Positions 1 to 33,614 of a stretch of DNA of 33,614 nt are shown piece after piece (positions within the stretch are counted from its first letter, which is position 1; every line of letters begins with the position of its first letter). Source of the DNA: a virus. Location: positions 1 to 33,614 of the IMG/VR virus record IMGVR_UViG_3300009705_000059; one strand, given 5' to 3'. The notes under the pieces were generated by a model. That model was not told the origin of the DNA and did no database searches. It saw only the letters and a program-made list of their open reading frames with translations. A program made the translations under genes and the position numbers.

Positions 1-630
1 ATTTACGGATTCAGTTAGATTACTCTTGGATATCTTTGAAACAGAACTCATAATCTTAGCCGATTGTTCTATGAATGCAGTTTCAAATTTATATAATTGT
101 TTTTCTAATCTCAAATATTCATTATTTGGGGATTCTGTTTTTATAGTATTTAATTGTTTTTTGAGTTTACCCCATCTCTCTAAGAAACTACTACGAGATT
201 TCTGAAAATTATTAAAAGCTTTGGATGTTTTTACACCCTCTTTTATAGCCAGAACACGAACTGATTCATTTGCAAGTCGAAGAGCATCTTTTACTTTTTT
301 ATCTTTAGATAAACCCTTTTTAATTTTTTCAATTTTCTTAACAGCATTCGTCATATTACCACTCATTTGTATAGCAATTAATATAGCTTTCTTTTGATAG
401 GAACTTAATCTTCCCTCAACTACGGATTCTATTTTTTTATCAATCTGTTTACCAAATGCACTTTGTACTCTTTGTACACCTACAATATCCTTCATACCTT
501 TTTTCAAACTTCTACCAGCCATTGATTTTGCTTGTCCAGCTCCGGTAGCATCAATGATAAGTTTACCTACACCATCGATAGTAACTGCCCATTTAGCTTC
601 TACGATTTTAGAATCTGTTGAATTAGCCAT
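1..630 (-). CDS. Partial protein of unknown function downstream of gp21 (C-terminus beyond the left edge)
   Basis: The frame opens at an ATG at 630 and stays open to base 1, giving 210 visible residues with no stop, so the C-terminus lies outside the window. The visible part is lysine-rich and apparently helical, with a Gly/Ala segment near residues 20-45 and long charged helices after about residue 70. A weak GGAT ribosome site precedes the start, and the gene begins 4 bases after the preceding small gene. In T4 the gene after 21 encodes the scaffold gp22, so a scaffold or core role is possible from position alone. The sequence is basic rather than acidic as scaffolds usually are, and I do not recognise the family. 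Confidence 0.7.
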   Translation of the reverse strand, partial: MANSTDSKIVEAKWAVTIDGVGKLIIDATGAGQAKSMAGRSLKKGMKDIVGVQRVQSAFGKQIDKKIESVVEGRLSSYQKKAILIAIQMSGNMTNAVKKIEKIKKGLSKDKKVKDALRLANESVRVLAIKEGVKTSKAFNNFQKSRSSFLERWGKLKKQLNTIKTESPNNEYLRLEKQLYKFETAFIEQSAKIMSSVSKISKSNLTESVN

Positions 631-634
631 TTTA

Positions 635-829
635 TTATCCGTTATTAGAACCAGCGGTTCCATCCCCAAAAGCTTTATTCGGTTGACCTGTAGCTGGTAT
701 TGCAAAAGTTTCTAATCCTTTTTTACCCTCTTGTGGTGTTACTGCATCAGCACCATCTGCTAATTCTGTATGAGTTGGTGGTGTTATTTTACCATTATTT
801 GGTATTGGCATTTCTTCTAATCCAGGCAT
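635..829 (-). CDS. Small hypothetical protein, 64 aa
   Basis: A 64-residue protein, low in hydrophobic residues and rich in Gly, Pro, Thr and Asn, so probably disordered. It starts MPGLEEM and carries a near-repeat of Pro/Gly-rich segments. A good GAGGAG site sits about 8 bases before the ATG, and the start lies one base past the stop of the prohead protease gene, so it is translationally coupled to it. It could be a small head or core component like other tiny T4-like head genes, but nothing in the sequence proves a function. The strong ribosome site and perfect operon spacing support it as a real gene. Confidence 0.6.
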   Translation of the reverse strand: MPGLEEMPIPNNGKITPPTHTELADGADAVTPQEGKKGLETFAIPATGQPNKAFGDGTAGSNNG

Positions 830-830
830 C

Positions 831-1454
831 TTACTCTCCTCTTATAATCTTGTTAATAATATCTTCTGCTTTACAATAAGTACCACAAGTTCTACCTTGT
901 GTTAGTGGTTGTGATACACCCTCATTGACTGGATGTAAAAACGCACCATGTGTTGATGGGTTTGATACAAAATCAAATGCAATCAATTCAAAGTCTTGTC
1001 CAACTTTCATTACTGGTTGTTTACCATCTGCTTCTTGTACAGTCTCAACTGACCCCATTCCACGAGAACTGATACCTAACTTAATACCATTCTTAAATAA
1101 TTCTCTTAAAATATTTCCACTCGGTGTAGTTAAAATTTCTACTGTCCCCAATAAACTATCACCCTCAAAATGCATTTCAGTAATATTGTGTGATACATTC
1201 TGTAAATTCACTACTGATGAATCTGGATGGTCTAATTCACCAAGTGCTCTTTTCTGTTTAATAAATCCATCATTATAATTCTGTGCTTCTCTTGTTAGAA
1301 TCTCCATTGGATATATTCTTCCATTTTGATTCTTTGCATCTGCTCTCTGTAAAACACCTTTAACTACCAACTTACCATTATTTTCCTTAATGGATTCATT
1401 AATTTGGGTTGTTGATATCTCAAATGGTATGTAATCTACAATTAAACTTCTCAT
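831..1454 (-). CDS. 21: Prohead core protease, T4 gp21-like
   Basis: This is the maturation protease that cuts scaffold, core and capsid proteins inside the prohead. The 207-residue length fits T4 gp21 homologues. Visible family motifs are NGRIYP (residues 44-49), GELDHP (72-77) with the likely catalytic His76, GISSRG (127-132) with the likely catalytic Ser, and FDFVSNPS (160-167), probably holding the third triad residue. An INE site near residues 18-20 fits self-cleavage. An AAGGAT ribosome site precedes the ATG. The gene lies downstream of the portal gene, as in T4, with four core-type genes between. The family call is strong; exact triad assignments are inferred. Confidence 0.93.
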   Translation of the reverse strand: MRSLIVDYIPFEISTTQINESIKENNGKLVVKGVLQRADAKNQNGRIYPMEILTREAQNYNDGFIKQKRALGELDHPDSSVVNLQNVSHNITEMHFEGDSLLGTVEILTTPSGNILRELFKNGIKLGISSRGMGSVETVQEADGKQPVMKVGQDFELIAFDFVSNPSTHGAFLHPVNEGVSQPLTQGRTCGTYCKAEDIINKIIRGE

Positions 1455-1455
1455 C

Positions 1456-2325
1456 TTATTTCATCCTTTTAATCATGTCTATTGAATCTCTCATAAACTT
1501 GGTTACCCCATTTTTATATGACCTCTTTATTTCTTTAGCCAATTTCTGATTTTCATCACGTGGGTCTCTAAGGAATGCTTGTTCTAATTCATACATTTCT
1601 TTTCTAAATTTTGTTTCTGTTTTAGCAAGTTTAGATAATGCTCTTCTTGCAAACCTTACATCATCTGGGCCTTCAGTAATTGATTCTCCTACCGAAATAC
1701 CCATAGCTTTTGCTTGTGCTTTTGATTGGTCTGGAGTTAATCCTTTTGATTTAGGTTCTTCTTTTTTCTTTTTAAATTTATCTATTAACTTTGCAAATAC
1801 CCCTTTTGCTTTTTTGTGTGCGGGATGTGATTTATCACTCAATGCGGTAGTTAGTTTATTTACACGACCCGTTTTTGGATTTTTAGCTTTCATTTGAACC
1901 ATCGCAGCGGTAGCAGCAAGTGCTGCAGGATTTTCAGTTATAGTATCCTCGTTTACCGATTCAGCATAAAATCCTATTTTTTCATATTCCCGTTTTACAC
2001 TTGGTTTATCTATAATAACCAATTCTTTTCCGGATTTCTTATGTTTGACTGTTATTGTCTTACCTTTTTTATAGGTAAGTCCTAAATCTGATTCATTTTT
2101 TTTAGTTTTTTCAGCTGCATCCATTTTAGCATTAGCGTCGTCTGCTGCTTTCATAGCTTTCTTTTCGATATCTTTTGCAGAACCATCTTTAGTTGGTCTA
2201 CCACTTCCTGCTCCACCCTCTTTTTTTAATTTGTGAGCTTTTATTGTATCTTCAAGAGTAACTAATGGTGAACCAAATTCTCTATTCAGTACATCTATTG
2301 ATTCTTTTAAATATTTATCGTTCAT
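1456..2325 (-). CDS. Probable prohead core/scaffold-type protein (unknown family)
   Basis: A 289-residue, very lysine-rich protein directly before the gp21 gene (1 base between stop and start). Near residues 36-43 it has a GGAGSGRP motif that I associate with phage head-morphogenesis proteins. Long charged helices follow, then an Ala-rich segment (about residues 132-145) and a second Lys cluster (about 175-190). ITE motifs followed by N or G (near residues 128-131 and 216-219) match the hydrophobic-x-E pattern that gp21-type proteases cut, so the protein may be processed during head maturation. An AGGA site with good spacing supports the start. Position and composition suggest an internal head or scaffold protein like T4 gp67/68, but homology to those is not visible. 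Confidence 0.6.
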   Translation of the reverse strand: MNDKYLKESIDVLNREFGSPLVTLEDTIKAHKLKKEGGAGSGRPTKDGSAKDIEKKAMKAADDANAKMDAAEKTKKNESDLGLTYKKGKTITVKHKKSGKELVIIDKPSVKREYEKIGFYAESVNEDTITENPAALAATAAMVQMKAKNPKTGRVNKLTTALSDKSHPAHKKAKGVFAKLIDKFKKKKEEPKSKGLTPDQSKAQAKAMGISVGESITEGPDDVRFARRALSKLAKTETKFRKEMYELEQAFLRDPRDENQKLAKEIKRSYKNGVTKFMRDSIDMIKRMK

Positions 2326-2335
2326 TGTAGTTTCC
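2322..2335. repeat. 14-bp repeat over a start codon and ribosome site (copy 1)
   Basis: The 14 bases TCATTGTAGTTTCC (plus strand) cover the start codon and Shine-Dalgarno region of the 1456-2325 gene. An identical copy lies at 2745-2758 over the start of the next upstream gene. Confidence 0.5.
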
Positions 2336-2748
2336 TATTCCGCTATTTTGGCAATTCGTTGTGCCACATCTGAAATTTTAAAATTTGGTTTTAATATTAC
2401 ATCCTTAACTCCAAGATTAACTCCCGAAATCTTCGAACCTTGTGGACCTGTAAACCGAATACGAACTGCTTTACCATTAACTTTTACTTCTGCACCTGTA
2501 TGTGCCCATATGGATTTTGTATAGTTTACACTTTTACCGAGTTTTTTTAATTCATTCTCAAGTTCTTTCATTACCTTTAAGTTTTCTTTTTTTATATCTT
2601 TTGTATAAACTTTACTTATTTTAATTTTTTCTTGTTGAAGTTTCCATATTTTATCTTGAAGTTCTTCAATTCTTGGTTCACCATTTTTATATATCTTATC
2701 AATGGTAGATAAATTACTTTCATTAATTAAATTTTTTAAGTTTATCAT
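2335..2748 (-). CDS. Hypothetical core-region protein with CTS-like leader, 137 aa
   Basis: A 137-residue protein of unknown family. The first ten residues, MINLKNLINE, resemble the T4 capsid-targeting leader that ends in a gp21-cleavable hydrophobic-x-E. Residues about 25-75 form a Lys/Glu-rich predicted coiled coil. The C-terminal part (about 80-137) looks like a small beta-rich domain with a VRIRFTGPQG segment. The start overlaps the previous gene's stop in an ATGA arrangement, and a GGGAAA ribosome site lies upstream. Its place between portal and protease suggests an internal head or core protein. Function is not established. Confidence 0.6.
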   Translation of the reverse strand: MINLKNLINESNLSTIDKIYKNGEPRIEELQDKIWKLQQEKIKISKVYTKDIKKENLKVMKELENELKKLGKSVNYTKSIWAHTGAEVKVNGKAVRIRFTGPQGSKISGVNLGVKDVILKPNFKISDVAQRIAKIAE

Positions 2749-2758
2749 TGTAGTTTCC
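2745..2758. repeat. 14-bp repeat over a start codon and ribosome site (copy 2)
   Basis: Second copy of TCATTGTAGTTTCC (plus strand), identical over 14 bases to 2322-2335. It covers the ATGA overlap and ribosome site of the 2335-2748 gene. Confidence 0.5.
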
Positions 2759-3422
2759 CTACTTTGTTAGCGAGTTTGACTAATCTCTCCGAAATTTTAC
2801 TCATTGCTTTATGTGTGTTCTTCCAATATGATTTTGAATCTACACTTAACTCATTTTTTAATTTAACATTCATATCAATAAGTTTACTTAATTCAGTTAG
2901 TTTATCCCTAACCTCTCTCATTGAATTGCCAATTTTTTGTTTAGCCGTTAAAGTATTATCATTACGATATTGTGTATAATGACCTTCATTTAACCCTGGA
3001 TTCTTTTGTTGTCCTTTATCCCAACTATTCATTAAACCAGCAAAGGGAATGACATATTTTTTAAAATTCTTTATAATAATTTTTTCATCTGTTTTCTCGC
3101 CACTAAATTTAGAAATAGTTTTACCTAAGTCCATAGTTTCTCTTGCAAAAGCTTGATATGCTTTATAATACTTTATGTATGCATTATGATAATCTCTTTT
3201 TTGACCTTCAGTTAGACCTTCAATTACTTTTTTATATCCTGCTTCTTCTGGGTCTTTGTGGCCGGATTTAGTCTTTTTATCAAAGGCAGCTGGTATATCA
3301 TAATGAATACCATTACCAGTTGAACCACCTGCTGATGTAGTTGTTGAAGCTTCTTCTATCTCTTTCATAATTAATGTACGAAGTAATTCTCTTAATGTTT
3401 TTCTACTTAATTTTGTGGACAT
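2745..3422 (-). CDS. Hypothetical head-module protein, 225 aa
   Basis: A 225-residue protein of unknown family. The N-terminal 25 residues form a basic amphipathic helix ending in IEE just before an Ala and a Ser/Thr/Gly-rich linker (residues 26-40), a plausible gp21 cut site and linker. The rest is helical and rich in Lys and Tyr, with long heptad-like segments from about residue 150. The start has a clear AAGGAG site 8 bases upstream. It overlaps the preceding gene by 20 bases and the following one by 4 (ATGA), so the group is co-translated. An internal head or core function is inferred from position only. Confidence 0.6.
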   Translation of the reverse strand: MSTKLSRKTLRELLRTLIMKEIEEASTTTSAGGSTGNGIHYDIPAAFDKKTKSGHKDPEEAGYKKVIEGLTEGQKRDYHNAYIKYYKAYQAFARETMDLGKTISKFSGEKTDEKIIIKNFKKYVIPFAGLMNSWDKGQQKNPGLNEGHYTQYRNDNTLTAKQKIGNSMREVRDKLTELSKLIDMNVKLKNELSVDSKSYWKNTHKAMSKISERLVKLANKVGKLQ

Positions 3423-4266
3423 TATCTAACTCCTTAATAAGTTCGTAATACCTCATCAATGAAACAACATGCGAATCTTTTACAAACTTACCACTTGTAG
3501 AAGTTTCTGTATGTATAATTGCTTCATTTAGTTTTATTTTAGTTATCTTATCATTCACTTTATTTAAGTGAGTTTTTAAGATTCTCTTAACTTTTATAAC
3601 TTCAGTATCAATGAACTCCCTTAATGAATTAGTATTGGAAAGGTTGTTTATGTATTCTCTTAATAAATTCTTTTGATGTTTATTTAAAGTGCTGTATTTT
3701 TTGTTAAATTTATCAACTAATAATTGATAAGTAAGTAAACGTAAATCTTCTTCTTGGGATTCCATAAGATGTTTCTTAATAGATTTTTTCGTTGGAGCAG
3801 TACATACTGTCTCAATGATAGTTACTTTACTATCAGTTTCCTCAATTGGTGTAATATCGAGTTTAGCCGATTCCAATTCAAATACATTATAAATAGATGC
3901 CAAGATTTTATAATTCGGTATTTTAGTATTGAAAAAATCAACTACTGAATAATTTTCTTTAATCGTTTTAATTAGATTATACTTCTCGTTTTTTAATCTG
4001 CGATTAGATAATTTTCTTCGATTTTTAGTTACTGCTTCTATTAGTATATTAGCCTGTTCACTTTTAGAATACTTCTTTTCTAAAAGTATCTTATAAAGTT
4101 CATATTCTTTACCCAATTCTGTTTTTGGGTTGAAAAACTCTTTAAGAATTTTTATTGCAGATGAATCATCTGAACTATTTAATACGTCGACAGTTATCTG
4201 CCTCGTTAAAAGTTCGAATAAAAGACCTGTATTTTTTATTTTATTATGCTTTCTGTTGCTTGACAT
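3403..4266 (-). CDS. Conserved-type hypothetical protein between portal and protease, 287 aa
   Basis: A 287-residue, Lys/Asn/Leu-rich, mostly helical protein directly downstream of the portal gene. I chose the ATG at 4266 rather than the in-frame TTG one codon earlier because a GGAG site lies 7 bases before it. The N-terminus (KHNKIKNTGLLFELLTRQI) resembles, from memory, a hypothetical family found after the portal gene in T4-like marine phages. A KLNEA segment near the C-terminus matches the gp21 cleavage pattern. It is preceded by a 61-base non-coding gap, one of the largest in the head module, so a promoter could start here. Function is unknown; a head-assembly role is inferred. Confidence 0.62.
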   Translation of the reverse strand: MSSNRKHNKIKNTGLLFELLTRQITVDVLNSSDDSSAIKILKEFFNPKTELGKEYELYKILLEKKYSKSEQANILIEAVTKNRRKLSNRRLKNEKYNLIKTIKENYSVVDFFNTKIPNYKILASIYNVFELESAKLDITPIEETDSKVTIIETVCTAPTKKSIKKHLMESQEEDLRLLTYQLLVDKFNKKYSTLNKHQKNLLREYINNLSNTNSLREFIDTEVIKVKRILKTHLNKVNDKITKIKLNEAIIHTETSTSGKFVKDSHVVSLMRYYELIKELDNVHKIK

Positions 4267-4299
4267 CAATACACTCCATTGTTAAATATTCGTACCATA

Positions 4300-4307
4300 T
4301 ATAAATA
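4300..4307 (+). promoter_or_regulatory. TATAAATA box in intergenic gap (uncertain)
   Basis: The gap between the portal gene and the next gene holds the plus-strand octamer TATAAATA inside an AT run. It matches the T4 late-promoter -10 consensus but points away from the minus-strand genes; on the coding strand it reads TATTTATA, 33 bases before the ATG. It may be chance in AT-rich DNA. Confidence 0.15.
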
Positions 4308-4327
4308 TAAAAACTTCAAATAATTCG

Positions 4328-6139
4328 CTATTTCTTATCCGTAAATTCTTTATATTCTTGATTTAATTCTTCACTGTCGGCGGTTTCCCTAAGTAATTCC
4401 TTACCTTTACCCCCAAATGATTTTTTTAAGGCATCATAATGAGCTAAAGCCATACGTTTTCCATGTTTGCCAATTGGGTCTCTATCACGAGCACTCCCAT
4501 CTTTTCCATAACTTGGAACTTCTTTTGGTCTACCCACCCCATCAGCAACTTCTTCTTGGTCCCAGACTGAACCTGCGGGAGTTTCTGCATCCCCACCTTC
4601 ATCTGGTGCAGCAGTTGCCATATCACTTGGTGTACCAACTGAATCTCCACTTTCTTTAGGGTCATTACCTTCATTTTCAATTTGTGAGTATCTGAACTTC
4701 TCTTTTTGGTCTTGAACCAATCCCTTTTCAAGGTCTTTAATTTGGTCATCTGAGAAATTAAATACATTTTTATAAACCCACTCACTCGGTAATAATGAGT
4801 TATCTTTCATATCACGAGCAAGATTAACTTTGTTACTCCATAGTTCAATCTTTTCTTGTTCATATATTGTAGATGGGTTGGTTAGATTCAACTCAAAGTT
4901 TACCAATTGTGCATCTGTATATCCTTGTGAATATAAATGTACAACCGCAATCTTTGTTAATTCACTAACTACGATTCTTTGTATTCTTTCAATCGTTCTT
5001 GCAAACCTTACATCTTCTGCAGCCAATGTTGCTTTACTTCCAAGTGATTCCTCATATCCAAGAAATGCTTTTGGTACGTGTAATGCTGCTAACATACGAT
5101 TCTTTAGATATTCAATATCCTCGGTTGTTTCATATGTCATTCCAGGAGTGGATTCTATACTTGTTCCACTATCTCCACCACGAACTGGTAAGAAGAAATC
5201 CTCAGTTAAATTTTGTATATTAAATTTTAAATTATAATCACCAGTATTTTCATCAATAAATGGTGTTTTCTTCATCTTATTGACTATCTTTTGCATATAG
5301 TTATCCACTTCATTTGGTGGAATATTACCAATATCAATTTTAAATACACGTTTTTCAGGTGCTCTCATAATTCTATGAATTAACATAGCATCTTCCATCA
5401 ATGTAATCTGTTTCCAAGTCTTACGAGCTCCTTCTAACATTGATTTACCATATGGTAATAAATTACTATCATTAGATAATCTAAAGTGAGCAACTTGAAA
5501 GTTTTCAAATTCTATTTTTGTTCCGTTTGATTTTTTTGCAAAATAAGGATGTGCAGCTTCCATTGCTTCTAAATAAAATTTAGTATAATATGGATTCTCT
5601 GGGTCTTCGCCTTCTGAACGTATCAATTCATATGGGGATAATGGAACAACATTTGTAATTCCGTACTTATCTTGTACATCTAAATATAAAAAGAAATCAC
5701 CATACTTAGTTAGGTTTCTAACCCAAGGCCATAAGTTAAATTCAATATTCATTATATCATAGAATAGATTATGTAGAATTTCTTTAATATTTTCATCATC
5801 ACTCTGAACTTCCAACACTTCTCCATATGGATTTTTCATTGTTGATTCATCTGAATAGATATCCAGTGCAGATGATATGATTGAATCCGATTCCATAGAT
5901 TCATACTCTGTAAATAATCCAGTCCTTGCAGCCTGTAATTGTGCATAATTAGAATATCCAGTATTATTTAGTTGTAATCCACTATGTACTTTAGAATATC
6001 TATCTACAAGATGTGATTTCATTTGTCGTTGTATTTGGTCTGTATCGGCAACTTTTAGTTTTTTACCGCCTACGTTTCTCACGATTACATTAGTACTAAA
6101 TAATCGTCTTAATCTCCCAAATAATGTTTTATCAGCCAT
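4328..6139 (-). CDS. 20: Portal vertex protein, T4 gp20-like
   Basis: The portal forms the dodecameric ring at one capsid vertex, nucleates head assembly and is the channel for DNA packaging. The 603-residue product is longer than T4 gp20 (about 524), mostly through a polar C-terminal tail after about residue 480 rich in Asp, Gly and Pro. Recognisable portal features include the YESMESDSIISSALDIYSDE region near residues 79-98, the MRAPEKRVFKID segment (about 260-270) and the LAAEDVRFARTIERIQ stretch (about 372-388). It lies 12 bases after the terminase gene with a GAGG ribosome site. T4 has genes 18 and 19 between 17 and 20; here they are absent from that place. Confidence 0.93.
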   Translation of the reverse strand: MADKTLFGRLRRLFSTNVIVRNVGGKKLKVADTDQIQRQMKSHLVDRYSKVHSGLQLNNTGYSNYAQLQAARTGLFTEYESMESDSIISSALDIYSDESTMKNPYGEVLEVQSDDENIKEILHNLFYDIMNIEFNLWPWVRNLTKYGDFFLYLDVQDKYGITNVVPLSPYELIRSEGEDPENPYYTKFYLEAMEAAHPYFAKKSNGTKIEFENFQVAHFRLSNDSNLLPYGKSMLEGARKTWKQITLMEDAMLIHRIMRAPEKRVFKIDIGNIPPNEVDNYMQKIVNKMKKTPFIDENTGDYNLKFNIQNLTEDFFLPVRGGDSGTSIESTPGMTYETTEDIEYLKNRMLAALHVPKAFLGYEESLGSKATLAAEDVRFARTIERIQRIVVSELTKIAVVHLYSQGYTDAQLVNFELNLTNPSTIYEQEKIELWSNKVNLARDMKDNSLLPSEWVYKNVFNFSDDQIKDLEKGLVQDQKEKFRYSQIENEGNDPKESGDSVGTPSDMATAAPDEGGDAETPAGSVWDQEEVADGVGRPKEVPSYGKDGSARDRDPIGKHGKRMALAHYDALKKSFGGKGKELLRETADSEELNQEYKEFTDKK

Positions 6140-6151
6140 TTTTTACCTCGC

Positions 6152-7723
6152 TTATAAGAGCCATTCTAATGACTCCTTCTCTTTGTTACCAATTTCCATT
6201 TCCCAACTATCGTTTTTATTTTCGTTGGGTGTATAAAGCCCATCCGTATCTAACATACGATTAAGGGATTTCTTAGTTAATTCTACGCCTTCTTGTCGTA
6301 ATCTTAATGCAGTATCACGAACCCATAAACCTATAGCAAAAGACATTACTAAGTCATCATTATATCCTGACATAGCTTCTGCTCGGTTATTGTGATAAAT
6401 AAATGTAAACAATTCATCTATCAATCTGTTTGAACGAACTTGTACTTCTTCGTTCCTAAAATATTCCTCTAACTTTGCAATAATCAAAGGTCGAGTTCTC
6501 ATAGTGGTACTAAATCCAGCCACCATATTCTTTTCTTCACTTCTAAATCGATTTGTCATTTGATGTGCAATATCGATATATTTTAAATCTTTACTTGTAT
6601 AGAATAGATTATCATAATCCCTATCTATTACTTGTTGGATTGTTGCCCAACCAATGTTATTGTTTTCTATAATTAGTAAAGCATCATTATATTCCGTTGA
6701 AATACTCACTAACATATTACCAAAATCTTTTGTACTTAACCTACCTTTATATTCAGCAACTTGTTCTACACTCTCCACATCAATGACATGGAACGCACTA
6801 TAATCTTTTCCATCACCCCTACCAACATCAGCACATACGATATAATCTCTCGTATAGTTTGGTGGTTGCCATATCCACAAGTTACCATCCATCCCTCTTT
6901 TTTCAACGGGGTCTTTACATACATTTTTTTTCATATTCTCCAACAATACACCATCAATTACTGAAGTACCTGAAGTAATAAAATCACAATCACACTCTTG
7001 TGCTGCACCTTGTATTCCTAATAAGGTATCTTGTTCATCTCTCCATTCTTGATGTCTATCTGGATGTACACTCCAATGAAGTTTGATATCACTAAACACT
7101 CCTCTACCTTCTTCTGCATCTACCCACGTTCTATGAAACCAATTACCAACACCATTTGGTGTAGAAAGAGCAATACAACTACCACCAGTTGTCAATGTTT
7201 GTTGTGATGCAGTCCATATATCATCTATCTTATCGATAAATGCTGCTTCGTCCAATATCAATAATGATAATGCTTCGGAACGAGCGGCTTCTGGTCCACT
7301 TGCACTTGCCTTTATTTGTGAACCATTGGTGTATCTAAGGTTCAATTTGTTATCCTCAGTACATCTTTGTTTCAACCATGTAGGTAAGTTTGCATGCATA
7401 ACACGAACCTTCGTGACAAGGTTTTTAGCAGTATCTTGTTTAGTTGCAATCACTAATATATTCTTATCTTGAAAGAATGTCATCATCCACAAAGAGTATC
7501 CAGCAGTTAATGTACTGATACCCAACTGACGAGCTTTTAAAATTACGCTAAACCTATTATCCACAAACTGCTTGACTGTTTCTTGTTGAAAATCATACAA
7601 TGCAAATGGAATTTTCCCTTTGATTGGATGTTGTATCATACAATACTTCATCAAAAAATAGACAGGGTCTTGTGCACATTTAATGTACTCCTGTTTAATC
7701 ACATCTTTTAATTGTTCGGCCAT
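6152..7723 (-). CDS. 17: Large terminase subunit, T4 gp17-like
   Basis: This is the ATP-driven packaging motor and headful nuclease. In the 523-residue product the ATPase domain shows KARQLGIST (63-71), a deviant Walker A in which Lys63 precedes the loop, as in lambda gpA, instead of the GKT lysine of T4 gp17. Walker B is LLILDEAAF (154-162) and the coupling motif is STPNG (187-191). The RNase H-fold nuclease has acidic residues at D299 (ADVGRGDG), E353 (IIENNN) and D456/D457 (YNDDLVMS). The ATG overlaps the preceding gene's stop as TAATG. No obvious small terminase (gp16) is seen, although the small genes upstream are candidates by position. Confidence 0.96.
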   Translation of the reverse strand: MAEQLKDVIKQEYIKCAQDPVYFLMKYCMIQHPIKGKIPFALYDFQQETVKQFVDNRFSVILKARQLGISTLTAGYSLWMMTFFQDKNILVIATKQDTAKNLVTKVRVMHANLPTWLKQRCTEDNKLNLRYTNGSQIKASASGPEAARSEALSLLILDEAAFIDKIDDIWTASQQTLTTGGSCIALSTPNGVGNWFHRTWVDAEEGRGVFSDIKLHWSVHPDRHQEWRDEQDTLLGIQGAAQECDCDFITSGTSVIDGVLLENMKKNVCKDPVEKRGMDGNLWIWQPPNYTRDYIVCADVGRGDGKDYSAFHVIDVESVEQVAEYKGRLSTKDFGNMLVSISTEYNDALLIIENNNIGWATIQQVIDRDYDNLFYTSKDLKYIDIAHQMTNRFRSEEKNMVAGFSTTMRTRPLIIAKLEEYFRNEEVQVRSNRLIDELFTFIYHNNRAEAMSGYNDDLVMSFAIGLWVRDTALRLRQEGVELTKKSLNRMLDTDGLYTPNENKNDSWEMEIGNKEKESLEWLL

Positions 7724-8103
7724 TAGTTTGTTATCTGTCCTGCAAGGTTAACTGAAACTGCCGTAGCACTTACACCATATACAAACCATAACCACTTATT
7801 CTCATGCCACTTAGGTTTCACAAGTTTCACTTTATCTTTATAAAGTTCGTTTGTTTCTTTAAGTAACAGCATCTGTAATTGTCGTTTTTCTATTATTAAA
7901 GAATCCATATATGCATTCTCTTCTAACTTCAATACTACACTTTCTAAATCAGATATAACAATTTGGGATAAACTATCAGCTTTTTCAAACCCTTGTAGTC
8001 TATTTGCCCACTCAATCACATCTGCCTTAGGCAATGTTATGGTTTCTTCAGTTTGACCAAGAAGAACACTAAACAAAAATACTATGTATATAAAATATCT
8101 CAT
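7723..8103 (-). CDS. Exported or membrane protein with N-terminal signal and C-terminal hydrophobic segment
   Basis: A 126-residue protein. Residues 1-16 (Ile/Phe/Leu/Val-rich) form a signal peptide or membrane anchor ending LLGQT. Residues about 40-90 are a predicted coiled coil. A second hydrophobic stretch (about 103-122, WLWFVYGVSATAVSV) could be a transmembrane helix. This N-anchor, coiled coil, C-anchor plan recalls single-gene spanins that fuse inner and outer membranes at lysis, but the lipobox cysteine is missing, so that reading is weak. There is no Shine-Dalgarno site: the 13 bases before the ATG are AT-only apart from one C and one G. The gene ends in a TAATG overlap with the terminase gene. 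Confidence 0.6.
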   Translation of the reverse strand: MRYFIYIVFLFSVLLGQTEETITLPKADVIEWANRLQGFEKADSLSQIVISDLESVVLKLEENAYMDSLIIEKRQLQMLLLKETNELYKDKVKLVKPKWHENKWLWFVYGVSATAVSVNLAGQITN

Positions 8104-8116
8104 ATATATAAATATA

Positions 8117-8398
8117 CTACTTACTAAATTTCTTCAAATATTTTAAGGCTTCATCAACATCTTGTACATCTGATGCTTTTTTAGCTTTTTCTATTTGTTT
8201 CTTAGTATTAGTTACTTTTCGTTTAAGGTTACCAACTTCTTTCTTGTTGACTTTTTTCTTCTTTTCAAGTTTCACTACTTCTTCTTCAAGTTTAGTTACT
8301 TCTTCATTTTTTACTTCTATTGCCTTATCTAACTTTTTGATTTCTTCTTTTTTCTTTCCACCAAAAAATAGATTCATTATCGTTTCAATGATTCCCAT
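8117..8398 (-). CDS. Small coiled-coil protein with N-terminal hydrophobic helix, 93 aa
   Basis: I place the start at the ATG at 8398 because an AAGGAG site lies 6 bases upstream; a longer in-frame version to 8473 would overlap the previous gene by about 90 bases. The 93-residue protein begins with a hydrophobic segment (MGIIETIMNLFFGG) followed by a nearly uninterrupted Lys/Glu heptad coiled coil (about residues 16-75). It could be membrane-peripheral or a core or assembly rod. No family is recognised. It overlaps the preceding gene by 14 bases. Confidence 0.6.
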   Translation of the reverse strand: MGIIETIMNLFFGGKKKEEIKKLDKAIEVKNEEVTKLEEEVVKLEKKKKVNKKEVGNLKRKVTNTKKQIEKAKKASDVQDVDEALKYLKKFSK

Positions 8399-8600
8399 TG
8401 TTATCTCCTTCAGGTAATTTAACTCCACTATCGTAAAGCATTTGTTCAAATGATTTTGGCTGAGCTTCATCATACTCAGTCAAATCCATAAGTCTTTCTA
8501 TAATGCGTTGGTACACTTTTGTTACATTTTCTGTATCATCACTATTAATCTTTTTATGATAATCTGCAGCTACATTTCCCAATTGTGCCACCATACCCAT
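8385..8600 (-). CDS. Small hypothetical protein, about 71 aa (start uncertain)
   Basis: A short helical, acidic protein just upstream of the coiled-coil gene. The start is unclear. The ATG at 8600 lies 4 bases past the previous stop but has only a weak GAG site. The ATG at 8594 has the same site at about 9 bases. An ATG at 8651 has a strong GAGGAGG site 6 bases before it, but that start would sit inside the preceding gene with a 47-base overlap. The acidic region DLTEYDEAQPKSFEQML near the C-terminus looks like an ordered helix. By position (shortly before gene 17) it could be a small-terminase-like factor, but nothing in the sequence shows this. Confidence 0.5.
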   Translation of the reverse strand: MGMVAQLGNVAADYHKKINSDDTENVTKVYQRIIERLMDLTEYDEAQPKSFEQMLYDSGVKLPEGDNNGNH

Positions 8601-8604
8601 TATC

Positions 8605-9186
8605 TCAATTATTAGATTTTCTGGCAGCAGCAATCTCCTTTGATTCCTCATCTATAGCCTCCTCTAATTTATCTATATAATCTTTTGCTTCTTGAACTAT
8701 GGCACCAAATTTTTCTTTACCCATGTCCCATTTTTCACTTTCGAGTTCTACATCTTTAACTCCAACTGAATTAAAAAACTCTGCTTTACCCTCAGTCTGT
8801 TCATATTCTACAAGTGATTGTTTCATATCTCTTACATATGATTTTCTATTCTCCAATTCAAGTGTTCGTGCATAATGCTCAAACTCTCCCGTTAATCGTA
8901 GTTTATTTTCAAACTCAATCTGACAATCAAAACAATGTCCTTTAGTTCTCCAAAACTTAGTATCAAGTTTTTTCTTCATTGTTTTTTTACAAGATGGACA
9001 AAACCAAGGCATTCTCACATCTTTCATTATTCCTGTCATTTTAGTCTCACGAGTTTTACCTTGTAAGTTCTTGTCAGGTTTTCCCTCGTATCCTACTTGT
9101 ACATAATCTTTTTCATATTCTTTACCAGACATCAAATCCTTTAAGGCTTTGTTTTGTCTATCCATATCTTTACTATAATTTGCCAT
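8605..9186 (-). CDS. Zinc-finger-type hypothetical protein, 193 aa
   Basis: A 193-residue protein with a clear four-cysteine treble-clef or zinc-ribbon pattern: WFCPSC at about residues 57-62 and HCFDC at about 84-88. Basic and aromatic residues lie between them, and a long charged helical tail (about 95-190) follows. The start has an AGGAG site at good spacing, 8 bases downstream of the giant gene's stop. Zinc ribbons of this kind bind DNA, RNA or protein. Because it lies just before the terminase region, a role in packaging or late expression is possible, but the family is not one I can name. Confidence 0.65.
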   Translation of the reverse strand: MANYSKDMDRQNKALKDLMSGKEYEKDYVQVGYEGKPDKNLQGKTRETKMTGIMKDVRMPWFCPSCKKTMKKKLDTKFWRTKGHCFDCQIEFENKLRLTGEFEHYARTLELENRKSYVRDMKQSLVEYEQTEGKAEFFNSVGVKDVELESEKWDMGKEKFGAIVQEAKDYIDKLEEAIDEESKEIAAARKSNN

Positions 9187-9194
9187 TATAACTC

Positions 9195-12100
9195 CTATCC
9201 AAATTTTATACTACCAAGTATCTGATTAATTGGAGCAAATGCACCTGTGAACTTATATATGTTTCCTTTATACTTAAACACTATACCCTCACTTGGTACA
9301 ACTGAATCCAACCCACCAATTGCTTGTAGTTTCTCAATTTGTATTTTTAACTTCTTTAACTTTTCTACGTTACCGCCACTCTGTAAATCCTTTAATGCAC
9401 TTAACATTTCTTTACGAATCTTCTGTACTGATTTCTTAGGTGATACAGCAATATATCCTTGAATATTTTTTAATATCTCTGCACCAACTGAAAAGAATAA
9501 TACCTCGAATGGTTTAATATTATCCTTAAAAATTTTCTTATGGTCTTGTTTATCTGTTGATAATATCCAATCCATAAATTTAGGATTGTCTTTATAATCT
9601 TTTTTAATTTCTGCTATCTTATAACTCTTATCAAAAAATGCCCATCTTCTTACTAACTTAATAAACTGATTTGGTTTTAAATTAACCTTAAATTGTTTTG
9701 ATGCGTTAAAAATATACTCTCTCCAATATGCCTCGTGGTATTCACCCAATGTATCTTTATCTTTTAACCCATATTGAGATTGTAGTTTTTTTAATTGTCC
9801 TAAATACTTACTCTTCAATTTATTAAAGTCTTGATGTTTAGGTACAGTCAAAAAGTTTGGTTTCCCAATCTTAAACATCTTTTGTATATGTTGATTCATT
9901 TGTTTAATCATACCTGCTAACATTCTAGCACTATCTTTTGGTTGTCCAATTGGTTTTCCACTCTCATCATACTCTAATGTACCATGAAATACAATTTCTG
10001 CTATATCATAATCTATTACATTTGCAGTTGCTGGATACATAACCTCTAAATTCATCCATTTTTTACCATTACCGAATACTTTATCTTTTTGTTTATCACT
10101 CAAACTACCAATAGATTTTTCTAAATCTGTCATAGCACCTACAAAAGCTTTTTCAATTTCACCTCTACCACTAAACATAGATTTTATTCCACTTGTGGTT
10201 GGTGCAGTTTTACCAAAGTTTTTTAAATGTCCTTTATTACGAGCTGCTCTTAACTTCCCATCAATCCAACTTACCATTAAATTCTGTCCATCAAGTTTCT
10301 CTGTAACACCATCTTCTCTATCTAACTTTCCCCCTATACCATTAATAACTATCTGTTTCAAGTCTGAAAATGTAAGATTATTATCATCGAAAGGATGACT
10401 CATATGTCCGTAGGCTCCACCCATAAGTAATAACTCCTTTGTGTGTTCTGTTATATCAATTCTTTCGTGGAAATCTTTTAGTTTTTTAGTAGGTGCTGGT
10501 TTAGTCGAATTACCCTTACCTGCCGTTGCAGTTCCCATATCATGTGTTGGTGAATCTGCCATCTTATTATGTTTATTATCACCAAAGAACTTTAAAATTT
10601 CCCACCCCATTTTTCCAACAATCTTTCTCATATGTTTTTTATATTTTGGAAATGGGTTACTCACACTATCAGTATTTTTAGTATCTTGGTTTATTGTTCT
10701 ACCATATGTGGTGGTGGATACTCTATCTATTGTAGATGTACTAAAATCAAAACCAGGGTCTTTTGCATTCTTACCAATGATATCATTAAGTACTTCCCAC
10801 CCCATTATTTCTGCGTGTTTAGGGGATACTCGTTTATAATCCGAGAATGAATTAAAGAAATCATACAATCCCTCATCATCAAAAATCTTTGCATCAAAAT
10901 GATTTCCCAATGCACTAACTTCCTTTATTAAATTTTTTACTGAAGATTGATTATAAAATTCAAATAACTTTTTAAATTTATTAGTCATCATTTGGTACAC
11001 ACCTTTATCATAATACCCAAATAACTTTTTAAATACTTTTGGCCTTGTCTTATCATCGAGTTTGGGACTACCCAAAATATTTCTCATTGTAGTACCCGAA
11101 ACCTCTTTACCACCTACACTCATACTAATATGTGGGGCAACTAAATAATAACCATGTTCCCCATGTCCTTTTATATTTCGTATATTCTTTTTGTAATCTT
11201 GAAAATAAGTTAAACCACCATCGGTTTTCTTTCCACCCTTTATTCTACCTGCATCTTTCTTACCGAAAATATAAACTACAGCAGTAGTTTCTGGGTCAAA
11301 CTTACCAAGTAACGTCTTAGCAACTAATGGTATTCTCTCGTTAATAATTTTATTCTTAGGTACACCCATTTTAACCATATGTCGAACTTTCTCTTTATAG
11401 TTCATTGGATGCCTTGGTGGTTGCTTTATATTAGATGTAGTGATATATGCATCATCTACTTGTTTCTCTAACCACTTAAATGTTTTTAGGTGATGTGGGC
11501 CAAATGGTTGAAATCTACCACCATAAATACCTATTACTTTTTTAATCTTATTCTCGTTCAAATTGATTGCAACATCCCCATCTTCTATGATAGAATATAC
11601 GACATTTTTCATATAAGAGTCAAGTGTTTTCTCATTTAGTTTTCCATCACTTATACCTCTACCACCTTTATCAAATGTGGTGAACTTCTGTAACTTACCA
11701 AATGCTTTATCTTTCCTCATCTTGTCTTGTTTGTGCCATCTCATCTTATCAAATACTTTCATTCTCATATGATTCTTTACTATGTAATGGATATCATCAA
11801 CATCACCACCCAATGATTGTATCCACTTCTTGTGTTTCAATACAAGTTCGGCGGAAACTTTCTCGTGTCCATAATGTGTCCAAAAACCTTTCTTTGGATG
11901 TATCTTTGCGGTTGAATCTTTTCCTATATCGTGAAACAATGCTGATAAAGCAAAATCTATATCACCAGTTTTTAATGCTCTATTAGTTACAGCAATGGTA
12001 TGTTTTAAAACATTACCCTCTGGATGAGCATCTCTTCGTTGGTCAAAGTTTTTAAGGTTCATAACTCGTTTTTTTAAATCACTTGGAATAGCGTTATAAA

Positions 12101-13721
12101 TATCTCTGAATGTTTTAGGTTTCTTACGAACTGCTATTTCATCTACCTTTTTATACCCACTCATTCTATCAGTTTTGTTTTTATTAATACCTTTTCTACT
12201 TGGTGATGGAATTGCAAACTCATTTTTCATTTTAAGTTTCTTTCTCAACTTATCAATTTCCTTACTAATTTTTTTTTGAGCTGGACTGCCTGGCATCATT
12301 TTCATGGCCTGGGTATAAAGTTTATACAACTTTGCCTTATCGGTACTTTCACCTAAAAACTTTTTCTTTTCCATATCTTTCATCTTATCACCAATAGCTT
12401 TTCCTTTTAGCCCAACTATATCACTACCCTTTACACTTAACTTAAATGTAGATAGTTTTTTTAAATCTTTACCAACTAACGTACCATACTCTTGAATTTG
12501 ATTTGATGTCAATGTGGTTTTCAGTTGTGCTTTTTTAACTATATAAATATTTTCTGGTTTAAAGTTATTCAGATAAACTAAGAACTGAATGTTATTACTT
12601 TCCTTAGCACTATACTTTAATGAATTTAAAGTTTTACCTAACTTAGTTACATCATTCTTTCTTAAAATTGTTGAAATAAATAAAATATAATCCTTGACAT
12701 TTGGATAAGGTTTTGTTATATTTAACTTGGGGAATATTTGTTTTGTAAAACTAAACTTATCACATGCTTCCATAAATTGTTTTGATGATTTTCCCTTTTG
12801 TAATCCCTTTACAAACTCTTCTTTGATTCTCTCACCACTCACACCATTTAATTTTGGATTATCTAATAATGCTTGTTCAGTATCTTTATCCATTTTCCCA
12901 CCAATAACAGCTTGAAATCTCAATGCTCGTAACTTTCTTAATGGGTCCTCATCAAATCTTCTTTTTGGATTACCGACAGTCCTTACTAATTTATTTTTTA
13001 AATCTTTTAATCCACCTGTTAAATCAACTACTTCATTTCTTCCAATATCATAAAACATAGCATTGATAGTTAAATCTCTTCGTTTAACATCCCCTTGTAT
13101 ATCAGAAAAATCTACTGCATCTGGTCTACGACCTTTACCAATATCTTTTCTGAATGTAGCAATTTCGTGTCCACCCACAATCACTACTCCAAATGATTTA
13201 CCAACCTCGACTGTTTTAAATCCACCTTGTTTTGCAATTGCTAATACTTCGTCTGGTTTTGCATCAGTTGCTAAATCAAAATCTTTTGGTTTCTTACCAA
13301 GTATTGCATCTCTTACTGCACCACCCACAAGGTATAATTCTTTTTTATTTTTCTTAAATAATCTATACAACCCTTTAATATCACCTGGAACATTAATCTC
13401 TATTTTGTTTTCGTTTACACTTTCTTTTTTATTAGCTCTAATACCTTTAAACTCTGCACCTCGCATGTCGGGGTCTGGGTTGGTAGAACCTTTATCGGTA
13501 GTTTTTATCGGTAATAATTTTTTACTATCTTGTTTTGCAAGTCTAAATTTTAACGCAGGTCTTTTATTGATAAGTAAATCACCCTTTTCATTATAGGTAA
13601 TTGACTTAACAACTACCTTCTTGTTCTTAAATCTACCCATCAAGACAACATCACCAACTTTAACTGGTAGTTCTATTTCTTTGATAAGTGGTTTAGTTAA
13701 CCATTCTGTAAGTTTATTCAT
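9195..13721 (-). CDS. Giant RNA-repair-type fusion: CCA-adding NTase + HD hydrolase + NMNAT-like + polynucleotide ligase
   Basis: A 1508-residue multi-enzyme protein. I start at the ATG at 13721, 4 bases after the preceding stop; a longer frame would overlap that gene. The order is: a small beta-rich domain (20-65); a class II poly(A)/CCA nucleotidyltransferase head (115-310) with GGAVRD (133-138), catalytic DFD (147-149), RRD (214-216) and FDEDPLR (256-262), plus its tail to about 458; an HD domain (550-690) with H574, HD 597-598 and H651; an NMNAT/cytidylyltransferase domain (725-915) with GGRFQPFGPHH and SGTTMR (875-880); and a ligase domain (1095-1508) with EKLDG (lysine 1142), RNKG (1161-1164), LEVMYP (1225-1230), SEGIVFK (1477-1483) and YKFTG. 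All motifs look intact. It probably repairs RNA or tRNA ends. Acidic-site leaders at the domain joints suggest gp21 processing. Confidence 0.88.
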   Translation of the reverse strand: MNKLTEWLTKPLIKEIELPVKVGDVVLMGRFKNKKVVVKSITYNEKGDLLINKRPALKFRLAKQDSKKLLPIKTTDKGSTNPDPDMRGAEFKGIRANKKESVNENKIEINVPGDIKGLYRLFKKNKKELYLVGGAVRDAILGKKPKDFDLATDAKPDEVLAIAKQGGFKTVEVGKSFGVVIVGGHEIATFRKDIGKGRRPDAVDFSDIQGDVKRRDLTINAMFYDIGRNEVVDLTGGLKDLKNKLVRTVGNPKRRFDEDPLRKLRALRFQAVIGGKMDKDTEQALLDNPKLNGVSGERIKEEFVKGLQKGKSSKQFMEACDKFSFTKQIFPKLNITKPYPNVKDYILFISTILRKNDVTKLGKTLNSLKYSAKESNNIQFLVYLNNFKPENIYIVKKAQLKTTLTSNQIQEYGTLVGKDLKKLSTFKLSVKGSDIVGLKGKAIGDKMKDMEKKKFLGESTDKAKLYKLYTQAMKMMPGSPAQKKISKEIDKLRKKLKMKNEFAIPSPSRKGINKNKTDRMSGYKKVDEIAVRKKPKTFRDIYNAIPSDLKKRVMNLKNFDQRRDAHPEGNVLKHTIAVTNRALKTGDIDFALSALFHDIGKDSTAKIHPKKGFWTHYGHEKVSAELVLKHKKWIQSLGGDVDDIHYIVKNHMRMKVFDKMRWHKQDKMRKDKAFGKLQKFTTFDKGGRGISDGKLNEKTLDSYMKNVVYSIIEDGDVAINLNENKIKKVIGIYGGRFQPFGPHHLKTFKWLEKQVDDAYITTSNIKQPPRHPMNYKEKVRHMVKMGVPKNKIINERIPLVAKTLLGKFDPETTAVVYIFGKKDAGRIKGGKKTDGGLTYFQDYKKNIRNIKGHGEHGYYLVAPHISMSVGGKEVSGTTMRNILGSPKLDDKTRPKVFKKLFGYYDKGVYQMMTNKFKKLFEFYNQSSVKNLIKEVSALGNHFDAKIFDDEGLYDFFNSFSDYKRVSPKHAEIMGWEVLNDIIGKNAKDPGFDFSTSTIDRVSTTTYGRTINQDTKNTDSVSNPFPKYKKHMRKIVGKMGWEILKFFGDNKHNKMADSPTHDMGTATAGKGNSTKPAPTKKLKDFHERIDITEHTKELLLMGGAYGHMSHPFDDNNLTFSDLKQIVINGIGGKLDREDGVTEKLDGQNLMVSWIDGKLRAARNKGHLKNFGKTAPTTSGIKSMFSGRGEIEKAFVGAMTDLEKSIGSLSDKQKDKVFGNGKKWMNLEVMYPATANVIDYDIAEIVFHGTLEYDESGKPIGQPKDSARMLAGMIKQMNQHIQKMFKIGKPNFLTVPKHQDFNKLKSKYLGQLKKLQSQYGLKDKDTLGEYHEAYWREYIFNASKQFKVNLKPNQFIKLVRRWAFFDKSYKIAEIKKDYKDNPKFMDWILSTDKQDHKKIFKDNIKPFEVLFFSVGAEILKNIQGYIAVSPKKSVQKIRKEMLSALKDLQSGGNVEKLKKLKIQIEKLQAIGGLDSVVPSEGIVFKYKGNIYKFTGAFAPINQILGSIKFG

Positions 13722-13725
13722 TTTT

Positions 13726-14259
13726 TTACCATTTACGACACGACCAATATCTTGCTTTATGTTTTGGGCCTGGATTATCACAATTATGTCTTGCTCTAAA
13801 AGATTTACGAGCTGATGGATTATCTTTACGAATCCTCATTGTTCCACCCTTAGCATCTCCACCTTGACCAAAGTTAACCTTAACTACATTACCCTTATCA
13901 TTTTTTACATATACTTTGAATTTTTTAGCATCACCTTGCATTGGTTTACCAAGTTTAACTTTTCTACCTTGATATTCTGCTTCTTTTAAATCTTTATCTG
14001 TATCAACTTCTATTGTGTATCCACAACTTTCATTTTGATTTTCCCAATAAATATCAAAAACTTCTTTTACACAATTAGGAACTTTCTTATCACCCTTATC
14101 TTTCATGCCAAGTTGTTTATATCCTACCCAACAAGTTCCTCTGGCTTCATTTACTGCTTCATTGGATATTAATTTTACCATATTCTTTTCCCTTGATGAT
14201 AATCTATCTTTTTTCTTTCCGATTTCTCTCGGTTCATCTATGTGAAATGTTGCCATCAT
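13726..14259 (-). CDS. Phage protein with conserved Cys/Arg-rich C-terminal domain, 177 aa
   Basis: The N-terminal half (about residues 30-75) has the pattern GTCWVGYKQLGMKDKGDKKVPNC. The C-terminal half (about 95-177) carries a conserved block ending RKSFRARHNCDNPGPK and then KARYWSCRKW. I remember both blocks from hypothetical proteins of T4-like marine phages and large DNA viruses; I do not know their function. Cysteines and basic residues suggest metal or nucleic-acid binding. LISNEA and VNEA segments near residues 29-38 match gp21 cleavage patterns. The ATG at 14259 overlaps the previous stop (ATGA), and the next codon is also ATG with better spacing to GGAG, so the real start may be 14256. 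Confidence 0.7.
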   Translation of the reverse strand: MMATFHIDEPREIGKKKDRLSSREKNMVKLISNEAVNEARGTCWVGYKQLGMKDKGDKKVPNCVKEVFDIYWENQNESCGYTIEVDTDKDLKEAEYQGRKVKLGKPMQGDAKKFKVYVKNDKGNVVKVNFGQGGDAKGGTMRIRKDNPSARKSFRARHNCDNPGPKHKARYWSCRKW

Positions 14260-14612
14260 ATTTCTCCGTAATCAAACCCATCCGTTGAATAATCTTTATC
14301 ACCATATTTATCCCAACTGCCTACCGCAGCTTGAAATCCCTCATACTTTTCACCAGTATTTATAATTCTTTTAATTACCTGTACTTGTAATGTTTTCTTA
14401 TCTCTCTTCCCACCATATGGGTCATCTGCTTTTGGAAAATCTAATTGTGCGTATCCACCCTTATCATACCAAGGCTCTGGTTTACTACTATCAACACCCA
14501 ATATTCTTGATTGTCCTGCAGGTGAAAACCCTGTATCTGGTTCACCAGCATCTGCAGAATGGTGATTACCATTAGCACTTATTTCTTTTACTATATCCAT
14601 TAACTTAATCAT
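14256..14612 (-). CDS. Hypothetical protein with CTS-like leader, 118 aa
   Basis: A 118-residue, Gly/Asp/Lys-rich protein of unknown family. Its first ten residues, MIKLMDIVKE, closely match the leader of the kinase gene two genes upstream (MIKLMDLLNE) and the T4-type capsid-targeting leader. The next residues (ISANGNHHSADAG) resemble an internal segment of the 1508-residue protein (about 935-945, VSALGNHFDAK), suggesting a shared targeting or processing module. The rest looks largely disordered with aromatic patches. It may be a packaged internal head protein. This is inferred from the leader and context. Confidence 0.62.
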   Translation of the reverse strand: MIKLMDIVKEISANGNHHSADAGEPDTGFSPAGQSRILGVDSSKPEPWYDKGGYAQLDFPKADDPYGGKRDKKTLQVQVIKRIINTGEKYEGFQAAVGSWDKYGDKDYSTDGFDYGEI

Positions 14613-14615
14613 AAT

Positions 14616-14936
14616 TTATCTCGGTGCGTTGGAATCCCAAGGCCCCCAATGGCCTAATTTTACCATTTTATTTGCTGCTTCTTTTCCTGTATAAGAATGT
14701 ACCTTATATCCTTTAACGGGTATTCCACCTAATTCATAATATTTCTTTTTTGATAATGCTATTTTCTTACCATTTGAAAAGTCCATTACTAAACTATTAC
14801 TTTTTTCTACCCAACAATGTCCAAATGGTTTATTGTCTGTTGCTAATATTGCAACTCCATGACATAGTTTAAATGATTTATCATTCATTTTAGTAATGAT
14901 AAAATTACCATTTGCTTGATAACAATCTCCAGCCAT
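14616..14936 (-). CDS. Small conserved phage protein, possible thiol-hydrolase fold, 106 aa
   Basis: The 106-residue protein begins AGDCYQANGNFI and has LCHGVA (about 24-29), FGHCWVE (about 38-44) and VMDFSNGK (about 50-57), ending in GHWGPWD. This Cys, His, Asp order recalls papain/NlpC or transglutaminase-like folds, and I remember similar small proteins in many phages as hypotheticals. C5, H40 and D52 would be the candidate triad. It sits directly after the endolysin gene (TAATG overlap), so a cell-wall or lysis-related role is possible. Activity is not shown by the sequence. Confidence 0.65.
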   Translation of the reverse strand: MAGDCYQANGNFIITKMNDKSFKLCHGVAILATDNKPFGHCWVEKSNSLVMDFSNGKKIALSKKKYYELGGIPVKGYKVHSYTGKEAANKMVKLGHWGPWDSNAPR

Positions 14937-15418
14937 TAGACTGATAATGCTCTACGATACCAACCGAATAAAAACCTTTCTTGTTCTGGTTTTTTATTTA
15001 CTAAATCATAGTAATGTTTTAATCTGTAACAACGAACCCTGTCGAGTGATGGTTTGTATGTTTCAACCGCACCTCTTGTTCCAGGTCCGAATCCACCATC
15101 AATAGCTAAATCTGCACCCTTTGCGTTACACGCTCGTTGTAAAATTTTTACTGCAGTTCCCCTACCTTGATTCACACACATATCAAAAAAGATATGTTTT
15201 AAATCATCTGTTAGGTAACCTACTTTATTCTTATCCCAGTAATCTTGTTTATAGATTTCTTTAGCACCTTCTTTTGTAAGGTTTTTTATATCTACATCTG
15301 GATAAAATCTTTTTGTTATACCGAAGTTAGTTTCCCCGCCCAAGTCTGTTGGGTCGTGGACGTAACCACCTTCGTGGTGTAGTGTTACTTCTATTATCTC
15401 GTTAAATGTAATTAACAT
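14936..15418 (-). CDS. Endolysin, GH108 family lysozyme
   Basis: A 160-residue peptidoglycan hydrolase for host lysis. I place the start at the ATG at 15418 because a perfect AGGAG site (15427-15431) lies 8 bases before it; a longer in-frame version would overlap the kinase gene by 150 bases. The N-terminus has the GH108 signature EGGYVHDPTDLGGETNFGIT (16-35), with Glu16 as the expected catalytic acid. IDGGFGPGTRGAV (about 109-121) and a FLFGWYRR segment near the end belong to the peptidoglycan-binding part of this family. No signal peptide is visible, so it needs a holin or other export route. The start codon lies 2 bases beyond the kinase stop. Confidence 0.92.
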   Translation of the reverse strand: MLITFNEIIEVTLHHEGGYVHDPTDLGGETNFGITKRFYPDVDIKNLTKEGAKEIYKQDYWDKNKVGYLTDDLKHIFFDMCVNQGRGTAVKILQRACNAKGADLAIDGGFGPGTRGAVETYKPSLDRVRCYRLKHYYDLVNKKPEQERFLFGWYRRALSV

Positions 15419-15419
15419 T

Positions 15420-16160
15420 TTATTTTCTCCTAAGTAATTTCTGTTTACCAACCCATAGCTTTCCGAGTTTGTTTTTGATGGGTTGCCCCACAAATTTTCT
15501 AACAACTTTAGTAACCAATGGAACAAATTTTGCCTCCGCTTCTTCATCGGATAGATGTTTTGAATTATCAACTATCACGAAATTGTTTTTAAATAATGAT
15601 TGAAAAGAACCAAGATTCTGTTGTACATCTTCCCAAGATTTTTTTAATAATTTTGGTGGTAAAATTCTATCTCGTTCTTGATTTCTTTGTTGTGCAACCT
15701 CTAATGATGTGTTCACCATTACCATATATGTATCATATCCATCTGCTTCTAACTCAGATTTCATTGTTTGTATCTTACCAAAATCGTGTCCTGTGCCATC
15801 AATAATCATACCCAATTTTCCTTGTCGATATAATCTCATTCTCTCTTTAGTAAGTGATTTTCCAAATTTTCGTAGTCCACTTGAATCTGGTAAACTATCA
15901 TCTGTTAAATTTTTAAATACTTCATCAGGCATTTTATCTAAATCAGTACCAAAGTGGAATTTCTTTAATAAAAATTTCAATTCTTTATCTGAATTAACCA
16001 TCTTCATACCACTCATACTGATATTGAACTTGTCTGGAATACCAAATATCTGTTTAGCTGCATAAGTTTTACCACTTCCAGGTCCACCTGCAAGGAATAC
16101 TGCTTTGAATATACCTTTATCTTGTACACCCTCGTTTAATAAATCCATTAATTTAATCAT
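15420..16160 (-). CDS. P-loop kinase (polynucleotide kinase/zeta-toxin-like) with CTS-like leader
   Basis: A 246-residue P-loop protein. The Walker A motif is GGPGSGKT (residues 25-32); IIDGTGHD (about 116-123) supplies an acidic loop, and the ERDR segment (about 153-156) looks like a lid arginine region, as in AAA_33/zeta-toxin/Pnk-type kinases. It may phosphorylate RNA or nucleotide ends; zeta-type sugar-nucleotide kinase activity is the alternative. The start is the ATG at 16160, with GGAG 6 bases upstream, better than the in-frame TTG at 16172. The first ten residues, MIKLMDLLNE, resemble the T4 capsid-targeting leader cut by gp21, so the kinase may be packaged. From memory, T4-like marine phages carry similar FKAVFLAGGPGSGK proteins. 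Confidence 0.8.
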   Translation of the reverse strand: MIKLMDLLNEGVQDKGIFKAVFLAGGPGSGKTYAAKQIFGIPDKFNISMSGMKMVNSDKELKFLLKKFHFGTDLDKMPDEVFKNLTDDSLPDSSGLRKFGKSLTKERMRLYRQGKLGMIIDGTGHDFGKIQTMKSELEADGYDTYMVMVNTSLEVAQQRNQERDRILPPKLLKKSWEDVQQNLGSFQSLFKNNFVIVDNSKHLSDEEAEAKFVPLVTKVVRKFVGQPIKNKLGKLWVGKQKLLRRK

Positions 16161-16192
16161 CAAAAACTCCAATATGTGTATAATCTTACACT

Positions 16193-16200
16193 TATAAATA
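16193..16200 (+). promoter_or_regulatory. TATAAATA box in the gap before the kinase gene (uncertain)
   Basis: The 45-base gap holds plus-strand TATAAATA, reading TATTTATA on the coding strand 32 bases before the kinase ATG, nearly the same spacing as at 4300. A GTGTA...TACAC inverted repeat (5-bp arms) lies between box and gene. Orientation argues against a simple late promoter for the minus-strand genes. Confidence 0.15.
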
Positions 16201-16205
16201 TAAAA

Positions 16206-16595
16206 CTACCAAGTTTTAGTACGTAATCTCCTACGACCTTCTAACCCGGTTTTCCAACAAAATCCGTGTGGTCTTGATAATTTATTTCTATAAAATGGAA
16301 TTATAGTATAACCCAAATAATAGTATGCGTGAAACCTATGCCACCCATCCATTATCTGATTTTTACTATTTAAATAAATTGGTAAGTCAATACCTTGTTT
16401 AATTAATTTCTGAAAGTATAAAAATAAAGCTTTGTTTGTATTCTCACCTACACACTTACAAACTGGTCCTTCATGTTTTGTTCGTGGTCTATCCCAATAT
16501 TCTAATGGATGTACCACTTCAATATTAACTTTATCCAACCCTATATAATGTGATGTTGGTGGATATAAAACTTCAAAGAACTCCTTTTCGTTCAT
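16206..16595 (-). CDS. ParB/sulfiredoxin-like fold protein, 129 aa
   Basis: A 129-residue protein whose core NQIMDGWHRFHAYYYLGY (about residues 79-96) is the ParB/sulfiredoxin-type D-G-x-H-R nucleotide-binding signature followed by a helix and a TIIPF strand. In ParB this fold is a CTPase; in phages it occurs in stand-alone proteins of unknown role. Cys46 and Cys48 and the Arg-rich tail (RRRLRTKTW) are further features. The start overlaps the stop of the 33-residue small gene (ATGA), so translation is coupled. The three larger paralogues at 27015, 28054 and 30066 share a related H-R motif. Confidence 0.7.
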   Translation of the reverse strand: MNEKEFFEVLYPPTSHYIGLDKVNIEVVHPLEYWDRPRTKHEGPVCKCVGENTNKALFLYFQKLIKQGIDLPIYLNSKNQIMDGWHRFHAYYYLGYTIIPFYRNKLSRPHGFCWKTGLEGRRRLRTKTW

Positions 16596-16693
16596 TTATA
16601 AATAAACGGGTCGCGTTTTTTTATTTCTTTTAACTTTTTACGAAACTTAATCTCAGTAATGAGTTTGTTCCATAGTCGTTTAAAAAATCTCAT
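16592..16693 (-). CDS. Small basic protein, 33 aa
   Basis: A 33-residue ORF too short for routine calling. It starts MRFFKRLWNKLITEI and ends KKRDPFIYK, is strongly basic and amphipathic, and has a clear AAGGAG site (16699-16704) 5 bases before the ATG. Its first 14 bases overlap the end of the SGNH gene, and its stop overlaps the next start in an ATGA arrangement. I recall similar tiny proteins ending R-K-R-D-P-F-I-Y in T4-like cyanophages, which supports it. It also means the TATAAATA octamer at 16597-16604 is coding. Function is unknown. Confidence 0.72.
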   Translation of the reverse strand: MRFFKRLWNKLITEIKFRKKLKEIKKRDPFIYK

Positions 16694-17471
16694 AATTACT
16701 CCTTATGTATTGATTTAAATATTTACCCCATTCAATATGTGATGTATCAGTTGGATGATTTGTGCGGAAATAATCATCATTATTACGCCAATCTGTATTA
16801 AACTCATTTTCTACACAGAGTCTAAAATGTGGTTTAAAGTCTTTATTATAAATATAATCTAAATCAATATACTTGAAAAAAGAATCTTCTCGAATCTCCT
16901 CATCAAAATCATCAAAACAATTAAATATTAAATATGGTATATTTCTTACTTTTAAAAAATTTTGAAGATTGATTATATTTAAACAAAGTCTATGTACTAA
17001 TGATTCTTTTGCAAAATCTAAATATTCGTCTGGTGATACTCGTGCATCTATCCATTTACCTTTTAATTTCTTTTCATTCTGTGTAATACTTGTATCATTC
17101 CAAGTTTCATATCTAAACATAGATGTTAATCCTATCACAACAAAAAAATCTTTCTTACCGAGTGATTCTAAATACTCAATAGAACCAATTGTAGTTCTAA
17201 ATATCCTATCATTACTACAACCCAATCTACCAGCATTCCAAGTTTCGACACCAAGTTTTTCTCCCAAAACCTTTGGCCAAACTGGACTATCATAAAATTT
17301 ATATAGTATGTTCTTTTCACCTTTTGGTGGGTTGGATTCTGTTGGTGAAAATTTATTACCGAAATTTGGAACTATATCATACCAATCTAAGGTTTTTGTT
17401 GCTTCCCAATTTAAATCTTGTGAAGGGTAATCACCTTGTGTCCAACTATCTCCGCTTGTTAATAATATCAT
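16680..17471 (-). CDS. SGNH/GDSL-type hydrolase-like protein, 263 aa
   Basis: The 263-residue protein starts LLTSGDSWTQGDYP (Ser9 in the GDS block I). WNAGRLGCSNDRIFR (about 78-92) supplies block II Gly, and HPTDTSHIEWG near the C-terminus supplies a D-x-x-H block V. SGNH enzymes remove acetyl or acyl groups from sugars and lipids. In this operon a carbohydrate esterase acting on a surface glycan is the likeliest role. The start has a GAGG site and an ATGA overlap with the glycosyltransferase gene before it. This is one of three diverged SGNH-like genes in the window. Confidence 0.78.
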   Translation of the reverse strand: MILLTSGDSWTQGDYPSQDLNWEATKTLDWYDIVPNFGNKFSPTESNPPKGEKNILYKFYDSPVWPKVLGEKLGVETWNAGRLGCSNDRIFRTTIGSIEYLESLGKKDFFVVIGLTSMFRYETWNDTSITQNEKKLKGKWIDARVSPDEYLDFAKESLVHRLCLNIINLQNFLKVRNIPYLIFNCFDDFDEEIREDSFFKYIDLDYIYNKDFKPHFRLCVENEFNTDWRNNDDYFRTNHPTDTSHIEWGKYLNQYIRSNYEIF

Positions 17472-18295
17472 CTCTTTTCCTCAAGTATTCTGTATAAACC
17501 TGTTCCACCTTTTCTGTGAATTAAAAATGGTTTATCGTTAAATGTATGTAAGTTTCCAACCTTTCTATTGTAACCATAACTTTCTTCAAATTCTGGTGAA
17601 TCGGTTTCCTTATTTTCATAAAATCCAGGCAAGTGTAAATACTTTAATTCTTTATCTTTACAAGTAATGGTTGCCAAGTGATTGTTATCTCCCCTAATCC
17701 AATCTACCCAAATGTTGTGTTTAGAGTAAAAATCACCTCTACATAAAAACCAATAACAATCTGCAAAATATTCATACTTTTCCAACTCTTTAAACTTAAC
17801 TGGTTTTTTATCAATTGTGATATATTCGTAGTTTTCTTTTTCCAAAAATTCTATTTGTTCTTCTATAATGTTATCAAGATATAATGTATCATTATGTTGT
17901 ATTACTAAGTAATCACCACTTGATTTTATTATTCCGTGATTGTATGCCATAGCTAAACTTTTAGCATGATTAAAATCAGTATCCTCTCTGTAATCTTCTA
18001 TATTAATTTTATCCAACCACTCAGGTCGTTTCCCATCAAGATATCCAACTGATTGATATGATGGTATCACTTTAACTAATGGATTTTTGTGTGTAGGAAA
18101 ATTACCCTCATTGTCCATAATTAATATTTCGTGTGGATTTAACTTTAATATTTGGTCAATTAAATTTAATGTATGTTTTAATAGTTCTTGATTAATTTTC
18201 TCATCAACATTATAATGTTTAAAATCATTTCGATTCATTGTATTAGTATCTGCCCAAACTAATATATAACTTACTGATTTATATTCTGGTATCAT
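17468..18295 (-). CDS. Glycosyltransferase-like protein (GT-A fold), 275 aa
   Basis: The 275-residue product looks like a GT2-type glycosyltransferase. A long N-terminal section places residues on a grid, then NHAKSLAMAYNHGIIKSSGDYLVIQHNDT (read as two motifs, about 110-123 and 124-138) matches the GT-A pattern, with HND in the position of the DxD metal motif. EESYGYNR and the C-terminal HRKGGTGLYR are other notable stretches. Aspartates 136-137 are the candidate metal ligands. It overlaps its neighbours by ATGA on both sides, directly between NeuB-like and SGNH-like genes, so it likely transfers a sugar in the same pathway. The fold call is moderate. Confidence 0.7.
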   Translation of the reverse strand: MIPEYKSVSYILVWADTNTMNRNDFKHYNVDEKINQELLKHTLNLIDQILKLNPHEILIMDNEGNFPTHKNPLVKVIPSYQSVGYLDGKRPEWLDKINIEDYREDTDFNHAKSLAMAYNHGIIKSSGDYLVIQHNDTLYLDNIIEEQIEFLEKENYEYITIDKKPVKFKELEKYEYFADCYWFLCRGDFYSKHNIWVDWIRGDNNHLATITCKDKELKYLHLPGFYENKETDSPEFEESYGYNRKVGNLHTFNDKPFLIHRKGGTGLYRILEEKR

Positions 18296-19104
18296 TCGAA
18301 TCTACCTTGATAATATTCGTGATTGAATCTTTGTTCCTCATTAAATCCATTTAATGCTAAATACTGACCATCTTTTGTATAATTACTAAATGTTTTTAAC
18401 TCTTGTAATTCTTCTGGTGTAACTGAAACCTTCCCATCTCGTGTTTCATCTTTATTCAATATAGTGAAGTGTTTTTCTAACATATCAATACCTTGAAAGA
18501 TTGCCTGTTTACTTGGTAATAAATTATCTGAATGGTCACTAAACCCTATCTTATCGTGTAGAGTTTTTAAATGTTCTATTGATGATAAGTTTAATTTTTC
18601 AAATGGTGTTGGGTATAAACAAACACAATACAATATTGTAAAATCAACTCCTTGTAAATTTTTAATACACTTTTCAATATCGTGTAAGTGTAAACTTGAA
18701 GTGGAAAATACTAAGTGTTTAAAATTAAATTTATCTAATTTTTTTCCAAAATCAAATGCTCTCATTGAATACCCACTTAACTTTAAATAATCATATCCTA
18801 AACTATTATAATAATCATAATGATTAGGACTAAATATTGTTGTCATTGGTATAATGTTGTTAACCTTTGCCGTATGTATAAACTCTTTTTCATCATCATA
18901 AGATAATTCTAATGATTTAAATCTTTGATATTCATCCGAGTATTTTCTAAATGATTCATACTCTTCTCTTTTAGTTAGTGAATCTGCTTTGATTGATTGA
19001 ATTTTAACTATATCTGCTCCACTATACTTTGCTTTCACCACCATATCCTTTACAATATTCATATCACCATTATGGTTTTGACATAATTCAGCTATTAATT
19101 TCAT
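18292..19104 (-). CDS. neuB: N-acetylneuraminate (nonulosonate) synthase, NeuB family
   Basis: This enzyme condenses phosphoenolpyruvate with an N-acyl hexose to make a nonulosonic acid such as sialic, legionaminic or pseudaminic acid. Motifs in order: IAELCQNHNG (4-13), VKIQS (33-37), LYCVCLYPTP (158-167), IGFSDHS (186-192) and EKHFT (210-214), with conserved acidic and basic residues after. Its 270 residues are about 70 shorter than typical NeuB (about 340), because the C-terminal antifreeze-like (SAF) domain is missing. That domain covers the active site of the partner subunit in bacterial enzymes, so the loss may alter specificity. It overlaps the glycosyltransferase by 4 bases and the methyltransferase-like gene by 17. 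Confidence 0.9.
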   Translation of the reverse strand: MKLIAELCQNHNGDMNIVKDMVVKAKYSGADIVKIQSIKADSLTKREEYESFRKYSDEYQRFKSLELSYDDEKEFIHTAKVNNIIPMTTIFSPNHYDYYNSLGYDYLKLSGYSMRAFDFGKKLDKFNFKHLVFSTSSLHLHDIEKCIKNLQGVDFTILYCVCLYPTPFEKLNLSSIEHLKTLHDKIGFSDHSDNLLPSKQAIFQGIDMLEKHFTILNKDETRDGKVSVTPEELQELKTFSNYTKDGQYLALNGFNEEQRFNHEYYQGRFE

Positions 19105-19648
19105 TCTTTTTATCTCCTACATCTGTTTTGTAATTACATGAAAAAAATTTATCTGGGCGTTCTGGATTCTTTTTATAAAAATCTCTTGTTCCCGTTCTAC
19201 CATCAATAAAATATGGAATTTCATAACCTAAGTGATTAACGATATCCATTAAATTAAATGTGGTGTTTGGGTCTGATTCAAAATCTCTTAAATTAGGTCC
19301 ATCTAAAATAACAAAATCAACTTCTTTAATATCTTCTATTGGATGAATATACCTAACTCCAGTAGTGTTAAATTCTGTGGATTCTGCATTGTCCACACGT
19401 TTTATATTGTTGTATTTATTCCAACCCTTTTCTATATGGTCATTATACCAATATGAATTACACTCATAACCAACTACTTTACCCCCATAATCTAAAAAGT
19501 TTACTAATTCAGTTAAGTTATAAGTACTTTTACCACCACCATACTCAACTATAAATTTAGGTTTATTTTTAACTATGTGATTATATGCACTTAAATATTT
19601 ACCATCCTTTGCAACTAATCTTGATTTATAATACTCTAAATTCTTCAT
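19088..19648 (-). CDS. SAM-dependent methyltransferase-like protein, 186 aa
   Basis: The 186-residue protein has a class I Rossmann-type pattern. KFIVEYGGGKSTYNL (about 31-45) gives the glycine-rich SAM loop; GGKVVGYECNSYW (about 55-67) gives the acidic end of the second strand; VDFVILDGPN (about 110-119) is the fourth-strand motif. A hexose or nonulosonate O- or N-methyltransferase is plausible from the surrounding sugar genes. It has no recognised substrate domain, and some proteins of this shape are not enzymes. ATGA overlap with the dehydrogenase and a 17-base overlap with NeuB tie it into the operon. Confidence 0.66.
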   Translation of the reverse strand: MKNLEYYKSRLVAKDGKYLSAYNHIVKNKPKFIVEYGGGKSTYNLTELVNFLDYGGKVVGYECNSYWYNDHIEKGWNKYNNIKRVDNAESTEFNTTGVRYIHPIEDIKEVDFVILDGPNLRDFESDPNTTFNLMDIVNHLGYEIPYFIDGRTGTRDFYKKNPERPDKFFSCNYKTDVGDKKNEINS

Positions 19649-20472
19649 ATTTTCTCCAATACTCTTTGATATGCTTTTTCTTGTGCTTCTATTGATGTTC
19701 CAGCTATATGTGGTGTTATCAATACTTTATGATTTGATTCCAATATAGATTGTTCATCTACATATTCTGTCTGTAGAACATCTGTAGCATAACCACATAT
19801 CCTATCCTTTAATAAAAGTTTATTTATATCTTCTTCATTTACTATTTCACCACGAGATGTATTAACTAAATAAATATCTTTTCTAAATTGTTGCATATAG
19901 TTTTTATTTATCATTTCATATGAAGATGGATTTAAATCTACATGCAATGAAACAATATCAGATTCAAAAAATAACTTTTCTTTATCCCCATAATCTTTAT
20001 CAACTACTATAACTTTCTTAAATAGATTCTGGCATAAATACTCAACCATCTTACCTAATCTACCATCACCTATAATACCTAAAGTTTTATCGTGCAATTC
20101 AATAGATGGTTTTGTATGTCTAACTATTGATAAAATTAAATGTAAAGTATGTTCTGCTGTAGACCATATTGATTCAAGAATTTCATCATTCTTAATAGAT
20201 ATAATCGGTACTGAATCAACATCGATATGATTTAAACCTGTAGATGGTGAAACAATACATTGTATGTTTGAATCTTTAATTAACTCCTCATCAATAACAA
20301 AGTTTTGAAAATTTGGTGCACAAAACAATATATCAAATTTTCCAATGTGTAATTTAACATCGTCATATGTAGGTTCAAGCAATTCTAAAAATTCATATGC
20401 TTTAAACACCTCACTATAAAAATCTCTTAAATGGTTTATTGGTGTTATAAATAATATTCTTGGTTTATTCAT
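19645..20472 (-). CDS. D-isomer 2-hydroxyacid dehydrogenase family protein
   Basis: The NAD-binding domain shows GIIGDGRLG (132-140), an Asp-containing second strand VIVVDKD (about 154-160), VNTSRGEIVNEEDI (about 203-216) with Arg207 as the expected substrate-binding residue, and ITPHIAG (252-258) with the catalytic His255. At 275 residues it is shorter than typical members (310 or more), mainly through a compact N-terminal domain. Its substrate could be a keto-sugar acid, phosphoglycerate-like compound or an acyl donor for the glycan, and cannot be told. ATGA overlaps on both sides place it in the same operon as the aminotransferase and NeuB-like genes. Confidence 0.85.
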   Translation of the reverse strand: MNKPRILFITPINHLRDFYSEVFKAYEFLELLEPTYDDVKLHIGKFDILFCAPNFQNFVIDEELIKDSNIQCIVSPSTGLNHIDVDSVPIISIKNDEILESIWSTAEHTLHLILSIVRHTKPSIELHDKTLGIIGDGRLGKMVEYLCQNLFKKVIVVDKDYGDKEKLFFESDIVSLHVDLNPSSYEMINKNYMQQFRKDIYLVNTSRGEIVNEEDINKLLLKDRICGYATDVLQTEYVDEQSILESNHKVLITPHIAGTSIEAQEKAYQRVLEKI

Positions 20473-21875
20473 TTTATACCTATCTCATCTGCAATTTCAT
20501 CTTGCACAATCAGCTGACCGCTGTGTACAATGTGGTTGATATCATCTACATCAAATTCCGAGTCACATTTTAAAAAACTATCTTTGATACCCCACTCAAT
20601 TAGTGGTGTATTCTTAACTCCAAAATTGTAATCAAAATTTGAAACTTTTTTTCTACAATTAATAACTTCTACCTTTCCGTCATCGGTTTTAGCAACTTTA
20701 ACATCTCTCCGTGTATAAAATAATAGTTCATAAATTTCACGATTAATATCTTGTAGTTTATCCTTATCTATCCATATGGCAAAACCTTTATACTTATTTA
20801 ACTTAGGTATATCAGTTGGTTTTGTATCAACAACTTTAACCTCAAACTTAAAATGTTTTTCTATCATATCCCTATCAACGTAAAACTGATATTCCAAATC
20901 AGGTGTTCCAGGTACGTGATGTTTATTTTTGCCATCGGTAATAGCATTCATTTTTATAGTCATATTTATTAATTCATTTCTAATATTTAAAAAATACTCT
21001 TTTATATCAATATCCGAATTTGTATAAATAGTTAATGGTTTTTCATCTACAATAATTCCGATATCTTTAGATGAATCAAAAACACAAGCTAAGTAATTAT
21101 TTGAATCAGCTTGTAGTACACCACGCACAATGAGTTGTTCTGCAGCTGAGCGTTTCCAACCGAATCTTTCAAACCTTGACATACTATTATCGGCTACACG
21201 AAACTTCCACAACTTTAATACATTACTCTGAGTTGGAATATGATATTTAGTTCCGTTTTTTAAATTATCTTTATTCCCAAAATAAAAATCATATATTAAA
21301 TTGGATTGCTCTTCGCTAAAATAATGATGTGGTTTCCATAATCCATCTAATCCTTGAATATTAGTAATTTTAACTAAACCTTTTGGTGGATTAAAATTAT
21401 ATGATTTATTAAAATACATTATTGCTGATGTTAAGTTATCTTGTATATAACAAGATACGGCAAATCTTGTATTACCTGGATGAGTAACCAGTTTAAAGTT
21501 GTTTATTGATTCAAAATTATTTATATCTAAAGTAGAAGTTCTATTTTTTGCTCGAAATGAATGGTGTGTTGGATTAGAAAAAACGCCATCATTATCTATA
21601 AACTCTTGTACAATATATCTTTTTTGTCTGTGAAACTTACTAAAATCTTCATATACAGCATCATCTAAATATTGAACATCTCGCTCTTTATATGTTTCAT
21701 TAAAAAATCCATACTCTGAAAATAAAAAATCTAATCGAACATGCATATTAGTATATTTTTTATACTTACCATTTTCATAATTATAAAATTGCCAAGGTAA
21801 AGATTTACTCAAATATACATCATGTCCTTTAAAAAACTTTTGTAAAAATTTTACATTTAACTCATCAAGTTGCAT
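20469..21875 (-). CDS. Large protein of unknown function in glycan operon, 468 aa
   Basis: I place the start at the ATG at 21875, where GAGG lies 6 bases upstream, not at 21920, which would deepen the overlap with the aminotransferase gene. The 468-residue protein is rich in Asp, Asn, Phe and Tyr, has no signal peptide or membrane segment, and shows no motif I recognise. Notable stretches are THPGNTRFAVSCYIQDN (about 145-161), GWKRSAAEQLIVRGV (about 258-272) and a DGK-VEVINCRKK segment near residue 405. It overlaps the aminotransferase by 11 bases and the dehydrogenase by 4. Predicting a fold from structure would be the way forward; I do not assign a role. Confidence 0.6.
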   Translation of the reverse strand: MQLDELNVKFLQKFFKGHDVYLSKSLPWQFYNYENGKYKKYTNMHVRLDFLFSEYGFFNETYKERDVQYLDDAVYEDFSKFHRQKRYIVQEFIDNDGVFSNPTHHSFRAKNRTSTLDINNFESINNFKLVTHPGNTRFAVSCYIQDNLTSAIMYFNKSYNFNPPKGLVKITNIQGLDGLWKPHHYFSEEQSNLIYDFYFGNKDNLKNGTKYHIPTQSNVLKLWKFRVADNSMSRFERFGWKRSAAEQLIVRGVLQADSNNYLACVFDSSKDIGIIVDEKPLTIYTNSDIDIKEYFLNIRNELINMTIKMNAITDGKNKHHVPGTPDLEYQFYVDRDMIEKHFKFEVKVVDTKPTDIPKLNKYKGFAIWIDKDKLQDINREIYELLFYTRRDVKVAKTDDGKVEVINCRKKVSNFDYNFGVKNTPLIEWGIKDSFLKCDSEFDVDDINHIVHSGQLIVQDEIADEIGIK

Positions 21876-22920
21876 CTCGTACCTCGTCAAAAAATTCTTC
21901 ATCAGTAATACCTGGTGCAATAGTTAATCTACACCAATTTTTCCTATCGTCGTGTGGTATTGTACACCACTTCACTAATACATTATAATCCTCTAAAATT
22001 TTTTTTATTTTTTTATTATCATCTTCCGTATTAAAATGTATCCAATTTGCAAATGAATCTATCACATCAAAGTGTGATAACATATACTTCACTTTTTCTT
22101 TTTCTCGTTCTACTTCTAAAAGATATTGTTGTGTTAACCCATAATTATCAAGTAAAAATTCACAATATTTTGCTGATACTCCTGATACCTCATACATCTG
22201 TCTGAATTTAGAAATTAATTCAATATTTTTTTTATTTGAAAATACCATTCCAACACGACACCCTGCAGCACCAAATGCTTTTGAGAAAGTTCTCGTTACA
22301 ATTAAGTTAGGATATTCATTTATTTTTTTCACTAAAGTATCACTAAAGTTTTCACAATTTCTGTCGTTAACAAATTCTATATATGCTTCATCTATTAATA
22401 CTGGTACACCTTGTTGTAATATTATTTCTATTTCATCAAATGATTTATACTCACCCATAGGACTATTTGGATTTGCTAATATAACTAAATCAGTATTATC
22501 AGTTATATTAGATAATATCTTTTCCGTTGAAATAGTATGTCCATTTTCTTCATGTGGTATTCCAAAGTATTCACATTGGTACAATTCACTATATACTTTA
22601 TACATTGGAAATGATGGGTCTGTGGTTACAACTCTACCACCATCGGTAAATGTTTCAAATACTGCTTTAATTCCAACATCTGAACCCGCACACAAAAATA
22701 ATTCATCAGTATTTACTTCATAAAATTCAGATAGTTTTTCTTTAAGATTTTCTGTATTTGGATAAAGCATAAAATCTTCTTGAGTAAGATTCTGTATGAA
22801 TTTATTAAAATCAATAAATTGTAATTTAGTAATTCGTTCACTTTGATTTAAAACAAAATCAAATTCTGACTTATCTTGTATATCTAATTTTCTAACTATT
22901 TTCTTTAAGTGTTTTTTCAT
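21865..22920 (-). CDS. PLP-dependent aminotransferase (class I/II, HisC-like)
   Basis: A 351-residue fold type I aminotransferase. The pattern of YPNTENLKEKL (53-63), an LCAGSDVGI cofactor-phosphate loop (76-84), NPNSPMG (150-156), LIDEAY (175-180) with Asp177, and TFSKAFGAAGCRVG (211-224) with PLP-binding Lys214 and Arg222 is that of histidinol-phosphate aminotransferase relatives. In HisC relatives such enzymes also act on amino sugars' precursors or on keto-acids for phosphonate or amino-acid tails. Here it may supply an amino group to the glycan or an amino-acid-type decoration. It overlaps its upstream gene by 29 bases with no Shine-Dalgarno site, so the exact start is less sure. Confidence 0.88.
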   Translation of the reverse strand: MKKHLKKIVRKLDIQDKSEFDFVLNQSERITKLQFIDFNKFIQNLTQEDFMLYPNTENLKEKLSEFYEVNTDELFLCAGSDVGIKAVFETFTDGGRVVTTDPSFPMYKVYSELYQCEYFGIPHEENGHTISTEKILSNITDNTDLVILANPNSPMGEYKSFDEIEIILQQGVPVLIDEAYIEFVNDRNCENFSDTLVKKINEYPNLIVTRTFSKAFGAAGCRVGMVFSNKKNIELISKFRQMYEVSGVSAKYCEFLLDNYGLTQQYLLEVEREKEKVKYMLSHFDVIDSFANWIHFNTEDDNKKIKKILEDYNVLVKWCTIPHDDRKNWCRLTIAPGITDEEFFDEVRDAT

Positions 22921-23812
22921 ATTTTTTTATCCCATCAAACAGGTAGTTTGCAATATTTTCATTTCCCTCTTCAGTAAAGTGTCCATCACCTGGTACTAAA
23001 CCAGCAGTATCTAACCTTTGATTACTTAAGCTTATTCCACCACTTAGTGGTAACCAATTTATTCTATCTATAACTTCTTCAATAGGTGGAAAATTTGTTT
23101 CATTTGGATGATAAGTTTTATAATCACCCTCAATTATATCCCGAAATTTATCCACCTCATCCATTTTAGTTGTTACAATATTATTGGGCTTTGATGTTTC
23201 ATTATCCCAATTAAAATCCAAACTAAAACATCTGTATTCACCACCTTTAGATTCTATTAAATCTTGTAATTGATAAAGTTCCCAAATAAATTTAAAAGTA
23301 TTAAAGTTTATATCATATGATTTTACCATAGCCTGTTTAAAATAAGCTCCTTCAATTTTTGAATATTCTCCCGTAATCAGAGTTTTGATTTCGCTGACGA
23401 TAATATGTTCATTACTTGGATAATTAAAAATATTAAATAATTTAACAAGAAACTCACTTCTATCAAAATGTGGTACTTGGTGTATAATTAAATGATTTGA
23501 TAAATCGCCAACTTTAAAAATGTAATTATGAATGGCTCTAACATTAGCTTCAACTCCTTGACCCCCAAACCCAAAATTTAAAAGTTTATCATACTTTAAA
23601 TAGTTGTTTAACTTTCCAATCCAAGTTAAATTTTTTGTAATCCACTCGTGTGTTGTAAGTGTGTTGTTGTAGTGTTTTTTTAATTCATCACTTGCAAATT
23701 CAAGTTCAGGTACAATTTGTGTTCTTTCTCCTAACTCATCTTTGGCATTAAAATTTTTTACAAACGCAGAACCTTGTGTGTGAGAACATCCCAACCCAAT
23801 TAAAGTTTTCAT
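22892..23812 (-). CDS. SGNH-hydrolase-like protein with GCS in place of GDS, 306 aa
   Basis: The 306-residue protein starts MKTLIGLGCSHTQG, where C9-S10 stands where GDS hydrolases have D-S. NFGFGGQGVEAN (about 80-91) gives a block II Gly/Asn pattern, and DGHFTEEGNENIANYL (about 277-292) gives the C-terminal Asp-His pair. Such GCS/GxS variants occur in carbohydrate-esterase-like phage proteins, but the substitution could alter or abolish activity. It begins by TAATG overlap with the radical SAM gene. It resembles the other two SGNH-like genes in motif layout only, so they probably diverged long ago or act on different acyl groups. Confidence 0.7.
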   Translation of the reverse strand: MKTLIGLGCSHTQGSAFVKNFNAKDELGERTQIVPELEFASDELKKHYNNTLTTHEWITKNLTWIGKLNNYLKYDKLLNFGFGGQGVEANVRAIHNYIFKVGDLSNHLIIHQVPHFDRSEFLVKLFNIFNYPSNEHIIVSEIKTLITGEYSKIEGAYFKQAMVKSYDINFNTFKFIWELYQLQDLIESKGGEYRCFSLDFNWDNETSKPNNIVTTKMDEVDKFRDIIEGDYKTYHPNETNFPPIEEVIDRINWLPLSGGISLSNQRLDTAGLVPGDGHFTEEGNENIANYLFDGIKKYEKTLKENS

Positions 23813-24747
23813 TACACCCCCAAGTATTCTAACATCGGTGATAACTCTTTATAAGAACAATTCTTACAATGTGATGTTGGGTTGTTTGTTTCACAACCTT
23901 TTTTTACATTTTTAAAATCTTCCAGTTCTCTAATCTCATCTATAGAGTTTGCAAATAAATTACCAAATGGTTCAGCACCCGTATTCAAACAACACATTTT
24001 GACATGTCCCTCGACTGTAGTGTATAATCCATTCTGTACCCAAAAACAATCTGGGAAATCCCATTTTGATTTACCCATAATATTTCCACGCCATTTTGTT
24101 TTCAAGTAATCCAATTGTTGTTTTGTATAACCTGATGTTGCTATGTCTGAAGTAATACTTGTATCTTCGTCCCATATTTGTGCGATGTTTAATCTTAACT
24201 TTCCTAAGTTATTTTCTTCTCGTAACTCATCTACCTTTTCAATATCATCTACATTGTATGCATTTACAACATAATTTACAACTACCTCACAATCATATCG
24301 ATTAATTGTTTTAAAATCTTCTAAAAACTTTAACAACTTATCCCACTTTGCGGGTGCTCTATCTCGTTCATAGTGTTCTTTATACCCATCAATTGAAAAA
24401 TATAATATATCGATATACTTCATACACTCTTGATATTTTCTTCTGAACTCCAATCCCTCTTTTATATTATATTGACAATTGGATGCAACAATAAGTTTTG
24501 CATTTGGAAAAACATCTTTAAACATTTTACACACTTCATCAAAGTTTGGATGTAACATTGGTTCACCCATACCCATAAGTTTTGCTTCTTCAATTGGATG
24601 ATGTTTTATACCATCGAGCAACTTACCCCAATTCTCTAAACTCATATGTTTTAGTGGGCCGATGACATCAGTACGATTACAAAAACTACAATCTAAATTA
24701 CAATAGTTTGTAGTTTCTAAATATGCGTATGTTATTGGTTTAGACAT
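23812..24747 (-). CDS. Radical SAM enzyme with SPASM-type C-terminus, 311 aa
   Basis: The N-terminal CxxxCxxC is TTNYCNLDCSFCNRT, with C16, C20 and C23 ligating the 4Fe-4S cluster. GMGEPMLHP (about 59-67) is the GGE-type SAM motif. The C-terminal part has CFWVQNG..MCC and C..NNPTSHCKNCSY cysteines (about 230-303), matching a SPASM or twitch auxiliary-cluster domain. Related enzymes modify peptides or catalyse sugar epimerisation and dehydration. In a sugar operon, an aminosugar-modifying step is as likely as peptide modification. It is adjacent to the next gene's stop with no gap. Confidence 0.87.
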   Translation of the reverse strand: MSKPITYAYLETTNYCNLDCSFCNRTDVIGPLKHMSLENWGKLLDGIKHHPIEEAKLMGMGEPMLHPNFDEVCKMFKDVFPNAKLIVASNCQYNIKEGLEFRRKYQECMKYIDILYFSIDGYKEHYERDRAPAKWDKLLKFLEDFKTINRYDCEVVVNYVVNAYNVDDIEKVDELREENNLGKLRLNIAQIWDEDTSITSDIATSGYTKQQLDYLKTKWRGNIMGKSKWDFPDCFWVQNGLYTTVEGHVKMCCLNTGAEPFGNLFANSIDEIRELEDFKNVKKGCETNNPTSHCKNCSYKELSPMLEYLGV

Positions 24748-25632
24748 TTACTTAGGTGTCCTATTAAACCAATCTATTGTTTTCTTAAATCCGTTATCAT
24801 TATACATCCACTCAACACCTCGGTCATTTATAATTTTTTTTAATTGAAATGGCGATGGATGTTTCTTACTCCAACCACCTAAACGAATAACATTTCCAGA
24901 TTTATCCTTAGTTTCTGTATCGGGTGAAACAAACCTATTTTGTGTTCTGATAAGCAATCCATTTGCTGTACTGAGATATGAATTATAAATTCCCATTAAA
25001 TGTAAATACTCTGCTTGAAATACATGCATCAATGGATTTATAGTATCTTTTGTTTTATCATCAATGTACATATAATCAAACATTCCTGCAAATACATCAA
25101 AAACTTCTGGCTTTCCAAAAAAATAATAATCTTGTGTCCACAAATCTTGTTGTAATTCACCCTCATCTGTAACATCATTATGAATCATAGTTCCACTTGA
25201 TGAAAAAATATTTCTCGATGATAATTGTGGATTTATTCTTTCATCTCCACCACCTCGTAGTTGTGTGATATTCGATAACATTTTATCTATGGTATTTTTT
25301 GGTATTAAATAATCACATCTTGTCTGTAAAACCCCATCATATACTACATCGTGTGAATTTCTCAATTCATTTACTTTTTTAAATGTATAACAATAGTGTG
25401 GTTGATGACGACCAGTTGGATGATTTTTTAAATCATAAGGACAATCTTCTTCTTTTAATCTTTCCCACTTTGTTATCCAATCCCAATTGGTATAATCAAT
25501 TTCATCTTCCCAAGTAGAAACAAAGAAATCAAAATGTACTCCATCATATAAAGTAGTCCAATGCTTATACAACTCTTGTGTAATATCAAGATATTTTCCA
25601 CTTCCATTTAACATTACTGCTATATTAATCAT
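24748..25632 (-). CDS. Glycosyltransferase-like protein, paralogue 1 of a pair, 294 aa
   Basis: The 294-residue protein has HFDFFVSTWEDE (about 33-44), VLQTRCDYLI (about 101-110) and a QDYYFFGKPEVFDVFAGMFD segment (about 167-186) that parallel those of the next gene upstream. This layout, a central short strand carrying FF(V)STWxD and an R-x-D segment, is typical of a phage and bacterial family that I regard as GT-A-like, possibly glycosyltransferases. No strict DxD site is clear. ATGA overlap with its paralogue supports tandem duplication. Confidence 0.62.
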   Translation of the reverse strand: MINIAVMLNGSGKYLDITQELYKHWTTLYDGVHFDFFVSTWEDEIDYTNWDWITKWERLKEEDCPYDLKNHPTGRHQPHYCYTFKKVNELRNSHDVVYDGVLQTRCDYLIPKNTIDKMLSNITQLRGGGDERINPQLSSRNIFSSSGTMIHNDVTDEGELQQDLWTQDYYFFGKPEVFDVFAGMFDYMYIDDKTKDTINPLMHVFQAEYLHLMGIYNSYLSTANGLLIRTQNRFVSPDTETKDKSGNVIRLGGWSKKHPSPFQLKKIINDRGVEWMYNDNGFKKTIDWFNRTPK

Positions 25633-26303
25633 ACTTCTCTTTCGTGTAGTTTACTAAACTGAAATTTGTGTGTAAGATTTTCTACTTTTAAATCTAAATA
25701 ATTTTCTTCAATTACATATGCGTGATAATTGTGTCCGCCGTGAGTACCAACTACCTCAGAGTTACTATCAACTTTAGATAGTCTATTTATGCCATTAAAA
25801 TATGATTTCCAACCAGTTGCATATAAATCAAATGATAATGATGTACCGAGAAAATAATAATCTGCTGGTAAATAAGGATGACCATCTTTTTTCTCTATCC
25901 CACTATGAGTGTTAATTTCATAATCTCCGTGATTATTACTTTTTTTATTTAAAAGTTCTAATAGATGTTCTTTTTCAAAATATATTTCACCCCTTGTCCA
26001 TAAAACATAATCATAAATAAAATTATTATTGACTTCGTGTATAGTTTTTAGTAAATTTACTCTGTGAATAGTATATGATGCCCTATCAGTATTATTTTTA
26101 AACTTTATAATATCTGGAGTAATAAATTCTGCTGTGGTAAAAAAATCAAATGGTCTTTTATCTTCAAAATCATCCCAAGTAGAAACAAAAAAATCTATTT
26201 CTAAATGTGGATTTTCATTTAAGTTTTTATATACTTCGTTTATAACTTGATATGTTCGTGTTTGACCAAATAAACATATAGCAATTCTTTTTTTATTTAT
26301 CAC
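25629..26303 (-). CDS. Glycosyltransferase-like protein, paralogue 2 of a pair, 224 aa
   Basis: The 224-residue protein starts RIAICLFGQTRTYQV, then IDFFVSTWDD (about 36-45), VLWTRGEIYF (about 100-109) and DYYFLGTSLSFDLYATGW (about 148-165). The FF-V-STW-x-D and R-x-x-x-F segments, and the DYYF(F/L)G segment, are shared with the adjacent 294-residue gene, so the two are diverged tandem paralogues. Both are glycosyltransferase-like by fold pattern only. The start overlaps the end of the nucleotidyltransferase gene by 11 bases. Confidence 0.62.
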   Translation of the reverse strand: MINKKRIAICLFGQTRTYQVINEVYKNLNENPHLEIDFFVSTWDDFEDKRPFDFFTTAEFITPDIIKFKNNTDRASYTIHRVNLLKTIHEVNNNFIYDYVLWTRGEIYFEKEHLLELLNKKSNNHGDYEINTHSGIEKKDGHPYLPADYYFLGTSLSFDLYATGWKSYFNGINRLSKVDSNSEVVGTHGGHNYHAYVIEENYLDLKVENLTHKFQFSKLHEREV

Positions 26304-27018
26304 TAAGGTAATTCTCCAAATACTCTGGTGTTCCTAATTCATATATTTCATCAACCATATAGATTCCAATTTTCTTACCATCTTTTATTGCCCAATTATA
26401 AACTGGTGCAACATAGAACTCTCCATTGGTTCTGCTATTCTCTTCAATCATTTGTTCTGCATACTTAACAAAATCTCTACCCTCACTCCAATAATAATAT
26501 CCAGCAGTTGCATTGTTTGAGATAACTTTCTTTTCTGCTACCTCTTCTACATAACCATCTTGACCACATTTAGCATAACTCCAATCTTCACTATCTCCTT
26601 TAAAACAAGGAATACCACCATCAAACTTTTGAAAGTTATCCCACATATTCAAATTATAATCAATCATTTGGTCGGTGTTAAAACTCAACATTGGTGTATC
26701 ATTATCATAATATTGTCGTGCAGATAACATTGTTTGTGCAGCACCTTCTGTTACATCTGGTAAACAAATCACTTCCCAATTTTCATGCCCGATGATATCA
26801 TCAAAGATACTAAAATCATATTTATCATAATCTTCTCGTAAACAAATTATTACAAACTCATACTGGTCATCAAACTCTATATTAAGATTTTCAATTACTC
26901 TCTGTATCATTGGTTTTCCATTCACATCAATAAATGGTTTTGAATCTGTATAACCATTTTCAGTAAATCTTGAACCTCTACCTGCCATTGGTACTACAAT
27001 ATTAAAATTTTGTCTCAT
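26293..27018 (-). CDS. Sugar-1-phosphate nucleotidyltransferase-like protein
   Basis: The 241-residue protein has the N-terminal nucleotide-binding signature VVPMAGRGSRF (8-18), the KPFI/KPMIQR segments (27-40) with Lys27 and Lys35, and FNTDQM (about 113-118) with the metal-binding Asp. This is the GT-A-like nucleotidyltransferase fold that activates a sugar or a polyol phosphate with CTP, UTP or dTTP. Its substrate is not shown by the sequence. Overlaps of 11 and 4 bases place it in the glycan operon, with the NeuA-like, HAD and NeuB-like genes on either side. Confidence 0.85.
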   Translation of the reverse strand: MRQNFNIVVPMAGRGSRFTENGYTDSKPFIDVNGKPMIQRVIENLNIEFDDQYEFVIICLREDYDKYDFSIFDDIIGHENWEVICLPDVTEGAAQTMLSARQYYDNDTPMLSFNTDQMIDYNLNMWDNFQKFDGGIPCFKGDSEDWSYAKCGQDGYVEEVAEKKVISNNATAGYYYWSEGRDFVKYAEQMIEENSRTNGEFYVAPVYNWAIKDGKKIGIYMVDEIYELGTPEYLENYLSDK

Positions 27019-27746
27019 CCTGCATATGCTCCTATATGTTCATCTTCTAAAAAGAAATCTACTATCTTTTTATCAATATCTATTTCTAAACTTAGATACT
27101 TATTTTTAAAATATGGTTCTTCTATTTTATTTGGTTCTACTTTAAATTTTGTTGGATTTCCAATTGGATACTGAAATAAGATTGGTACATCACTTTTTGT
27201 CAAAAATGCATCTGCTGTCATATGAGTACTTCTTTTAGGATATTCTAATCCGTTATTAAAGATTGGATTTAAAACTCCATACTTTTTAAAAGTTTCATAT
27301 TGATGATAACTTCTACCATCATCTCTACCATCCATACTCCACTTAGTATTGTTTTTTATATGTTCTTTTACATCATCTAAACTAACTGATGGATGACCTT
27401 CTTTTACACCTTTAAATGGAATTTCATTTAACCAATCACTCATATAATCAAAATAAAATTGATATGGTATTTCAAGATATAACATTTCAAAATATTTTGG
27501 ATTTTCTAAATAATATCTTTTTGCTATATCAATTGGACTACCAGGTATTATACGATTCCAACCACTTATTCTTTTTTTTAATACTTCATCAGAATAGGTA
27601 TCTTTTAATTTATCAAGTTTTTTAAAACTATCGAGATATCTTTCATACACTTCTTCTGTTGAGATTAAATCAAATGATTCTAAATCTGTCCACGAATCTG
27701 TCCAATATTTAACTGAAGTATTCTCATACTCACCATTCTGTATCAT
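27015..27746 (-). CDS. Member A of a three-gene phage paralogous family (degenerate H-R motif), 243 aa
   Basis: The start is taken at the ATG at 27746, with AGGAG at 27754-27758 (7 bases upstream); the TTG one codon before is less likely. The protein has the family pattern YW, then SFDLISTEE (N-terminal), LYLEIP (middle), FKKYGVLNPIF, then a R-S-T-H-M segment, DVPILFQYP and a C-terminal LEIDIDKKIVDFF. The other two members have R-G-S/T-H-R where this has R-S-T-H-M, so the arginine expected in a ParB-like D/G-x-H-R site is lost. It overlaps the HAD gene by 17 bases. Function is unknown. Confidence 0.68.
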   Translation of the reverse strand: MIQNGEYENTSVKYWTDSWTDLESFDLISTEEVYERYLDSFKKLDKLKDTYSDEVLKKRISGWNRIIPGSPIDIAKRYYLENPKYFEMLYLEIPYQFYFDYMSDWLNEIPFKGVKEGHPSVSLDDVKEHIKNNTKWSMDGRDDGRSYHQYETFKKYGVLNPIFNNGLEYPKRSTHMTADAFLTKSDVPILFQYPIGNPTKFKVEPNKIEEPYFKNKYLSLEIDIDKKIVDFFLEDEHIGAYAG

Positions 27747-28041
27747 CAAAGAACTCCTCTGGTCTTAATGCTTTATCATCTATGTAGTGTGTAGCATCGT
27801 GTTCCTTAAACCACAAATCGTGATACTTACAACCCCACTCTTCTAATTGGTATTCTGTAATTGGTCGGTAATGTTTTTCACCTCTACCACTCTTTAATCC
27901 TCTTGCAGTATAAAATACAATCGTATGACCTTCATCATATAATTTATTTATCTGTTTGATTCTATGTGTATAAGGTGTTCTTCCAATAACCTTTCCAACT
28001 TCTTCACAAATCGTGCCATCTATATCTATAACATATTTCAT
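27730..28041 (-). CDS. HAD-superfamily phosphatase-like protein, 103 aa
   Basis: A compact 103-residue HAD protein: motif I DIDGT (6-10), motif II TAR (45-47), motif III Lys79 (KEHDA) and motif IV DDKAL (88-92). All catalytic residues are present, and the cap is nearly absent. It resembles capsule-biosynthesis-type phosphatases, and in this setting could dephosphorylate a sugar phosphate, such as the NeuB product precursor. There is no Shine-Dalgarno site, only an AT run and 12 bases to the preceding stop. Confidence 0.85.
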   Translation of the reverse strand: MKYVIDIDGTICEEVGKVIGRTPYTHRIKQINKLYDEGHTIVFYTARGLKSGRGEKHYRPITEYQLEEWGCKYHDLWFKEHDATHYIDDKALRPEEFFDDTEW

Positions 28042-28053
28042 TAATAATAAATA

Positions 28054-28869
28054 TCAATCACATTTATAAGTGTCTAATATTTCTTTATCCTCATCGTAAA
28101 CATTTAATTCTTTATTAATATAATCTATTTCAAGATAGTAGTTTGTGGCTGGATAATCTAAGAATACACCACTACCCCACTTATACCAAGATGTACACAT
28201 TTTCAATGTTAGTTTATCCTTAAATCTTGGAAAAAAAATTGGAAATCCGTATCCTAATTTACCAAGCATCCAAGCTCTATGTGAACCTCTATTAAAGATA
28301 TCGGTATTGTCTTGTAACTTAAATAATGGTGATATTAAACCATCGTTCTTAATACTTAAAAACCACTCTACACTAAAATTTGCTCTCCAAGAAAACTCTT
28401 CTGGTTTATTTGTTTTGTGTTTTTGTGGATGTCGTTTATCATACTCATCCCTTAATCCTAACCAATCCCCATCCCAATTAACTTCATCTAAAAATTTATT
28501 TAAAATTGTAGTATCTGTATTGTGATTATATTGAGTTATATATTTTTTTAAAAACTTATTTGGTATTTCAATAAATGCATATGTTCCATTATGATATGCA
28601 TCTTTAAACATAGTTTTATGTTGTATATCAAGTGTTATATTTAATTTCTCTTCTGAGTTTCTTGATTTGGGATGTGTAAATTGTATCTTAGTAAATTGGT
28701 ATTTATCCCCCCTATCTATCACATCAAGAACTTGATTTTCGTGTCCTAATTCCCATCCATCGTTTAATAACATATCCTTTGATTTATGTACTAATTTTAA
28801 TAAATCAAGAAATTTAATTTCATCAAAAGATTTAAATTTTTTGTAATGTTCAAATTTAAGATTGTTCAT
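28054..28869 (-). CDS. Member B of a three-gene phage paralogous family, R-G-S-H-R motif, 271 aa
   Basis: The 271-residue protein has SFDEIKFLDLL near residue 15, AFIEIP in the middle, FLSIKNDGLISPLF (about 169-182), R-G-S-H-R (about 193-197) followed by AWMLGKLGYGFPIFFP, and a C-terminal YYLEIDYINKELNVY. The same pattern appears in the genes at 27015 and 30066. The core DGLIxP then G-x-H-R-A recalls the ParB/sulfiredoxin-like fold also seen in the 16206 gene. Overlap with the CMP-sugar synthetase gene is 14 bases. It may be a regulator, a nucleotide-binding enzyme or a glycan-related protein. Confidence 0.68.
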   Translation of the reverse strand: MNNLKFEHYKKFKSFDEIKFLDLLKLVHKSKDMLLNDGWELGHENQVLDVIDRGDKYQFTKIQFTHPKSRNSEEKLNITLDIQHKTMFKDAYHNGTYAFIEIPNKFLKKYITQYNHNTDTTILNKFLDEVNWDGDWLGLRDEYDKRHPQKHKTNKPEEFSWRANFSVEWFLSIKNDGLISPLFKLQDNTDIFNRGSHRAWMLGKLGYGFPIFFPRFKDKLTLKMCTSWYKWGSGVFLDYPATNYYLEIDYINKELNVYDEDKEILDTYKCD

Positions 28870-29515
28870 AATATCCTCGAACTATTTCAAAATCTGTTTC
28901 TGTATCTACATCTAACAATTCCTTTTCACTCCAATCTGTTATAAGTGGAAATGGATTATCTTTTGTGTTTGGAAATAATTCCCACTCCTTTAACATATAA
29001 TTCTTTTCATAAAATACTAAAGAGTGTGTGGCGGAATAAACCCAAGGTCCAGCAGTTGTAGATAATCTATCATTAGGTTTAAAATTTATTGGATTGCGAT
29101 GCTTATCCCAAAAAAAGTTTCTTTCTTGTTGGACTGTAATCATACTCTTCATTCTACTTTCTTTAAAAACTCTTATACAATGATTTAACTTATCAACTTC
29201 TAAAAATGGTTGACATGGATTATAGTTTACAATAAATTCTGATTCTACATTTTCTAAATGTTTATACATTACCGAATGATGACAATTACCTGGTGCAATT
29301 GATTCATAATCTCTATGTAGTATTTGTACACCATCAATTACTTTATCTTTTAATTCTTTATCATAAACTGCTAAATACTTTTCATCAACATCTAACTTAC
29401 TTAGATTTTCCAATGCAATATCAATCAATGTTGTATTCCCCAATGGTCGTAGATGTTTATTTGGACATCTTGTACTTGTTTTTCTTGCGTGTATAATTCC
29501 TGCTAGTGTTTTCAT
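28856..29515 (-). CDS. CMP-sugar synthetase-like protein (NeuA family type), 219 aa
   Basis: The start is the ATG at 29515, which overlaps the preceding stop as ATGA, rather than the in-frame TTG at 29527. IIHARKTSTRCPNKHLRPLG (7-26) is the CMP-N-acylneuraminate/Kdo cytidylyltransferase signature (usually IPARxxSxRxPxKNL), with Arg11 and Lys20 as expected nucleotide ligands. Later LLDVDTETDFEI segments match the metal-site region. It would activate a nonulosonic acid with CTP for the transferases in the operon. The separation from the NeuB-like gene by about 9 kb within the same operon is unusual. Kdo or other acidic sugars remain possible. Confidence 0.85.
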   Translation of the reverse strand: MKTLAGIIHARKTSTRCPNKHLRPLGNTTLIDIALENLSKLDVDEKYLAVYDKELKDKVIDGVQILHRDYESIAPGNCHHSVMYKHLENVESEFIVNYNPCQPFLEVDKLNHCIRVFKESRMKSMITVQQERNFFWDKHRNPINFKPNDRLSTTAGPWVYSATHSLVFYEKNYMLKEWELFPNTKDNPFPLITDWSEKELLDVDTETDFEIVRGYYEQS

Positions 29516-30069
29516 AAGTTTATCCAATATTTACTTTTTTTTAATCCTTTAGAAAATGCTTCTTTAAATTTAGATGTAATTATTTCTACATCCTTTAACT
29601 CTTCCATCAACTCAACTTTTCTATCTTTTTCTTTTGCTGTATTGTAATATGGTATTTCAATATCCCATCCTAAGTATTTTGGTATGTGAGTAGATAATTT
29701 TTTCAAATCAAAAAATTTTACTTTTGCACCAGTCCAATTTTCGTTAAATATAATATCAGTTATGAAAAATCTCATTACATCGTTTTGAAAATAATCTAAC
29801 TTTGGATAGAAAGGTTTAGTTACATCTATATCCTCTCCCCACTCTAATAACTCACTCCATGCCCTTTCCTTCTCTGTTCTAATAGGTATTAGTATTTGTA
29901 AATCACTATCATTCCAATCTATAAAATTGTCTACATTCCAATCCAGTCCTTGTTGTTCTCTAAGTTGGAATCCATCGTATCTTAAATAAATTTGTTTTAT
30001 TGATTGGCTACCATTCTTTGCAACTCCAACCAATATAGATTTATCTTTTTTTAAATATCGTGTACTCAT
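29512..30069 (-). CDS. Sulfotransferase-like protein 1, 185 aa
   Basis: The 185-residue protein begins ILVGVAKNGSQSIKQIYLR (12-30), a 5'-phosphosulfate-loop pattern with Lys18 and Ser21/Ser23. ILIPIRTEKERAWSELLE (about 59-76) matches the 3'-phosphate-binding R...S motif. PAPS-dependent sulfotransferases carry these two blocks. It may sulfate a sugar of the glycan. It overlaps both neighbours by four bases (ATGA). A second, more canonical sulfotransferase lies at 32497. Confidence 0.7.
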   Translation of the reverse strand: MSTRYLKKDKSILVGVAKNGSQSIKQIYLRYDGFQLREQQGLDWNVDNFIDWNDSDLQILIPIRTEKERAWSELLEWGEDIDVTKPFYPKLDYFQNDVMRFFITDIIFNENWTGAKVKFFDLKKLSTHIPKYLGWDIEIPYYNTAKEKDRKVELMEELKDVEIITSKFKEAFSKGLKKSKYWINL

Positions 30070-30872
30070 ACTAATTTTTTTCCCTCTCTATAAAACTTCA
30101 AAGATTTTTTATCTAAATTTATTCTCATAGTTATATTCTTCTCATCAAAATTTTCTGCTAACTCAACTTCCCATTTTCTTTTATTTTTTGGGTGTTGTAG
30201 AATAAAAGGAACATTACTTTTAGTATGAGCAAGAAATAATGCTCTATGTGTTCCTCTACTAAATGCGTGTGTTCTACTATTAAACATTATAGGATAGATT
30301 AAGCCATTTTCTTTTATTGAAATGTATTGACCAACATCTAAATCTAATCTCCAAGCCGGGTCAGCCCAATCTCCAAAATAATCAATATACTTTCCAACAT
30401 TTTTATATTTCGTATCATATTCATCAACTAAATTTAAAACCACATCTCGTGATAAATCCGTAGTATCAACTTCAGTCATAAACTCTCTAAAATAAGTTAC
30501 ATCACGATTCGAATGAACTGCAGTTTGGTATTTATTAAACAACCAACTTGGTATTTCTAAATAGATAAAATCTTTCCATGATTTATTTAACCCTACCATA
30601 TCCATAGATACTACATCTGCTTTTGCCTGTGTAACTTTATCCCCATATGGATTAATATTATAATATCGTGGATTATATCCCAACCAAAATCCTTCATGGT
30701 CAACTTCTTCTACATCTGAATTAACTGGTCGTTCATTCTCCCCACCAAGTTTTTCTTTACCACTCTGCTCTAATAAAGATTGATTTTTTAAATATAAATC
30801 TATCATATCTTGATAAGAAACTATATCAAACGAATTTAAATGTTTAAATGTATTAAACCAATAATTAACCAT
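30066..30872 (-). CDS. Member C of a three-gene phage paralogous family, R-G-T-H-R motif, 268 aa
   Basis: Start at the ATG at 30872, with AAGG 7 bases upstream; a longer frame would lie inside the SGNH gene. The 268-residue protein has YWFNTF..LNSFDIVSY (N-terminus), YLEIP, YISIKENGLIYPIMF (about 187-201), R-G-T-H-R (about 212-216) followed by ALFLAHTKSNVPFILQHP, and a C-terminal ITMRINLDKKSLKFY. It aligns along its length by pattern with the 27015 and 28054 genes. It overlaps the sulfotransferase by 4 bases and the SGNH gene by 8. Function is unknown. Confidence 0.68.
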   Translation of the reverse strand: MVNYWFNTFKHLNSFDIVSYQDMIDLYLKNQSLLEQSGKEKLGGENERPVNSDVEEVDHEGFWLGYNPRYYNINPYGDKVTQAKADVVSMDMVGLNKSWKDFIYLEIPSWLFNKYQTAVHSNRDVTYFREFMTEVDTTDLSRDVVLNLVDEYDTKYKNVGKYIDYFGDWADPAWRLDLDVGQYISIKENGLIYPIMFNSRTHAFSRGTHRALFLAHTKSNVPFILQHPKNKRKWEVELAENFDEKNITMRINLDKKSLKFYREGKKLV

Positions 30873-31653
30873 TATATACCTTTTTGTAAAATTTATAAAG
30901 TTCGTCTGCAAAAAGTTTATGTCCCTCGATACTCGGGTGTCGTGGTGTTTGGTTGTATGGATTATAACCTGCTGTTTCTAATAAACCTTCATCATTAAAA
31001 CTTTTTACATATGAAAGAATAGTTTTTTTATTAAAGTTCCAATAATATTTTGTATCGATATGTTCATATTTTTCATTTACCATATAATCAAATGCATCAA
31101 TCATAATATATTTAACTTTTTTATATTCTAAATATTTTTGTAAAAAAACTATTAAATTATAATTAAACAATTCATAGTATTTGTTATCAAACATTTCCGT
31201 AAGGTAAAACGAATAGTAATCTTGAAAAAAGTTTTCAAGATTATTTTCAGATTTTTTCTTTTTTTTATATAGATGTAATACATTTTTATTTGGTATTAAA
31301 CTTCCCGTAAATAACTTTGGAAAAAATGGTAGTGGATTTCTAAGTGAAGAAGTAAACCCTACAAAAACTATATCACCTTGTTTAAAATTTTTATCAAATT
31401 CAAATATTGAATTTAAGATATCAACATTGGAACAACCAGATATTGCTGAAGTTTGATATCCTATACCAACCTTACTAGCAAACTGGCCGGTGTATGAATT
31501 TTTAGTTCTAAAAATTTTTACTTTACTTCGTTGAGTATTTTTTTCATCATCCGTCATAACATCCCATCTTGGATGTTCACTTAATTGAGATTCTTCCCAT
31601 TCTCTATCAACACCCAATCCTGCAGTAAAACTATCTCCAAATGAATATATCAT
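30865..31653 (-). CDS. SGNH/GDSL-type hydrolase-like protein, 262 aa
   Basis: The N-terminus IYSFGDSFTAGLG (2-14) is a canonical GDS block I with Ser8. ISGCSNVDILNS (about 70-81) gives block II, and RHPSIEGHKLFADEL near the C-terminus gives the terminal His; the block V Asp is not clear. A glycan O-acetyl or acyl esterase is the best guess. It overlaps the next gene by 8 bases and the previous one by 4. This is the third SGNH-like gene of the operon. Confidence 0.74.
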   Translation of the reverse strand: MIYSFGDSFTAGLGVDREWEESQLSEHPRWDVMTDDEKNTQRSKVKIFRTKNSYTGQFASKVGIGYQTSAISGCSNVDILNSIFEFDKNFKQGDIVFVGFTSSLRNPLPFFPKLFTGSLIPNKNVLHLYKKKKKSENNLENFFQDYYSFYLTEMFDNKYYELFNYNLIVFLQKYLEYKKVKYIMIDAFDYMVNEKYEHIDTKYYWNFNKKTILSYVKSFNDEGLLETAGYNPYNQTPRHPSIEGHKLFADELYKFYKKVYNG

Positions 31654-32507
31654 AATTCAACCTTTCTACAATATGCTTCGAAATCTAATTTAGGCCAATT
31701 TTTCCAACTAAAACTATCATAACTATTCCAAACATCATTAATATCAAACTCTTTCCAATCATCTACTATATAGATAGGAAATGTTTTTGCAAATTCTTCC
31801 ACTAATATACTTCGTTTACATATTGGAATGGTTTTCATATATAATGCTTCCCAAGTTCTATAACAATCAATACCATTTCCCTCTGGTGATATACAAAACT
31901 TATATTGTTTTAATTCTTGAAGATATGATTTATAATCGTTGTTTTCTTGAAATGGTATTTCTTCTTTAACAACCATATCATAACAATCACTTCTTCTTTC
32001 ATATCGTACACCATTTCCCTTAGTAAAGTTTGCATAGATATAATATGGATTTATGTCTGAATATCCCTCGTTTATTACTTCATCCATTATTTTAGAATCG
32101 CCCCATTCCCAAAAGCTATTCGCGATTCCAATAGGAAGTGGTTTAACTTGTGGATGAGTTACATTCATATTCTGTGTGTATATTTTTTTACAATTTGGTA
32201 TATCTAAATACTTTAATTGTTTTTCACAAAACTCATCATCTGAATTATGTAGTATTAATTTAAATGGATTTTTTAATTTCAATAACTTATCATATAATTT
32301 TGACTCAATTAATTTGGGTTTATTTGTATTTAGTAAAGAACTATTAACATAAACTAATTCAGAATTATCATAGTCTATAAAATCAAAATTGTCGATATCA
32401 ATACTATCCATATTAGATTCGAATGGTTTATGTTCAAGTTTACTTATTTGGGTATTACACAATTCTTGAAATTTTTCTCCTTTTATTACTTTCATATTAT
32501 ATTTCAT
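31650..32507 (-). CDS. Exostosin/GT-B-like glycosyltransferase, 285 aa
   Basis: The 285-residue protein ends in KFCISPEGNGIDCYRTWEA (about 205-223) followed by LYMKTIPICKRS. This matches the C-terminal donor-binding region of exostosin-like/GT47-type transferases, where a Glu/Asp-rich loop with R-T-W-E-A contacts the nucleotide sugar. The N-terminal part, with VYVNSSLL and LPIGIANSFW stretches, looks like the acceptor half. The ATG at 32507 overlaps the sulfotransferase stop by 11 bases without a Shine-Dalgarno; an in-frame ATG at 32495 leaves a 1-base gap, so the start is uncertain. Confidence 0.75.
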   Translation of the reverse strand: MKYNMKVIKGEKFQELCNTQISKLEHKPFESNMDSIDIDNFDFIDYDNSELVYVNSSLLNTNKPKLIESKLYDKLLKLKNPFKLILHNSDDEFCEKQLKYLDIPNCKKIYTQNMNVTHPQVKPLPIGIANSFWEWGDSKIMDEVINEGYSDINPYYIYANFTKGNGVRYERRSDCYDMVVKEEIPFQENNDYKSYLQELKQYKFCISPEGNGIDCYRTWEALYMKTIPICKRSILVEEFAKTFPIYIVDDWKEFDINDVWNSYDSFSWKNWPKLDFEAYCRKVEL

Positions 32508-33153
32508 ATTTTTTTTGTTGTAAAAACTCAGTTACTTTATTTTCGTAAAATTTTTTAGCTTCTTTATCAATCCAAGTTGTTTTATTATGCTCATCTATCA
32601 GATTATCTTCAAATTTAATTTGTAAAAATTTTTCTAAATTAGTAACAATAGTAGAGTTTTGTTCTGATATATCTAACTCTAAAAATTGTTTGTCCGTATT
32701 TTTAAATAATACATTAGCTTCCCATGTTACTTTTTTGTGCCAATACAATCTTAAAATATAATCTTCTTCCAAAGTATGAAATCTACTATCTAACCCTACT
32801 TTACCTGTTTTTCCATATTTATTCAATTTAAATTGTCTTGATATCAACCAATCTTTCATCGGTCTTGTTTGTAGAATATAATATGAATTTGGAAATGTTT
32901 GATTTAGAAAACGGATATTTGGCCAACAATCAAACATTTCGTTGCCATCTTCACTTCTAGCTATTCTATCATACCCATCGGTAAATACTTCTTTATTTTC
33001 AAATTCTTCTTTTGTGTGATAACGCCACCACTTTGGGGAGTCTTCACATTCATATCCGTTTTTTTGAAAAAAACGATAAAAAGTTGTTGTAGCGGTTTTG
33101 TTTAATCCAATAAAAAATATTTTTTGGTCGGTTTGTAAATTTTTTATTTTCAT
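32497..33153 (-). CDS. Sulfotransferase 2 (PAPS-dependent type), 218 aa
   Basis: The 218-residue product begins IFFIGLNKTATTTFYRFFQK (12-31), the 5'-phosphosulfate-binding loop with Lys19 and Thr20/Thr22-24, and SYYILQTRPMKDWLISRQ (about 130-147) carries the 3'-phosphate-binding R...S block. HTLEEDYILRLYWH follows. This is a clear sulfotransferase family pattern, likely acting on a carbohydrate or lipid acceptor. It overlaps the next gene by 11 bases and begins by TAATG with the partial gene to its right. Confidence 0.86.
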   Translation of the reverse strand: MKIKNLQTDQKIFFIGLNKTATTTFYRFFQKNGYECEDSPKWWRYHTKEEFENKEVFTDGYDRIARSEDGNEMFDCWPNIRFLNQTFPNSYYILQTRPMKDWLISRQFKLNKYGKTGKVGLDSRFHTLEEDYILRLYWHKKVTWEANVLFKNTDKQFLELDISEQNSTIVTNLEKFLQIKFEDNLIDEHNKTTWIDKEAKKFYENKVTEFLQQKKYEI

Positions 33154-33614
33154 TAAATTACTCCTGCAAATTTTAAATATCCATTTAAATTTAGTTTCTT
33201 AAATGAATCTCTATACTTTGTTACATCTGACGGTAAAATAAAATTATCTTTTACATTTAATGAAATTCCTATTCCTAACTCTTCTACTTTGTGTGCTAAG
33301 TGTTGTATCTCAATTGAATCATCTTCATCCCATAATGCAACTATTGGTATTCTATGTGATACACAAGTAGTTATCATTCCTAAACCAGGTCTGATAACAA
33401 ATATAGAATTATTTTTATGATTGATATTAAAGCTAAAATCAACATCATCTTGGTATTCATTTCTTATCTCTAAAAATTTTTCTGTATATCGTTCTGTATA
33501 ATTTAAAGATGGTGTTATACAAACAATTCTATTCAGATTAAAATCATCTATACTATTATCTTTACATCCCCAACCTATATCAACTTTGTTTTGATATCTT
33601 TTCAATTGTCCAAA
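33153..33614 (-). CDS. Partial glycosyltransferase-like C-terminal domain (5' end beyond the right edge)
   Basis: The frame is open to the right edge, giving 153 visible residues; the true start lies outside the window. An in-frame TTG at 33605 is not a convincing start. FVIRPGLGMITTCVSHRIPIV and IQHLAHKVEELGIGI (about residues 70-116 of the visible part) match the C-terminal donor-binding half of GT-B transferases of MurG/GT28 type (G-x-x-T-x-x-E-x-l-x-x-g-x-P, then Q-x-x-N/H-A). Two Asp/Glu-rich positions in ALWDEDDSIE fit the nucleotide-binding region. It is the first gene of the visible operon. Confidence 0.72.
   Translation of the reverse strand, partial: FGQLKRYQNKVDIGWGCKDNSIDDFNLNRIVCITPSLNYTERYTEKFLEIRNEYQDDVDFSFNINHKNNSIFVIRPGLGMITTCVSHRIPIVALWDEDDSIEIQHLAHKVEELGIGISLNVKDNFILPSDVTKYRDSFKKLNLNGYLKFAGVI

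Follow-up and report, generated by a model that had tools for sequence, protein, structure and literature searches.

A 1508-residue fusion of RNA-end enzyme domains as a candidate prohead polyprotein of a T4-like phage

The fusion gene and its domains

The window, which is the whole 33,614-nucleotide stretch of IMG/VR record IMGVR_UViG_3300009705_000059 analysed here, carries on its minus strand a 1508-codon frame (9195..13721) that starts with an ATG at 13721, stops at 9195–9197 and is proposed to encode a polyprotein precursor. All features given below are on the same strand, which a preliminary description of this DNA had left out while placing the continuous frame exactly. An alternative GTG start at 13781 would overlap the gene at 13726..14259, whose 177-aa product has a C-terminal module resembling, by eye, the C-terminus of the Melnitz NMNAT protein. 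The head module named in the preliminary description is indeed present as a T4-like block of TerL, portal and prohead protease genes; the protease (831..1454) is a Peptidase_S77 of the T4 gp21 family (8e-26, above cut-off) and is the proposed cutter of the fusion. A Gp23 capsid gene was found in 10 of 18 related records searched for it, and no tRNA genes were found in the window or four related contigs. Since one relative (L004) is 100% identical to the window across their overlap and another (L005), a different contig at 90% identity, has the same full domain order, the frame is not the result of an assembly join.

The four domain assignments made earlier are supported by Pfam and PHROG and, for the NMNAT-like and ligase regions that are weak by Pfam, by examination of predicted structures. 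The CCA-adding and HD domains stand out clearly from the sequence. Of these, the class II CCA/poly(A) nucleotidyltransferase (residues 113–458; 12348..13385) matches PolyA_pol at residues 129–247 (E 1e-30) and PolyA_pol_RNAbd at residues 276–333, both above the Pfam cut-offs, as well as the PHROG 'tRNA nucleotidyltransferase' over residues 127–507 (2e-67). Residues D147, D149, R214, R215, D216, E258, D259 and R262 are invariant among 14 distinct sequences, so that the head domain and the catalytic residues of the class are both found; the best score against the curated equivalogs that bear on CCA versus poly(A) addition is 172.6 bits, below the cut-off of 290. The HD hydrolase domain (residues 560–690; 11652..12044) matches Pfam HD at residues 571–656 (E 1e-7, over the cut-off) and retains the conserved H/HD/H of HD phosphohydrolases, with H574, H597, D598, H619 and H651 invariant in 12 distinct sequences. 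The solved entries closest to it are those of tRNA nucleotidyltransferase ('Poly A polymerase').

The NMNAT/cytidylyltransferase-like domain (residues 727–920; 10962..11543) is borderline by sequence and clear by predicted fold. CTP_transf_like matches residues 732–796 with an E of 9e-4 and 19.8 bits, below the cut-off of 21, and the window protein scores far below the cut-offs of the NMNAT equivalogs; one relative (L036) exceeds the cut-off with 39.4 bits. The predicted fold matches NadD, NadM and PPAT (Foldseek E about 1e-5 to 1e-4, probability 1), a set that does not single out NMN as the substrate. The canonical (H/T)xGH motif is replaced by GPHH with the second H retained. The earlier statement that all four domains hold intact motif sets therefore goes too far where the NMNAT domain is concerned.

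The ligase has an N part (residues 1101–1157; 10251..10421), which holds motif I, EKLDGQN, with K1142 as the catalytic residue, and a C part (residues 1158–1508; 9198..10250). Its match to Pfam RNA_ligase is 13.4 bits (E 0.087), under the cut-off of 27. Nevertheless K1142, D1144, G1145, N1147, R1161, E1226, E1478, G1479, K1490 and T1492, which we take to represent motifs I, Ia, III, IV and V, are invariant in all 32 aligned ligases. The model of the region (pLDDT 85.6) appears nearest to RNA ligases: its top 20 PDB matches are RNA/tRNA ligases except for one putative DNA ligase from Aquifex, the best having an E of 4e-3 and none reaching 0.001. In a VIA comparison with solved folds, RNA/tRNA ligases gave Z 8.8–8.4, the DNA ligase AsfvLIG 8.1, a tie by the rule of the tool, and other DNA ligases at most 7.1; a Z of 8–9 barely exceeds the level that the tool calls common. 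The chain stops shortly past motif V, which leaves no space for an OB domain.

Module arrangement among relatives

The ligase family is large, with at least 560 relatives in IMG/VR, and among them the modules are exchanged, lost or unfused; Microcystis phage Mel-JY01 is one carrier. Of the 144 ORFs that contain the C part of the ligase, 2 show the whole domain order, the window (L001) and L005, so the search for the same order in other phages that the preliminary description called for did find it, as a rarity. Another five of the 144 have CCA, HD, NMNAT and ligase with the N-terminal domain undetected, four of them truncated by a contig end. This conserved N-terminal domain (residues 16–66, GDVVLMGRFKNKKVVVKSI; 13524..13676) is a separate ORF of about 95 aa in some relatives. 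Domain F (residues 934–1092; 10446..10922), to which no function was assigned, lies between LIKE (934) and IDITE (1092), and forms a stand-alone 249-aa ORF with ligase motif I in many split relatives. Few modules are as constant as NMNAT. At 16 of 140 loci the ligase is encoded by two ORFs, with the break in a hairpin between motifs I and Ia. The ligase is under purifying selection, including both halves where it is split; against L009, which of the full relatives lies farthest away, its pN/pS is nevertheless 0.45–0.46. The fusion shares with polyvalent proteins a build from several exchangeable domains; no peptidase families were among the Pfam matches (E ≤ 0.001) of 36 fusion proteins, large parts of which have no Pfam assignment.

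A P-loop kinase has its own gene in the window (15420..16160), whereas at 27 loci it forms one chain with this NMNAT-ligase protein. It matches Zeta_toxin (3e-8) and AAA_33 (4e-7), Pfam families that are not specific to polynucleotide kinase, and its best solved relative is L-seryl-tRNA kinase (0.0038). The kinase strengthens the theme of RNA/tRNA end repair put forward in the preliminary description, and RNA/tRNA repair as a function would fit the parts; it might also counter tRNA-cleaving nucleases of the host, as suggested there. It also lends itself to another reading, in which a packaged polyvalent effector acts on NAD/nucleotide signalling or serves host takeover, with a Zeta-like sugar-nucleotide kinase, an NMNAT that restores NAD, and a CCA enzyme and ligase that modify host RNA. 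The kinase part of 36 fusions matches Zeta_toxin (16/36) as well as AAA_33 (17/36), the constancy of NMNAT agrees with a role in NAD metabolism, and the literature describes both polyvalent effectors embedded in virions and NAD salvage by phages. We nonetheless regard this effector as unlikely, because ligase, kinase, CCA and HD jointly suit RNA-end repair best and the nearest folds of the ligase are mostly RNA/tRNA ligases.

Targeting tags and cleavage motifs

In T4 IPIII the first ten residues suffice for targeting, positions 4 and 7 serving in targeting and 8 and 10 in processing, and gp21 cleaves after L/I-X-E, according to sections of PMC9026906. A strict decamer was built on these positions (hydrophobic at 4, 7 and 8; E at 10) and matched 3 of 56 T4 genes tested, namely 24, ipII and ipIII. 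In the window and four related contigs it occurs in 25 of the 201 ORFs that lie no more than 20 kb from TerL and in 1 of the 167 elsewhere, with 3–9 matches per contig against a shuffle mean of 0.2–0.3. One of the 25, a NeuB-like gene in contig G005, looks like chance, and the sole match away from TerL, in the same contig (92.7 kb), looks genuine.

Three separate genes of the window satisfy the decamer: the kinase (MIKLMDLLNE followed by GVQDKG) and two small genes with no assigned function, one of 118 aa (MIKLMDIVKE; 14256..14612) and one of 137 aa between portal and protease (MINLKNLINE; 2335..2748). The fusion itself fails it, having L4, W7 and L8 with an E at 15 rather than 10; residues 1–15 (MNKLTEWLTKPLIKE; 13677..13721) end in I-K-E, a motif similarly placed in relatives, and are proposed to be a capsid-targeting sequence of a longer variant. 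Among modules encoded as separate genes, 7 of 28 distinct listed starts are strict decamers, contributed by six of ten kinases (such as MIKLMDLLNE and MIKLKDLLFE) and the HD (MIRLMDILGE). The other four kinases have 9-residue variants, and a longer leader containing (L/I)xE opens the separate CCA-HD ORFs (MIKLRTLLPLNE, then Y), NMNAT ORFs (MDKLTRELIRDLLPE) and ligase-N ORFs. A stand-alone ligase in the 462-kb phage LR756500 begins MKFLKSYEEFLNE, resembling MKTYQEFIAE of T4.

The (L/I)xE motif often recurs at module borders in fusions. It lies immediately ahead of the ligase GGAYGH in 58 of 89 distinct contexts and, in the 32 aligned ligases, in 18 at this position and at most 7 at any other tested. 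Of 27 contexts at the NMNAT, 19 have it among the 14 preceding residues (shuffle mean 4.3, max 10), and before an internal N-terminal domain it was found in 2 of 5, not above chance (shuffle mean 0.8, max 3). In the window fusion the linker at 697–723 (11553..11633) has three sites, KLNE (697), SIIE (713) and NLNE (723). Along this chain as a whole the motif is only mildly denser in linkers, with 6 in 252 linker residues versus 9 in 1256 domain residues by bounds that we set ourselves; at least six in-domain sites would require shielding by folding. Strict sites are absent from linkers 67–112 and 459–559 of the window, and its ligase has LLLM, with no E, right before GGAYGH.

These borders bear on the earlier proposal, in which the infected cell makes a single multifunctional enzyme that stays intact and repairs tRNA as a channelled machine. 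All parts do share one frame, the catalytic residues are conserved, and RNA repair by phages is a well described theme in portions of PMC7824862. Since modules are swapped and separated, the ligase is split in relatives, and (L/I)xE stands at many borders, a single complete machine is not supported; with the non-canonical NMNAT motif added, this reading is probably wrong and we consider it improbable.

Cleavage motifs, the head-gene setting and the degenerate NMNAT motif would also suit a core or scaffold protein in which enzyme folds fill the prohead core as bulk and catalysis is irrelevant. The invariance of the ligase residues, an HD pN/pS of 0.015–0.04 against L003 and L009, which indicates purifying selection, and the selection on both split-ligase halves make such a filler very improbable.

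Proposed processing in the head and known systems

The reading that we favor, and judge fairly probable, is that the fusion is a prohead-targeted polyprotein that is cut during head maturation and ejected, its pieces mending RNA; packaging, cutting, ejection and the RNA substrate are inferred. The N-terminal targeting sequence would bring the chain into the prohead core, where the S77 protease would cleave after (L/I)-x-E in linkers to give, approximately, the N-domain with CCA (16–458), HD (459–697), NMNAT (724–934), F (935–1092) and ligase (1093–1508). The pieces would remain in the head and go into the host with the DNA, as T4 internal proteins and Alt do. There the CCA enzyme, HD phosphoesterase and RNA ligase, with the separately tagged kinase, could repair cleaved RNA, chiefly tRNA, ahead of phage gene expression, while the NMNAT piece may restore NAD or provide another adenylyl product.

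A broader proposal, for which we see somewhat less than an even chance, is that marine T4-like phages carry an in-capsid RNA-repair kit, derived from one tagged polyprotein cut by the protease to kinase, CCA, HD, NMNAT and ligase and co-ejected with DNA against RNA damage by host nucleases from the onset of infection. In some lineages two precursors, divided between motifs I and Ia and each released by cleavage at (L/I)-x-E, would come together in the head to form the ligase. If true, repair could precede the reading of any phage gene, a point relevant to survival of anticodon nucleases that act fast. It would be unusual for a viral polyprotein to be cut by the capsid protease within the head of a DNA phage, and likewise for a ligase to need assembly from two pieces there. 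The tag and (L/I)xE would form a sequence rule to predict capsid cargo of uncultured marine phages, and recurrent 'NMNAT-like' proteins in cyanophage virions could be accounted for.

T4-type internal proteins are a known delivery route, and phage RNA repair, as by the T4 Pnkp/Rnl1 set, is a known defense against tRNA-cutting host systems. The likeness to T4 IPI, IPII, IPIII and Alt lies in the T4-type head block, the S77 protease and a short tag at the N-terminus that closes with (L/I)xE; the IPII/IPIII tag and the marine MIKLKDLLxE share a pattern at positions 4, 7, 8 and 10. The T4 cargo consists of single small proteins and one ADP-ribosyltransferase, whereas here it would be RNA-end enzymes, in many relatives on one chain. 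The literature searched yielded no paper joining modular RNA-end enzymes, capsid tags and prohead cleavage motifs. Jumbo-phage repair sets include an RNA ligase, end-healing kinase/phosphoesterase (some HD-like) and CCA-adding enzyme, the same kinds as here, with packaging or a single-chain kit not described in the sections of PMC7824862 considered. Polyvalent proteins (Iyer et al. 2017, PMC5512222) are likewise large, with modular and exchangeable domains, and are thought to enter with DNA and then be processed. In portions of that paper the processing is assigned to their own metallopeptidase domain, in place of the phage S77 protease proposed here, and the authors report having observed no association of their 2H domains with RNA ligases.

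Cyanophages pair an NMNAT-like protein with a KxDG ligase-like protein as in the window: checked in three phages, the two are fused in S-PM2 (S-PM2d138), adjacent in S-SZBM1 and two genes apart in Melnitz. In S-SZBM1, a cultured cyanophage, the NMNAT-like S-SZBM1_140, which starts MRFRQFIIE followed by AV, is among 30 virion proteins identified by mass spectrometry (sections of PMC9146016, including Table 1), a list without the ligase (_141), which has no clear tag. For S-CREM2, S-SCSM1 and S-CBWM1, too, reports place NMNAT-like proteins in the virion, proteins likened here to the window's by description only; the S-CREM2 authors name CsCl carry-over as a possibility in the portion of their report considered. 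The gene neighborhood differs from that of the window and the kinship of the ligases in sequence is weak (profile comparison probability 0.9%), the link resting on a Foldseek E of 1.8e-4. In the sections considered, the cyanophage authors discuss NAD levels or the cell wall, with the ligase partner and targeting tags unmentioned.

Reading frame and domain identities

The gene for the fusion runs along the minus strand from an ATG at position 13721 to a stop codon at 9195-9197 (1508 codons) in a 33,614-base IMG/VR virus record. The preliminary description read it as one continuous frame, which is borne out by two loci carrying relatives, L004 and L005, that rule out an assembly artefact or a frameshift join. 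At a further locus (L025), the frame is interrupted with residues 1-529 and 867-1508 on two ORFs. The window contains T4-like head genes encoding TerL, a portal and a prohead protease, the last belonging to Pfam Peptidase_S77, the T4 gp21 family (8e-26). The nearest terminases among phage records are those of Mel-JY01 (54.8%) and Flavobacterium phage immuto (53.7%).

From positions 16680 to 33614 there is a long series of small genes that by eye resembles surface-sugar synthesis, including a NeuB-like gene (18295-19104), an aminotransferase (21868-22920), a radical SAM protein (23815-24747) and two nucleotidyltransferases (26296-27018 and 28859-29527). A PHROG search of the genes at 16680-17471, 17468-18295, 18292-19104 and 19088-19648 returned no match for any of them. 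Phage tRNA genes, sought as a sign of tRNA warfare, were absent from the window and four related contigs.

A Pfam search of the fusion placed PolyA_pol, its RNA-binding domain and HD above the cut-off, CTP_transf_like slightly below and RNA_ligase far below. HD and NMNAT domains are also combined in YqeK-NadD-like proteins, where the activity is Ap4A hydrolysis; this reading of the HD and NMNAT parts was set aside since the closest solved structures to the HD part are tRNA nucleotidyltransferase entries labelled 'Poly A polymerase' (0.006). By structure comparison, the NMNAT part has a NadD/NadM/PPAT-like fold. Intact motif sets had been claimed throughout. This held for the ligase, whose catalytic residues do not vary among the 32 aligned sequences, and failed for the NMNAT part, where GPHH replaces the usual (H/T)xGH and the activity is therefore uncertain.

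A model of the ligase (residues 1085-1508, pLDDT = 85.6) was built from the 32 sequences. In a Foldseek search of the PDB, the top rows were T4 Rnl1, archaeal RNA ligases and a fungal tRNA ligase at E 0.004-0.01, with none at E 0.001. A VIA comparison gave Z of 8.8-8.4 for Naegleria RNA ligase, T4 Rnl1 and Trl1, 8.1 for the DNA ligase AsfvLIG, which the tool's criterion treats as a tie, and at most 7.1 for other DNA ligases; according to the tool, unrelated proteins commonly reach a best Z of 7-8. A PDB profile search by sequence gave weak, spurious-looking matches only (ribosomal eS6, E 0.003). Since the chain ends shortly past motif V, the ligase lacks an OB domain.

Module exchange and a ligase in two pieces

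Scans of viral and genome contigs identified 65 and 6 loci, respectively, and a second scan with the ligase alignment found at least 560 relatives, of which the best 80 were retained. Among these rows, L001 is the window itself, L081 and L015 are one and the same contig, and so are L082 and L042. Architectures were counted, among the matches listed and with redundant versions not merged, over 144 ORFs containing LigC (the ligase from residue 1158 onward); because 79 of the 144 begin at a contig end, N-terminal modules may be missing in some. The complete order of the window occurs in two of these ORFs, one being the window's own, and five others, four at a contig end, have CCA-HD-NMNAT-ligase with no detected N-terminal domain. 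Where that domain is present, N-domain-NMNAT-ligase (20) and N-domain-kinase-NMNAT-ligase (14) are the most frequent orders. Of the listed loci, 27 have the kinase as part of the fusion and 22 have it on a neighbouring gene of its own; in the window, it is a separate gene (15423-16160). Pfam analysis of 36 fusion proteins gave CTP_transf_like in 20, AAA_33 in 17, Zeta_toxin in 16, PolyA_pol in 7 and HD in 2.

When window 9198-13721 is compared with L005:6001-10494, residues 1-690 are near-identical (pS 0-0.01) and residues 727-1508 diverged (pS 0.38-0.53), placing a recombination joint in the linker 691-726. Judged from the sequences, this is recent recombination within one gene, at a module border. 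Selection on the fusion is purifying for the most part: pN/pS is 0.015 (L003) and 0.04 (L009) for HD, and 0.03-0.07 for LigN (residues 1101-1157, with motif I) and 0.17-0.20 for LigC against L003, L005 and L012. L009, which is more distant, gives 0.46 for LigN and 0.45 for LigC. For L012, which has no HD, the HD and link2 rows were left out as misaligned.

A tagged protein of about 300 aa (L063:5063-5974, MIKLKQLLTE/, a solidus marking a proposed cut) has a conserved 'STFTR..GRGIQ' by eye and, in L041 (about 7411-8700), forms an insert of the polyprotein. It has no PHROG match, the L063 copy also has no PDB match, and by eye it is possibly ADP-ribosyltransferase-like.

Of 140 two-part loci among the matches listed, 124 encode the ligase on one ORF and 16 place motif I on a different ORF from the remainder (L034, L045, L052-L055, L057-L062, L063, L064, L065 and L159, the C part of L159 being lost at a contig end). 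Since the ligases of L057, L058 and L060-L065 are near-identical, these represent nine distinct versions. L043 and L044, in which the C part is followed by the contig end with no N part, were excluded. As in L063 (11001-11747 and 7560-9287), the order is reversed: each of the 16 loci has its motif I part downstream of the C part, so neither cis splicing nor a frameshift can unite the halves. Trans-splicing may do so. An intron or RNA element as the origin of the split was rejected, the window, L063, L052, L034 and L045 giving no Rfam match at the gathering score. The N part ends just past the strand LMISWR (LMIGWR in L045) and the C part restarts at (G)KL.AARNKG or similar, behind LIKE, LLSE, LITE or LLTE; in L043 and L044, TITE lies some residues earlier. 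In the model, the split falls at the turn that joins strands 62-69 and 72-76, a beta hairpin between motifs I and Ia. Both halves are under purifying selection (pN/pS of 0.08-0.27 for N-part and 0.15-0.28 for C-part ORFs, seven pairs), and the simplest reading would be a two-chain ligase. A 193-aa gene of the window (8605-9186) encodes two CxxC pairs; by eye, its counterpart adjoins the ligase gene in split loci (L063:9557-10150).

Candidate capsid-targeting tags and cut sites

T4 IPII and IPIII both begin MKTYQEFIAE (NC_000866). According to a review (PMC9026906), the first 10 residues of IPIII are enough for targeting, residues 4 and 7 serving targeting and 8 and 10 processing, and gp21 cleaves after L/I-X-E; in T4, processing is blocked by D at position 10. 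A decamer pattern was set as hydrophobic at 4, 7 and 8 with E at 10. In T4, it matches three of 56 genes tested, ipII, ipIII and 24 (annotated as cleaved by gp21), and misses ipI. On rough, uncurated longest-ORF calls, the window has 3 matches in 40 ORFs and the four related contigs 6/67, 4/80, 9/73 and 4/108, where shuffled sequences gave 0.20-0.32 on average and at most 2-3. On these calls, matches comprise 25 of 201 ORFs within 20 kb of TerL and one of 167 elsewhere (Fisher p = 2e-6, the genes of related contigs not being independent). On the contig G005, a NeuB-like match near TerL looks like chance and the single far match (92.7 kb) looks genuine.

Modules on their own genes have, among the matches listed, 28 distinct starts, seven of them strict decamers (six of ten kinases and the HD). 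The other four kinases have 9-residue variants, and separate CCA-HD (3), NMNAT (5) and ligase-N (9) genes start with longer leaders containing (L/I)xE. The fusion itself begins MNKLTEWLTKPLIKE, a longer variant of the tag.

Within the fusion, (L/I)-x-E occurs in linkers at 6, 15, 697, 713, 723 and 1092, and inside the domain bounds that we set at 301, 411, 458, 795, 921, 934, 1242, 1327 and 1371, of which 458, 921 and 934 are domain ends. Taken by itself, the window is weak evidence for cutting; the stronger line is placement among relatives. With contexts reduced to distinct ones, the motif lies immediately N-terminal to the ligase GGAYGH in 58 of 89 (among the matches listed) and within 14 residues ahead of NMNAT in 19 of 27 (shuffle mean 4.3, maximum 10); ahead of internal N-terminal domains it was found in 2 of 5, not above shuffles. 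In the 32 aligned ligases, 18 have the site ahead of GGAYGH and at most seven have it at any other position tested. The major capsid proteins of the related contigs have LIDE/(A/S)S where T4 gp23 has FLTE/AE, the site at which gp23 is cleaved.

Cultured relatives and known systems

In LR756500, a stand-alone ligase begins MKFLKSYEEFLNE, close to the T4 tag, and its neighbours start similarly; LR756508 by eye has a ParB-like part, then NMNAT, F (the domain between NMNAT and ligase) and ligase. The cultured phage Mel-JY01 encodes NMNAT and ligase upstream of TerL and prohead protease and carries IIAE/GGLGGHM; a literature search that mostly did not reach subscription journals found no paper on it. 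Flavobacterium phage immuto_2-6A (L186), a culturable relative of the gene block, has a 907-aa protein (7132-9855) annotated as NMNAT (NadR) upstream of terminase, with nucleotidyltransferase-like and metallopeptidase-like (HEMIHH) parts by eye and a tag-like start, MRLLELLRE, nearby.

In each of the cyanophages checked (S-PM2, S-SZBM1 and Melnitz), a KWDG ligase-like protein is paired with an NMNAT-like one, either as a neighbour or in a fusion. The window ligase model matches the BFVD model of S-PM2 (E 1.8e-4); a profile comparison of window-family and cyanophage ligases gave no match. A search with the C-terminal 390 residues of the S-PM2 protein (ligase end and NMNAT) hit 519 of 50,697 phage records. 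The S-PM2 gene is split in two in the older NC_006820 and is a single 591-aa frame in LN828717.

The cytidylyltransferase S-SZBM1_140 begins MRFRQFIIE/AV. It is among 30 proteins of CsCl-purified virions, with two peptides, and its ligase neighbour S-SZBM1_141 is absent from those 30 (PMC9146016). Other studies report three peptides for S-CREM2 ORF154, with carry-over named as possible by the authors (PMC10665884), and NMNAT in virions of S-SCSM1 and, as cited therein, S-CBWM1 (PMC9602691). Among these virion proteins, comparison with the window family covers that of S-SZBM1, via S-PM2.

Packaging, cutting and RNA repair jointly are somewhat favored; packaging alone is more probable than this, and tRNA as the target less so. 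Virion-embedded polyvalent proteins (PMC5512222; PMC9503650) and phage RNA-repair sets (PMC7824862) are already described; the literature searched, mostly excluding subscription papers and seen in part, yielded no description of a capsid-targeted RNA-repair polyprotein cut by a prohead protease. The family may be considered as T4-style internal proteins that bear an RNA-repair kit.

Follow-up and report, generated by a model that had tools for sequence, protein, structure and literature searches.

Introduction

The internal proteins IPI–III and Alt of bacteriophage T4 carry a capsid targeting sequence (CTS) that is cut by the prohead protease gp21. In IPIII, the first ten residues are enough for targeting; positions 4 and 7 serve targeting, and positions 8 and 10 serve processing (PMC9026906). 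Alt is cleaved after ITE-6 and LTE-619, and the same protease cuts gp22, gp67, and gp68 of the core into fragments (PMC5694885). The internal proteins recognized by this signal are variable among the T-even phages; restriction enzymes are inhibited by three of them, IPI, IPII, and IPIII (PMC12373910).

Enzymes have also been reported from cyanophage virions. The published virion proteome of the Kyanoviridae cyanophage S-CREM2 comprises 52 among 219 ORFs, and its authors caution that abundant non-virion proteins may co-purify (PMC10665884). The S-SM1 cytidylyltransferase T4-GC190 was detected in virions (PMC3037559). The accessible portions of the cyanophage virion papers do not describe a shared leader on these enzymes. 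Our literature search, in which coverage of subscription papers was thin, returned no paper tying a CTS to cyanophages save a T4 review and no obvious one tying it to metagenomic T4-like phages.

The window (the whole stretch of 33,614 nucleotides analyzed here) is a fragment of an uncultured marine T4-like phage genome. We compared it with 110 related IMG/VR loci, 30 fetched by its kinase and 80 by its gp21, which encode 1152 unique predicted proteins.

Results

Leader-bearing genes in the window

Three minus-strand genes share a leader. The kinase (15420–16160) starts with MIKLMDLLNE from an ATG at 16160, with GGAG upstream as the ribosome binding site; its predicted targeting sequence spans 16131–16160, with predicted cleavage after E10, and leaves a P-loop, polynucleotide-kinase-like cargo (15420–16130). 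The gene at 14256–14612 starts with MIKLMDIVKE (14583–14612), followed by a small cargo (14256–14582) with no Pfam or PHROG family; a related gene in another locus (L184) has the leader MIKLVDILNE. The third gene (2335–2748) starts with MINLKNLINE (2719–2748). Its remainder (2335–2718), a putative cargo or core protein in a singleton cluster, has no convincing Pfam or PHROG family. The first-pass annotation had noted these near-identical ten-residue N-termini on otherwise dissimilar proteins, and they hold letter for letter; past residue 10 they share no Pfam or PHROG family and fall into separate clusters. The span 14256–16160 that it had highlighted also takes in a GH108 endolysin (14936–15571) and a small gene (14616–14936), neither of which carries the leader. 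A degenerate DNA pattern matched these three leaders only in the window, and its control matched none.

The third gene lies in the head module, between the minus-strand genes for the portal gp20 (4328–6139, assigned by synteny, sequence, and gene order in relatives) and a gp21-type prohead protease of the Peptidase_S77 family (831–1454; PF03420, 8.3e-26; PHROG head maturation protease, 5.7e-52), which is the predicted processing enzyme. Both the portal and the large terminase genes are upstream of the protease gene. No leader was seen in the surface-sugar gene block that lies beyond them.

Two further minus-strand genes in this module have candidate leaders of other lengths (↓, candidate cut). 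One (2745–3422) begins with the longer MSTKLSRKTLRELLRTLIMKE↓IEEAS, and, by inspection of the sequences, relatives retain MSTK..(L/F)xxxLIxKE↓IEE. The other (1456–2325) begins with the short MNDKYLKE↓, where its relatives start with MKLKDLIKE instead. The 1456–2325 protein also contains the motif R-x-F-G-x-P-L-P-T-L-x-x-x-x-K-x-H-Q, which recurs after the leader in several otherwise dissimilar head-module proteins (L061:13041, L081:16961, L042:6165, and others) and may bind the core or scaffold. Elsewhere in the window, 13726–14259 encodes a small protein that is rich in Cys and contains a CWVGYKQ module; its inner MVKLISNEAVNE may represent the start of a leader or a site of internal processing.

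Recurrence of the leader in related phages

A loose leader expression matched 118 of the 1152 proteins, whereas ten control offsets averaged about 6 matches. Because it admits false positives, such as one terminase starting with MAEQIKKVIKE (L113), we later adopted a stricter ten-residue form, which fixes positions 4, 7, 8, and 10, restricts position 3 to K, R, or N, and leaves positions 5 and 6 free. This form gave the consensus M-I/A-K-L-K-D-L/I-L/I-K/N-E on about 100 unique proteins. The counts over 100 leaders are invariant M, L, and E at positions 1, 4, and 10, with I77/A19, K97, K85, D57/E13, L63/I37, L51/I43/V6, and K45/N19 at positions 2, 3, 5, 6, 7, 8, and 9; K5 and D6 arose unforced by the search pattern. 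As DNA, the motif gave 63 matches in 16 of 19 long contigs, on a single strand in each contig, and the reversed pattern gave 0. AT-rich genes might often begin with M-I-K-L simply by chance or composition, and the leader codons are indeed AT-rich (ATT, AAA, and TTA, for example), but the offset and reversed-pattern controls contradict this explanation, whose probability we consider negligible.

Leaders of the same contig agree at 69% of positions and the following 20 residues at 7%, which gives a sharp boundary after residue 10. The leader DNA is 77% identical, as would be expected if the shared 5' end were a DNA- or RNA-level feature, such as an AT-rich start that aids translation or a short homology for recombination. 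However, 27% of same-residue comparisons use different codons, the 20 nucleotides upstream are just 36% identical, and neither the constant E10 nor the internal junctions described below would be explained. We rejected a shared promoter or 5' DNA as the main cause on the codon differences and the low upstream identity, and an explanation at this level is very improbable. The 77% identity nevertheless means that recombination at leaders may well add to cargo exchange.

Single-linkage clustering of the post-leader sequences gave at least 29 cargo clusters. Among these are an HD-domain protein and, by sequence only, one HAD-like and one HExxH-containing protein; most leader cargo in the relatives has no Pfam family. 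A leader-bearing family of about 310 residues (WYPAHT...KSISTFT...GGVIFHV; L196:2809–3753 and the reverse strand of L193), with no Pfam or PHROG match, gives a faint impression of likeness to ADP-ribosyltransferases such as T4 Alt.

Leader-bearing genes in the relatives lie mostly between the portal and capsid genes. The polyprotein is followed by the terminase, the portal, and leader genes, then by gp21, a long protein, and between one and five leader genes. Next come a MAKLKDLIKE protein, ribosomal protein S21, a gp22-like scaffold, and gp23, the gp23 and S21 identities being confirmed by Pfam. A second group of leader genes surrounds the kinase and the polyprotein. T4 keeps its core-protein genes at the corresponding place of the head module. 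This location suits an alternative in which the leader targets the prohead core but the small proteins that bear it belong to the scaffold or core, as T4 gp67 and gp68 do, and are destroyed by the protease without ever being delivered; the fragmentation of gp22, gp67, and gp68 by gp21 is a precedent. Against it, no scaffold role is obvious for kinase, CCA, HD, and NMNAT-like enzymes, and in cyanophages leader proteins are still present in the mature virion (see below). As a general account we judge it unlikely, although it may hold for some of the leader proteins, which would then be destroyed rather than carried as cargo.

The ribosomal protein S21 gene (PF01165, 1.4e-15; L074:14784–14996, L091:16303–16509, and other relatives) lies within the head module on the same strand, with a leader gene on one side and the scaffold gene on the other. 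In the bS21 phages described in PMC9723584, the S21 gene is on the opposite strand.

A predicted processed polyprotein and the fusion junctions

The minus-strand gene at 9195–13721 encodes a predicted multi-enzyme polyprotein of 1,508 residues with internal [LIV]xE sites as predicted cuts. Its start is most likely the variant leader MNKLTEWLTKPLIKE (13677–13721); the ATG at 13721 is preferred over a GTG at 13781, and the ORF of L166 begins at the same Met. A CCA tRNA nucleotidyltransferase-like domain (12348–13409; PolyA_pol, 1.2e-30; PHROG tRNA nucleotidyltransferase, 2.4e-67) follows SVNE (E codon 13410–13412). The HD domain (11553–12137; Pfam HD, 1.4e-7) follows KVDE (E codon 12138–12140), and an NMNAT/cytidylyltransferase-like domain (10920–11552) follows NLNE (E codon 11553–11555). 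A domain without an assigned function (10446–10919) comes after LIKE (E codon 10920–10922), and an ATP-dependent RNA-ligase-like domain (9198–10445) with the motifs EKLDGQN and EGIVFK comes after DITE (E codon 10446–10448).

In a clade in which these enzymes are encoded by separate genes, each version has its own leader: MIKLRTLLPLNE on CCA plus HD (L163), MDKLTRELIRDLLPE on the NMNAT-like protein and MIKLVDLLNE on the kinase (both L184), and MIRLMDILGE on HD (L154). Gene starts in one clade therefore mark predicted cleavage sites in the other. Over all polyprotein domain junctions, 58 of 62 have [LIVMF]-x-E (CCA 11/11, NMNAT-like 29/30, KOW-like 10/12, HD 4/4, and D5 4/5); the site is absent from two KOW, one NMNAT, and one D5 junction. 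Other cargo domains also stand behind either a start leader or an internal site; KVELYFRD, for instance, can follow MIKLKDLLSE or EEVITE.

In several phages the kinase is itself part of a fusion, and the residues before its GVxDxGIFKA are not a leader yet always end in [LIVMF]-x-E. The variants include IAE, LKE, VNE, VTE, LAE, and IEE, together with SEVTE in the jumbo phage Atu_ph07, while the kinases of HTVC008M and Melnitz start with MIPFILKE↓G and MKTFAELQE↓G. The junction [LIVMF]xE↓G was found in all 30 distinct contexts, these three phages included. The raw junction list is noisy owing to terminase homologues and register shifts; in the cleaner non-redundant test, with similar upstream sequences removed, all 12 of the 12 kinase contexts had the site, compared with an expectation of 10% (p 1e-12), although the E-G could belong partly to the kinase domain. 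The hydrophobic positions 4, 7, and 8 would also fit an amphipathic helix, that is, an unremoved targeting or membrane-binding element. However, the glutamate at P1 recurs at these fusion junctions, which have no need of a targeting helix, and such a helix is an improbable explanation of the leader.

Candidate sites were also seen, by position only, in the clade's capsid protein (QLIDE↓AS, about 20 residues ahead of the conserved LVRR) and in its gp22 (VISE↓G or VLTE↓G, close to the C-terminus). The 778-residue protein AUZ94865 of Atu_ph07 (L119:14254–16590) starts with MKWNDLNE and carries its kinase after SEVTE, an architecture that may place Rak2-related jumbo phages among those with processed head cargo. 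It is CDS 53 by record order, and the cluster CDS 31–76 of that phage yields 29 virion proteins, with the proviso that the published numbering may differ.

Leaders on cyanophage virion proteins

The pattern M..[FLYIV]..[FLIVM][FLIVM].E matched five S-CREM2 proteins: a SAM hydrolase (MKDFDSFLEE), gp13 (MKDLHSFLTE), an APH-like kinase (VKRFDAFLTE), gp136 (MQTFSMFFSE), and a cytidylyltransferase (MKNFSSFLTE). All five are in the published virion proteome (Fisher p 6.5e-4), a value to be read with the fact that the pattern, whose residue classes were taken from T4 and the window, was fixed after the virion N-termini had been viewed and was thus not blind. The S-SM1 cytidylyltransferase starts with MKKFSAFLNE. 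Cytidylyltransferase-like domains are therefore known cyanophage virion cargo, and the window polyprotein holds a domain of the same general class, a likeness at the level of class only. A displaced leader-like site, LRFASFMAE↓A, was seen around residue 25 of the Cas9-annotated S-CREM2 virion protein gp12 (L188:7704–10313).

Kinase and ligase-like domains

The kinase belongs to Pfam AAA_33/Zeta_toxin. With its structure model as query, the top Foldseek match was the Clostridium thermocellum Pnkp kinase (E 4.8e-7; top structures 4gp6, 4jt2, and 4mde), so the predicted P-loop fold appears closest to Pnkp. Among the weaker profile matches, L-seryl-tRNA kinase (PSTK) came first and Pnkp was also present; the protein is possibly a zeta-toxin or PSTK relative rather than a 5'-OH RNA/DNA kinase. 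In the ligase-like domain, K-x-D-G is invariant, the RNA_ligase profile scored 0.014, below the cutoff, and T4 Rnl1 was the top Foldseek match without being significant, from a poor model (pLDDT 62); the ligase assignment of this C-terminal domain is weakly supported. The CCA enzyme, by contrast with the ligase, is clearly assigned, and the HD domain looks like the one found in CCA/poly(A) polymerases.

Discussion

The comparisons above make it highly probable that the leader of this uncultured phage is a T4-type capsid-targeting and cleavage sequence and that cleavage at the same kind of site frees the individual polyprotein enzymes. That reading, which the first-pass annotation had advanced, is borne out by the T4 length and key positions, by head-module genes beside a gp21-type S77 protease, by the fusion junctions, and by the cyanophage virion proteins. 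Its further proposal that the three window proteins are head-internal cargo is likewise supported, as a prediction from the T4 comparison, the fusion junctions, and the virion mass spectrometry of two cyanophages.

We propose that the leader would dock each protein onto the prohead core during head assembly and that the phage's gp21-type protease would then cut after E10, at the [LIV]-x-E site, a step strongly supported by comparison. By analogy with T4 and with the cyanophage virion proteomes, the mature proteins would remain in the head and be ejected with the DNA. The polyprotein enzymes would be separated at the same sites, so that one leader could load several enzymes; the leader thus probably loads the whole set of CCA enzyme, HD, NMNAT-like, and ligase-like domains. 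Because its tag matches the head-loading tag of T4, the phage probably carries these RNA-repair-like enzymes in its virion and delivers them to the host cell by injection.

An RNA-repair role of the cargo enzymes is speculative. We tentatively suggest, at somewhat less than even odds, that the phage packs the processed polyprotein (end-healing, CCA-adding, and sealing) together with a polynucleotide kinase, the whole set being injected as a ready tRNA/RNA repair kit. If so, the kit would mend host anticodon nuclease damage before any phage gene is expressed. The NMNAT-like domain suggests cofactor repair as an alternative role.

The leader provides a sequence rule for spotting the probable injected cargo of marine T4-like phages, including otherwise unannotated genes. 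It also points to wide use of the T4 internal-protein strategy for many cargo types, multi-enzyme polyproteins among them. The identity of the injected proteins becomes directly testable by virion mass spectrometry, and the leaders offer natural tags with which foreign enzymes could be packed into heads.

Compared with the bacterial Pnkp/Hen1/Rnl and T4 Pnkp/Rnl RNA repair systems, the Pnkp-like kinase fold, ligase-like domain, HD, and CCA enzymes of the window would form a plausible end-healing and sealing set. Unlike in those systems, the enzymes are apparently packaged in the head, and the ligase is less securely assigned. The ejection proteins of the giant phages phiKZ and SPN3US resemble the predicted cargo here in that a prohead protease cleaves their propeptides after x-x-E and paralogues have identical N-termini, but their propeptides are mostly far longer, and their protease family (S80) and cleavage motif are different. 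The virion-associated enzymes of S-CREM2, S-SM1, and S-SCSM1 (cytidylyltransferase/NMNAT, kinase, and SAM hydrolase) share a cargo of the cytidylyltransferase class and, in S-CREM2 and S-SM1, the leader register MKxFxxFLxE. The cyanophage leaders keep this register with an F-rich consensus in place of KLKDLL and stand on separate genes rather than on a polyprotein. The likeness to the T4 CTS itself comprises ten N-terminal residues common to proteins whose mature parts are unrelated, hydrophobic positions 4, 7, and 8 with E10 (the T4 targeting and processing positions), an S77-type protease encoded nearby, and cassettes near the head genes. Unlike T4, this clade of uncultured, mostly marine phages has KLKDLL residues in the leader and many more cargo families, with enzymes and a polyprotein as predicted cargo.
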